The position numbers and the translations under genes are program-made. A stretch of DNA of 64,000 bases from Onthophagus taurus (taxonomy: Eukaryota > Arthropoda > Insecta > Coleoptera > Scarabaeidae), in the NCBI RefSeq assembly GCF_036711975.1, contig NC_091971.1:20653501-20717500 (forward strand), given 5' to 3'. Positions 1 through 64,000 of the stretch are shown here, piece by piece; the first letter of the stretch is position 1; the number at the start of each line of letters is the position of its first letter. The notes below the pieces were generated by a model, which searched no databases, was not told where the DNA came from, and saw only the letters and a program-made list of their open reading frames with translations.

Positions 1-253
1 ACTCAAACGAAAAACATTATCTCGAAGAAAACTTCTTTAAAAAGTATGAACACGTTAAAATTTAAAAATAAATAATCACAACAAAAATATTCACAATATA
101 ACTCAAAGAGTAAAATTAACGTACATCAAATTATATTAAAAATTTTTGTCAAAAACGAAAAGATGTCGACGGTGAGACGAGAACAAAGGAACTGGAAAAA
201 AAGACTTGAGCGGGTTTTAAACCTGCATTGAACTACCCGGACAAATAAACTTG

Positions 254-471
254 TTATATAATTGTTTTAGGATCTCTCAGAGACATAAAAATAGGTTTAT
301 TGTACAATTGAAGCTGATCATTTAATAATTCGAAGTTATTGTTATTTTTGTGTTTGTTAATTTTTAAAATTTCGAGTAGATTTAGCCTATAACCTTTTTC
401 ACATTTATGTAGAAGTTTTGTATTATTATAGTCTATTTTGTGGCTTGTTTCAATGTGATGTTTAAATACAT
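254..471 (-). pseudogene. Penelope-like element C-terminal (GIY-YIG linker) fragment
   Basis: Translation on the minus strand reads FKHHIETSHKIDYNN, then KLLHKCEKGYRLNLLEIL, and ends at a stop at 254-256. This matches the C-terminal tail seen in the larger Penelope copy at 60.2-62.3 kb (HINETNHIMDF, KLIHKCEKNFRMDLLEMM). Only the tail is present. The upstream part would lie at higher coordinates, but the mariner-like element beginning at 538 occupies that position, so the fragment is truncated there or interrupted by it. Assignment rests on resemblance to the second copy in this window and on the family's known layout of reverse transcriptase followed by a GIY-YIG nuclease. Confidence 0.6.
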
Positions 472-537
472 TGGAATTATCTTTAGTTTTGCGTTCTCCT
501 ATCTCCTATCTATCTCCTAGCTCCTATATCCTATCTA

Positions 538-1776
538 CAATATGTCCCCGGATCGAGTTACAAAGAGGAAAAAAAATTTTGTTACTGATTATTCAAACTT
601 ATCTCAGCATAAATAATGCGTCGGATATGTTCAAACCACTAAATCGCACGAACTTTATATTCTAACTATAGAAATTAACTAATTATTCCCATTTTTATGT
701 AAAAATTATACTTTTCCTAAATTAAAAATTTTTCAAGTTCAACTTACGATACGTAACCATAGAAACCAATAAAATAAAAGTTACAACTTATGTTAGTGAA
801 AAATATACGGACAAATCAAATTAAAATATGGCTAATTGAATAAAATATTTTAAATGTAAATTTATGTAATAACACACTATGTAAGTAATAAATATTATTT
901 ATTTGTAAGTGAACAAATCCTCATTCAAACACATTCCCTCCCAATTCGGCACACATTTGAAGACGAGTTCTAAATTCTTTATAAAAAGTACGAATTTCCG
1001 CTAGTGGTAGAGATTCTATCGCTTTAATTATTCTTAGTTTTAATAGTTCTGCCTCATCTTGTAATGGTTCACTGTAAACAATTTGTTACAATCGTTCCCA
1101 AAAATAAAAATCCATAATTGTAAGATCAGGACTACCTGCTGGCCATCAAATAGGACCATTTCGTTCAATCCATTTTTGACGAAATTGTAAATTTAACCAT
1201 TTGGCACAATGTGTGAATGGTAAGCTGGGCAACTGTCTTCCTGAAAGTACATTGACTGTATAAAATTTAAGGGTAATTGGATTTACATCGCTTCAATAAC
1301 GACAATGCTGGGAAGAAACAATGTCATTTGTTGAAAAGCTATCTGAAAAGCAGCGTCTTCCTCGTTTAGTCTCTTTGTCTGCCTCTTTATGGATAATACA
1401 GAACCGGATATTTTTGCTGGAATTTTTGTATAACTACACGAAAACATGATTCACTAGTACCATAGCACAGTACTAAATAAATTCTCTCTTTCACGGTTAA
1501 CATCGCATGAAAAGACTTAATCTCACCAACATAAGTTGTAACTTTTATGGTTTCTATGGTTATATATCATAAATTGAACTTGAAAAATTTTCAATTTAGA
1601 AAAAGTCCAATTTTTACATAAAAATTGGAATAATTAGTTAACTTTTATAGTTAGAGTATAAAATTCATGCGATTTAGTAGTTTGAACATCCGACGCATTA
1701 TTTATGCTGAGATAGGTTTGAAAAATCAGTAACAAAAATGTTTTTCCTCTTTGTAACTCGATCCGGGGACATACTG
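538..1776 (-). mobile_element. Mariner-like element with ~250-bp terminal inverted repeats
   Basis: The left end (TA then CAATATGTCCCCGGATCGAG) and the inverted right end (TA then CAGTATGTCCCCGGATCGAG) match. The match continues inward about 250 bp, roughly 538-795 against 1520-1776. Both ends are flanked by TA, the Tc1/mariner target duplication. Between the TIRs, minus-strand translation at about 1430-910 gives the C-terminal part of a DDE transposase: WIERNGPI, WPAGSPDLTIMDFYFWERL, then IVYSEPLQDEAELL and ELGGNVFE at the end. There are stops and the N-terminal half is missing, so this copy is dead. It inserted beside the Penelope fragment at 254-471. Confidence 0.75.
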
Positions 1777-1897
1777 TATATAAAAAAGAGTCACACGTGC
1801 TTCAACCTAAGTTTGCTCAGAAAATATGTGAACAGTGCTACTCGGTTTTACTGCACAAAATTTTTAACAGACTCTTACCTGAAATGTACAAAATATA

Positions 1898-2544
1898 CAG
1901 GGTGTCCCGTTAAGCGTACGAAGCGGCTGTATCTCTAGAACGGTAAGGCTTAGAGGTTTGGGAAAAAAATCCTTATAAGCAAAGTGACCAAGAGAAATAG
2001 CTGGAAATTATTTTGAAGTTCGTAATTCGACCGCTAGGGGGCGTAACTGCCATTGAGAAACATAAAGTTCCCGCTATCTCAGAAACTTAGACGATGAGCT
2101 ATAACTTTGACAACATCATTTAATAGCTTGGATAATACCGCATCGCTTTTGTTTTGCGATATTGCTCATATCTGTCATAATAAGGGAGGGGGAGGCCAAT
2201 GCGTTTTCGTATGTTTACACTTTAATATCTCCTAGACCATTCAACCGATTTGAATATTTTCGGTGTTGTTTGAAAGAGCATTTCATGCTCTTTTTAAAGA
2301 TATTTTCAGTAAGACCGTTTGATTTAAAACAAATGAGCAAGAGGACGTTATCTGCAGCGATTACATATTTTTGTGATTTTTGAAGCAAAGTTAAATGGAA
2401 CGATACTATTTACTTCACAGACCCTTAGTCACCTTAAAATTTGCAAAATTTTAGTGAAAACCGCATCTCGATATCGCCACCCGTTCTCGAGTTATAGAAG
2501 AAAATGTTAAAAACTCGAGTACCATCAATCGGATCCAGTTACCT
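1898..2544 (+). repeat. Left long terminal inverted repeat
   Basis: About 640 bp that pairs, inverted, with 3469-4104. It begins CAGGGTGTCCCG and includes the shared segments GCGATGCGGTATTATCCAAG-like and GAGCATTTCATGCTC; the latter is itself a small palindrome. TIRs this long are unusual for mariners. Confidence 0.8.
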
Positions 2545-3468
2545 CATCGAGAAAAACAAATCACATGACCATGGTAACTGTAAACATGTCATTTACTAAC
2601 ACAGAAGCGTATGATAGAGCGTATGATGATTTATTTTCAATGTTTAGAATACGATGCAACTGCATGGCAAAAATGTGCAATGCAATTACGACAAAGAAAG
2701 ACATTTTTCTCTAGAAGTGTTTTTAAGATTGACTTAGCGATTACGGAAAACTGGCAACGTGTAGCCCATTCAGACATCTCTATGAATTCGTAAATCACAT
2801 TGGTGCGCAATGTGATCCCACATAATCTGGGAACTCCGAAAACAATTGTCCACAAGAGTTCTCAAGAGAATAGTATCTCCACCACGTTGTTTTACATCAG
2901 GCCTTAACAGATACCGATTATGATAACAGACTGAACTATTACCATTGACTTTTAAATATGATTTGGGCAAATCCAAACCTTTTATAACAAATGCTATGGA
3001 TGCATGAAGCATCTGTCCACAAGCTGATGTAAACTTGCATAATATGCATTCTTGGTTTGAGCAAAACCCACATTGCTTTCACCCCTTTATCTATTCGGTA
3101 GACTAAACGACCTGACTTTTCAAGAAAAACCAATAACCAGGAAAAATATGACAAAACACTAAATACCAGTAGAAACGTGTCCAGGGCCGTGACTTAAGCA
3201 GCGCTTTCTTTTCGTCGAAACTAGATTAAATAAATGCATCGAGGTTTATGGAAGGCATTTCGCACATTAGTGAGTTATTTTTGCCAAAAATTTAAGTTAT
3301 TCTAAGTGTTTTCGTTTATTTTGTTTTATTATCATTGTTGATGTTTCATTGATCCGTTGGCTTTTCAACACGCCTCAAAAGTAGTTTTGAAGCAGTTCTA
3401 AGCTTGGATAAAGTGTGAAGGAAGGTTCTAGATAATAAAATTTTTGTTCTCTCTCATTTGTTTCCTAA

Positions 3469-4104
3469 GGTATCTTGATCCGATTAAGATATACGAATTT
3501 TTAACATTTTCTTTTATAATTCGAGAATGGATCCAGATATCGAGATGAGGTTTTCACTAATATTTAGCAAATTTTATGGTGATTAACGGTCTGTGAAGTA
3601 AATAGTACCGTTCCATTTAACTTTTTTTCAAAAATCACAAAAATATGTAACCGTTGCAGATAACGCCCTCTAGCTTATTTGTTTTAAACCAAGCGGTCTT
3701 ACTGAAAATATCTTTTAAAAGAGCATGAAATGCTCTGTCAAACAAGACCAAAAATATTCAAATCGGTCCAGGAGATATTAAAATGTAAACATTTGAAAAC
3801 GCATTGGCCTTCCCCTCCCTTATTATGATGGATATGAGAAATATCGCAAAACAAAAGCGATGCGGTATTATCCAAGCTACTAAATGATGTTGTCAACGTT
3901 ATAGCTCATCGTCTAACTTTCTGAGATAGCGGGAATTTTATGTTTCTCTATGGCAGTTACGCCTCCTAGCGGTCGAATTACGAACTTCAAAATAATTTCC
4001 AGCTATTTCTCTTGCCCATTTTGCTTATAAGGATTTTTTTCCCAAACCTCTAGGCCTTACCGTTGTTGAGATACAGCCGCTCCGTACGCTTAACGGGATA
4101 CCTG
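3469..4104 (-). repeat. Right long terminal inverted repeat
   Basis: Inverted partner of 1898-2544, ending CGGGATACCTG followed by TA. Similarity stays high to about 3469 and then stops at the decayed transposase region. Confidence 0.8.
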
Positions 4105-4499
4105 TATGTATTGCATTTACACTCAATTAAATTTCTGAAGGGAAGGATCAAATCATTCTTGCTGCGATGTGATAGATCACTTATTGATGAGTTATTTTAA
4201 TACCCTTTGCTTTGTACCGATCTTTGTTGATTTGTTAATTATGTTATTGGCGCATTCTTTTTGTACTTGTTATTACTTGAATATAATATTACCTCAAAGA
4301 GCCAAATTTTTGAATTAATTTGTTAGTTGTGTCCGCCTCTAGCACAACCACATGGTTTTTAGGACGGAGATTGATACTGTTTTTAATTTCTACGGAAGGA
4401 TATGTGTGAAAAAAAAATTTCATTTCTTATTTGCTATTTACTTGGTAATGTTAAAACCTCAATCGTTACCCTGGTTCACGCAAATGCTAAGCAAGTGGA

Positions 4500-5030
4500 A
4501 GTACTAAGTCAAGTCCCGGGTTCGGCGGTAGGGTTAGTTCAGTTAGACGCAGTACAATTGAAGCCGCAAAAGGGATGCTCGGAAGTTTGCGGTCTCCGGG
4601 CGGAATCAATTGCTAACGTTGGGTGTAGGGTGAAGGGTTCGCGAGCGCGGTTTCTCACGCAAGCACATAAAGCACGCGTCTTGCGTCCCGGGCGTCTCAC
4701 GCGGGACGTATTAGAGGTTAGAACGGTTCGGTTCGAATCGGAACGGGGCCTCTGTGCAGTAAGAAAGCTCGAATTTACGACCGGTTCCCGACCGGCTGCC
4801 TGCTCGACCGCAGCCGGCCGTCTCGGCGCCGGGCGTCGGCCCTTAAACCACCTCTGAGTCGCCAAGACAGGGGCGGCTTTGTTTATTACCGGCGCTCGAA
4901 GCGCGTACCCGGCGCCGCCGGTTAGGTACGCGACGCGCCTGACGCCGCCGCCGCCCTCCCGACGCCCACTTCGCTCGCCCCGACGCTGCAAATAGATTAT
5001 CCCCTCTGACACCTCGCCCTGTATAATTTA
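4500..5030. other. GC- and CpG-rich island, no convincing gene
   Basis: About 500 bp, much richer in GC and CpG than the surrounding AT-rich DNA, with runs such as GGCGCCGGGCGTCGGCCC and GACGCCGCCGCCGCC. Two overlapping antisense open frames of about 150 codons exist here, but both are Arg/Pro/Ala-rich, with no recognisable domain or splice context. That is what GC-rich non-coding DNA produces. It could be a promoter, CpG island or conserved regulatory block, or a foreign GC-rich insertion. Confidence 0.5.
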
Positions 5031-5239
5031 CTCTTCTCCCGCCGGCTGTGTATCTAACCCCCCCAATTTTCTCGGTTCGCGCTAATAAATTTCGAATCGC
5101 GTTTGATTGCTACAAAACGGATACCAACCGATTACTGATGCTACTGAAATCCGTAGGTATTTGATCTTCATCAAATCAACTACGGGCGTCGATGTTACAG
5201 ATAAATATGACGATGTTTAGTCACAAAGTTTTGTATCCT

Positions 5240-5575
5240 CCAATAATCTTACTCCTATAAATGAACTTCCTAAGGAAAATTCGTTACAAGTTATTCATCA
5301 GATAGTCATATTTTGGATTGGTATAAAAGACCCATTAACCCTGAATGTTACTCCTGAGGACCCCATTTTTCAGAACAACAATTTTAATGAATTCTTAGAG
5401 TCTTTAAAAGTAACGGTTCCCTCCAAAATATCTTCTTTGGTGAAGTGAGAGGTGGAACTATCTCGCCATCTGTAACGACTGTTCCCAACAACCCTTCATT
5501 ACTTGAAGATACTCAACTGAAAGTTAAAGTTGACTTACTTTTCAGTGGTTTACTAATCAAAAAGAACATAAAAAG
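5240..5575 (+). pseudogene. Unrecognised coding-like fragment
   Basis: The plus strand carries a weakly coding-looking stretch (DPLTLNVTPEDPIFQNNN, then ESLKVTVPSKISSLVK). After an apparent frameshift it continues as GGTISPSVTTVPNNPSLL. I do not recognise the family. It lies immediately upstream of the Harbinger element and may be a remnant of another mobile element or an old host exon. Confidence 0.2.
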
Positions 5576-6279
5576 CTGACACATAAAGGAATAAGGCCGG
5601 TATTACACTATCATAGTTGTATGTCATAGATCTATTATCAAATATGTAATATAAGTTTACCTAATTCCATTATGAAAATTAAATTTTACATGTCTTTCTA
5701 ACGTTATGTAACGTCACTTTTTTATAACTAGTGATGTAATGATTTCATTACATCATTACGTTCATTACGGTATTTGGGGTATGTAATGATTTCATTACAT
5801 CACTAGTGATGTCATGAATTCCATTACCTGACTACAAATTGATAAATTGATATCTGTCACTAATAGAATAAGTCAAGTTTTGAACAAAAATTGCTTTTTC
5901 AATGGAATTAGATAAAATTTTGTACTTAACACGTTATGAAACGGCTAATTTTGTTTAACTCACGTAATTTGCAAAACTCTCTCGCTTCGCTCGCTCGTTT
6001 TGTGCAAACATTACGTTCGTCACACAAAATTAGTCTTTTCATAACAGGTTACGTAAATAACTATTGATAATAAGTTTGATGAGAAGATATTATGTAAAAT
6101 ATTATGTCGATTTACACTGCGTAATATATTTGATCATATTATTATACAAAATGGATTAACAATTGTATTTTGCCTGTGGTGTCTTTTTGTGCGCAATAAT
6201 TACAATATGTTTATTGTTGAAAAAACAACGTAAAAAGAAAAAATGAGTGTATTAAGCCTTCAAATGATAATTAGGAAAT

Positions 6280-8010
6280 TCAAAATCATTTATTGAGAGA
6301 ATCGAAAAATGAAGACCCAAAATATTTCGAAAACTATTTAAGAATGGATGAGAAGAGCTTTTGTTTCATGGCATCTAGAGTATATAATCTGATTTCAAGG
6401 AAAAATACTCATCTGAGAAACAGCATAAGCGTTGAAGACTGCATTATTATAACCCAGATTTTTAACAACTGGTGAATCTTATTCCAGTTTGCAGTATAGT
6501 ACTCGCATACCTCAATACACTCTTTCGCTTATTATTCCAGAAACATGTGAGGCAATCTATGAATTTTTCAAAGTAAGAAATATTTATCTTAATTTAAAAA
6601 ACATTTGATATTTAATAAGAAAATTACTCGCTTACTAAGCTTTGCATGACTAAATTATTAATAACTGAAAAGTGGAATAATTGACAAGAAATAAATAATG
6701 CATAGAAAAATATATTATTGAATTTAAACGAAAAAAAAATGTACACATTGTTTTAAAAAGATCATAGTTCAATCATGGTGAAAACACATTATTATGGTTG
6801 ACTTTTGAAACCTTCGACATTAGTTGTTTGTATGGCTTGGCTAATTATGTCCATCGCTATTGGTGATGACAACATCGAATTAGAATTCTGACTTGATGCT
6901 ACTGACCATGCACATGAGTTTGACCTAGTTGTTTCATTAGAAATTGTTATGGGTGTAAGCTCGCCGATTGTGTCCCACATTTCCATTAACACATGTTGAA
7001 TTTTTCGTTTTGCCATCCTGACCATATAATTATTGCTGTTTTGTCGAATTGCTCATAGTTCTGATAACTATGAACTTGCTAAAAATCTCAAATTCATCTT
7101 CCTTTTCTAAGAATTGCCGCTTTTCAATTGCTTGCAATAGAGGTTTATCTACATTATCAGTACCGGTTTTTATTTTTTTCTTCGTGTTTGTTGACTGCGA
7201 TGTACTACGGTGTTTGGGTTCATCAAGATCATGTTGTAATGTATTGCCTTGAGGAATCTAAAATATAAACAGAATAATACATTGGCCTTGTACCATGACA
7301 TAACTGAACAAATTAGGTTGCATTTTTTTACAGGTCCCGACCACTTCAGAAGAATGGGAAAATTTTGCAAAGGAGTTTGAAATTCATTGGAATGCCTACA
7401 ACATCATAGGCGCAATGGATGGTAAACACATCCGCATTAAATGTCTCGAATCCATTGGTTCCCATTATTTCAATTACTATCATTTCAACAGTATCATAAT
7501 ATTTGCTTTGGAAGATGCAAATAATGGCAGAGTAGGCGATGCAAGAGTTTATGGAAAGAGTACATTGAAACAATATCTCAATGACACATCTTTTTTAAAT
7601 ATTCCAAAACACAAGAAACTGCCTAATACAAATATTGTGCTACCCTATGTTATACTTGCCGATGACGGATTTCCTCTAAGTTATAACGTCATGAAGCCTT
7701 ACCCGTTAAAGAATATTACTAAAGAAGAATGAGTTTTTAATTACAGACAGACTCGTGCAAGAAGGATGATAGAAAGTAGCTTTGGAATTCTCTCAACACG
7801 ATTCCGGGTGTTATTAACTACAATTAATTTGTCACCAAATAAAGTAAAGACCATTGTGCTAGCTGCTTGCACTTCACACAATCTGTTACTTACACAAAGA
7901 AAGTATCTATACACTACAACTGAACTACATACTGTTGAGGCAGATGGATGTCGATTTATGCAGCCAGTAAGTGTAGAAGAGTATCAGCAAATGGCACCTA
8001 TACAACAACA
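6280..8010 (+). pseudogene. Harbinger transposase (DDE_4 nuclease) pseudogene
   Basis: The N-terminal part is at about 6288-6575 (NEDPKYFENYLRMDEKSF, then, after a frameshift near 6462, LTTGESYSSLQYSTRIPQ and IPETCEAIYEFFK). A probable intron of about 750 bp follows. The catalytic part resumes near 7336 with SEEWENFAKEFE, then NIIGAMDGKHIRIKC and SHYFNYYHFNSI, the hallmark first-Asp region of HARBI1-like nucleases. DARVYGKSTL and the LPYVILADDGFPL block with the second Asp follow. An in-frame TGA near 7730 replaces a probable Arg codon before VFNYRQTRARRMIESSFGIL. The frameshift and nonsense codon make it non-functional. Confidence 0.8.
6790..7262 (-). pseudogene. Harbinger accessory protein, BESS-like C-terminal part
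   Basis: Minus-strand translation contains DKPLLQAIEKRQFLEKEDEF, then EIFSKFIVI, then MVRMAKRKIQHVLMEMWDTI. This resembles the 'DEFELFGKYIA...QRVLFE' segment at the C-terminus of MADF/BESS DNA-binding proteins encoded by Harbinger elements. A frame break separates the two halves near 7025. It lies antisense within the intron region of the nuclease gene. No MADF domain is visible in this copy, but a separate MADF-like fragment lies near 59.4 kb. Confidence 0.5.
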
Positions 8011-8529
8011 AATATCATTACATGCCTTCATTACAGCATTATGCCTATTTACAATTTGTACATTTTCTTCTTCATCGGATTGTACTTTTTGTGATATTTC
8101 TAAATTACATTGGGAATCATCAGGAATAATAGAAAGTGCAGCATACGAAATCAATCATTTCATTCAATTTCATACTTTTTTGAATCTGTAATAGACAAGA
8201 ACAGTTAATACCTATTTAAATTTGTATTTAAGACCTTTTTTTCAATAAATTTTCGTTTACTACAAGCAATAAAATAGAAATAAATTTATTCAAAATAAAT
8301 ATTATTCTTACCTTTGCTTTTTCAGCCAGATACTGACGTCTTAATCCGTTAGTTTTTTTCTCTTACATCTGTTGCTGTACAACCTTCAACAATTTCACTT
8401 ACAGCTAACTTACAAGCAAACGCTTATAGCCACAATATTTGGTGTATTACGCTGTAATATAATTCATCAAAGATATATGATGATAGATCTATGACATACA
8501 ACTATGATAGTGTGATACCGACCTAAGTC

Positions 8530-9285
8530 ACAGACAACACGCATGACCTTCAAGTAGTTGTTACACATGTATTATTTTTATTTGATCAAATTTTTGCCGA
8601 ATATAGGAGCTTGTTTATAAGAAACTAATCATCATGCCTATTAGACCAAAGCTTCAAGTTTAATAATATTATATAAGTATAATCACATTTAAAACAATCA
8701 TATTTCGCTTAAGTATATTAGTTATACACGTTCCCGTTTATCTTCATGTTTTATTACCAATAAATTCTAGGACTGTATAAACTTTACATATCAATATTTC
8801 TGTTGGATATATGTTTCAATTTTGGCGAATTGTACCGCAAGCGAGTGTTTTACTCACGATAAAACACGTACGATATCACAGATCGTGGAAAGTGGAATAC
8901 TTATGTATCAGTTATCGATAAGCTATCTATTCCTTCTTGCGAAATAAACAAGTTGCATAGTTTTTACGCCAGTTCTTGCTCAATTAATATTGTTTTTAAT
9001 TTCTATGTCGTGAATGGAATATAAATTTAGAAGGACTAACATTTAAACAAGTTTAATCTGCTACTTTTTAAAAACTGTCGGTATAAAATCTATACGTCTG
9101 TCTATCAGTCGCTATCCTTGCTTAAAATGTTACAAACTACTGTTAAACTTGCTCGTCGCAATCAATAACAATAAATAATGACTTTGAGTCAAATCGAAAA
9201 TATTAAGTCCGATAATTTTAGACCAAACGAAAATTATTGATTTAATGTTGATGCTGACATTATGAACGGTAAGAGTGTTTTCAAA
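8530..9285. other. AT-rich intergenic DNA
   Basis: I see no open frame with family resemblance, no inverted or tandem repeats of note, and no structural RNA. Confidence 0.5.
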
Positions 9286-9289
9286 TTTG

Positions 9290-9815
9290 AATGGTTAGAT
9301 TACATGTGGCGATTTCAACACTAAGATGTGAATCAAATCTAACCTCAATAATGAACGAACGCGGCCACACACTTCTAAGGAACATAGAAGATTATATTAA
9401 TGACTTGAATGATAAGATAATAGCTACCTTGATAGAGGCCCAAATAAATTCTGTCCCAAATCTCGAAAAGATGGGAATTCATCATTGTCAACCAAAGATC
9501 GGAAACACTGACAGATATCATAATAGATGAAATAACTTAGCACTAATGAAAACTAAGAACAACAAATCCCCAGGTGAAGAAAGTGTAATTCCGTGTGATG
9601 GATGGAAGATGAACAAAGACTGCTCAAGTGGAGACCGAGAATGGATAAAAGAAGTAGAGGAAAACCATACACACGCTGGACTGACGATATCAAAAAATAA
9701 CGATAAATTGGATACAGAGCGCGAAGGATAGAGAAATTTTGACAAAAATAAGATAGACCTATGTTCAGCAGGAGGCCTATGTTCAACTATTACGAGCTGG
9801 AGGATGATGATGACA
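9290..9815 (+). pseudogene. RTE-like non-LTR retrotransposon remnant, internally deleted
   Basis: The first part contains the start of a reverse transcriptase region (YINDLNDKIIATLIEAQ; ALMKTKNNKSPGEE, matching the usual 'MKNNKSPGEDG' motif). It then jumps directly to the 3' end of the same kind of element: GRPYTRWTDDIK-like in one frame, then NWIQSAKDREIL and AYVQQ-like text. It ends in a GATGATGATGA tail near 9800-9813. The whole polymerase core is missing, so about 2 kb has been deleted. Confidence 0.6.
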
Positions 9816-9989
9816 AAACGTATGGCATATCATGGAAAGACCACTTGTTTATTGACGTTCGGTACGATGACAAAAACTATAAGATCAAAGAAGAATTCTT
9901 AGTATTTCAAACATTACATAAGCTGAATGCCTAAACAATAAGCGTTGCGATCCTAACCGCACTATCTGGTTTTCGGTTAGATATGGACA

Positions 9990-10110
9990 AATTCGTGGGT
10001 CTTGGGTTCGAAGGACAGAGTCAAGTTAATGGAGAAGTCTACTTCAACACTACAACGTTATCCGAATAAATTCGTGTGTCTTGGGTTCCAAGGATGTGCA
10101 ACAATATCTG
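9990..10110 (+). repeat. Short local repeats, second copy near 12.05 kb
   Basis: AATTCGTGGGTCTTGGGTTC (about 9989) recurs as AATTCGTGTGTCTTGGGTTC (about 10069). A stretch from about 10013 (AGAGTCAAGTTAATGGAGAA and roughly 35 bases after it) recurs at about 12048, giving a ~52-bp direct repeat 2 kb away. I cannot assign the source element. Confidence 0.5.
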
Positions 10111-10119
10111 AAGAAGAAT

Positions 10120-12140
10120 TCTGTGTGTAAATAAAAAACTGAAATGAATACACAATAAAGCAAACTATTTCCATTTTATATGACACAGATTGAATTTAAT
10201 TATTAATGAAATGCTCATCTCTGCAAATTCAAAATTGTCTTTCAAGTACTAAGGAAATTGTTAAATTTTTTAAGAACTTCTGGTATATTTCTGCTTTAAT
10301 AAAGTTTAATAATAAATTTAATTATTTCTTCCATTTTCATCAATGTTATTTAAATTTAAATAAAATTCTTGTTTTTTATTTACTTAAGATTGATGTTTAT
10401 TTTTAAAAAAATATGTAAATATATATCCTAAAACGGTTTAAGGAAGTGGCGTTTAGAATTAAGGGTACACGTGTTTCTTAGAGATTTGTTTGGATTTTTA
10501 TTAAAAATGTAATTAAGTAGTATAAAACTTTCATAAAAATAGTTTAAATGATTCATGTGAGTGTAGTTATTGTTGACTTTAATATGTTTGTTCATCTCAA
10601 ATGATCTTGACGAGAGCCTCTAAAAATGATTGTAATAAATCGAAACATAATAATAAATAAATATCAATCAAAAAACAAGAATTTTAGACTTTTATAGATA
10701 CTGTTACAGCGAAATCCAAAGAAGTCAGCATGACACAATATACATATAAGGGACGTTAAGTCCTCGTTGACCTTTTTACTCGCAACGTGTGGGTGTCACC
10801 AGTATAGACGTGAGCTCTACTATAGCAGACCTATCTCGTAAACATCGAAGTATAAAGCCTAAAACTTAACGCGGTAATATTAGAGCTTTGCACACTCTCG
10901 AAATCTTCTGATAACAATGTTGGTCAGTAACTTAACAGCTTGCGATGCAAAACCCATTTAACGCAGTAATGCCGAAAAGAATATTCAAATATTTTGTCGG
11001 TTATTTTGTCTTCTAAATAACGTATGTATATGTATGAGAATACTGCTTTTACGGGTTAATTAGAGGAATTTTGTTATTAAGTTACTTTAGTTATTTAATT
11101 TAAATTAATTTAATTGTAATATTTTTCTTGCCATGAACATTGTTAATTAATTTGAAATGCAAATTTTGTAATATAGGTGTATTAAACCGAATTTGTTGTG
11201 TCTATGTAATTATAATTATTATCTATATTATATCTTAATTATTATCATCTATATAATTTGAATTTCTATATTCGTAAGTCAAATTAGTTTCGTTTTTCAA
11301 AAAGCCATCATTCAATTTTATTAATTTTATATACTTGAATCCAACAATGTTTTTTATGTTCTTTTAGCATTCATTTCGATGTTACCTTTGAAATTTGGAT
11401 CTGTTGTTTTAATGTGGTACAACAAAATATACCAATCTATGAAATATCGTTATGTCCTTGATATATAAAGTACATACTAATACCGTGTCATCTTAATAAT
11501 AAAACAATAGATATATAAAATGATACCGTAACTGATGTAATAAAGTACACTCGGCAGCTTGGTTTTGTCGTTCAAACAAAACTATATGCACACAAAATTT
11601 AGATTGTGTGCAAAATACGGCCAATTGTTAGTTAAAGATCTATGCAATATGTAGAAATAATTACAAATTTATTGTAAACTTTGCGCCCACTTTAATCAAA
11701 ATGTCATAAAATCATTAAAATCAAATCATTGAACCTTTCTTTTTTGAAGAGGTCAAACGCAAAGCAATAACTATTAATGGCTCTCCATTATTAAACATTG
11801 ACACTTAAACATTACTAAAATACTGGAACATCTAACTGCTTTATTGAGATCAATGCTGATCACTTATAAAACATGTGCAGATTCATGACAGAAAACCTCT
11901 GAAATGCAACATCAAATACTCTTTCAAACAACAGAGACATTTTGACACGACTTGCAGAAGAAGTTTGCACAAGCAGAACAAAATATTGTTTACCGTTAGG
12001 TATATCATCATCGGCAGGATACTGTCTAAACCTTTCATCAAGTCTCTACAGAGTCAAGTTAATGGAGAAATCCACTTCAAGACTACAACTTTATCCGATC
12101 TGTGTCAATACCACATCTATGCGTAAATCAAGTTTAAACC
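10120..12140. other. AT-rich intergenic DNA
   Basis: Two kilobases of strongly AT-rich sequence. The short open frames at 10206-10406 and 11875-12199 are composed of low-information AT codons and show no domain. The second overlaps the ~52-bp repeat shared with 10.01 kb. Confidence 0.5.
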
Positions 12141-12830
12141 CGTTTAAAATTGTATTAAATCTCTATACAGTCCTTATTAAGTCTGTATTAAATTTTTAAA
12201 GTCTGCATTAAATCACCAGTATGCCATGTCATTTGATAGATGCATTAAGTCTGCATGGAGACAACTCCGAATAAAGCCTATATCATCTCTACCTGGTGAT
12301 CATTGGGAGTGCTGTGTCGGTTTGAACTTAACCCTATGCAGTCTATTTGAGTCGTTCCAATATAAATAATATTCGACCTTATCAACATTACATCAACACT
12401 TGCTCAAGATTTTATAAAATCTTTATATAGTCCTTATTAAGTCTATATCAAGTTTCTGAATTCTACATTAAATTTCTAATATGCAATCTCACTTAATAAA
12501 GCATCCAACCTGCATCGAAACAGTTCCATATAAAGTCTATATCATCTCTCATCATCGGTAGGACAGTCTACGTTAGACTAAACTATACTAATAATGAACC
12601 AAGAGCCGTTCACGATTGTATAAAATTTCCATATAGTGCTTATTAAATCCATATCTATGCCTCAGTATGACATATCACTTGATAGTACATCAAGCTTGCA
12701 TCAAGACAGCTCCGAATAACGTTTATATCATCTCCACATTGCTATCATTCAGGGTAGTGTCTGTTTGGCATACAATTTAACTCAGTCTATTTGTCTCGTA
12801 TCAATTTCAGCTCTAGAAGATCAAATTTTA
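12140..12830 (+). repeat. Degenerate tandem repeat, three ~200-260 bp units
   Basis: Three units begin AAATTGTATTAAATCTCTA (about 12147), AGATTTTATAAAATCTTTA (about 12407) and CGATTGTATAAAATTTCCA (about 12613). All continue with AGT[CG]CTTATTAA[GA]TC. Later shared landmarks include ACAGCTCC(G)ATA-AA-TATATCATCTC and CAGTCTATTTG. Unit spacing is about 260 and 205 bp, and the sequence between units has diverged strongly. Confidence 0.6.
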
Positions 12831-13760
12831 TTTTTTCTGCTATATTCTTACCATATCTTTTTTCCAGCACGTTTTATGTAGTATGGAGTATTAATTAATG
12901 AACACAGAATTCTATTTCTGAATGCTTCCAATGTCATCAAGATTTTGTGGTTTTTCAAGATTTCTACTCCATACGATATCTGCATCGTTATTATAGACTC
13001 TGTTATATTTATTTTTGTTTTTGCTGGAACCGCCGATTGTCATCTTAAGACGAAACAAAACCTGTTTGCCTTTCTTTTCTCTATACTTATCCTCTTTGTA
13101 GCTTAATTACGGGCGTTCAACTTTTCGTGTCATTCTTCATCTCTATCCGCACCTAGAATTTGTCCAAATTCATTTCCTGGATAATTTCAAATTTTTTATT
13201 CTAATGTTCTTCCACCATTATTGTGGCTTCTTCGGATATTCACTCTATACGTTAACTGCGGTGTTGTTTTCAATTCCATGAACGTTATCTTGAATGCTCC
13301 TAGAAGCTGTTGCTAATCTAATGAAGAATATGACTTAATAGTCGTTCTTTTAGTTTAATATCCAGTTAAATATCACGCACGAGTATACAATCCCTTTTCA
13401 TTTCTACCTGCTACGTGGTATTAAGGAAGCTTCCTTTCCTAGTTTTTTGCGAAAACCTTGGTATTCATTGCATCAAACGCTATCGTTCTGGAAAATACAT
13501 TCGTGCGCATACATCAATTAACATTTGAGTTATGATTTTTTAAAACTTGGTGTTTGTAATTTTAACCTCGATAAGCAAAGATGTATTAAAAAAAGTCATT
13601 ATGTCGAAATCTCTAGCATTATTTGAAATTCAACAGTTTTGTAAATCCTATTAATGTTGGCTTTGTTATTATTTACAATTATATATTTCAACATATTAGT
13701 ATTAAACAGATCACCGGGTTTATATAGTTCAAGTTAATCTATTTCTAACTAAGCACTTTT
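12830..13760. other. AT-rich intergenic DNA with a possible RTE-like scrap
   Basis: Minus-strand translation near 13000-12850 resembles the post-polymerase part of RTE elements (SYGVEILKNHKILMTLEAF), with stops. The resemblance is weak and I do not call it firmly. Nothing else is recognised before the CDA array. Confidence 0.3.
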
Positions 13761-13851
13761 CGTATTTGTTTATTGCATCAAATTAAACAACAAAAAATGT
13801 TTTTCAAATATAATAATTTATTATTTCACCAAATGGTAAGCCAAAATCGTC

Positions 13852-15085
13852 TTAAAATTCACCTAATGGATTGCCTACCCATGGGTAAGTATCTGGACAA
13901 TATGTACAAGTTTTCATGTAACGCAATTCTGTTCCTTTATACAAAGGACACAAAGTGTTTGAGCACGTAAGTGATTTCTCTGTGACAGTCGTAGCGAATT
14001 GGGCACTTGTGACTGGGTTAAACATCCAAGCTATTACTTGTTTATGATCCACAAAGAACACATCCGGGTAATCAACGCGAAGATCATCCATGAACGCTAA
14101 GAATCCTGGAAGGTTGTATTCGCTGAATGCAAACCAAGCAGCATTAATATTCAATGTGAGTGGAGCTTTGTTGTTATTGTAATGCCTTTTAAATTGTTCC
14201 ATTAACCAAGCTTTTACATCGTCGGCAGAATCAGCTCTAAAATTAATTTAAAAAATCAAATAAAAACTCTTCTATAATATATTTTTGTAGTCACTTACTG
14301 AATTGAGCAAGCTGCAATTGCGTTACATTCATTATTGGCCATATCAATAAGATCAATAATAGGTAATACCCAAGTTTTAGTGAAGGCATCAGCTGGGGTT
14401 GCTCCAATTTGGCTGGGTTGAGTTGCTTTGTAATGCAAACTGAATGGATATAATCTAGTATTACTCCTTAGTACCCAAGAATTATCATAGAGAATACCCG
14501 CTCGTTCATAGGCTCTGAATGTTCTGTCACCGTTAATTTCAAATCCTGGAGTACGACCACCTACGATTTCCTCAATTGGAATGCCAGCAAAGGCATTCAA
14601 AATCTCTCTTTGTCCAAAGAACTCATCGTACAAAGTATCTTCAGAAGCTTGCTTCCAATAATCGCTTTCGGGGTTCTTACTAATAGAATGAACACCGATA
14701 TCCATACCTTTGTTGTATAAATCAACTACTCTTGCATAATCGGAGTATTCGTGTGGAACATAGAAAGATGCACCAATTTGAACACCATCGCGGTTAGTGC
14801 GTTTTAAAATCTCAACTAAATAAGTAGTATAAATTACATCGGTAACAGCATCATTGAAAGCCAAGGTAATCAACTAAAATTTAAAGAGAAACCTTAGAAT
14901 AAAGTGGAGAACCTATAGTTGCAAGAACTTACTTGCGGAACATCCGCGAGGGTAATTGGAGGTGTGGAGCCTGAACATCTGCATGTATCTTCAATTTTAC
15001 AAACTGCTGAGGAACATGGTTCCGCAGCACGTGTATCTGCGGAAACAGCTGCAATTATACAAGCTATCAACAGATGCACCTTCAT
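13852..15085 (-). CDS. Chitin-deacetylase-like secreted protein, gene A
   Basis: Exons are 14933-15085, 14299-14873 and 13852-14236, joined by GTAAGT/AG introns (phase 0, then phase 2), giving 370 residues. The start is the Met that opens a signal peptide (MKVHLLIACIIAAVSA). A short Cys segment follows (C-x4-C-x5-C-x-C), then one CE4 domain of about 300 residues with no chitin-binding, LDLa or other domain. CE4 motifs: 1, A56-F-N58-D59-A; 2, H113-S-I-S-K117; 3, R158-T-P; 4, Y-D181-N-S-W; 5, W219-V-L-P. In classical chitin deacetylases motif 1 is TFDD and motif 2 HSxxH, so the catalytic-base Asp is Asn and the second metal His is Lys here. This paralogue also lacks the Cys pair seen in B, C and D just before motif 5 (QPSQIGATP against QPCQIGVCP). 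It ends at NPLGEF with no acidic tail. The role is probably extracellular chitin binding or modification in the gut; activity is uncertain. Confidence 0.9.
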
Positions 15086-15136
15086 CGTTTTAGAACTTCG
15101 AAGTACTACTATACTTTCTTATACGAACCGAGCTGA

Positions 15137-15144
15137 TATATATA
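15137..15144 (-). promoter_or_regulatory. TATA box of CDA-like gene A
   Basis: TATATATA on the minus strand, 52 bp upstream of the ATG at 15085. This resembles the TATA-to-ATG spacing in genes B, C and D. Confidence 0.55.
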
Positions 15145-15159
15145 CGGTCTAACAATAAG

Positions 15160-16040
15160 ATTACGCTGATTTAAAACCACTCAAGGAAATACACTCTACA
15201 TATTAAGATAAAAAAAAATTACAACAAAAATAAAGTGGCTAAATAATTCAAAATTAAAATCAAACTTTAATACAAAAATTATTAATATACCGACAATTTA
15301 ATTGCTTAATCTTGTATAAACAAGAATATATAATTATAACCTAGTTTTTTTTTGGTTTTTTTTATCAAATTTCTTATCTAAATCTCATCTTAATCAAATT
15401 CGATTCTTGGAACTGATGTTTATTTTTCAATTACATTTGGAGAGTCATACAGATAACATGTTCAAACCGGCGCGGCACGGCGTTTTAATCGAATTGGAAA
15501 CGTTAACAGATCAATATCTGTACAACAAAACAATTTTATATTTAATAAATTTAAGTGAATTCAATTAAAATTATATTGGAAGAGGGTGAAAAAAGATGAA
15601 TAATAAAATGAAATTTATTTAATTATGTCAATCTCGAAAAGAATTTAATAATAGAAAACGGGGCGATATAAAACGCACTTAAAACGTCATGTAAAAAAAT
15701 GACCGGGACAAAATAAAATTGTCGTAAAAGGCGCCAATAAACCTCAAAGAGAATTTTTATTAACAAGTTTCTTAAAACGGCTTTGTCATCAAATGTAAAT
15801 TAACCAAAAAAAGTTATTTGATAAAAGTATTTTTTAAATCAATTCTGTGGGGTATAAATAATGTTCTTCCGTATGCGGTTTGGTCACGTGAGAGCGGTTC
15901 TTTAGGTGGTCTTTAAAATGGTCGATAAAATTTAGTTGGTGGCGGGTTCAAAATTAATGTCATTGCCGCCTACCACGTTTATACGGAACTAGTGTAAACG
16001 TGCAACGAGCTGAAATGTTCTGAAATCACGTGATAATCTT
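15160..16040. other. AT-rich intergenic DNA upstream of gene A
   Basis: No gene recognised. This stretch would contain any distal regulatory sequence of gene A; I see no clear motif array. Confidence 0.4.
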
Positions 16041-16042
16041 TG

Positions 16043-16090
16043 TACTGTAAAACCGCGATATAACGGACTTCGGATATAACGAACAAAATA
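16043..16090 (+). repeat. Pogo/Tigger-like terminal sequence (left)
   Basis: TACTGTAAAACCGCGATATAACGG-like, followed by ACTTCGGATATAACG. This is the familiar 'CAGTAAAACCTCGATATAACGGAC' end of Tigger/pogo-type elements. A diverged inverted partner lies at 22025-22075. Confidence 0.45.
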
Positions 16091-16254
16091 TTTTTAAGTC
16101 ATATTATTAATATTATCTATTTAATACATCAGTATATTTAAATATAAACGTTATCGTTCATAGATAGAATCCAACTCGGGTTATTCCCCAAGTTGCTTTA
16201 TTCCATGTTCATAGATAAACTTGATTGATTTGTAGATCAAGGACGGTAGTTGTA

Positions 16255-16620
16255 GTTTTAATTGTTATTTAGCGCTAGATTGTTGTATATTTTTACTGAA
16301 TTAAAAGTAAAACTATCACTAGACCTAGAATTAGAAATATTCGGGTTTTCGGGTCTTAAGAGAGGAACAGCTATATTTCTAGTTCTAGGTCTAATGTTAG
16401 TTCTAGTTTTAATTGTTATTCAGCACTAGATTATTGTATATTTTTATTGAACTAACGTCTCTTAAGACAGCTAAACCTGAATGCTTCTAGTTCTGGGTCT
16501 AGTGTTAGTTCTAATTTTAGCTGTTATTCAGCGTTAGATTATTATATTTTTCATTGAATAAAAACTAGAATTAACACGAGACGTAGAACTAGAAACATTC
16601 GGGCTTCGCCGTCTTAAGAG
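16255..16620. repeat. Array of palindromic 'CTAGTTCTAGGTCTAGTG' repeats
   Basis: Three units of about 120-150 bp. Each is built as an inverted repeat: CTAGTTCTAGGTCTAGTG and TTAGTTCTAGTTTTAATTG on one side, then about 45 bp containing TTATTCAGCGCTAGATTGTT, then AACTAAAACTAGAAC- and CCTAGAACTAGAA-type sequence on the other. TCTTAAGA-type boundaries punctuate the units. Similar units recur at 21.71-22.01 kb and a trace at 38.62 kb. Confidence 0.65.
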
Positions 16621-17391
16621 CCGTATGTCTCTTACACCGTGTTTTCATTAGTAGGATTAGTGGTAGAGTATATTGGGTAAGTACCAACTATCTTGTGAAT
16701 TATAGCCTAATGAAAACGTAAGTGGTAGGGTAGAGCAGTTGGTTGTAGTAGAGTAAAGTGATATAGCACCGTGATAAAGTTACTCTACATGGTGAATCAG
16801 AAAGAATGGAAAATCCGAATACCGGAGACACTTGACTTTTCTGATTTCAAAGGTAATAATAACAACAAAATTTTAAATAAAATAAATGTCTACTTTGCTA
16901 ATATAGTGGCTGAAAATACTATACAAGCAAATGTACAGAACACTGTTAAATCGAATATTTGGACTCTACTTAATAGATCACATAGAAGTAAAATCAATTT
17001 TATGTCTTTGAATAATGCAAACACACATGCAGTGGGTTATGATGAACTTCCAGTCTCTGTTCTAAAAAAATGCGTTGATGAAATTAGAGAACCCAATTTC
17101 TGAATTCAATTCAGCAATATTTCCGATGAAAAGAAAACTATAGTAATACCAATTTATAAGAAAGAAAATAAATCAGATTTTACACATTATCGACCAATTG
17201 CACTAAATCCTCATTTTGAGAAGCTTGTCCTGAAAAGACTAAAAATTGCGTTACCAAGAACCAAATACTTAACCAGTCCCAAGACAGTTATATAAAAGGC
17301 AGATCTGTAACCAGAGCAGTTTTCCAGTTATTAGAACGAATTCAAACTGGAATTAATAACAACGATCTTACCAGTTGTATAATGATGGACC

Positions 17392-19106
17392 CAGAGCTGG
17401 ACAGTACCCGGGTAAAAATACTCAAAAATGAAGGAATCGATTGGAATCAATTGTACTCTGTACCCGGTTCGTTAAATACTCTCTATTAGTACACAATATC
17501 CGCATCGCATATTCGAGTAGATTATTCTCGGATACTTGAACAAGTTTGAGCTTGTCTGAATTTGCAGAGTTTACTCGCCGCTCAGCGCTCAAACAAGTTT
17601 GTGTTTCTTTCGTCTTATTAGTTTATTACTTATTGAAGTAACATTGAAAAGTGCAAAAACGCTCCGATGCTGGACGGAACATTTTTCTTGGTTGAAACGA
17701 GTGGCAAGAATTCGCATGTCGAAGCTCTATGCCAGTTATGTCTTCCTTTAAAAAAGATTATTAAGGACTCGCCGAAAGTACGATAAATTTTGTTAAGCAC
17801 CTAAAAAGAGTGCATGGAAACAAATCCTACGATGACTATCTCAAACATATAGAAAAATTAAAAGACAGCAAAAGCAAGGAGGAGTTTGAAAAAAGAATAG
17901 TGTATTTCTAAGGTTGTTTGATGGAATGAACGTTAATAATTCTCATATAGAGAATCTTAAAAAAGAGTTTCAAAAGTAGGACTATGCTTGTAGTGCCGCT
18001 GACATATGGTCCACTACAACATGAAGTTTCATGGGTGTTACATTGCACTGGATAGACGCAAACTTGGAGAGAAAGTCAACAGCTTTAGCTTGCAAAAGAT
18101 TTAAATACACCTGACAATAGAATAATAATGCTACCAGCGCATATTCGATGTGCCAATCATACGTTAAATTTAATTTCCCCTACCGATTGCAAAAATGCAA
18201 TTCAATCAAATGTTACACTAAGAACGAGTATCTTATGGGCAAAATCAGGTAGACTCAAAACTGCTAAAATAATGAAAGTGGTTTTGGGACATACTCTAAG
18301 TTATCCAGGATTAACAAGATGGAATTCCTATTTTGATTCGGTTTCTCAGATCTTGAATGTAAAAGCAAAACGTCCGTCTCTTTGCCAGCGGCTTAACATT
18401 AAAAATTTTCGGGCGTTAACACTCGACGTTTTGGATACTTACTGTCGAGTCTTCTTTCTCTACGAAATAAATGGGAAAAATTAAAGCTCCAGTGTATGAG
18501 TTCCAATGGCGAATACCGACATACTTAATTTGACATCAGAGTCAAATGAAAGTCAGAGTAATTATTTCTGCAATTGTTCATCCCAAATTTAATTTGCGAT
18601 GGTTATTGTTTTAAAAACGCCGAAATGTTCTCTGGACGCTATGAAAAAGTTGGTAATCGGAGCTGCGCAGGAACTTATATCTATTGACGATGATGGAAGC
18701 GGATATGGAGGTTCTAGCGATAGAACACCATCTGATGACTTCCTTGATTTTAATGAACCCGAAACTAACACGTTATGAATACCTCTCAACCTGTCACTGA
18801 AAAGAAAGCAGTAAAAACATCAAAAATTGAGCTAGAGCTATACGACGATTACCCAATAATAAAAAAGGCCAATAAAGTAACGCAATGAGATAACACTTAT
18901 TAGCTGGTAGTTTTAGGATTCCTTTTTTTTGTTTTGTTTTGAAGTTATTCTTTAACATTAACTAAATAACTAACTTAAATTAATTATTTTTGTAGAATAT
19001 TTTATTTATGTTGTTTTTGCATAAACCAAACATAAATTTTAGCCAAATGTACTTTTTAAAATTACCCGAAAAGTGCAGGTACTTGAACTCCGGGTACTGT
19101 ACTCTG
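17392..19106 (+). mobile_element. hAT-like DNA transposon nested in a retrotransposon
   Basis: It begins CAGAGCTGGACAGTACCCGG. The right end, inverted, begins CAGAGTACAGTACCCGG, so these are imperfect TIRs with the CAGAG start typical of hAT. Inside is a decayed BED zinc-finger hAT transposase. It splits the reverse transcriptase reading of copy 1 exactly between 'CIMMD' and 'SVHHDILL'. Flanking 8-mers (GATGGACC and AGTGTCCA) do not match, and about six codons expected between them (LSKAFD) are missing, so the insertion site seems to have suffered a small deletion. Confidence 0.75.
17645..18890 (+). pseudogene. hAT transposase with BED zinc finger, pseudogene
   Basis: The N-terminal BED finger is visible: HVEALCQLCLP with the CxxC, then NFVKHLKRVHGNKSYDDYLK with the H-x4-H. 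Further on are WSTTT-stop-SFMGVTLHWIDANLERK (near 18010-18080) and IRCANHTLNLISPTDCKNA plus YPGLTRWNSYFDSVSQIL (18140-18355), the hallmark blocks of hAT transposases. Several frameshifts and stops are present and the C-terminal dimerisation region is not recognisable. It is dead. Confidence 0.75.
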
Positions 19107-19787
19107 AGTGTCCACCATGACATCTTATTGAAGAAGTTGAAAGCTATAGGGATACGAGGACTTCCTCTGGAGTGGTTCAGATCTTACTTGTCAGAAAGAG
19201 AACAGCGGGTGGTATCGTATGATGAAACTGGTGCTGAAGTTACTTCAGACTGGACAAAAGTTTTGTGAGGCGTCTCACAGGGATCAATATTGGGACCTTT
19301 CCTCTTTATCCTATACATCAATAATCTTCCAGAAGTGATAGAGGATCTACTAATCCTTCTGCTGATAACTTCACTGCAGTATTAACTACAAAAACTGAGA
19401 TACAAATGTCAGAATTGATTCGGGTCAATCTAGGTAAACTGCAAACTTGGTTTTCAAATAACAACTTACAAAAAAAACGTTATAACAATAGGTACTCTTA
19501 CAAAAAAGAAAACGAATTAGATCTAATATTCAATGGTACAAAACTTACTTGCAGGGAAGAGGTTGTGTTTCTGGGGGTTAAGATTGATCATCATCTTTCA
19601 AGGAAACAACATATTAACGATCTTACCATGAAGATAAATAAATCGTGTTACGCGCTATGGACTATTTCGCGGTTGGTGAGTGTGAATGTAGCTTTAAGTG
19701 CGTATTACGCATGCGTTGAGTCGCGCCTAGTGTTATATCGCGTATTCATAGCCCAAAAGAAGTGTATCAGGGCAGTATTTGGAAAAA

Positions 19788-21282
19788 TTGTGAAATATTT
19801 GCAAAACGTACAATATATCGGCCGTTTTCCGGATGAGTTGAAAAAGACAGTAATAATCCCAATCTATAAAAAAGGAGACAAGTCGATACTATGATAAGTA
19901 TCGTCCAATAGCACTCATATCGAATCTTGCAAAAATTTATGAGAAGCTTATACACAACAGAATTATAAATTATTTAAACAAATATAATATATTGCACGAG
20001 AATTAAAATGGTTTTCGGAAGGGAAGATCCACCGAACTTGCGATGTTTCAACTGTTGGAAAATATTATCTTGGGATTAAATGGAAAACAGACCACAACAG
20101 TATTGTTCGTGGATCTTACAAAGGTTTTTAGTAGTGTACATAATTCAATCCTTTTGGCCAAGTTGGAGACTGTTGGCTTTAGAGGTGTTAGGTGCTCATA
20201 GATGAAATCCTATCTATCAGGAGGTTACAATATGTAGTTGCCCACAATGAACAGGAAACAGAAATAAGATCAGCTTGGAGGGAAGTCAAGCTGGGAGTAC
20301 CTCAGGATTCCATATTGAGTCCTCTATTATTCCTCCTGGGAATGACCTACCACGAGTAACGAACAACATTACGATAATGTTTGCGGATGATACAACGACT
20401 GTGGCGAGGTGTAGCACTGATGATAAAATCCAGAATTCACTTACTGTGGCTCTGAATAAACTTGCGTATTGGTTTGAAGCGCATAACATAAAGTTAAGTA
20501 CAAAAAAACGAAAATTGTTGATTATCACTTATGCCCTGACCAGATGACGGTGAGGTATCGGGATAGTGAGATTGCCAGTGTTGAAGAGATTTCGTTTCTA
20601 GGTTGGTAAATGAATCCTGGATTGTCTTGGACCAATCATATTGATTTCCTTGCTGGCAAGATCAGTAATTTCTCATATGCCATTCGGATTATTTCCAGAT
20701 CAGTTGGCATTGAGGCAGCATTAAATACCTATGTTCATTCCTTGCTAAGATATAGAGTTGTCTTTTGGGGCCGTGGTGTTGGTATAGATAGAATCTTCAT
20801 ACAGAAGAGGTGTGTGAGAGCAATCTTTGGTCTAAAAGATACTGATAGCTGTAGAAGTTACTTTAAAGACTATAAAATACCTACCTTGTATGAAATTTAT
20901 ATTCTGAAATGTGCCGTATTGGTTAGGAAGAATTACTTTACATTTTTCAAAAAGTATGAAATATCACATCCTCGAGACACACGCGGGAAGATGAACTGCT
21001 GTCTGGTGCCACCAAAAACGCACCTTACTAAGATTCAGAAGACGGCTCTGTACCAGTATCAAGATCTACAATCACATTTCGGAAGGTACAAGGATCTTGC
21101 CAAATCCAAGATTCCGGAGAAAACTGAGAGATATTGTCACGGAAAATCCGATATATACCATTGACATGTTTTTCCAATTTAATGTTTGAATTCAATTTGT
21201 ATTATATTACAATGTAATTATTGTTAAATTGACGCACTCTATGCTTTTTTATAAAATGCAGGAATAAAGTATTATTATTATC
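19788..21282 (+). pseudogene. Non-LTR retrotransposon remnant, copy 2
   Basis: Same family as copy 1 and directly abutting it. The order is GRFPDELKKTVIIPIYKKGD, KYRPIALISNLAKIYEKLI, NGFRKGRSTELAMFQLLENI, LFVDLTKVFSSVHNSILLAK (motif A), then a frame-disturbed motif B, then IMFADDTTTVARCSTDDKIQ (motif C, FADD), FLAGKISNFSYAIRIISRS, IFIQKRCVRAIFGLKDTDSC and the C-terminal tail to 21164. It ends near an ATTATTATT run at 21270-21282, the usual microsatellite tail. Several frameshifts are present. Confidence 0.75.
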
Positions 21283-21708
21283 TTTTTCTTGTTAAGTTTT
21301 CTGTGCTTTGGACCGATTTAACCTAACATCTCTTATACAAATGTCCGTGGTTTTCGAGGCACACTTGTTTTGTGATTGCTCGTAGAGGGCGCTAGATACT
21401 CCTGCTCGTTTGATAAATCAAGTCATGATTATTTTGTCAGTTGAGGTATGGTGAATTAGAACCACAAATCCGGAAGAGCTTTTAATTCTACACAAAAAGG
21501 TAGTCTTGCTTAAATTGTCTAAGTCTACTGGTTTCCAAGTTATCTGCTATTAATTGTTTCAAAGTAATTTTTTTTAAGTTAACATTTAAAATCATTATCA
21601 CACAGTAACTATAATAATCGATAACAATAACAATTAATTAATAACAATAGAATTTAAAGTAAATTTCACATTTTACAATTCGCTTCTATTCGTACGCAAG
21701 CCCGAATA

Positions 21709-22016
21709 TGTCTAGTTGTAGGTCTAGTGTTGGATCTAGTTTTAGTTGTTATTCAGTAAATAACGCTATATAATCTTAGGGTACGACTAGAAAATCTAGA
21801 GTTTAGAATTAAGAATTATTTAGAGAGCCACTGCGCGTTGATGGGTAGAATATAATATATTGATATTCTTTTTAATGTTACATAGTAACGTCTTAAGAAA
21901 TGTACTCTGTAAACCCGAATGCTTCTAGTTCTAGGTCTACTGTTAGTTCTTATTTTAATTGTTATTCAGTGTTAGATTGTTGTATATTTTTCATTGAACT
22001 AAAACTATAACTATTT
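21709..22016. repeat. Second array of palindromic CTAGTTCTAGGTCTA repeats
   Basis: Contains TCTAGTTGTAGGTCTAGTG, then TTCTAGTTCTAGGTCTACTG and the internal GTTATTCAGTGTTAGATTGT and CATTGAACTAAAACTATAAC. These are the same units as at 16.26-16.62 kb. Together they bracket the retrotransposon pair. Confidence 0.6.
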
Positions 22017-22024
22017 TTGGCTAT

Positions 22025-22075
22025 AACGGACTCTCCTTTCCCCGTATTCATCCGTGATATCCAGAGTTTACTGTA
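22025..22075 (-). repeat. Pogo/Tigger-like terminal sequence (right, diverged)
   Basis: The inverted sequence starts TACAGTAAACTCTGGATATC and includes a GTCCGTTATAGCC block. It resembles the left end at 16043 but is more diverged. Confidence 0.35.
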
Positions 22076-22169
22076 TTTTTAATAGCAATTTAGGACTTAA
22101 AACAAAGACATTTTAAGATATAGTTTTTAAGAGATTTATTAATATTTTAATAAAATGGGTTTATATTAA

Positions 22170-23503
22170 TTACGGATTTTCGGGATCAACTGGTTCTTCA
22201 GTTGGTTCCTCAGTTGGTTCTTCAGTTGGTTCTTCAGTTGGTTCTTCAGTTGGTTCTTCAGTGGGTTCTTCAGTTTCTCCTAATGGGTTACCAACCCATG
22301 GATATTCATCGGGACAAGTAGCAACGCACACCCTCATATATCTGGTTTCTTCTCCATGGAGTAGAGGACACGTTTTACTTTCACATTCGGCATTTCTTTC
22401 GGATGTATTGGGAACGTATTCACCGAGAGGTTGAGGATTTTTAGACCAAGCTAATAATTGTTGATGAGAAATAAAGTACACATCATCCATTCCGTGAAGT
22501 TGGTCGAGGAAATCAATGAATCCTTGTTCATTGTAATCTCCAGCCAAAAACCAAGCTGAATTAATGGTTAATGTCATTGGAGATTTATTTCCTTCATAAT
22601 GACTATTGAATTGTCCCATCAACCAATTAGTAACATCAGCTGCCGATTCAGCTCTAAATTTATTTAAAATTTATTAATAATTATGGTTTAAAAATGTTTT
22701 TTTAACTTACTCAACTACGCATCCAAGAAGAGAATTACATTGGTTATCGTTGGTGCCAGTAAGATCAATAATTGGAAGTACCCACGTTCCAGGGAAAGAT
22801 TCTTTTGGACATTTACCAATAAGGCATGGTTGTTCAGATAAACAATCTAATGAATACGGAAAATAGCGATTGTTGGAGTGAGCAGTCCAAGAATTATCAT
22901 ACTGGATACCAGCTTGTTGGTATGCTTCAAAGGTGATGTCTCCGTTTAATTCTAAATTAGGTGTTCTAGCACCAATTACATCTTCAATTGGAATGTTGGC
23001 AAACTTCGAGCAAATTTGTCTTTGGCCGTAGAATTCGTCGTAAAGTAATTGCGCATCGGCTTCTTGCCAATAACTGGATAATGGGTTCTTAGTGATAGAA
23101 TGAACGGCTATTTCAAAGCCTAAATTGTAAAGGTTGTTCACTTTTTCGTAATCGGTGTATTCGTGTGGTACGAAGAATGTAACTCCGATTCTACTTCCGT
23201 CGGGGTTTGTGCGACCGAAAAGATGTGGTTCCAAGTATTGATTGTAAATTCCATCGGTAACAGCATCGTTATAAGCTAAGATAATGAACTAAATCGAAAT
23301 ATTTTTGATATCTATTTATTAGTAAACTTTTTAATTTTTCTACGTACTTGAGGAGTTTCTTCAACCGGTAATGGTGATTTCTTTTCAGCACATCTACATC
23401 CTTCAGCGGCGAGACAATTATCTTCTTGATGACACGTCTCGGCGATTTTTTGATTCGCCAACGCGCCGACGACCGCACAAAATAATATAATGGTAGCCTT
23501 CAT
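22170..23503 (-). CDS. Chitin-deacetylase-like secreted protein, gene B, with Glu/Pro/Thr tail
   Basis: Exons are 23348-23503, 22711-23288 and 22170-22653, with intron phases identical to gene A, giving 405 residues. The chosen Met opens the signal peptide MKATIILFCAVVGALA. An in-frame ATG 39 bp upstream is rejected because it lies only 14 bp from the TATA box. An N-terminal Cys segment is followed by a single CE4 domain: motif 1 A57-Y-N59-D60-A, motif 2 H115-S-I-T-K119, motif 3 RTP, motif 4 YDNSW, motif 5 TWVLPIIDL. As in its paralogues, the base Asp is Asn and the second His is Lys. The Cys pair before motif 5 is present (QPCLIGKCP). After the shared NPLGE ending the protein continues with six EEPT tetrads and EEPVDPENP. 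Such acidic, potentially O-glycosylated tails fit a mucin-rich gut matrix. A polyadenylation signal lies about 35-40 bp downstream (TTTATT on the plus strand near 22135). Confidence 0.9.
22185..22275 (-). repeat. 12-bp coding minisatellite (EEPT)n in gene B
   Basis: Near-identical 12-bp units (plus strand GGTTCTTCAGTT) encode the repeated Glu-Glu-Pro-Thr. Low divergence between units suggests recent slippage and likely length polymorphism. Confidence 0.85.
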
Positions 23504-23555
23504 TTCTAAGTCACTTACTGAGCATCGAACGTTAGTTCTCATCTATTTATCTAAG

Positions 23556-23563
23556 TTTTTATA
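23556..23563 (-). promoter_or_regulatory. TATA box of CDA-like gene B
   Basis: TATAAAAA on the minus strand, 53 bp upstream of the chosen ATG. It supports transcription starting downstream of the alternative ATG at 23542. Confidence 0.6.
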
Positions 23564-23809
23564 ATAGAAAAAACTGTGAAATAAACACTTCAAAAATATT
23601 TTTTCTAAGATAAGAAAAATAAGTAATACATCAAACCTCGTGCGAATGATTGCGGTTTGATAACAAATAATCCATTATATTTTTATGAATTAAACTACTT
23701 CAAGTTTATTCTAGGAAGATTAAAATAAAAAAATTTCAATTCAGCTTTATATATTTTTGTGTATAATTATATTTTATTATGAAATAAAATAAAAATGCAA
23801 TAAAATCTT

Positions 23810-25055
23810 CTAACAATTATTAGATGCCTCGGTGATTATTTCTCCTAAAGGATTTCCAACCCATGGATACATAGCAGGACAGACAGTACAACTCCTCATA
23901 TACCTTATCTCGTCACCTTTCTGCAACTCACACATAATTGGTGAACAAGATGCGCTATCATTAGGAGGAGGTCTAGAGTATCTGTTAAAAGGAACTGGGT
24001 TTGCATTCCAATCTTGGACTTCTTTATGGGAAACCATGTAAACGTCTTCATATTTTTCTAATTCGGTTAGAAACAGTTTGAAACCTTTATAGTTATGCTC
24101 GCCTACTTCAAAGAAATTCGCATCAATGTTCAATGTTATTGGAGCCCTTTGGTAAGTGTAATGTCTTTGAAATTGTTCCATAAGCCAATTCTTCACGTCT
24201 TCAGGACTTTCAGCACTAAAAGAAAATACATTGGAAAATGTATTAAGCATTTCTTTTGGACTTACTCTGTTATGCAAGTAGATAAAGCATTGCAGACAGC
24301 TCCCGTTTTACTAACATGGTCAATCATGGGAAGTACCCACATCCCCGGAAAAGAACCAGTAGGACAAACACCAATTGGACACATTTGTAGAGATTTATAG
24401 TCTAAGGTGTATGGGAAAAAACGGTTATAATGTACAGTAGGCCATGAATTATCATATAGAATTCCAGATTTTTTATAAGCACTAAATGTTGTATCTCCAT
24501 TAATAGCCAAATTTGGCGTTCTTGCACCCACGATCTTTTCAAATGGAATATTTGCAAATTTAGAAATCAAAATTCTTTGGCCATTAAATTCTTCAACAAG
24601 TGTATCTTCGTTAGCTTCTTGCCAATAACTTGTCAAAGGGTTTCTACTAATGGAATGTACAGCTATTTCAGCACCACTGTTATACAAACGATTTACAAGG
24701 TCATAATCGGTGTATTCATGAGGTATGTAAAATGTTGCTCCAACTTTAGAACCATCGGCATTTTTGAAATCTAGTAAATATTTATAATAAAAGTGATAAT
24801 TTCGTTCATTTATTGCTTCGTTAAAGGCCAATGTTACAAACTAAAAAGAAGAGTTAATATCGATAGTTATTTTAGAAAATCGATGATTATTACCTGCGGT
24901 GTTTGACTTTGATCAATCGGTGAATCCCAAGAACTACATTTGCAACCATCTGTAATTAAACAGTTGGTTAAAGAGCATCGTTCAGCTTCAGATTGTTCAG
25001 AATACGAAACGGCTAGAGTAGCCAAAAGTACAATTATTGCAATGAACGACTTCAT
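23810..25055 (-). CDS. Chitin-deacetylase-like secreted protein, gene C
   Basis: Exons are 24894-25055, 24266-24840 and 23810-24215, with the same intron phases, giving 380 residues. The signal peptide is MKSFIAIIVLLATLAVSYS; the Cys segment is C-x4-C-x5-C-x-C. The CE4 domain has motif 1 A59-F-N61-E62-A, motif 2 H116-S-I-S-R120, motif 3 RTP, motif 4 YDNSW and motif 5 MWVLPMIDH. It departs furthest from the enzyme consensus: beyond the Asn and Arg shared in type with its siblings, the metal-binding Asp of motif 1 is Glu. The Cys pair (QMCPIGVCP) is intact. It ends NPLGEIITEASNNC, a short tail with a terminal Cys and no repeats. It sits about 270 bp downstream... that is, on the 5' side of gene B in the shared transcription direction, the tightest spacing in the array. 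AATAAA-type signals follow the stop (plus strand about 23773-23778). Confidence 0.9.
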
Positions 25056-25084
25056 TATGCTATTTGATGTCCAAAAAGTAACTG

Positions 25085-25092
25085 TTTTTATA
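25085..25092 (-). promoter_or_regulatory. TATA box of CDA-like gene C
   Basis: TATAAAAA on the minus strand, 30 bp upstream of the ATG at 25055. Transcription would start very close to the ATG, giving a very short leader. Confidence 0.6.
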
Positions 25093-25099
25093 CTCGGAT

Positions 25100-26055
25100 A
25101 ACCGACAAAGATGTTATCAAGAGGATATTAAATTTATAAGATGGAGTTTTTATCGCATATTACCATCCAATTAAATTATAGCATGAGAATGGGAAATCAC
25201 TTATTGATGTGTTCATCTTTATTAAAAAATAAATGGGATTAAATTTGTTGTTAGTATGGAACGAAATTAAGTGTGTCAATTAAAGTGCGCAAAAAGATAG
25301 TAAATTCACTAGTAATAGAATTAAAAATAGTTTACAAAACTAACGATTAATTTATATCTGGCTTAAATCACTAAAGGTTAACGGAAACTAAGATATTTTC
25401 CACTGAATCACTTAGTGTTATGCCATTGAACAAGGTCAAATGGTTTTATCCATTTAAGTCGTCTACTGATATTCCACACGTTAAGGGGGTAGCCACCTTA
25501 GCGTACATTTGTCCTAAAGATTATTTTCTTCTTCTGTAGCTAATCCGTTTGAAAATAAGCTTCTATGAGCTTCTGTAGCCCGGTCATGGAGCGTTCAGCT
25601 TGGACAATGCGATGTGAGTACGTTTTGTGGCAAAATTTAAGCACAATCTTCCAATTGTTAATTTTAGTACTTGCATTATTTACATAATACTTGTAAGATC
25701 ATCATTAAAATTGCAAGGAGCAATATCGGACATAATGCCAACTATTTTCTTGCCACTATGAATTGTTTTTTGGTGCTATAGATCATAAAACAGCGTTGTA
25801 ACTTTAAGTGCTGTTATTTTTACTTTTAATACATTTTACCTTTTTTAACAGTAAGGTCAGAATTTCCTGAGACCCCCTTACGACATACCGTTGAAGAAGT
25901 CTGAAGTTGACGTAGTTTTGAAATCTCCTTTAATGATAAGAATCAATTGAATCTAATTACTGGAGATTAATTTGAAAAGTAGAAGTTTACTCTTCTTTAT
26001 TTATTAGCGCTGATTTATTTTGTAATACGCTCAAGGCCGTATTGGCACGGCAGTA
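25100..26055. other. AT-rich intergenic DNA upstream of gene C
   Basis: No coding or repeat structure recognised apart from the edge of the retrotransposon tail at about 26060. Confidence 0.4.
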
Positions 26056-26057
26056 TG

Positions 26058-28410
26058 ATTTTAATAATAATAATAATTTATTTAATCACCTGGCTACAAA
26101 TAGTAGATGTGACAAGTTCAAACCACATACAATATATAATACACAACATACATAATATTCAACAAAGAAAGAGAGAGAATAAATTATGAAGTATGACCTA
26201 TGTTAGTTGACTAGGACTAATATTAAAATTAAATGACAAGTATTTCTGGCGGTCGTAGAACGCCCTTTCTACAAGCATCATTTTTACTTTATGTTTAAAT
26301 GAGCTAAGCGTATCAGCTTTTATAATTGCAGATGGCAAATTATTATAGAGCTTTGGGAAATCATATTGTAGACTCTTTTCAAAGAAAGCCGTATTATGAT
26401 GACCCAAGCACACCAAACTGTCAGATCTTATAATGCGCTTCTGCGCAACAAAGGCATGCCGCCACTCCGTCGATTTTCCCCACAATAATATATTGTACGA
26501 GAGATGCGAATAACAAAGAGCATAATACGCATCTAATAATCCCGATAGCGGCAGACATCCCTTCAATTTCAGAATTGCATAAAAGGAAGAGTTCAATTTC
26601 AAAACCAGATGATCAAGATGTTTGTTAAAACTTGGCCGCTCGTCTAGATAAACACCCAAAAACTTGCAGCTATTCGACAAAATGATATCACCGGCCTGCA
26701 GAGGCATTCTCCTCTTATGAAAATTTACAAACACGGTCTTCTTTAGATTAAGAACAATACGATTTTGTTTGCACCAAGCATCAAATGACTCAACGGTATG
26801 CTTGACTTTAGATAAAAGCATATCAGCATCATTCGACGCCAGGGCAATTGACGTATCATCGGCATACATGACTATGAGGACATCGGAAAGACACTCAGGA
26901 AGATCATTTATATACAATAGAAAAATTAATGGGGTCAAGACATTTGATTCCGATGACTCCTGACCAGAGAGGACCACTTTTATTTTTCGTTCCTCCAGAA
27001 ATGACTGAAGTTTAAAATCATGCCTCGCAAACCCAAAGCATACAATTTCTGTATGATGTACACTAGTGGTAGTGAATCAAACGCACGCGACATGTCGAAG
27101 AACAGACCCACAGCGAAATCCCCTTTATCCAGGTTGTCGTAGATGAACTCAATAAAATTCAATGACACAGTCTCTGTAGATTACTAACAACATTAAACCT
27201 GTCCAGAAAACTCAAAATTCGCACCGAGACGATGTTTTCAAATATCTTTGAAAAAACACTAGTTATCGCTATTGGTCTGAAATTGTTGACATTTGTAGGA
27301 TCACCAGCCTTGAAAGCTGGAACGACCCGAGAAATTTTCAACGCCCTGGGAAAGATTCCAGAACGAACAGAAAAATTAAATACATGTTTAAGGGGCTCGA
27401 CCAGACAAGACGCTACATACTTAATTACACTCAACCGATGCCATCGCAACCCGTCGAACGTACGTTTTTTAATCGCTTGATAGCCGCTAGAATTTCTTCG
27501 GAGGATATGGTATAAAAAAATATTCTATTGGGTACAGAGCTACCAACCGTGCAAGATACATCTCTCATTGTGCCATAAATCAACTCTACCTTCTCCTCAA
27601 CAGATGTTGTGAAAAACGTTGAAAATGTTGAGCAGATCTGCGCAGTGTCGCTAATCATGTGACCATCATCCGAACGCAACAGAAAACTAGTTTGCTTTCT
27701 TCCTTTACCCATTTGGTTATTTACACAATGCCACACTGCGCGACTTCTATTCGATAACTCAATTATTTGTTTACTAGTATGGTTCTTTTTAGTTTCATTA
27801 ATTAGTTTTCTATATGAATCCTTCTTAACATTAGGTATACAAGTTACGTAACTCCGGAGAACCGTTGCTCATAATCCAAAACATGTCTTTAAACTCCCTG
27901 CCAGCACTTATTATATCATTTGTAATTCAGGGAGCTCTATTACAACCACCATTCAGTAAAACATAAATACATTCAAAAAACGGTCATAAGAGTCGGATTG
28001 AACATTTAAACAGAAATCCGACCAATCATAATCACGTAATTGCAAATATAACTTAGCAAGATTCGAATTTGACAACACACGGCGCCACTATCTCCACATC
28101 AATTACCGGCTCAAAAAGAACCTCGAGCGAACAAGCCATGTGATCCGCTATAATAGGATCAAAAACGGTAAGTATGCAGAAACGCGCCGGTAAATTAGTA
28201 AATATATAATCCAATGTTGAATTGGCTTTGCGGTCGCTCGTTTGACCGTGTACCAAATGAGCTCAAAATATTTTTCAAAAGATCGGATTCCTTATTGAAT
28301 TTATTAATGTCAATGTTAAAATCACCGCATAGAACAATGTTTTGGAATTTTAAGAGTAAAGAACAAAGTAACGCAGACAGGCTAGCAACAAACGCCTATA
28401 GACACAATAG
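26058..28410 (-). mobile_element. Non-LTR retrotransposon (endonuclease + reverse transcriptase), frameshifted
   Basis: Read on the minus strand from about 28400: endonuclease blocks NIVLCGDFNIDINKFNK and DYIFTNLPARF, then IADHMACSLEV. Reverse transcriptase follows: RSDDGHMISDTAQICSTF, IFPRALKISRVVPAFKAGD, NNFRPIAITSVFSKIFENIV, then FDMSRAFDSLP (motif A). Around 26970 motif B is partly deleted. YADDTSIALASNDADMLLSK (motif C) follows, then a long intact stretch to 26198 ending LPSAIIKADTLSSFKHKVKM. The 3' tail is an (ATT)n run at 26062-26078. The 5' end is truncated, with no ORF1 seen. It lies between CDA-like genes C and D in the same orientation as the genes. Confidence 0.8.
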
Positions 28411-28439
28411 ACTATAGATAGATCTTTATTACATCTTTA

Positions 28440-30225
28440 GCCATAAATTTAACACGTGCGGCACATACTTCAAACGACATTTCCGATGAAAAACTGTCAA
28501 CATTGATTAACGATCGATATGGTCAACCCGTTTCTGGCAAGTATTAAGGACCCTCCGTGGGATCTTACAGAACGAAAATAGCCAGTTACAAAATCATAAT
28601 GACGCATGTTTATGACATCACGCGCTACTGTCACGCTACTTTGATTGTAGTATTTGAAGAAATAAGGAAGGAATAATAAAATCTACTGTATCCGAATTCT
28701 TCTTAAGTTACCCTATCTAAGTGTTTGAATTGATGTGCAATCTTTTGGATTTAATTGAAATAAAATTAAGTATTTTATTCCACATAACACTAGTTATAAA
28801 TTTACAGTTATGTAACTGCTGAATGTAATGGTTTTTGAAATGAGATAGTAATTAAGTAGTAAACACGTAGTATTAAGTAGTGTGAGTGAACGAACTGAGT
28901 TAAGCGTGGTCAGCATTTGAACGTTAATAAAGACTGAATGAACAAAATTAATAGCTAGAAATAGATTTTGTTAATTAACCATATATTTCACTTACCCTTA
29001 GAAAGAAGGGAAGATTTCATGGCGATCCTGCCAACGATTCCGATTAAGAATAATTGAAGTATTGAAAATAATAAAACTTTATTAAACAGAAAGATGGTAT
29101 ACAAGAACCAACTAAACGAAAACCAAGCAGAAGAAGTGATGGGTTCAACAAATACCAAAGAACCAGGAAAGAAGTATGGATTACACAATATTGTGATGCA
29201 TGTATATTTGTGCAAAATGGTGCTTAGAAGCCAAGATCATGAGAGAAATCGTAAGAAGCCGAGATGTGTAATGTTGAAAAATGTAATACAAATCTTATTA
29301 AGGACAGTAAATTCAGCTTATTTTATACCAGAAAATTTAATGATAGACATGAGATTACACCTGTTAATTAAAAAATCTGCAGCATCCATTCAATTGCATA
29401 ATTCTAAACAGTAGAGGAATTGATGGTGAATTTAACAATTTATCAAGCCAATGGTGATCCATACTAAAGTATACCAGTGTTCCTTTTCTGCACAGAGCAC
29501 ATTTGTAAACAAAGTTTTTACCACACGTTTAATAATTTAATGTTATTCATCTTATGTGCAAGACGAACTAGTAATCTGCCTATTAAAGCTATGTAATGTG
29601 AATGTTACTCCGCTCCACGGTAAAATTCTTTTCTAAAGCTAATCATTTCACATCCACTTGTGATCGAGCTGTACGTTGATACCAGACGATTTTTCTATTG
29701 TGAAGAAGCGTAGTAAAGCTATTCCATTATTTAGTTCTGGTTAAAAAAAAATAAGAAAATCTACCAACATTCCTACGTTCAGTCTGGTTTTACCCGGTGA
29801 GTATTTCTCAATTTAAAGATTGTTTATGTCTCTGTTTAAAATAACACTACGGAATACAAAAACAGAAATTCACATACTGTTGGAAATTAATTTATTTTAT
29901 GAGATATGCAACAACAATAAAATTAAAACGTAGGCAAAAGGCGACGTTCAGATGAGATGGTTGCTTAGACTCGACAACTCTTCGACAAAAAATTGCATAT
30001 GCCAATACTCTCCGATTAATTTTATTTGACCACTCAATTTCATCCAGTTTTTATACAAACCCCATGTACTCATTTTGCACGCTATGTATCCTTGCTGCTG
30101 TTGCAGCAATTAAATAAGGGTCGTATATCACATGGTACCCAGTACAAGACGCCCATATAGGTCCATTCAAGGGTCGTACATACGAAATATACATTTCAGA
30201 GATAGTGTAATATCTACGTTAGTAC
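28440..30225. other. AT-rich intergenic DNA
   Basis: Short open frames around 28990-29410 are on opposite strands over the same bases and show no domain, so I do not call them. No repeats stand out. Confidence 0.4.
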
Positions 30226-30229
30226 GCTT

Positions 30230-30960
30230 CATTGACTTTGGTTTCGAGTGTTATTTAGAGAGCTGTAAAACAAAGTGCCGGTAATTTTCTGAATCTGGTC
30301 CATCCATTGCGTAGGCGAGTATCTTCTGGACCTTCGTCCCTCTACGTTTTCCGATACTACGATGTACCTCCATGTTATTATCATCTGTTCGGGTAATGTG
30401 TCCAAAAAACCTCAGGATATTTACAAAACAAATAGATGATTGTTCTGGATGTTTAATTCGCTAAGGATTGATTCTTTAGATCTGAACCATATTTAAAACG
30501 CATCAATACTCTTACTGTCCGCTGCGTTAGTTGTCCACGTTTCAGCCCGCCCCATATTGGAGAAGATTAGCGTTTGAAGTAGTTCCATTTTAGTATTTTT
30601 TGTAATTGAGTGGTCTTTCCAGATCTTAAATAGTCTACTCATTGCACTTTTATTTTTTGCCAGTTCCTTCTTCGAATGTCTCTCTCACTTGAATCTGTTT
30701 TATCAATATACGAGTCTACGTACACATCTAGTCTACGACTTGAAATCTGTGTGGGGCATCCGTTAGTTGCAGAACATCAGAACTATCAACGATCATAATT
30801 TTGGTGTCTGGGCTCTGGTTTCAGTCTCAACTCGGTTTAGAAGGTCCACCATTTCCTCTTCTTATACAGTTATCAAAATTGTATCGTTGGCATATCTCAG
30901 AGTGAAGTCTCTAGGTTGAATGATATTGTTAGAAAACAGTTATTTATAACAAAGTCTGGC
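30230..30960 (-). pseudogene. RTE-like reverse transcriptase C-terminal remnant
   Basis: Minus-strand text reads LRYANDTILITV (motif C, with YADD changed to YAND), EEEMVDLLNRVETRAQTPKL, then SRLFKIWKDHSITKNTKMEL, then GRAETWTTNAADSKSIDAF, and finally FLGHITRTDDNNMEVHRSIG. This order and wording is typical of the 3' half of insect RTE-type elements. Stops and frameshifts are frequent. Confidence 0.6.
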
Positions 30961-31262
30961 AGGAGGAACATTATCTTTAAGTTCCAAGCTTAGCAAGTCG
31001 ACTCTACGAAAATTTTTCGTAAAACTAAAATAATTGTTATTCACCACCAAACCACAAAACTTTGTTTTAATTTGTTTAAAAAGTCATTATTCAAAAAAAC
31101 ACAACACGTTGTAATTAGTCTTAACGGTATCAAATTGAATGTCATGTTTTTAAAATAAAAAATGCAATAACAACAACATCCATTATTCAACAACTTGTTT
31201 ATTTATATAGTAATTTGATTATAATATTTATTTATATACAGATTATCTCATATTTAAAAATA

Positions 31263-32807
31263 TCATTTAATAAAAATAACTAACAACCACTGTTTAATGT
31301 TCGAATAATCACTAGATATATCAACTGGTGATACAGATGGATTAATCGGCTGAACAGCTGGTTTATTAGTAAATTCTTGTTGTGGTTCAGTGGTTTCTTC
31401 AGTTGGTGCATCCGTTGGTGTATCCGTTGGTTCATCTGTTGGTGCATCTGTTGGTTCATCTGTTGGTTCATCTGTAGGTTCATCTGTTGGTTCATCTGTT
31501 GGTTCATCTGTAGGTTCATCTGTTGGTTCATCTGTAGGTTCATCAGTAGGTTCAGGTTCTTTTTCGCCCAAAGGATTTCCAACCCAAGGATATACTTCTG
31601 GACACGCAGAACAACTCTTCATGTATCTTCGTTCTTCGTCTTTTACTAATTCACATACCACCGGAGAACAAGAGGCGCTATTATCGGTGGAGGTTCTAAT
31701 GTATTCACCCAAAGGAACAGGATTAGCACTCCAATCTCGAACTTCTTTATGGGAAACCACGAAAACGTCGTTGAAATTTTTTAATTCATCAAGGAACGCT
31801 TCGAAACCTGGATAATTGAATTCGCTGATTTCAAAGAAAGCTGAGTTAACGTTGAATGTAATCGGTGATCTTTCACTTGAATAATGTCTTTCGAATTGTT
31901 CCAAGAGCCAATTTTTGACGTCGTCTGGACTTTCAGCACTAAAAAAGGATTAAGTTAATTACCTTATTAAATTATTGCATTAAACAATTTTCGACTTACT
32001 TTATAGAACATCCAGCAAGGGCATTACATTGATGCGAATTTGAATCAACCTGAGATATCATCGGAAGCACCCACATTCCAGGAAAAGATTCAGTTGGACA
32101 AACACCAATTTGACATGGTTGCTGAGATTTAAAATCTAAAGTGTAAGGGAAATAACGATCAGTACTTAAAGCACTCCACGAATTATCGTATTCAATTCCA
32201 GATCTTTTGTAAGCACTGAATGTGGTATCTCCGTTTATTGCTAAATTTGGTGTTCTCGCTCCGATGATATCATCAATTGGAATGTTGGCGAATTGAGAAA
32301 CCACAATTCTTTGTCCATTGAATTCATCGAAGAGCAAATCTTCAGAAGCTTCTTGCCAATAACTCGTCAGAGGATTTTTACTAATTGAATGTACAGCTAT
32401 TTCAAAATTGTTATTATATAAATTATTCACGCGTTCGTAATCGGTATATTCATGTGGTACGTAAAATGTTGCTCCAATTTGAGTACCATCAGCATTTGTT
32501 CGACCTACCAATAATGGGTTGAGGTATGTTTCGTAAATCGCATTTGTTACAGCGTCGTTAAATGCTAACGTAACGAACTTGAAATAAATATTTAAAAGAA
32601 AAGTTATTGGAGATAATTAATAATAAAGTTAAGTTGATAATCAATTACCTGCGGTGTTTGTTCTTTTTCAATTGGTGAATCCATGGAACTGCATTGGCAA
32701 CCGTTTTCGATCAAACAAACGGTCGAAGTACATTGTTCAGCAGCGAATGGATAGGGATATGAGAAGGCTAAAGAAGCCAAAAGTACAATTGAAAGGAAGT
32801 ATTTCAT
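31263..32807 (-). CDS. Chitin-deacetylase-like secreted protein, gene D, with long Pro/Thr/Asp tail
   Basis: Exons are 32649-32807, 32000-32577 and 31263-31938, with the same intron phases as the others, giving 470 residues. The signal peptide is MKYFLSIVLLASLAFS; the Cys segment follows. CE4 motifs: A58-F-N60-D61-A, H116-S-I-S-K120, RTP, YDNSW and MWVLPM. Sequence is closest to gene C by eye (both share QTPQFVTLAFN and PHEYTDY). The usual ending NPLGE is extended by about 100 residues. Thirteen Pro-Thr-acidic tetrads (mostly PTDE, later PTDA/PTDT/PTEE) come first, then a Pro/Ser/Val-rich stretch, then a hydrophobic end (QWLLVIFIK) that might matter for anchoring but is too short to call. Ser/Thr-rich acidic repeats are typical of mucin-like, O-glycosylated matrix proteins. 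TTTATT signals lie about 60 bp downstream of the stop. Confidence 0.9.
31386..31561 (-). repeat. 12-bp coding minisatellite (PTDE)n in gene D
   Basis: Units such as GGTTCATCTGTT and GGTTCATCTGTAG-type variants (plus strand), repeated about 13 times, encode Pro-Thr-Asp-Glu. The unit is related to that in gene B (GGTTCTTCAGTT), but the acidic residue differs. Confidence 0.85.
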
Positions 32808-32847
32808 TTTGATGTTTTATGTTGTGGTCAAAAAAAAATCGCTCTGT

Positions 32848-32857
32848 TATATATATA
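32848..32857 (-). promoter_or_regulatory. TATA box of CDA-like gene D
   Basis: TATATATATA on the minus strand, about 41 bp upstream of the ATG at 32807. Confidence 0.55.
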
Positions 32858-33039
32858 CATACACAAATGACCGCTGGAATCAGATAATTGATAAAAATAC
32901 GATTTTTCATTTATTAGATGGCATTTTTATCGTGTTATGACCGGATCCTCTAACATAATCGATTATCTTATTAAAAAGTATTTCATTGCGGGGTAATTCA
33001 TTAAATAAACGCGCGATTGAACATGTCCGAAAGGTATTT

Positions 33040-33500
33040 CTATTAGTCATCACATTTTCGATGGGCAATTAGCTTTACGTTTACTAGCGAAAATTTCTCT
33101 TTCGTAATAGCAAACTGCGAATCGATTGGTAACCCTTCCTTGGCCCTTCTAACTCCATTTGGCGCCGGTAATGGCAACAGTAATAACGATTTTAAGTAAT
33201 AACCGCGAAATAGGGACCGTATAATTCGGATGTGCGGGGAGACAGCGAGCAGACTGGCGAATTGCGCTGCGAGACGTAACATTTCTATGCAAATGAGCGT
33301 GTCAGAGAGTGTCAGAGCGGCAGCCACCCCCCATGGTTGGCGGTAGTAGCAACGGTCCCTAGCTTGCAGCCGGCCATAAAGCCGCAAATATGCCGAGAAA
33401 TGTTGGAGAAAACCGCTAAATGTCGGACTGCGCCGGTCCACGCTAAAGAGGCGACCTCCTTCGAATAATTGCGGCAATATTATTTGGAGACGTTTGCGCG
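33040..33500. other. GC-rich block, no convincing gene
   Basis: Noticeably richer in GC/CpG than the DNA around it (for example GGAGACAGCGAGCAGACTGG). A 144-codon open frame on the minus strand has no recognisable domain, signal peptide or splice context. More likely a regulatory or conserved non-coding block 0.2-0.6 kb upstream of gene D's promoter. Confidence 0.4.
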
Positions 33501-35900
33501 TTTAATGAGGAGGAAATTGGATTTCTTCTCGTAAGAATTTCCATTTTAAAGATGGGGTGTTGAACCTATTACGGAATTAAATACCAAATTTTGGATAAAA
33601 CAAACGGTTTCCAAATTAATAACACACTTGAAATAACAATTTAAAAAATTAAAAACGTAATACTTTAATACCACATAAAAAATTAAATCATAAAGTCGTT
33701 TCATCATCTATATTTCGGGTGTTATTCGCTGCAAATGTTTATTGATCTTATCAAATTGATAAGTAAAAAATACATTACATACAGGTGAGTATCATCAAAA
33801 TGTTTAGAAAAATTAACTTAGCACTCAAGTCGATTGATAAGCCGCTGTCAGCACATTATTAAAAAAAATATATTTTAATTGTGAAACCGATCGTCAGGAT
33901 AAAAGTGTGTTTCCGCTGATTGATAAAAAAACTCGTATAAAGATAAACCAAAGATAATCGTATTAATTTAAAATGTTTTAAGCGGATGTGACTCACCATC
34001 GTCGCCGTCGTACTCGAAGGGAACCTTCCCTGGTTTTCGCCGGAAGTAGATACGACAACGTATCGACGACCGTAATGATAGCTATCGTTGCGGCAAAAAG
34101 ACACCCCTTATATTGCATGCGAAAGAAGTATTTTGGCGAATTTGTCATGCGAAACGGAAGGGTGAATTCATAATTATTTCTACGAAAAAAGGGGTCTCGT
34201 CGTGTGTCAGACTACAAGGGGATCGAAAATCATTTAATTATACGAGTCATTATATACATATTTTACAACATTTATGGGAAAATGTTAACATTCTAACGTT
34301 ATTGTTATTCCATCCCGGAACGACCTTTCCGTAGGGGCTCACAAGAAAATTTCTTGTAAAATGTAATTTTAACCCCCTCCCGAGCGTCAAGAAGCAAGTC
34401 ACGAATTTCGAGGCAGGACTCCAGACACGTTCCCGCAGGATTTACTTTCGTAGGACAACTAACGGGGCTCTTCTCCCGATCTGGCCGCGACACGCTTCGG
34501 GAATACCGAAACGGCCTAATGGAAATATAGATGACGTTATAAAGAGTTGGGATCACATCTCGCCGGCGCCGTCCAATTAATTAGGGACTTATGGGACCCA
34601 AAAATCGGGGGCTTTACCCGAAGAGATCGAATTACCTACTAAAATTATCCTGTCAGGAACAGTTTTGCTTTTTGTATTTTGCAATCATGTTTAAGTGGTA
34701 GAAAATTAAAGCTTCTAGTCGTTCTATTCTTTAAAAAAATAGAGTCGTTTTTTTAAGGAATTTCATCAAAGAGGACGACAATTTTTCGTCAACGATCGAA
34801 AAAGCGAAGTCTCGTGTTTATTGAGTGTCACAGTCTGCATATAATCAAGAGTCTAGGCACGTCCCGAAGACTGGTGCCATCTCTTGACGCGTCCCAGAGG
34901 TCGCCTGCGAGTATATGTGTGTGTGTGTGTGTCGTCCCACTCTTATTGGGAACTTTGGTCTACGGCGTTCGCCTAAACATTTTTCGCATTTTCGGCCCGA
35001 CTTACGTATTCAGCGGAAAAGATATAACGAAATTGCTTCGGCTCCTCGCGTATTTTCTTATTTTACAACGTGCCCGGGAAGTAGAAGCGCTGTTAGACTG
35101 CAACGTCGGCCTCGTTTTCCCCCCTTTTCGTCCTCCTTAATCTATTTTGTATGTGCATGAGGTCTCTAATTTACAGATTACCAAAACATGACTCACATTC
35201 CTAACTAAAAACAGAAATTTTTCTATACAGATTTGTAGTCGGATTTATTTACTAGTTTGTATAGACTATTGGTATTATTATAATCATACATGGAGGAGAC
35301 AATCCTACACACGATGGTGGCCCGAAAAAGAAAAAAAGTTCCTTTTTCGGGTGGAGCATTAGCGAAGTTGTCTTTGAAGACGTGAGAGACGCAGCTGCGC
35401 CATTTTTATCTCGTTACGAAGACGTCCCGGCTTCCTTGCGGGATGTCGACCGCGTCCAGCGGGAAGACGGGTGGGGCTTCGACGTTCTTTGAGCGTCGAA
35501 CGTTCACAGACAACTAGATTATGTCTCGCAGGACGAACTACAAAAGGACGTGAGCGAAGGATGTCTGCTCCGGAGATGGTCCCTAGGTGTTTTATCTGAG
35601 GGTACTTTGAAGGTACTCGCCTTGGCTATTTAGACTGCTACTGCTACCGGTACTCTTTAAGTCTTCTTTGTACGTACTACTTCTATATACAGCATGATCT
35701 ACATTTTTATGCAAAGTGAGAAACGAAATTCAAATTAAAAAGGGAAAGTCAAAATATATAAACAATTTTCCATTCTATTAAATTTTTTCACAAATAAAAA
35801 TTAGTCACCTCTTGTACATAACAAATTGTGTAAGAACTTTTTGTCTTTTAAGATCAGGTGGGGAAAAAGTTTGTTTAATTGCGAATGTCAATACATTCAA
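33500..35900. other. Gene-free stretch with further GC-rich blocks and a (GT)n run
   Basis: GC-rich blocks lie at about 34380-34620, 34830-35140 and 35340-35600, within otherwise AT-rich DNA. A (TG)n microsatellite is at 34915-34932. Overlapping open frames on both strands in these blocks look like GC-driven shadows. I see no exon or RNA gene. Confidence 0.4.
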
Positions 35901-35908
35901 TACATATA

Positions 35909-37876
35909 CAGAGTGATCCATTTAACGTGAGACAAGCGATTATCTCGAAAACGCTGCGAATAAAGAAATAAAAGCAAATAAAAGTTGTTCTGTGCTAAGG
36001 GGGAAACCATATGACGATAACACTTTTTAACCTTGACCTTATTTTCAAGGTCATATGAAGGTTACGATCAATTTTTTAAATGGCACTCTATGTTTTTGAT
36101 TGCAAAATCTGAATATATAGATAAAAGTAAAATAACTACAAAAAAAATTTATCGTGTGGTTTTGCCAGTACGACGGCGAAACATCTTTTGTAGACAAAAT
36201 CTAAATAATTTTTTTATTCAAATTGTTTTAAATATTGCTTATTAAAAAAAATGATTAAACTATACTATTAGTATTAATCAACAACAAGTATAAAATTTAT
36301 AATAAATGTTAAATAGTTCCCCACCCACTTCAATACATTTATTAACCCTTCTACTAAAACTTTCTGTATACCTTAAAAGGTTTTCTTGGCTACTATTTCT
36401 GAATGCATTTCTTATCCGCTTTTTCATGTTTTCTGTCGTAGTCGGTACTTCGCGATAAACATTATACTTAAGGGCGCCCCACAATTGGACATGTTCAAAT
36501 TTACAAGTAACGTTGGTAAGACGTCATATAAAAAATTTCGGTACTTCTCCCCATTCAGCATACCATCAATAAAGTATGGACCGATCAATTTATCAATTAT
36601 GCCACACCAAATATTAACCGACCAAGATCCTTGATGTTCTACTTCACACAACCATCTCGGATTTTCAACGCTTTGTCCTTTGTTTGTAAAAGTAGACTCA
36701 TCTGAGAATTATGAGTTACCAAAGAAATTGACGCATTTGTTCTTGTGCCCATTGACAAAACATTAATCGATTTTCAAAATCACCTGCAAAAAGCTGTTGA
36801 TGCAATGAAGTGTGGTGTGGGTGATACTTGTTAGGCTTTAATATTCTTAAAATGCTGGTCTTCGATATTCCGGCGTCAATTGCAAGTCGTCGAGTGCTAA
36901 CTTGAGGATTTTCCTCAACGCTAGCTAATACCGCAATTTCCTTTTCTTCCGTAGTTACAGTTGCTCGTCGAGTTCTTTTTCTTGATTTCACATTTCCAGT
37001 GTTAGTGAAATCATTCACAACTCTGTAAGGTACTTCCCGAAGGCGTGTTTCGCTCCGGAAAACGTTCTCGATACAAAGCTATACTGTCAGCAACTTTTAT
37101 GCTACTTTCTCCATAAATAAAAATCATTTCGACTTTTTCTGCCACACTTAGAGTATCCATGATTTAATGAGTTAATTTAAACACTTTGCCTTAATGTAAA
37201 ACGATGGAATGAAATTAAGAATTTGTTGCCAAACAGTTTTATGCAAATTTAGTTTTACCTGCTACATTTTAAAACAATTCAACCAATTAAGTCTCTGAAA
37301 GCGATATTCTGAAAATGCCGACATAAACAGTTCCACGAACTCTTGTTTTTATGCGTTATTCTATTATCAAATTGACAAAGGCTGAGAAATGTCGGAACCT
37401 TTTAGACCTCTTTCCATAGGTATTTCCGACGAACCAGGTCACCCGATGTACCTCTTCTGGATCTTTTTTGTTGAACATTCTTAAACAGTGTTCTAAGAAT
37501 TAAGAGCTAAAGACAATGTATCGAAGCAGATAGGAAAATGTTTAAAAATACATAAATCTTATTTGTTCTTGCTACATTATAAACGTTACTTAATTGTTTC
37601 TGAAGAAGTTTCAATTTTTTTTCCAAAGATGTTTTGCCGTTGTACTAGCAAAACCTCACAGTAAAAATTTTTCTTTTTTTTAATTACTTTACTTTTATCC
37701 ACTGATTCAGATTTTAGAAGAAAATATATAGGGTGTCATTTAAAAATTAGTCGTGACCTTCATGTAACCTTGAAAATATGGTTTCCCCCTTCGCACAGAA
37801 CAACTTCAATTTGGTTCATTTTTATGTAAAATGTTTTCGAGATAATCGCTTGTCTCACGTTAAATAGACCACCCAG
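35909..37876 (-). mobile_element. Mariner-like element, internally deleted
   Basis: The left end reads CAGAGTGATCCATTTAACG and the inverted right end CTGGGTGGTCTATTTAACG. The identity continues as TGAGACAAGCGATTATCTCG and, further in, GTTGTTCTGTGC-AAGGGGGA, so the TIRs are about 150 bp. TA precedes the left end; the right flank is less clear. The enclosed transposase is on the minus strand and has lost its central catalytic region. Confidence 0.8.
36278..37160 (-). pseudogene. Mariner-like transposase pseudogene (HTH + DDE)
   Basis: From the ATG at 37160: MDTLSVAEKVEMIFIYGESS, then ALYRERFPERNTPSGSTL (N-terminal HTH), a frameshift near 37025, and NDFTNTGNVKSRKRTRRATV. SILRILKPNKYHPHHTSLHQ and FENRLMFCQWAQEQMRQFLW follow. 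After another indel come FSDESTFTNKGQSVENPRWL, with the first catalytic Asp, and GSWSVNIWCGIIDKLIGPYF. The reading then jumps from VLPTLLVNL straight to WGALKYNVYREVPTTTENMK, so the second and third catalytic positions are deleted. It ends at 36278. Confidence 0.8.
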
Positions 37877-38371
37877 CATAATGTAAATACATTATATCAG
37901 CGTCAGTTAATTGTTCGAATCCTTCATCAATTTAATATTTTTGTAACCATTCAATAATATTATCTTGGCCAACATCAACAAATAGGAAATTGATCAATGA
38001 ATTCTGGCAAGTTCAAGGCAAGTTTCTTCCGCATCTACGCCTTTCAACTTTCTTCGACCCTATACGTTGCATATTGTAAAAATCATCTTATCCCCCTATG
38101 ACGTCACGCACCAATGTTATATGTATAGGGAAAGTGACCAATTTAAATATGGGGGACAAAAAAGTGACTAGATTTAGGTTGGTATTGGAAAAGTAGCTAG
38201 AATCTGGTGATTTTTGTAGACCGGAAGTAGCTCCTTGCTCCCGACGTCATAACTTGAAATTTAAAATTCGAAAATTTAAAAAATTTTAAAAATTTAAATT
38301 CTTGTGGTGCCATCTGGTGACGTGTGGTGAAACTAATAACGGGTGAGCGATAGATGGCGCGTTATATCTAT
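37877..38371 (-). repeat. ~500-bp dispersed repeat, copy A
   Basis: Inverted copy of 48669-49178. Shared blocks include GACGCTGATATAATGTATTT, GCGGAAGAAACTTGCCTTGA, CGTATAGGGTCGAAGAAAG, AATCACCAGATTCTAGCTAC, and AGATATAACGCGCCATCTAT at the far end. One edge directly abuts the mariner-like element at 35909-37876. I do not recognise the family, and no open frame is conserved. Confidence 0.75.
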
Positions 38372-38689
38372 AAATCGTTAAATCAAACATTTTAATTTGT
38401 TGTTTAGTTGCTTTAATGGTTTCAATGCAGGACTTCTGAATGATAGTAGGCTCAGAATGCGTATAAAGAATGCAACATTGGGCGGATAAAGGTCTTGTAT
38501 ATCCGCACTTTACTACTCATACGCATTATTATATTAGACCAAACAGTGTCTCGTAGGTAACCTGAAATTACAAACACTTTGTTGATCTTATAAGTACGCA
38601 CGGCAAAACCCGAAATCTAGTGTTAGTTTTAGTTCTAATTTTAGTTCAACTTTGTTGATCTGATTTTCTTGTCCTTGGCGGGGTCATGA

Positions 38690-39070
38690 GTGTAAGAAAG
38701 TGTAAGTAAGAAAATTCCATGAGTCTTATTTTTGCCAGCAAGTTTAGTACGCCTACCAATCGCATGCTGTCAAATGCTTTAGACAAATCAACAAAGAATG
38801 TACATGTCTGGAAATATGTTCAACTTAATAGATTTTCCTTTTAGTTGTTTCAAAACGAATGTAGCGTCCGTTATTGAACGACCTTCTTTGGTATTTCTGA
38901 ATTGCAGAGCAGTCTGTTAAATCAGCTATTTAGCAGAGCTGATTTAATTTTTCAGCTGATCAGCGTCTATGTGACCTATTCTTCCATGAATGAGTGATTC
39001 ATTCGGTTATGTTGTCGGTTCCGGGAGATTTCCTCTTTTACATTTTTTTTTACTTCTTCTATCTGGACAA
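38690..39070 (-). pseudogene. RTE-like reverse transcriptase remnant
   Basis: Minus-strand translation contains FFVDLSKAFDSMRLVGVLN (motif A) preceded, in another frame, by LKQLKGKSIKLN-like text and, upstream, by EEISRNRQHNRMNHSFMEE. Heavily broken. Confidence 0.5.
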
Positions 39071-39599
39071 TAATAGTTTTTGTGTGCAAAGGTGTTACTA
39101 ACGTGTGTTACCTCTTCGTCTAGCAATCGAGGTGTTTCTTTCAACACTGTGAACCAAATTTAATATCTTGAACATAAGATATAGAAACAATATTTAGGAA
39201 ATACATAACATTTATTAAATTTGTTCCCTTGGTGTTTTGTGCTTCGACAAATTGATTCCTGTTTGTTGATAAGAAATACATCATTTTCATATTGACGCAT
39301 TGAAACGATCTCTTGAAACTATTTTCGCGTACGTGGGTATCTCAGTTCTATAAACTTACATTTTTATCATTATTATAGTAAGCCAGCAATTATTTCACAA
39401 ATAACATGTTTCTTATTGCAATCCGTAGAGTCCTTATTTGTAGCGAGTAAATTATCGTCAAAAAGTGGTCTTTTTATTTTCAATACTATTTTGGCTTCCA
39501 TATAATTCCACATATCCTCCATCGTCGTAGCGAATCTCAAAGAAATCACAACACATCCAGCATTCTTCAATAGTATTCTGGTCACTCTCAACATCTTAT

Positions 39600-41560
39600 A
39601 TATTATACATCAATATCGATCTTAATATTTACAAAACATTGTATCTGATATCGTTAATCCATAGCCTTCTCGTCGGTATCTAAATTAATATAATTAAATT
39701 AAACACTATTCTGCCTCCTCTAACATCTTTCCAATTATATAACAATGTCGTCCTTGACGTCTGTAAACATCGATCACGATATGATCATGATATATATAAC
39801 ATTGTCTACGACATCATTCAATATCGTCCCTGACATTTATTAACGCCATCCCTAACGTCTCTTCCCAATGTTCTGAACTCTCTCATCACTTTTTCCGTCA
39901 TTTATTACTATCTCTTAACATTATCTTATATTTTCCATTGTCGTTCCTAATTTGCCATAGCTTCCTATAGGTCTGTGGAATTCTGACGACTGATCTCAGC
40001 GAATCTGCTAAACCTTTTATCAATATTGTTCTTTATATCTTTAATTATCATTTCCGACATCTTGTAATAATCTTATCATTCCATATTATTCCTCAATATT
40101 GTCAGAATCATGATTAACATTTTCCTTGATATCTGTAAACATGGGTCCTGACATTTCTCAATGTCGTTGGTGAGTTCTCTTAATATCGTCACTGTTATCT
40201 CTCAATATAGCCACCGCCAATAACAATATCTTCTGTATCATCTATCAATCAAACCTTGATATGTAGGAGAATCAGTCACTGGGAGATCTTAACATAATCA
40301 CTGCTCTTAGCAGTATCCTGTTTGCATTAACATCTTCCCCAATAGCTAACATCGTTCTTACTGTCTCTATGCAGAAATTCTGGTATCTTTCAATATCATC
40401 TCTTCTTTATTAACAGCTGCGATATCTTTAATAATCGTTTCGTACATCTCTTGACATTATCCCTTACATATCTCATTACTATTTTAAATACCCTCAATAT
40501 CTTCCCCATCATCTATCATCATCGTCCTTTATATCGCTAAACATGGTCGCTCATAACTTTCATTCCATAAATCATACAGCATTATGGCTGGTCTTTTTAA
40601 CATCCTCTACAGAATCTTTGTCATCCTTCAATACTATTCTGCGTCTTCCCAAATATAGAATAATATACTCATTGGTATCTCTAAACATCGCCCCTGATAT
40701 TCTTCAATCTTGTTCTTGATATCTTGAATTATCATCTCCGATATCTCTTAATTTGATCACTACTGTCCTCCAATATCCCCCATAATGTCTGCGAACACCT
40801 ACGTTGATATTTTTCAAAATCATTCGTGATGTCTGTGGACATCGTCCTTGATATATTTTAATACCGTCTCTGGTCTTTCACAACAGTGATTATGGCATTA
40901 ACATAATCTCTACGATCATTATTTTTTCCATGATTATGGGGTTCAACAATGTCCCAAACTTAGTTCCCATAAACACTTTTCAACACTGTTCTGGTCCCTC
41001 TCAACATAACTTTCATTATCTACCAATGTCGTCCCTGATATCTCTAATAACCATCTTCCACATCCCAATATGATTGTCCCTGATCCCTAATATCCTCCAT
41101 AATGTCTGCGAATACTGACATTGATAGTGCTCAAAATATCATCCCTGACATGTCTCAACATCGTCATCTGATATCTTTTAGTATCGTGCCTGATATTGCA
41201 TAACATTAACTACTGCATCCTTCAACATCATCTCTGATATCTTTTAGTATATGCCTGATCTTGCAATATCTTCACCGTAATTTCCCAACACTATTTAGAA
41301 TATTAGCCTATTATACCCCAATATTGTCACTGCCTTCATCAACATCTTTTCCATCGTGTATCAATATCGTTTGAAATATATCTATCATTCTTAACCCCTA
41401 TCAAAATTCTTTCTGATATCGGCCATCATCAACTCTAATATTTCTCAATATCGTTCCTGATAACCTTGAATATTGTGCTTGACCTACTTCAACATCTTTT
41501 ATAGCATCAAAATCGTTACATATTTTAACATAACGCCTGATACGTTCTAAGACTGGTTTG
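39600..41560. repeat. Long degenerate minisatellite
   Basis: Nearly 2 kb built from variants of ATC(T/A)CTCAATATCGTCCCTGA and TATCTCTAAACATCGTCC, with spacing of roughly 20-50 bp. Examples are CAATATCGTCCCTGACAT (about 39820), CAACATCGTCATCTGATATC (about 41156) and AATATCGTTCCTGATAAC (about 41447). Units are strongly diverged and interspersed with AT-rich linkers. There is no open frame of note. Confidence 0.7.
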
Positions 41561-41599
41561 GCCTGCGACAAACTGTTTCCCTTCATCTAGCACCTTATT

Positions 41600-43090
41600 A
41601 TTTATTCCTTTTCTATATTCTCACATATGCGAAAATTTAACGAAGACCACCTTTTAACATTGTGTCTCTGTGAATAATCTGCATGAACACGATAACTCAA
41701 AACCGTATTTATTAATTTATCAATGCTATGTAATATTGCGAGAAAGTTGAGTGAACGCCACCCCAGTTAATTTAATACCGTCATCGTTTATGGGTGTCCA
41801 CATATTTATTCAGCTGGATGTGGTGTGAGAGCCCTCAGTTATTATATGATTTGAACTTATACTCCTTTCATCAACATGAAGTTGTAGATATTCGTCAGAA
41901 ATAAAACAACAAATACAATTAATATGTTTAACGTCTTTAAGAGAGTTAACTTCGTAATGACGCAAATGTTTGTGAAATTACGAATTCATGAAACAATCAA
42001 AATTAATGAAATCAGAGTGTTTTTGGAAAAGTTTTTATTATATTGTTAAGAACTACTTTAGGTTGCAATTTTTGAATAGAAAAGTTGGGTTTCAACTGAA
42101 AATAACAACACGAATAATAACGGAGTGAGTGAGTTTATTTAGAAGTTGTTTGTAGTTTTAGTATTTTAAAAGTTTTGTAATAAACAGAATAAAGAAAAAC
42201 TAAAACATGATAATGTTTTAAAATGTACAATAGTAAATGGGATAAGGCAATAAAAAAGAATACTTATGCAGTTTCTGTTCATACCGAACTTGTTTTGAAT
42301 TTTATCCTGAAAATATCTATATTATTGAAAGAATTCGTTTGGTATTTTTTTGGGGTTTACAAGTCAATAGACTAGAATTCAGTGTACAATGTTCGTTACA
42401 TAGTTTTGTGACCGCTGATGTACTCTGGACAACGTAATATAGTGGCGTATTGCGAAAATGCGATTTAACCGATTGTGCACGAGCGGAACATTCATTAACA
42501 TCCCACCCAACGCCCCAAATCCCCCTTTAACCTAAATAGGATTTCACAACAAAATTAACCGTGCCTATTTGACAATCAGATGGTGCATGTTACGTTCTTA
42601 TTGTATTATTGAACATGAATTAGATTTATATTGTTGGGAATAAAAATGTTAGCTAATTTCTTCTTTTGATTTCTTATTTTGAGTCCTTGTAAGACGAACT
42701 TTTCCTATTAATTTTGAAACAGAAACAAGCCACGTTAATTAATGTTTATGTTCAACTTAATATCCTAATTTGTATAAGATTCTCTGGTCCAATAAAAATG
42801 CAAATGCACCTAAATTACTCCTCAAACTTTCTGCATACTTAAAACTTTCGGCAGTAAATCTTAATGGGCATCCCGGCAATTATTTCTAATAACTTAATCT
42901 CCCTTATCTTTTTAAATTTCAAAATCTAATCTTTTTTCTCGCTTGAATTTTTCTCCATTTCCCTTTATTTCGCCTTTTTAACTCCCGGTGGGACGATTTC
43001 CGGGAAGTTAGCCTCTTTGCGTATCGTCTTAATAACTTGCGAGAAACAGGAAAATAATAAAATAAAGAGGAACCTTGGAGTGTTCTCCGG
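41600..43090. other. AT-rich intergenic DNA
   Basis: No coding, repeat or RNA structure recognised. Confidence 0.4.
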
Positions 43091-43514
43091 TATCACGTAT
43101 CAATTGGTAGGGTGGAGGACGTAGACGGCACAACCATCGGTGGCCGAAAACGTGACGGAAGGTCTTTATTTAGCTCCTGCGCAGTATTAAGATGACCTTT
43201 GAGACGGAAAAGGGGGAGACAGAAAAAGAAGGAAAGAAGTGACGCCGTGGAATGCACCATGGGATTCTGATAAAACACATTTAGTCCCTTCAATTTAATT
43301 CTCACCCGGAGTTCGGGTCGCCCTTTGCAGGACTTTAGGGCTAAGCTATTTACATTATTGGGTTTTCGAGGGTAACAAAAAGGTGGGAATTGTATTGAAA
43401 AATTTTCTAAACTCGTCACAGGAATTGTAAATATATTAAGTTCAATAATTTTTACAACAATAAGCCAAGATTAAATTCATTAAAGGTTCATTTAGTATTG
43501 GAGATTCATTACTA

Positions 43515-43873
43515 TCACTGCCACCATTGTACGTTTTCGTTACAGTTAGGATGTTGTGGTTGACGGGTGGAGCATTGTGGATAGCAGTGCGGTTGACAGT
43601 GGTGTCTAGCCCTGCAGAACGTCTTGATGGTTGGCAATCTCGGTATGATCGATCCTCTGCCGCACAATAACGAACACACTGTTTCTCTAACCGGCGGCAA
43701 CTTGCTGCATACGCATTTACAATTTGGGTAGCCTTCCAATCTGAATAGGTTTCCCATCTAAAACAATCCCATTTCAAATACAAGTTTTCAACAACAAATA
43801 AAAAATGTTAAAAAAAACTTACCGCCAAACCCATAAGGGCGAATGAAATTAAAACTATCGAAAGGAACTTCAT
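43515..43873 (-). CDS. Small secreted cysteine-rich peptide
   Basis: Two exons, 43823-43873 and 43515-43757, joined by a 65-bp GTAAGT/TTTTAG intron in phase 0, give 97 residues. Exon 1 is almost exactly a signal peptide (MKFLSIVLISFALMGLA). The mature part is basic and has ten cysteines. They are arranged as CKCVC, CSLLC, a single Cys in KTFC, CQPHC with a further YPQC, and PNC near the end, so five disulfides are possible. I do not recognise the family; compact extracellular Cys-rich peptides in insects include antimicrobial, protease-inhibitor and cuticle-linked proteins, and none can be assigned here. The gene has a strong core promoter: TATAAA at 43921-43926 and TTCAGCTT about 30 bp downstream of it, with the ATG about 25 bp further. 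An alternative longer frame through exon 2 without the splice lacks a signal peptide and is rejected. Cys content, splice signals and promoter together make it a real gene. Confidence 0.78.
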
Positions 43874-43920
43874 TTTTCACCTCGATTTTTCAAGCTGAAC
43901 AATTTCAACTTTATTTTCTC

Positions 43921-43926
43921 TTTATA
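43921..43926 (-). promoter_or_regulatory. TATA box of the Cys-rich peptide gene
   Basis: TATAAA on the minus strand. An initiator-like TTCAGCTT (plus strand about 43892-43900) follows at the canonical ~30-bp distance. Confidence 0.65.
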
Positions 43927-43929
43927 GCA

Positions 43930-45540
43930 ATACTATTTCAAAACAAACGTGATCAAATTGTTGACATTGCAAACATAAGCAAAAAAATAAACTTGTTCAG
44001 TTATGCGTTTGTTATGTTAAACGTATAAACAAGTGAATGAACTCAACAATGTCAATGATAGTTTTTATTTAAGTTGATGTTTTATAAACACAACGGTTTT
44101 AAAATTATTAAAAAATGTAAACAAAAAAAATTAATTCCATTTCGAGTTTTACTTTTTTTGTGGGTGCAATATGCGCATAGACGAGCGTGTAAGTCGTTGG
44201 TTATGTGAGCAGTAAAAATATAGGGGGTTTGTTAGGATCGCCCTAACAAGCGAATAACGCAGTGGAAAGTTGCGTCATTTCCGTCGTAAACCCGCGAAGT
44301 TGGTCTCGTAAAGCAGCAGGAACAGGCCGAGCAGAGAAATAAAGAGATATTAAGACCGTGAGAGCCTTGAGATACTTTCGGGGCGATCCAACGAAGGCCG
44401 TATAATAAAAATGAGACGTGCTGTTATTTTTTTGGGAAAGGAGGGTAAGAGTTATGGTATTGAAAATTATTAACGTTTGAATTAACTTCAACTGTATAAA
44501 TTCTTGGTATTTTGATTTATATCCCTACGTTGTAAATTCATATAAAACGTTAAAAAGCAAACATAAAAACCGTTCTCATAAATTTACAACGCTTCAACGA
44601 GTAGAAAATATCATTCCAGCAATGGGAATACTACTTACTATAGTTGTTTCATTAGATCAAGTCTCAAAGCTTGGTATAAATCTTAAAGGCGGCGTCTAGG
44701 AACGCTAATTCTGTTGGAAAGCGCACTAGACGGTCTCCGCGAAACAACAAAGACGCATTAATCTGAAAAGTATGTTGAACTTGTATAATTTGAACTTTGA
44801 CCCGAACGACAAACAGTAGTAATAGTATGAAAGCACCGTTCAAGTTTCGTTTATTTTAACTTCAAATAACAGATATATTAATGTTCCTTTAGAATGACTA
44901 ATGTTGCTCGGAAAAATTTTCAATTTTCAGAGGAATCATCCGGGTTCTTCGTAACTTAACGAGTTATTACTTTTCCTCAATACGTTCTTTCGGGAAACGA
45001 CCAAAATGGAAGTTGTTCGAAATGAAAGAGGAGAGCTGTGTTGTTTACCCCTCTAGGTTCGGGTCCTAACGAATTTGAACGTCGCGCAATATCTGTGCGG
45101 CCTCTTCCTTGGCACATTAACTTTACGAGCTCGTTCGCGGAATTACCGACGACGACGGGCTCGAATAAAAAGTAAAAGCCGCAAGGACGTCGCGGGCGTA
45201 CCGCACACATATTGGACTCATAGAATGATGGCAATAAAATTTTATTATCTGGGGAACACGCCGGGTTGTCAGCGTCACGGACAACAGCCCCCTTCTCTCT
45301 CTAACCCACCACAGTCCCCGTACTAGTATCGAGGGATGTGTACCGGTGGTGTACACATTCGACCCAATCCGCCACCCTTCCCAAACCAAACCCTCAATCC
45401 CAAACCTCCCCATTTCCAAACAGAGCCAGACGTCAATCCACTATCCGACCACGACCCATGGAATATACCTACACATACCTCTAATGGTGACATACGACCC
45501 AATAACAATTTTGTACGTATACCTAGGGGAAAGTTAAGAA
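43930..45540. other. Gene-free stretch with GC-rich blocks
   Basis: GC-richer blocks lie at about 44220-44420 and 44940-45330 (GACGACGGGCTCG, GCAAGGACGTCGCGGGCG), followed by a C/A-rich stretch at 45360-45480. Open frames here overlap on both strands without domains. No gene is called. Confidence 0.4.
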
Positions 45541-45544
45541 AATT

Positions 45545-45655
45545 TTATGGGATAACCCACATTAAATTTATAACCAACATAAGGATTTAATTGAATTTAA
45601 TGATCTTTATTATTATTTCGAGAAAATCATGACAAAAGTTTCCTTGATGAAAATT
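45545..45655 (+). repeat. Dispersed repeat, partial copy 1
   Basis: Shares CCAACATAA-GGTTT and ATGATCTTTATTATTATTTCG with the repeats at 49571-49740 and 51091-51260, and continues as AAGTTT--TTGATGAAAATTA. Confidence 0.45.
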
Positions 45656-46194
45656 AAGGGTGTTGCCGCTTACTCACTGCAGTAATTGTATACATATACA
45701 ATGTTTTATCTCCGTAATCAGGGGTTAAATTGTACTTTACATTAACAAATGCAGTTTTTATGGACTATTTATGCTGAGTTTACAAAACAATAAACTGACC
45801 GCAAATTGATTAGTTCTATTGCAAGAAATCTAGGTCATTAACAACTACTGTTTATAAACGTTTTAATTAAATCACCTTCACTTATAACAAGTTGAATTAC
45901 TAAAGTATTAGTTACATTTGTCAGAATTATATATTTCACTACATTCGTAAAGTTTAGTATGAAGCTGTTAACTTAAAATTTTAGATTTATATGAGCTTTT
46001 GAGCCAAGTCAACCAACCCTTTTCTCCAAAGACTTCGAAGAAGTGATCCACACTACCTCAACATAGCAAATTACTCATTTGAACGAGTACAAAGCGTCAT
46101 ATATTTGAGTGTCAGAGTAAACGAAGTTAATAATCTCGTTGAAGAAATACTTAGCGGCAATACTAGGCCTACAAACGCCTAATGATGAGTAAAA

Positions 46195-46600
46195 TAGATC
46201 GGAATCTCAAAATTTATCGCACTATTATAAAACCAAGAACAACATATAGATGCAAAGCATGAACCATGTCGAAAAGAAATGGAAAATTAAGAGTCTTTGA
46301 AAGAACGATCTTAAGCAAGATATATTGAGTGATACAAGATAATGCTGGAATGTGGAGAATAAGAATGAATCAGCATTCATGAACTGGAGTAAATTGGACC
46401 AAATCATGGATGGTACAGACATAGTACGACACATAAAAGCACAGTGAATATCATTGCTAGGACATCTGGCAAGGATGCAGGATGCAGACTGAGATGTAAA
46501 GAATTGTAGAATGTACAGCGCAGGAACTGAGAGCTAGTGTAAGACCAAAGAAACGATGTAATGAAGGACACTTGACAGTGATCCAAATATTCTAAAGAGG
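46195..46600 (+). pseudogene. RTE-like reverse transcriptase C-terminal remnant
   Basis: Plus-strand translation gives IYRTIIKPRTTYRCKA, TMSKRNGKLRVFERTILSKI and MWRIRMNQHS. ISLLGHLARMQDAD-like and VRPKKRCNEG-like text follow. This is the post-polymerase region of RTE elements, with stops throughout. Confidence 0.55.
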
Positions 46601-46889
46601 AAGTTTCACAGATGCAGTTGCTAAAACTAAAGTGGAGTTTCCTGAAAAGTGAAAATAAAGTGAAAATAAAGTGAAAATCTTCTTGAATATCCCACAGTAG
46701 ATAAAAATAAAGAGAGAAATTGTATATCTTGAAGTATCGTTTAATGATAAGCTAATTGCAGATAAACAAGCCTGCAAACAAGCTAAATATTACGAATAAA
46801 GCAGAAAACAATCTATATTTTGTCGCAAGAATAACATGATCCATAATTACACTACAGCTAACGCACGGAGAGGAAATTCTGCGAAGCTA

Positions 46890-47577
46890 CAACAATGTGA
46901 ATAATTTGGAATCCTACAGAAATTGAATTACGCGTGCTTTGTGTGAACGTATGCTTTGAATTACAGGTAATATTTCTGGAAATCAAGCATCCTGGATATG
47001 TTTCACTAGAACGAATCATAAAAACTCTTTTATAGTATTAGTAGTGTCTTTGTCCTGTTGAAACCAGATATTCTAAGTGTATCATTCATTTTTCAAAGTT
47101 TATGCAGCATAGCTAGGTAGTTATTATTCCAATGTTTGACAAAGCACAACACACCGTAGTTTTGTTCGATGTGACGATCAATACAAATTCATTTTGAAGA
47201 ACTGTTGAACATTGTGAGTTGTAAATTTTAAATGTTTTTTCATAATGGTTTGAATGATCCAACGTAGAGTTCTAAGTGTTTCGGCACGGTGTGTCATTGA
47301 ACGTCGTGAGCTTCCCTCAATGGATACTTTGAATCGATCCATATTCCCTTGAGGTGGCAACTCAGTTTGAACAGGTGTTAATATACACTTAGAAATCGAG
47401 CGGTTTCTGTGTAAGTTGCACTCGGAATGAGGTTGAAATGTGTCCGATTAGCGCCCCGTGTGATCGCAAAATAGTCACGCCTTCACAGCTACAGAATGAC
47501 AAGTTGAGAGATCTTTCGCCACCCACCCACCCTAAACCATATATTTTATAAATATGTTCATATGGTCTCCGTCACCT
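46890..47577 (-). pseudogene. Mariner-like transposase remnant
   Basis: Minus-strand text includes NIWFQQDKDTTNTIKEF (the usual 'WFQQDGATAHTA' second-Asp block, with the Asp retained) and SSETYPGCLISRNIT (usual 'FPGRLISRFGD'). The upstream edge at about 47577 reads, inverted, TA CAAGGTGACGGAGACCATA, a plausible TIR start. The matching opposite end was not found. Confidence 0.45.
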
Positions 47578-48054
47578 TGTATGTAACAGTTTATACTACA
47601 TTTAAATTTAAATAAAGGCTTTAAATGAAAACCGTAATCAATTCACTTTTATGGACTACACTTCATGAAGATTCCCCTTCTTGCAAATTATGCAACATAT
47701 TATGTGCAGAGGCAAAAGTTTTTATGTTTTTTACTCGACTACACCATTTTTTTTATAGATATAATATGTATCCTGTTCCTTGTTCGTGAATTGTAACGTG
47801 TTTTTGATGATCTAACCTTAAGTACTTATATGTGTTTGTAAACCTGTCTAAAACTAAAAACTTTGTAAAACAAGTCTTTAAAAGTTGTTTGTAGTAATGT
47901 CGTAACATTAGGATGGTGTAAATTCAAACAAACTTGAATAAATCCGCCTCTATAGATTTCTCCAATCAAAAATATATTGATTGGTTATTTAATTAGTCTA
48001 AAAAACCCCTTTTGTGATAACTGCATATATCATATAACCTCTTACTCTGCACTC

Positions 48055-48230
48055 ATGCAGCCGAATATACAAGGATATTCATAGCGCAGAAACGAATTAT
48101 TAAGCTAATATTTGATTTTTTCGAACGTAAACGATATGAAGATATAATTTTTGAACATAGATTGATCCAATATTTTTACTTTAAAGACAGTAATATAAAA
48201 ATACTAAAGTCGTTAACACGTTGACGTTTT
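48055..48230 (+). pseudogene. Non-LTR reverse transcriptase tail fragment
   Basis: Plus-strand YTRIFIAQKRIIKLIFDFFE matches the post-polymerase 'FIAQKRIIR' block of the element at 26.1-28.4 kb. Only this short piece is visible. Confidence 0.4.
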
Positions 48231-48668
48231 AATCGTTTCTGCTAATTCTCTTTAGTAACATTTTACTTGTTACATTCATTTCTTAATGATAGACACAACG
48301 TAAAAATAAGTGGAGCTTTCTTTAAATAAAAAGATCTTGATTCCAAACGGTTTTCCACACCGTTCCTATACACCATCCTATACAAAGACAATATGGTGTT
48401 ATCAAATGTCGCAAAATAGAGATATTTAACTTTAAAAGTTGGCTATTATAATATGCTCAAATTCAATGGGGATACATAAGTTAACAGTGATTGAAAATAC
48501 TATAGAAATAAAATTATTTAAATGGACAGAAGTTAGAAACTTTCCAAGTAATTATTATTACATATCATTCGACAGTTTGGATGCACCAAATTAAACTTTA
48601 ATATAAAGACTATAAAGACTTTAATATAAACATCTACATTTTCCGTTTCTATATTCCTCAATATTAAT

Positions 48669-49178
48669 ATAGATATAACGCGCCATCTATCGCTCATCTT
48701 TTCACCTCTTCTTAGATTCACCACGTACCACCAGATGGCGCCACAGGAATTTTGAAATTTTCGAATTTTAAATTTCAAGAGCTAAGACGTCAGGAGCAAG
48801 GAGCAACTTCCGGTCTACAAAAATCACCAGATTCTAGCTACGTTTCCAATGCCAACCTAAATCTAGTTACTTGTTTGTCCCCCAGATTTAAGTTGGTCAC
48901 TTTCCCTATATTTATAATTTATAACATTGGAGCGTGACGTCATAGAGGGATAAGAGGATTATTTTAAAAAATATGCCCCGTAAATGATGCGATTTTTACA
49001 ATATGCAACGTATAGGGTCGAAGAAAGTATGAAAGGCGTAGATGCGGAAGAAACTTGCCTTGATTCATTGATCAATTTCCAATTTGTTGATGTTGGATTA
49101 TTGAATGGTTACAAAAATATTAAATTGATGAAGGATTTGAACAATTAACTGACGCTGATATAATGTATTTATATTATA
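48669..49178 (+). repeat. ~500-bp dispersed repeat, copy B (inverted relative to copy A)
   Basis: Inverted partner of 37877-38371, about 80-90% alike by eye. Its right edge, GACGCTGATATAATGTATTT followed by ATATTATA, abuts the mariner-like element starting at 49179. Copy A meets a different mariner at the same edge. Confidence 0.75.
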
Positions 49179-49369
49179 CAGGTGTCCCGCAACGATTGTA
49201 TAATACTACATCAGCGTATTCTCTGATCGAAAATAAATAAAAAAGCCTAATAAACATATGTCCGAAAATGGAGCATTTTCGAGATATTCAAAGATTTAGT
49301 TTCATAAGTTGATATTGTTAACATCATGAATTTTAATTTGTTTTTATAATAATTAAGTGGTTACTATAA

Positions 49370-50340
49370 TTACCAAGAAGAATTTCTGCACAAGAAACAA
49401 TTAAGAAAACAACCGTTCACCGCATTTTAAGGGAGCAGTTGCTTTATCTTTATCATTACAACACCGTTCAAGCTCTAACAGAAAATAATGGCAAAAAAAG
49501 AGAGATTTTTTGTAGGTGGGCCATACAGGAAGAGGTAGTAAACGTTGACTTTCCTATAAACATTGTATTCTAACAAATATTTGCGAGATTTACTAAATCC
49601 AGATAATTTCTAAGTAATATAGGTAATTAAAATCTTCATGATTATGATCTATATTAATTTTAGACCCAACATAAAGGTTTTGTTCAATTATATGATCTTT
49701 ATAATAATTTCGTGGAAGTTTTAACTATCTTATTTAGTTATGAAGCAACATTTACTCAAAGCAGAATTTTTAATATTCATAATGCGCACTTGGAGTGATG
49801 AAAATCCCCATGCAATACTAGAAATTCATCATCAGTGGCGATTCAATGTTAATGTATGGGCTGGAGTTATAGGTGATCAGTTATTAGGTCCATTTTTTCT
49901 TCCAAAGAGATTGACAGCCGATGCTTACATGCATTTTTTACAAAATGAGCTTACAGAGACAGTTGATGAATTAACTCAACAAATTCTAGAAGATTGCTAC
50001 TTTATGCACGATGGAGCACCAGCACATTATGCACGCGCTACGAGAGCATACTTAAATAATAGATTTGGCAATAAGTAGATTGGCCGAGGAGGTCCTGTCC
50101 CGTGGCCACCTCGTTCACCAGATTTAAATCCGTTAGATCTTTGGTTTTGGGGACATTTAAAACAAATAGTTTATTCTGAAGACGTTCAAAATGTGCAGGG
50201 TTTGAAAAATAATATTAGTAATGCATTTGACGCAGTAAAACAAATTCCCGGTAACGTTGAACGCATTAGAAGTTCATTTAAAAAACGTATCCATTTGTGT
50301 TTAGAAGTAAATGGTGCGCATATTGAACATTTATTATGAC
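49370..50340 (+). pseudogene. Mariner-like transposase pseudogene
   Basis: The N-terminal piece (TIKKTTVHRILREQLLYLYH, then REIFCRWAIQEEV) ends near 49550. A dispersed repeat occupies about 49571-49740. The catalytic part then resumes: WSDENPHAILEIHHQWRFNV, NVWAGVIGDQLLGPFF and CYFMHDGAPAHYARATRAYL, with the second Asp. A stop follows near 50077, then IGRGGPVPWPPRSPDLNPLD and LWFWGHLKQIVYSEDVQ, ending at 50338. The first catalytic Asp region is lost at the insertion. Confidence 0.8.
49571..49740 (+). repeat. Dispersed repeat copy 2, interrupting a mariner transposase
   Basis: Begins ACAAATATTTGCGAGATTTA and includes CCAACATAAAGGTTTTGTTC and ATGATCTTTATAATAATTTC. It matches 51091-51260 closely and 45545-45655 partially. 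Confidence 0.65.
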
Positions 50341-50904
50341 ATGATTCTTTTCCAATTTGTTAAATATTCGTTGTTTTTATGCTGGTTGAAAGATTTTCTT
50401 CGACAATCTTTGTTACTTGTTTTGTTAAATTATTAATGAACTGTTTTAATTAACTTAATATTAAATTATTATTTACTAAACTTTATCTTTACCATCGTAA
50501 CCATGGTAATCATATAATTACTGCATCTTAATCGTTACAATTAATGATGTTAACAATAGGTCAACTTATGAAACTAAATCTTTGAATATCTCGAAAATGG
50601 TCCATTTTCGGACCTATATTTATGTATTAGACATTTTTGTCTATTTTCGATCAGAGAATACGCTGGTGAAGTATTTTACAATCGTTGCGCGACACCCTGT
50701 ATAAGCACAGATACCCCAACTATATCGTCACGATATTAAAAAAAAACGACGAGAATGATTACTATATCGTTTTTACTTTTAATGGAAGCATCATGAAAGT
50801 AAGTTGTTATTAAAAACTCGGATAGTCGAGGTTAATTAAAATTGTTATAATACTCGCTTCTATAACATATAATTAATCTTATTCTAAAGAAGTACTCAAT
50901 ATAT

Positions 50905-51070
50905 ATTTATAAAATTTATTAATAACCTACCTAATGAAATTAAACCCCCATCAAGTGTGCTAAAGTTCAAACTCAAGGTTATAATGGAAAATGTCATAGT
51001 TGAAAGGTCTAATTCATTTTACGGGAATATTGTATTGAAACATTTATGTATGGAATGAGTTTGATGGATT
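50905..51070 (+). pseudogene. Non-LTR retrotransposon C-terminal tail fragment
   Basis: Plus-strand FINNLPNEIKPPSSVLKFKL and KVIMENVIVERSNSFYG resemble the C-terminal tail of the element at 26.2 kb (NLPSAIIKADTLSSFKHKVK). It directly precedes dispersed repeat copy 3, suggesting that repeat may be this element's 3' region. Confidence 0.4.
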
Positions 51071-51090
51071 TATATGTTTACAATAAGTTC

Positions 51091-51260
51091 TCACAAATAT
51101 TTGCGAGATTTACTAAATCTAGATAATTTTCAGTAATTTCCAAGTAATATAGGTAATTAAAATCTTTATGATTATGACCTATTTTAATTTTAGATCCAAC
51201 ATAAAGGTTTTGTTCAATTTTATGATCTTTATAATAATTTCGTGGAAACTATCTTATAAG
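51091..51260 (+). repeat. Dispersed repeat copy 3
   Basis: Close match of 49571-49740, sharing ACAAATATTTGCGAGATTTA and ATGATCTTTATAATAATTTC. Confidence 0.65.
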
Positions 51261-51389
51261 TTTTTGTGATGAAAATTAGAGATACGTTTTATAGTATGGT
51301 TTGGGTAGTAAATTGTTTGCGCAGATGCAATGGTACAATAATCTGACAGGAAGGACATCAGAGGATGACGATAAGGACTCGGGCAGGTA

Positions 51390-52310
51390 TTCTCCTGGTA
51401 TTACGTGTGTGCGAAGCGGCTCCGGCTAATAACTTTGGCGTTATTAGCGGGGGCCCGGGCTAATTCACGATACTCTAGGGATCGTCGAGTCCACAGTTCC
51501 GCTCCCAGGGCTCTATTGACGCGTATGACCTTTGATGCGCCATATGTGTTTGCTCCGTGGCGACTCGAGCGAATTAATGGGCCCCACTCGACACGGCGGC
51601 GATGGCGCGCGATTTTTCATTTTTACGACCGAACTTTTGATTAGCACGACTCTCGGATGGCGTTTTAAACGAAAACGACGAACGTTGTCGGCCAATAATA
51701 GCCCTTGGTTTATTCATCTATATCAATCTTTATTAGTAGGTAGATATTTCGGTGGCTAATAGTCAAGTGTAATAATAACTAAAGGATTTATCGAAGTCAA
51801 GTTGAAAATAAATAAATCATCAGAATCATCTACTTAATTACACCAGTCAAGAGCAATTATTGCGAGATCTACGAAAACGCTCCCGATCTATTCATCATCG
51901 TAACTCACCCTTAGTACACGCTCTCTTATACCTAATTAATTTGTCCGTGCGGAACGACGGTATTTCCACCACGTGCCCCCTTCAGCTGGTTGTCAAAGTA
52001 AAACGAAAAACTGATCTTCCGCGCAGCGATAACGTCTCCAACTTTTCCCCGAGGCGATTTATTAACGTTTCGTTTTATTAAAATCGTCCAGTTGCGGCGA
52101 ATTCGTCGGCGGCGGCGTCTTCCTCCGCGCTTATTTCTTTTTAATTCAACTTCCTCCCCCCTTTTCCCCCCTGAGACGTCCCGGCGCGTCATGAAACCGA
52201 ATTTAATTAGCGGCCATTCATCACCGGGAAAACCACCATTTTCTAAACGCGGCGAAGAGGAATTCTACGAGTAATTTCGCTCGGATAATAAGTGGGACGT
52301 CCCTGGACAA
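51390..52310. other. GC-rich blocks, no convincing gene
   Basis: Two blocks (about 51390-51690 and 51880-52290) are rich in CpG and punctuated by ATTAAT/TTAATTAG motifs. An example is ACACGGCGGCGATGGCGCGC. Open frames on both strands overlap each other and contain no domain. They look like conserved or regulatory non-coding blocks, similar to those at 33-35.6 kb and 45 kb. Confidence 0.4.
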
Positions 52311-52319
52311 ATAAGTCAG

Positions 52320-53825
52320 GTCCCAAACCAATATCTTACGCTATCGGTGACTGTGTCAGCCTTATTAGGATGGTTATTTGAGTGAGAGATGCCATAGACT
52401 ATAGAGAATTGATCGAAAAATTAACTTTATATCAACCATTTTATAAGATGTATTTTGATTAACTTTTTAACTCTTTATTATTTAAATAAAAATTTATTGT
52501 AATGGTGTGAAATATTTGCAGGGTGAGTCATAGAGAAGTAAGTAAAGTTTAAAATATAGCAGAAACCTAAATATTTAAGTTATGCTATGCCAAAATAAAG
52601 GCTTCTTATTATGTGGAAGTTGTTTACAAAGTTTTATGACTATGCGCTAGATTTGAAATTTTAAACATGCTTACAAAAATTTATGATGATTATGAAATCA
52701 TAATAATCTAATAGAAGTGCCAAAAAGTTGAATTAAATGGTTGCGTAAATAAAAAACAAGAAAAATAAACAAAAAGAGGTGTATTAGTATTTGATTTAAG
52801 TACTAACAATAAGTAGTGAATGAATAAAGCAGAATCAGCACTTGAAATTGTAATGTGTTTTCTGACTCATGAAAAGACAGTGTTAGTTTAGCTTTAAAAT
52901 AAATATGATATAAAAAGTATGTAAAAAAGAACTTTTAAATAATATAAAAGTCCCTTTAAATTGGGGAATTACAGCTTCATCAACCTTAAAATTTATATGT
53001 AAAGAAGGGAAGTTAATTTTGATGAAGGACTTTTTTTTCTACAAGAACCATAATTTCCCTAAAGGCTACGTCCTTGAGTGCAATCTCGTTTGTCTTTTCA
53101 CTTACTGGTTATTCGGAAAGCGCAATTGAACTTTAGTGCAAAATAAACCGACTACAGAACCTCTCGAGTAAATAATCAAAAATTGTTTGCGCATGTATTC
53201 CCTCACGTTTTCTTTCCTGAATTAATCAAATTCGATCTTTATATTTTCTTTTAATTCCTTGACTTTGTTTTACTTTCTTAAATTTTGTCCAGGTGCTTCC
53301 GATTTTCATTTTGTTAATAAGTTTTATTAAGACTTTCGTTGGCTGGTTCCATATTATTGTATATCTACAAATATATCTTGTCTCACAATCAAAATAAACT
53401 TTACTCATGAATATCAAGGGAAAAGACCAATATAATCTAACGAAACCATCTTGCAATGACGATCATTTTCAGGGATGTGTAGTAAAAGTTCATAGCAGAA
53501 AGCTTTTGATTTGGTTAAGTAGACAGATATGTTTTCAATGTTGCATATAAGACGCAATCGAAATACATTTTAGAAATCTTTTCTAGATTGCTGATATCTG
53601 CACTAACAAAACTCGTGAATGCGATGTTTCGGAATTTTCCTACCTCATGGAAACACGTCTTGTCTTGGTACATTTTCATTACGCCAAACAACGTTACAAA
53701 TCAAAGTTGATTTTCATCAATCTACGGCCAGGACCATTACAGCAGGAATTCCACTAAGGATCAGCACTATTTTTTTGTTATCCAACATCTTCGTGAGAGA
53801 TATGCCATAGGAGCCGAACGTTAAC
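52320..53825. other. AT-rich intergenic DNA
   Basis: Nothing recognisable. Open frames at 53226-53810 are short and lack domains. Confidence 0.4.
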
Positions 53826-53966
53826 TTAGTACTAATATATGAAAGATGGCGTGTTGTATGTAGTCGCCTGTGCAACGCTCCTGAGTGTTCTTTAGTTTTT
53901 CTACGGAAAGTGCAAGTTAAAAGTGGGTATTTCCATACGAATTAATAGAGTATTACTGAACGCACA

Positions 53967-54371
53967 ATGCCGGCATTCGAAAAAAACCAGATTGTCGAAA
54001 TTAAAGCGATATTGAAGCAGACATTAATGGATTGTCTATCCGAAGGCAGCGATTTTTACGAGTTAATGTCACAAAAATTGGTTGTCCGCATCGAGACAAG
54101 TTTTACAAAGTTGATTGAAAACCAGCTCAAACGTATAGACGAGTTGGAGAGAGATAACATCAATTTACGTAGAGATCACGATCGTCTGGAGCAGTACACC
54201 AGGCGGTCTAATATTCGATTGTTTGGGGTAGAAGAAAAGGCGGGAGAAGATGTAAACACATTAGTAATGAATATTGTTAATGAAAAGCTTCAGTTGGGTC
54301 TCCCTGAGGATGTCATTGAGTGCGCTCATAGGGTGGGTAAACCAGGGAATAATACCAGAGCTATTATTTGA
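53967..54371 (+). pseudogene. Retrotransposon ORF1 fragment (coiled coil)
   Basis: 134 codons beginning MPAFEKNQIVEIKAI. Heptad-like stretch around residues 45-85 (LIENQLKRIDELERDNINLR) followed by YTRRSNIRLFGVEEKAGED, the start of the RNA-binding part found in L1-type ORF1 proteins. It breaks off after HRVGKPGNNTRAII at a stop, where the ORF2 frame takes over. The C-terminal half, normally including nucleic-acid-binding motifs, is missing. Confidence 0.7.
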
Positions 54372-56850
54372 ACCGAATTTGAACTATAGGGTTTTTCTGA
54401 ATGAATTAGAATCCACACTCTCAAATTTATTTCCAATGGCGGATACAATCATCTTAACTGGTGACTTAAATATTGATATTTTGAAATGTAATCATGTTTC
54501 AACCACCGCATTAATGGACATAGTGGAACCCTTTGATTTGAAGCAGCTAATTGTTGACCCTACACGAAGTGCAGCGCGGTCTGTTACTTTATTGGATTTA
54601 ATATTTATTTCTAATACTAATTTAGTGGAGGACAGCGGTGTGTATGAGGTGCATGGTATGTCAGATCATGATATGGTTTTTTGTAAACTGAGAATTACTA
54701 CCAACACCGAACCTGATCCCCATTTTATAACTAGGTCATATCGAGATCTGGATTATGATTCATTTTTGATGGACTTGTATCGAATGCCATTCTTCCATAT
54801 TTTCGATTTAGACAACGCAAACATCAAAGCCGACTTTTTAACTCAGCTCGTTTTGGCCGTTCTTGACGTACATGTTCCCCTTAAATTAATCAAGAAGTCA
54901 TGTACCCCGTGCCCGTGGATCACAGATACAATAAAGCATATGCAAAAACTGCGCGACAAGGCGTACAATAACTACCGTAATAACAGATCAGAAGCGAAAT
55001 GGGAATATTACAAATCGGCACGTAATTTAGTTAATACCTCGATTATTCATGAGCGCAGGGCATATTTTGAGTCGCAATTGAACATCACAAATGATTGTTG
55101 GAAAGCACTGCGAAATACGGGAATATTTAAAAGAAAAAACATATCAGTTCTACCTCACCTTGGGTCACCCAATGATATCAATAATTACTTTATTGCAGCG
55201 GTATCGGGGGGAGGTGTTCCTGACTTAGAACTGGTCAACTTTTATAATTCCAACAAACGGAATAACTTGTCTTTTGGCTTTCGCGTGGTGGAGGATATGG
55301 ATGTGGAGCGTGCAATTAATTCAATTAAGAGCAATGCGCTTGGTCATGATCGTCTCAATATGAAATGCTTAAAATTGTGCTGTCCACATATATTACCTTA
55401 TATTCGCGATACTATAAATGCGTGCATCGAAACATGTGTTTTTCCAATGACATGGAAGAAAGCCGTAATAAAACCGCTTTCCAAAATCTCTAAACCTACG
55501 GTACTTAGCGACCTGAGACCCATTAGTATTCTGCCAGTATTAGCAAAGGTTGCAGAAAAAATTCTTTATGAACAAATGGTCTCCTTTGTGGAGGAGAATG
55601 ACATACTACCACAGAACCAATGGGGTTTCAGACGGGGTTACAGTTGCACGACAGCATTGATACATATCATTGATGATATAATTCGCGAAACCGATAGAGG
55701 TAATTTAACAGTTCTTTGCCTACTAGATTATTCAAAGGCGTTCGATACGGTCAATCATGAGACAATGGCATCAATTTTGAGGTATTCCGGTTTTGATGAT
55801 AAGTCTACCCGCTTATTATATGATTTTCTAACACATAGACAACAAGCCGTATTTATGGGTGATGAACAATCTGAATATCAATACACTAGTTCGGGCGTTC
55901 CTCAGGGTTCTATACTCTCGCCTTTGCTTTATGCTTTATATACATCAAATTTTAACCAAGGGGTTATGCATTGCAAAACCCATTTTTACGCCGACGACAC
56001 GCAAATATACTATTCTTTTCCGGCTCATGATATAAAACAGGCTTGTGTGCGAATTAATAGTGATCTAGAATATTTGCGTATCACCTCAAGCCGACATGGA
56101 CTTAAAATTAATCAGAAAAAATCAAACGTTATTATGTTTGGTCCTCAGAAACAAAAACAAAAAGTCATTAATGACTTACAAATTTGTGTAAATAACGAAT
56201 TACTACCTATTCAAAAAACAGTAAAAAACTTAGGCATTTTAATCGATGAGGGCCTTACTTTTAATGAACACGTCAATAAATGCGTTCAAAGAGCTTACAG
56301 TAGCCTTAGAATTATTTATACTAACAGAGCCTTTGTTAATCATAGTGCAAAAGTGCGCCTATGCGAAAGTTTAGTACTATCAATGTTTAATTATGGCGAT
56401 GCATTGTATGCACCCTTTCTGTCCTATGCATTGAAGAGGAAAATTCAAAAGGTACAAAACACCTGCATCAGACTAATTTTTGGGTTGAAACGCAGAGATC
56501 ACGTCAGCTGTAAGCTGCCGGTTTTAATGTGGTTGAACATGCAGGGGAGAAGAATGTTGCATGCTGTAGGTTTTTACCATAAATTACTCACTCTACATAA
56601 ACCAGCGTATCTTGTAAAAAAGTTGTCTTTTCGGGGTGACGTGCACTCGGTTAATGTGAGGTTTAAGGGAAGGCTATCTCCACCAATATTCCACACTATG
56701 AGTTTTAAAAAATGCTTCTCATACCAGATATGCAAAGTAATTAATGAGCTCCCTTCTCGTTGCGCATTGACAGAGTGTGGGTCTGCCGCCACCGCCAGGA
56801 GGCGCTATGCTGATTTTCTGTTTGGGCAGCAGTGTTCGCAATACCTGTAA
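54358..56850 (+). CDS. Retrotransposon ORF2: truncated endonuclease plus reverse transcriptase
   Basis: An open frame of about 830 codons follows the deletion point. It extends upstream in frame to an ATG at 54274, but that part is ORF1 sequence read out of frame. Endonuclease C-terminal blocks: TIILTGDLNIDILKCN, LLDLIFISNTNLVEDS and MSDHDMVFCKLRI. Reverse transcriptase: LSDLRPISILPVLAKVAEKI, NQWGFRRGYSCTTALIHIID, LCLLDYSKAFDTVNHE (motif A), SSGVPQGSILSPLLYALYTS (motif B) and FYADDTQIYYSFPA (motif C at 55984-56025). The thumb and a C-terminal domain run to the stop at 56850. All polymerase Asp residues are intact. The missing endonuclease N-terminus means it cannot nick target DNA by itself. 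Confidence 0.85.
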   Translation, partial: ELLFEPNLNYRVFLNELESTLSNLFPMADTIILTGDLNIDILKCNHVSTTALMDIVEPFDLKQLIVDPTRSAARSVTLLDLIFISNTNLVEDSGVYEVHGMSDHDMVFCKLRITTNTEPDPHFITRSYRDLDYDSFLMDLYRMPFFHIFDLDNANIKADFLTQLVLAVLDVHVPLKLIKKSCTPCPWITDTIKHMQKLRDKAYNNYRNNRSEAKWEYYKSARNLVNTSIIHERRAYFESQLNITNDCWKALRNTGIFKRKNISVLPHLGSPNDINNYFIAAVSGGGVPDLELVNFYNSNKRNNLSFGFRVVEDMDVERAINSIKSNALGHDRLNMKCLKLCCPHILPYIRDTINACIETCVFPMTWKKAVIKPLSKISKPTVLSDLRPISILPVLAKVAEKILYEQMVSFVEENDILPQNQWGFRRGYSCTTALIHIIDDIIRETDRGNLTVLCLLDYSKAFDTVNHETMASILRYSGFDDKSTRLLYDFLTHRQQAVFMGDEQSEYQYTSSGVPQGSILSPLLYALYTSNFNQGVMHCKTHFYADDTQIYYSFPAHDIKQACVRINSDLEYLRITSSRHGLKINQKKSNVIMFGPQKQKQKVINDLQICVNNELLPIQKTVKNLGILIDEGLTFNEHVNKCVQRAYSSLRIIYTNRAFVNHSAKVRLCESLVLSMFNYGDALYAPFLSYALKRKIQKVQNTCIRLIFGLKRRDHVSCKLPVLMWLNMQGRRMLHAVGFYHKLLTLHKPAYLVKKLSFRGDVHSVNVRFKGRLSPPIFHTMSFKKCFSYQICKVINELPSRCALTECGSAATARRRYADFLFGQQCSQYL

Positions 56851-57279
56851 ATCTCTTAATAGTCACAGATCTTGCTTTTGCGTTTGAATGTTTTTGTAAT
56901 CTTTTTGTTCTACCTAAATTTGTTCTTAATTTCTGGGGAACCCTTTTGAGTACTGACATGGTATCGATAACGACTTGTTGTGGCCTTTGGTAGTATTCAC
57001 CTAAGTATTATATGTTAAAACTTAGTAGTTAAAACTCTTGTTTTGTTTATAGCTTTATACCGTTGTCGCGATTCTTTTTTTTATATTTAACACGCTATAC
57101 TGTTTTTTTTCTCTTTATATACTTTATGGTGAGGTGGAAGAACAATATATATTGAATCTCACCATAAGATTGATCAGTTGTTTATTGGAAACCATTTTTA
57201 GTTGTTTATTCTGAAGTGTAGTACATTGTGATCAATAAATATTATTATTATTATTATTATATACATGGATGACGTCTGC

Positions 57280-57910
57280 ATCTTCTTCCATTTGCGGAGA
57301 CTATCAAAAAAATACTCTAACAGTCCCTGCAGACGATGGGGATGTAATAACGAATCTGGAGAAATCAGATCTATCCAAGCAAAACACGGCAATATTTTTC
57401 TCTAGAACAGGACGAAGGAACGAACCCTGGCGCCACAAATTCATGTATTAGGGAATCACTATGAACAGCCTATATACAGTTCGTCATAGCTCGTACGCTA
57501 CAGATTTTGGCATTATTCTACAAAATGCTCAACAGACGAAATAAACTTGATCCTGCTCGAAAATTATACTCTACAAGCCAATGCTGTTATCAAACCTATA
57601 TGAAGCTATAGTCTGGCCAACGGTGGTGGACTGTCATAAACAGAGAGTCTTAGTTGTTCAAAACTGGGTGCTCCGTATGGTCCTCGATGCATCTTGGTAT
57701 GAGAGGAACGATATCATCTGCGGAAATTTCAACCTCAAAACCACCACCAAGCTCATCTTGCGAAGAAGGTATTCGACGAGGCCAAAAGTCATTCTAATCC
57801 ACCCGACAGAAAAGCTGTCAAAACTGAACTACTTCCTGATTACGATCCGACAACACCGAAAATGTACAAAATGCCAAAAGTGGCCCTTACATAATAGATA
57901 TCACTGAAGG
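57280..57910 (+). pseudogene. Jockey-like reverse transcriptase C-terminal remnant
   Basis: Plus-strand text includes KQNTAIFFSRTGRRNEPW, then, after breaks, LLSNLYEAIVWPTVVDC, RVLVVQNWVLRMVLDASWYE and RNDIICGNFNLKTTTKLIL. This matches the usual 'QNKVLRMILDAPWYTRNDIIHRDLNIKTI' tail of Jockey elements. Frameshifted. Confidence 0.65.
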
Positions 57911-57914
57911 GCAA

Positions 57915-59380
57915 CTAAGGATCGAGTATCTCTCAACAAATTCACACTAGTAATATCCATATTGACGTTGTCGGAGGAATGCGCAACGACATAGATGATA
58001 TCAGCTTATCCGGAAGACGAGCGAATCGAAGCCCAGATAAACCTAGGGAGTCGTAAGGTAGAACTAATTTAATAGGCACTTCCTAAAATCGAAGATGTCA
58101 AAGATCATTTTATGCTATTAAAACATTTGAGCTAAATGTAAACAGATTTTATACATACCCAAGTGATCAGATGTATGGACTTTATTAGAAGCTCTCCATC
58201 TATGCTCATTTGTAACCGCTTTAATTAACACGTTCATAAAGTGAACATCCTTCTTCAACTACAAAAAAGTAAGCGTTTCACGAAATCAGTTCGTGCGTTC
58301 TCTTGAGACCATCTGTCTCAAAGCTATTCTACCTGAATAGAATCAATAACTAAGACTGCACGAATAAGAACATCTGGAACAAACAAATTTTCAATTTTAC
58401 TGCATGAAAAACAGTACTGGGAATCGAATAATTAAGGGGCGAAGTTGCAACACAAGGACATCTAACATTTTCATTGCACTTAAAACCCTTTACCATTAAA
58501 AATATATATATCTATAATACTTAAAGTGTGCGGAATGTTTTCATCCATATTACTGCAGAACAACAGGAAGGTCTAGAAACAACCATTAACATTTTTTCGA
58601 CTCATAATTAGACCAGATATCAGGCTTTCCCTAGAGGTTCATATAACATAACTAACATAACATTCCCCCGCAAATTGAAGACTTAAAATCGTACGTGATA
58701 AAGTGTTAGATCTGTCCAACAAACCAGAACCAGAAGGAATATCGAACCATATCCAAAAATCCTTTTTATGGCCACCACGTTTACTTATGAATTATGGAAT
58801 ATCTGAACTGTTTCACAAACCGTAGACAAACCCAGCTGCTAGTAGATTTACAAAAGTTATATAAGTTTTATCATATGTTAGATCTTCCATCATCTTAAGC
58901 TCTATCATGGGGAGATGATACAGGTAATAAATAGCAAGATTTTTCAATATCATTTTTTGGTTCGCAGATTTAGACAAGACGCAATTTATCTGTTCAATAC
59001 GCTCAAAGAAAACATTAACAACCAGATACATCGACACATCTGACGTTTCGGATGACTTGTTGCAACTTTTTTCAGAAACAAGTTCAAGTAAATCGTTAAA
59101 CAATGTTTCTAGTTTTATTTTTATTTCTAATATTCACACTATTGATCAACGACCGTCAAGTCACAAACCGGTCACGGTCAAAGCAAAATTACTTTTGTGT
59201 TAAACGTATGCATGTCACTGCTGTATATTCAAACATACGGTGTTTCCGCGATCATGCGACCGTCATATGACCGCAGCGACCATTTGAAGCATTATTTGAC
59301 CGGCATAAACCTGTCGATTTCGGCCGTGTGCCTGCAAATCTGAATTACATAATCGATCGCCACCCAATTGATAAAGCCCA
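57915..59380. other. AT-rich intergenic DNA
   Basis: No recognised gene. The 96-codon frame at 58813-59103 (minus) has no family resemblance. Confidence 0.4.
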
Positions 59381-59384
59381 AAGT

Positions 59385-59830
59385 GAAATGAAAAGTTACT
59401 TGGGGAAATGACGAAAAGCTAATTGAAGCAGTTCGTGAATGTACAGAGTTATATGATTACTCGCATAAACAATATTCAGAAGTGTATACATAGTAAATGA
59501 TATAAGATAAGTAAATCAAGGCAACTAAATTGTTTACAATTACTATACCTACTTCAATTAGCGAGTAACGAGCGAGTAACGTCATTCGATCAGGGGCAGA
59601 TGATGACAGTGAGGTAGAAAAGAACATCAATTATTACATTCTAGCTTTCCTTTCAACCACACCAGGCAACACACCTATACCAGAAACTTCTACTAATAAT
59701 AATGCATCAGTATAATGACTTATGCAAAATAAGAGTACTTCAAAAGTAGCAACCGAGGAGCTTACAGTAGGACGTACTCTTATGATGTTTTTGTTGAGGA
59801 AGAACAATGCAGGTGAAATGAAAGTAAAGA
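59385..59830 (+). pseudogene. MADF/BESS-like fragment, probably a Harbinger accessory gene
   Basis: Plus-strand VTWGNDEKLIEAVRECTELY followed by DYSHKQYSE is the N-terminal helix of a MADF (Myb/SANT-like) DNA-binding domain. About 80-120 bp later come short scraps (EEVEKNINYYILAFLSTTPG and TEELTVGRTLMMFLLRKNNA) that may be its BESS-like end. The rest of the domain is lost. No nuclease or TIR pair was found nearby. Confidence 0.45.
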
Positions 59831-60233
59831 TGAAATCGATTTCTTTTATTAAACCATGAAAGAATAGTTAACAAATTTTTGAGCTGCTGATAAACAAACA
59901 ATAAACCAACAAATTTTTACGATCGTCGAACGATCGCATACCATTTCCGTTTCTACTCTCGAAATGAAATACGTCGAACCTCCACCAATTCAGTCATACC
60001 ATCAGATTTAGCACAAGATAGAAATGCATTTTTATAGCATTCCAGCCACCTCAAATTCCACCAATAGCACCTCCAAAATGCAACCGTGCTGCCCTCTAGC
60101 ACATTCTGCCCCTAATATTGTAACTTTCACAATCAATCAATACCAGGCTCGTCTACCCATTTTTCAAATTCCTTTCGGGCATCAACTACATGATGTAGGT
60201 TTTTATGAGTTTAGTGTTATAGTATAATAACCC

Positions 60234-62290
60234 TTATATGTAGAATGTATATAGAATACCTAAATTATAAAACAACACAGATACACGAACTAATAAACGG
60301 ACAATTAAAACGTGTGTTAGACGATACATGAAAACACGAAAAACTTCCATCATCTCCAGAAGGTCCATACGAAAATTTTTTTCACATTTGTGGATTAATT
60401 TTATTCCTTCGAAATCCATAATATGGTTTGTTTCGTTAATGTGCTTGTACACTGTGTTAATTAGTTATCGTACCCGACGTCATCATTGCAAGTATGCAAC
60501 CAATGTCACGGTATTCGCATTGCAATACGCGAATCGCGTTATTGGCTGCATACTTGCAATGATGACGTCGGGTACGATAATTAATTAACACACTGTAGAT
60601 GTTAGAGTTTTCTTTTTTTTATGTTCTTTTAAGCGCAGGTCTAGTTGGCGTCCCTTTGTCCTATATATGAAGATTAACATTGTGTGCAATTGACTTTGTA
60701 AATGCCACATTGTTGTAAAATGTTGTTGTTGGTTTTTAGGTGGTGGTTGGATAACATTTTAAGTATGGAGTTTTTGTTATTAAAAGCTAACGTTATGTTA
60801 TATTTAGCAAAGATTGCCGTCGCTTGATGAGTAATGGATTGAATGGTACAGCTTTGTATATTGTTTCTTTTTCTTGTTTTATATAAAGTTCCTTTGTTTT
60901 TTAATTTTGTACCCGTTATGTAAAGCCAATTATTGTATAAAATTAAATTCAGTATAGTGAGATTTTCATTTGATAGTGGATAGTCTAGGGCTCTATTGAT
61001 GTAATAGTGGAAACTAGAAAGCTTTTGAGACAAAGGTGTTCTGAATTGTAAGGTATTATGTAGATATCATGGAAAGTTTTCTAAAGATGTTGTATTTTAT
61101 ATTTCCAGAGTAATGGTCGAGGTTAGGTTGAGGAAATTAATGTGATGTTTAGATGTATTTTTTTGTGAAAATATGTATTGTTCTTCGCTATGATTTAAAA
61201 AAATATTAGATAGATTACCGGAAAGGGGCATACCCATTGGTAGTCCTTCGGTTATCTCATAGCATTTATCATGAAAACAACAATAATTTTGAGAGACTAC
61301 ATGTTGTAGTAATAAATTAAGCTGGGAGACAATTTTATCATTTTTAAAATGGTTTCTAAAAATTATATCTGTTAAGTTCAAAGTATATTCTATCGGAACG
61401 TTAGAATATAAGTTGGTAACGTCGAAAGAAATTAGTTTTGTATTTGTTGTATAGATATCTGAGGGTTTTTCAATAAATTGCCTTAAATTTTTGATACTAT
61501 ATTAAACTTTGACATCGACTTGTTGAAAAATATTCAATACTCAGATGTAGGAGACTTCATGTATGCAGTGATCGGACGTATTGGCATACCTTGTTTATGT
61601 ACTTTAGGTAATGAATATAATCTAGGGATTTTTGGACTCATATGTATGAATTTTTGTATGATATATGTTGTTTGGTGATGTGTTAAGATGTGGTGAAAAA
61701 TGAATTAAAACCTCTTTACTTTTTTTGATAATTTCTTTTGTCATCTTGATACTGGTATTTAGTGGAGACTTTTCAAGCTTTTTATAATTGTTGTTTCTCA
61801 TATCGAAACTTTTGTCGATGTGTTGCTCCTTATCGGTGATTACAATTGATGCTCCTTTATCTTCCTTAACGAATACAGCATTGTTGTTGGTGAGTTTTTT
61901 CTTTATCGATTTAATGATTTTATGTTGTTCTATGATAGAGATGTTCTTCGTAATTCTATTGTTCTTTTCTGACTTTTTAATAAGCGAAATAATTTAATTT
62001 TTAATATTGGACCTTTCTGGATGGTTTCTTATAATAACGTCAAATTCTATTGATGTGAGATGTAGATCGGCTTTTGTTTCGATTGCAAATTTATAACCTT
62101 TGTTCAAGAATTCATCTTCCTGTCTGGTGAATTTAAGTCAGTGAGATTACTGTATTGTGCAATGGTTTGATGTTATTTAATGTGACAAATTCTTCTATGT
62201 TTTTGCGTTTTTGGTATTTTATGAACCACAAACGTTTTCTTTTCCAGTTTTTCCTATTTTCTCCTTCTTCAACACCAAACTGACTCCTCG
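60234..62290 (-). mobile_element. Penelope-like element (reverse transcriptase + GIY-YIG), decayed
   Basis: Read on the minus strand: NKLTNNNAVFVKEDKGAS-like, then IVITDKEQHIDKSFDMRNNN. LYSLPKVHKQGMPIRPITAY follows, the Penelope hallmark near 61640-61550, then LISFDVTNLYSNVPIEYTLN. Next are DKCYEITEGLPMGMPLSGNL (catalytic neighbourhood near 61230), LSQKLSSFHYYINRALDYPL and ILQQCGIYKVNCTQC, the GIY- start of the nuclease. The nuclease reading continues to KEHKKKKTL, is interrupted by the hairpin MITE at 60456-60589, and resumes as YKHINETNHIMDFEGIKLIH to the stop at 60234. Multiple frameshifts make it non-functional. Confidence 0.8.
60456..60589. mobile_element. 134-bp hairpin MITE inside the Penelope element
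   Basis: The arms GTTAATTAGTTATCGTACCC and onward (about 56 bp) pair almost perfectly with the right arm ending GGGTACGATAATTAATTAAC. The spacer contains a second small inverted repeat (GTATTCGC and GCGAATCGCG-type). A 7-bp direct duplication, ACACTGT, flanks it at 60449-60455 and 60590-60596. It has no coding capacity. It interrupts the GIY-YIG domain of the host element. Confidence 0.85.
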
Positions 62291-62294
62291 TAGA

Positions 62295-63230
62295 TCACCA
62301 AGATGAATTTTTTGAAAATTGACTGGACCAGTCAAGTTGACTGATGGTCTGAATAAGTTTTATTGCAAGCTTTTACCCAAATTTCGAGCATCGGATTGTT
62401 TATTGAAAAATTTTTAATACAAAACAATTAATATTCATACATTATACAACAACATGATCGAAAATACTCGAAAATACTCGACGTATTGCCTGAAACACCA
62501 CGAGACCGAAAGTCGAATAGTGTTTTTTAAGGCAATAGTAGAGATTAGTAGAAATTAATTAAATGTCAAACAAGCGAAAATACAAATGTTCGTATTACAG
62601 CGATAATACAAAGGTTCGTATTATTGTTTTTCATGGTTACGGCCAAATAACCGCTGAAATACTCGCAATTGACGGAAAACCCCGAATTATTGTTGGCTGT
62701 TAACGTTATGAATGAAATAGTCTTTAATATGATAGTTAACAAGCATAAAGTCATGTAGCAAATAACTAATAAAGAGATGAGAAGTAAGAATTGAGAGCTT
62801 AAGTGGAGTAAATGGAAGTATAGATAACATAGCTACGAAGTTAAACAGCTATATAATGTATAAGAAGAATAAGAACTCTGGCAAGTGCTTCTGCGCAAGC
62901 TAACAGAATACTTTTTTCACAGAAATGGGCGAAAAGAAATCTTCGACAATTGTTTGTGATGGAATTTTATAAACGGTGAACTAATTATAACAATTCCGAC
63001 ATTGTATCTTTTAAGTTGTATAAGGTGCCTATTAAACAACCCCGGTAAATATTGCATATTGCAAGATGCAGTACATGGAGGAAACATACAATGAAGGAAA
63101 CGCTGGATAATTCTATAATTACTTACGGCAGAGAGCAAGAAATCTTCCACAAAAACGAAGAAAATATAGTTAATTGATGGAAGCTTTTCCTTATAAGGTT
63201 TTTAACACATCTTTTTAATATACAGGGTGT
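62295..63230. other. AT-rich intergenic DNA
   Basis: No recognised gene, RNA or repeat. Small open frames at 62566-63150 (minus) show no domain. Confidence 0.4.
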
Positions 63231-63232
63231 TC

Positions 63233-64000
63233 ATTTCAAAACTTTCCACCTCAATTTCTGTAAATCCGGAAGTTTAAAAAGCAAATCGCTGAAATAGGTA
63301 AAGAATAAAACCAAGGGGGACAACTTTTTATGTAAAAATTGACTCACTCACTTCAACCCCCCGGCGCCAGAAACCAACCCCTTAAAAATCTTAAATGGAA
63401 AGGGGTGTCAAGTGATACCTCATTTTAAAGGTCTTTTAAGGTACTACATGTTAGTATTTTTTTTTTTTAAATTGATCGATTCGTTTTCGAAATTTTTGTT
63501 TTGTATTTCCCGCTTTAATTAATATTAAAAACTTTAATCACCTTCTTAAAAGCAAGAATAAGTAATCTTTTATTATTAATTTATAAAATTAAATTACCAT
63601 GTTCGTTTTTACAACGACCATTAAACCTTTATTATTTCGGAGCAATCCGAAATCTTTGATATTTAGGTTATTTTGACAATGATATACCTATAGTTCGTTT
63701 TTTTTTCTATAATACTTGTCAATGTAATTTTTTTAGGGTTTCTGTTGGTATTATCTAGTACCCTTATAAAATTTATGTTGTTTTCCTGATTTTTAGTAAA
63801 ATTATCAGTAACTCAATAGTTGAGGTTAAAATACTAATATATTTTTAGATAAATACGATTTTAACGAAGTACATATTTATTGTAAAAACGTGCTACAAAG
63901 TAATTAAATAGAACAAAATACCTTTTCTAGGTAAATAAATGACAAATAAACACCCCATAACACTTTTTATGCGCCTTTTCTTTTTGAATAACGAAAACTC
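63233..64000 (+). mobile_element. Probable mariner-like terminal repeat, cut by the window end
   Basis: Starts TA CAGGGTGTTCATTTCAAAAC, with the CAGGGTG start shared by several mariner-like ends in this window. It continues as mixed sequence with a CCCCCCGGCGCC block and a T-run. The opposite end is outside the window, so this is a partial call. Confidence 0.4.

Follow-up and report, generated by a model that had tools for sequence, protein, structure and literature searches.

The four genes and their surroundings

Do four neighbouring genes of Onthophagus taurus, which resemble insect chitin deacetylases (CDAs) of family CE4 with altered active-site motifs, still encode enzymes, and if not, what might their products do? 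In this work we have analysed these genes, g1 to g4, in a window of 64,000 nucleotides, the whole stretch of DNA under study. The initial annotation described a tandem quartet with open frames and signal peptides, and this description was borne out: the genes lie head-to-tail on the minus strand, and their three-exon models are intact, with GT-AG introns (Table 1). The proposed signal peptides correspond to hydrophobic N-terminal leaders, which were judged by eye and are putative. Two of the proteins end in an acidic tail encoded by a 12-bp tandem repeat, (TEEP)n in g2 (22191-22275, 7.1 copies) and (TDEP)n in g4 (31402-31554, 12.8 copies); the g2 tail matches the PT disordered repeat of Pfam at 29.5 bits.

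Table 1. Models of the four genes (positions within the window) and the sequences of their CE4 motifs
Gene	Position	Strand	Exons	Protein	Introns	Motifs 1-5
g1	13852..15085	minus	15085-14933, 14873-14299, 14236-13852	370 aa	GT-AG, 59 and 62 bp	AFND / HSISK / RTP / CNAIA / LNINAAWF
g2	22170..23503	minus	23503-23348, 23288-22711, 22653-22170	405 aa		AYND / HSITK / RTP / CNSLL / LTINSAWF
g3	23810..25055	minus	25055-24894, 24840-24266, 24215-23810	380 aa		AFNE / HSISR / RTP / CNALS / LNIDANFF
g4	31263..32807	minus	32807-32649, 32577-32000, 31938-31263	470 aa		AFND / HSISK / RTP / CNALA / FNVNSAFF

Could the transcripts use other exons which restore the canonical motifs? Tblastn with the four proteins found no such exon in the window at E up to 1, the matches being the four loci and two hits at chance level (42864-42727, E 0.18; 22802-22894, E 0.78), and no match at E 0.01 within 20 kb on either side. 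Elsewhere in the genome, in contrast to g1 to g4, one CDA gene on contig C8 carries two TFDD exons that resemble each other. No relatives turned up in viral or prokaryotic contigs, nor in phage records searched with exon 2 of g4.

Family membership

The closest PDB relative of g4 is the silkworm enzyme BmCDA8 (E 1.2e-76), followed by BmCDA1, and g1 gives the same ranking (BmCDA8 E 9.9e-62); the homology of g2 and g3 to insect CE4 enzymes was established by alignment. In all four proteins the similarity to insect CE4 enzymes of solved structure spans the entire domain. Identity of the four proteins to BmCDA8 is 34-41% over the aligned length. With the Pfam profile PF01522, g1 scored 13.4, g3 21.7 and g4 12.0 bits, all under the cut-off of 23.1, and g2 was unmatched at E up to 1, whereas a canonical paralogue on contig C1 passes with 32.2 bits. 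Neither a chitin-binding nor an LDLa domain was detected by Pfam in g1 to g4 at E up to 1, g4 being searched without its last 99 residues. Judged by their sequences, g1 to g4 encode CE4-only proteins, putatively of group V type. They share the CE4-only architecture, probable secretion and a WVGNPLG terminus with BmCDA8 (Bombyx mori, PDB 5Z34, group V), which, unlike them, is an active zinc enzyme with all seven catalytic residues. In a tree that included one named group V sequence, the four genes form a single clade (ultrafast bootstrap 100) on a long stem branch, separate from CDA1/CDA2 (100) and joined with the C1 gene (75). Structure prediction, for which exon-wise translations of the window served as the alignment, was poor (mean pLDDT 49.5), so the barrel fold of g1 to g4 rests on homology.

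Catalytic residues and constraint

We number residues as in BmCDA8, onto which g1 to g4 were mapped by alignment, and scored seven catalytic residues. The roles of these residues (base, zinc ligands, motif-4 Asp and acid His) are described in PMC6463723 and PMC6415152, and in the former the BmCDA1 base mutant D205S serves as the catalytic-mutant control. The motif-1 base D62 is Asn in all four genes; in g1 to g4, respectively, the zinc ligand H121 is K, K, R and K, the motif-4 Asp D244 is A, L, S and A, and the motif-5 acid His H282 is N, N, D and N. H117 and R162 are retained throughout, and D63 in three genes, being Glu in g3. Every gene has thus lost four of the seven residues, keeping two in g3 and three in the others, and the Asp-His-His zinc triad is incomplete in all of them. 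An active enzyme is expected to lose none of the seven. Against the background of positions common to BmCDA8 and BmCDA1, of which 37 of 133 are lost, the loss of four of seven is not significant (Fisher p = 0.19). From these residues we conclude that g1 to g4 are very probably inactive as deacetylases.

The initial annotation had read A-[FY]-N-[DE] and H-S-I-[ST]-[KR] in every copy, and both patterns are there, as are the RTP, YDNSW and WVLP blocks that it listed. Its count of two altered positions was correct for D62 and H121 and too low overall, since D244 and H282 are also lost in all four genes. Nor can YDNSW stand in for motif 4, which in BmCDA8, as published, starts at S241. At positions 63 and 121, g3 has the pair E-R where the other three genes have D-K, a switch which amounts to one event.

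Among the subsite and cleft residues of BmCDA8, Q125, F238, S241, F247, F248 and F347 are changed in all four genes and Y361 alone is retained, which makes binding of chitin through the known cleft less likely. The idea that loss of the aromatic claw is peculiar to g1 to g4 was dropped: the canonical C1 gene also lacks F238, F248 and F347, has a gap at 247, and is without the same six residues as a whole.

Constraint on the proteins nevertheless persists. The dN/dS ratio was 0.21-0.25 in four of the six gene pairs, the other two being saturated, and synonymous sites are close to saturation. Nine of the 12 non-catalytic cysteines common to both Bombyx enzymes are retained in all four genes. Stronger constraint on the pocket than on the rest was considered and rejected, as 15 of 33 columns near catalytic residues were conserved compared with 105 of 282 (p = 0.45).

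Other CDA genes of the genome and of other organisms

The initial annotation had raised the concern that the substitutions might be standard for the insect gut CDA group. The CE4-only gene on contig C1 (L003) has all seven catalytic residues and is 45% identical to BmCDA8. It shares with g1 to g4 the hydrophobic leader, the lack of chitin-binding and LDLa domains in Pfam and the position and phase of introns 1 and 2, but has a five-exon model and canonical residues; no second copy was found in the surrounding 9 kb. This paralogue makes the catalytic loss a property of the g1 to g4 subfamily. Silkworm CDAs are reported to have all five motifs, with BmCDA7 and BmCDA8 active, so together with the C1 gene they show that the pattern does not belong to group V as a whole. 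In a narrower form the concern may be justified, since the pattern may be common to beetle CDA6-9. Tribolium castaneum CDA6-9, for which PMC9632012 lists the accessions NP_001103905, NP_001104012, NP_001103906 and NP_001103904, are four gut genes of group V, and their likeness to g1 to g4 is one of gene number and CE4-only type. A literature search, with most subscription papers outside its scope, found neither a prior report of the motif pattern nor the catalytic residues of Tribolium CDA6-9.

Two CDA2-like genes, L015 and L016, also have altered motifs, by different losses: TFNG lacks the base and the metal Asp and FSITH the first His, while the motif-4 Asp and acid His are retained. A canonical CDA1-like gene lies no more than about 35 kb away from them. 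Two further CDA genes have motifs altered through other substitutions. Altered motifs are not unique to g1 to g4 among the CDA genes of this genome. In other organisms, EcCDA (2VYO) and Ba0150 (4M1B) are described as having a CE4 fold that has lost catalytic residues and as probably inactive or inert (PMC10967932); EcCDA, unlike g1 to g4, lacks both motif-2 His and the motif-3 Arg.

Possible functions of the four proteins

Most of the working residues are lost and the overall form of the enzyme is kept, which suggests that g1 to g4 are probably secreted non-enzymatic proteins. The suggestion of the initial annotation that selection favours weak or no deacetylation stands to the extent that base, acid, acid-tuning Asp and a metal ligand are gone while constraint continues. 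We lean towards the explanation that the four are non-enzymatic proteins of the gut or peritrophic matrix, derived by tandem duplication from a CE4-only ancestor already dead for catalysis. Such an ancestor, of group V type, would have exchanged the general base for Asn and one of three zinc ligands for Lys/Arg and lost the motif-4 Asp and acid His before duplicating. Its descendants would have kept the barrel fold, as their homology suggests, and would be secreted into the gut, where expression is assumed by analogy with other insects. They would not hold zinc, and an ion pair of Lys/Arg with Asp/Glu may occupy the site. In the peritrophic matrix or gut lumen they may bind chitin or other matrix partners, the acidic Thr/Pro-rich tail forming a disordered extension in g2 and g4. 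In favour of this explanation, knock-down of group V genes is reported to alter the peritrophic matrix in other insects (PMC11719712); against it, RNAi of Tribolium CDA3 to CDA9 is reported to leave development without defect.

Could the altered pocket itself have a function? It is possible, if rather doubtful, that these are a small family of CE4 lectins or regulators, made by an insect lineage from a duplicated gut deacetylase, in which the ion pair replaces zinc and the pocket binds chitin or controls the single canonical group V enzyme. Inactive GH18 chi-lectins would be the GH18 counterpart of such proteins. It also seems unlikely that the four are inactive partners which bind, regulate or position the C1 enzyme, in the way proposed for CDA2 with CDA1. 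The genome does have one canonical CE4-only gene, and altered and intact paralogues coexist in it, as the CDA2-like pair near the CDA1-like gene illustrates; however, the C1 gene sits on a different contig from g1 to g4, and four dead copies per active gene would be an odd ratio.

A rewired site was put forward in the initial annotation, and our analysis yielded no finding that supports it; such a site might use another metal set or another acetyl ester as substrate. What may be said for it is that D63 (or Glu), H117 and R162 remain and that the replacement residues, position 244 excepted, are alike across the four genes. Moreover, nematode homologues are reported to have Asn where the first motif-2 His would be and Trp at the His position of motif 5, and extracts of C. 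elegans show deacetylase activity on glycol chitin, the active band not being assigned to a single protein (PMC3396651), so that a change of motif need not abolish activity. With base, acid and motif-4 Asp absent, Lys/Arg at a metal-ligand position and no substitute catalytic residues apparent, we nevertheless regard catalysis by g1 to g4 as quite improbable. Least probable of all is that they are decaying after relaxed selection. Decay would accord with the long stem branch and with a piece of exon 3 of the subfamily, found frameshifted on contig C7, but the four open frames with their leaders, the intact splice sites and dN/dS of about 0.2, where measurable, argue against it.

If g1 to g4 are indeed non-enzymatic, counts of insect 'chitin deacetylase' genes exceed the true number of enzymes, and catalytic residues should be checked before RNAi or inhibitor work treats group V genes as enzymes. 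By sequence the same kind of change has touched other members of the CDA family in this genome. A dead four-gene clade beside an intact paralogue in one genome would then offer a comparison for the role of the CE4 fold without catalysis.

Results

The proteins encoded by g1–g4, the four chitin-deacetylase-like (CDA) genes of the cluster, were aligned to two Bombyx mori enzymes, BmCDA8 and BmCDA1. The numbering, that of BmCDA8, agrees with 16 residues named in the relevant sections of PMC6463723 (10 in BmCDA8 and 6 in BmCDA1; Tyr242 of BmCDA1 lies outside that comparison), while the numbers D62, R162, D244 and H282 were assigned here by aligning BmCDA8 with the residues and motifs named for BmCDA1. 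Roles of the base, the zinc ligands and the arginine follow the description in PMC6463723, and those of the acid histidine and the motif-4 aspartate tethering it follow PMC6415152, as far as the parts consulted go. The initial annotation had reported changes in motifs 1 and 2; the loss of D62 (4/4) and of H121 is confirmed, but two further losses had been missed, and each of g1–g4 lacks four of the seven catalytic residues. It had also listed YDNSW as a retained block, but motif 4, in the published description that we saw, starts at S241 in BmCDA8.

Catalytic residues of BmCDA8 and their counterparts in g1–g4
Residue	Role	g1	g2	g3	g4
D62	base	N	N	N	N
D63	zinc ligand	D	D	E	D
H117	zinc ligand	H	H	H	H
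H121	zinc ligand	K	K	R	K
R162	motif-3 Arg	R	R	R	R
D244	motif-4 Asp	A	L	S	A
H282	motif-5 His	N	N	D	N

Each gene has three exons and two short GT-AG introns (50–71 bp), and the proteins (370, 405, 380 and 470 aa for g1 to g4) all carry an N-terminal hydrophobic leader and share 48–65% pairwise identity over the aligned domain. Acidic Thr/Pro repeats encoded by 12-bp tandem arrays terminate the g2 (TEEP) and g4 (TDEP) proteins and are absent from g1 and g3. The assembly searched comprised 290.8 Mb in 33 contigs, with the window at G000:C6:20653501-20717500; the 20 kb on each side of the window held no additional relative of g1–g4. Transposable-element remnants, detected by Pfam matches and in some cases by eye, lie between and around the genes.

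With g4 and g1 as queries, the only solved-structure relatives at E < 0.001 were BmCDA8 (5Z34) and BmCDA1 (5ZNS/5ZNT). The Pfam model for deacetylases has a cut-off of 23.1 bits; g1, g3 and g4 fell below it with 13.4, 21.7 and 12.0 bits and g2 gave no match, versus 32.2 bits for a canonical paralogue, L003, on contig C1. Pfam found no chitin-binding or LDLa domain in g1–g4, a layout ascribed to group V insect CDAs in the sections seen of PMC9961250, PMC6480692 and PMC2817921; this group is reported absent from the hemimetabolous insects examined in the corresponding part of PMC9632012, which makes a holometabolous insect the likely source of the window. That the source is a beetle is a guess prompted by Tribolium, which has four group V genes.

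L003 is likewise CE4-only with a hydrophobic leader (five modelled exons, 383 aa); it keeps all seven catalytic residues, in the motifs LTFDD, HSISH, RVP, CAMVD and YIHAAWF. Two of its introns, one following the PQ codons in phase 0 and the other just past motif 4 in phase 2, coincide with the two introns of g1–g4. In trees holding insect CDAs only, and rooted without any other sequence, g1–g4 form a single clade (ultrafast bootstrap 100; stem 0.93–0.98 substitutions per site), which the C1 gene joins at 73–75, separate from CDA1/CDA2. Branching order inside the clade has weak support (54–88) and differs between trees. The simplest reading of these sequences would be that the four losses common to g1–g4 predate the duplications.

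Across the whole assembly, two protein searches gave at least 25 and at least 23 exon-level matches. Some 350 kb from the cluster, C6 also carries a CDA1-like gene, L018, with 89–92% identity to BmCDA1 in two stretches; it is canonical at all seven positions, H121 falling on an exon join. Within about 35 kb of it, two CDA2-like coding stretches, L015 and L016, which may be separate genes or alternative exons, have TFNG and FSITH versus TFDD and HSITH: the base, the metal Asp and the first His are altered, whereas both the acid His and the motif-4 Asp are retained. Partial gene views showed TFDG, with ETIS at the position of BmCDA1 HSIT, in L029, and Lys for the motif-5 His (HFK) with Asn for the motif-4 Asp in L020. 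A fragment on C7 (L022, L037) is a frameshifted exon 3 of the cluster subfamily that retains NINA at motif 5; it shares 80% DNA identity with the g1 locus across 527 bp, including intron 2, and was therefore copied as DNA. Elsewhere, a CDA gene on C8, L001, has two similar successive TFDD exons that look like mutually exclusive alternative exons.

Positions of the features described
Feature	Position	Strand	Remarks
g1–g4 cluster	window 13852 to 32807	minus	head to tail, four genes
12-bp tandem array, g2	window 22191-22275		TEEP tail
12-bp tandem array, g4	window 31402-31554		TDEP tail
DDE transposase remnant	window 7304-8188	plus	two adjacent frames, under Pfam cut-off
Reverse transcriptase remnant	window 26201-27076	minus	over Pfam cut-off
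LINE-type element	window 54271-56847	plus	859-aa open frame, RVT_1 E 2.7e-29, weak endonuclease match
Second reverse transcriptase remnant	window 61100-61501	minus	under Pfam cut-off
L015	G000:C6:20341661-20342668		CDA2-like
L016	G000:C6:20348031-20349038		CDA2-like
L001	G000:C8 ~3547000-3548600		paired exons
L029	G000:C11:32841288-32842186		partial
L020	G000:C5:6096558-6097401		partial
L022, L037	G000:C7:35269250-35269629		fragment

BmCDA8 and BmCDA1 share 140 columns; all of g1–g4 keep 54 of these, and none of the four keeps 41. Loss in the catalytic set was no faster than in the rest (4/7 vs 37/133, Fisher p = 0.19); the test shows no special targeting and leaves the case for inactivity intact. 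Nor was invariance stronger at columns up to three places from six catalytic residues (15/33 vs 105/282, p = 0.45; 315 gap-free columns of g1–g4 from BmCDA8 residue 58, tails cut). Nei-Gojobori dN/dS was 0.21–0.25 in four of the six pairs, dS being saturated in the other two; these values are rough because dS, where finite, was 1.1–2.2, and they agree with purifying selection, not decay.

Discussion

Could proteins with such altered motifs still be deacetylases? In the parts seen of PMC3396651, nematode homologues retain (T/S)FDD but have Asn for the first motif-2 His and Trp at the motif-5 His, and gels run with C. elegans extracts show deacetylation of glycol chitin, the active band being tied to no single protein. 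Motif change alone is therefore no proof of inactivity. The joint loss of base and acid is, judged from sequence, a stronger case: with base and acid missing and the zinc triad incomplete, amide hydrolysis by the CE4 mechanism would not be expected, and we consider it very probable that g1–g4 lack this activity. Positions 63 and 121 hold D-K in g1, g2 and g4 and E-R in g3, a single change which may suggest an ion pair substituting for the metal.

Group V itself includes active enzymes, to judge from the excerpts consulted, with BmCDA8 active in vitro (PMC6463723), yeast-made BmCDA7 also active (PMC3958831) and the five motifs reported in all silkworm CDAs (PMC6480692); one paper argues that the group misses residues outside motifs 1–3 and is possibly inactive (PMC11719712). 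The part seen of PMC10967932 describes CE4 proteins from elsewhere that are inert or probably inactive (EcCDA, 2VYO; Ba0150, 4M1B), and thus a dead CE4 protein is not new in kind. In the literature portions searched we found no report of this combination of losses, shared by a clade of four genes with a canonical paralogue in the same genome; the search did not extend to the residues of Tribolium CDA6-9, the obvious counterpart.

The likeliest remaining role would be binding through the CE4 fold. The sections seen describe a moth relative, TnPM-P42, as binding chitin and residing in the peritrophic membrane (PMC3958831), gut-confined expression of Tribolium CDA6-9 (PMC2817921) and an altered peritrophic matrix after knock-down of moth group V (PMC11719712). 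However, no developmental defect followed RNAi against Tribolium CDA3 to CDA9, according to the parts seen of PMC9961250 and PMC7177437, and g1–g4 keep Y361 of BmCDA8 but lack its Q125, F238, S241, F247, F248 and F347, six residues also missing from the canonical C1 gene; both points would count against an easy transfer of this role. The initial observation is thus confirmed and extended, and its interpretation, a fold selected for binding chitin with little or no deacetylation, or else a rewired active site, is supported in part. Since motifs are altered in several CDA loci here, catalytic residues have been lost more than once in the family. For the cluster, we lean modestly towards an ancestor that had lost catalysis and was then duplicated into secreted, non-enzymatic proteins, which may serve in the gut or peritrophic matrix.
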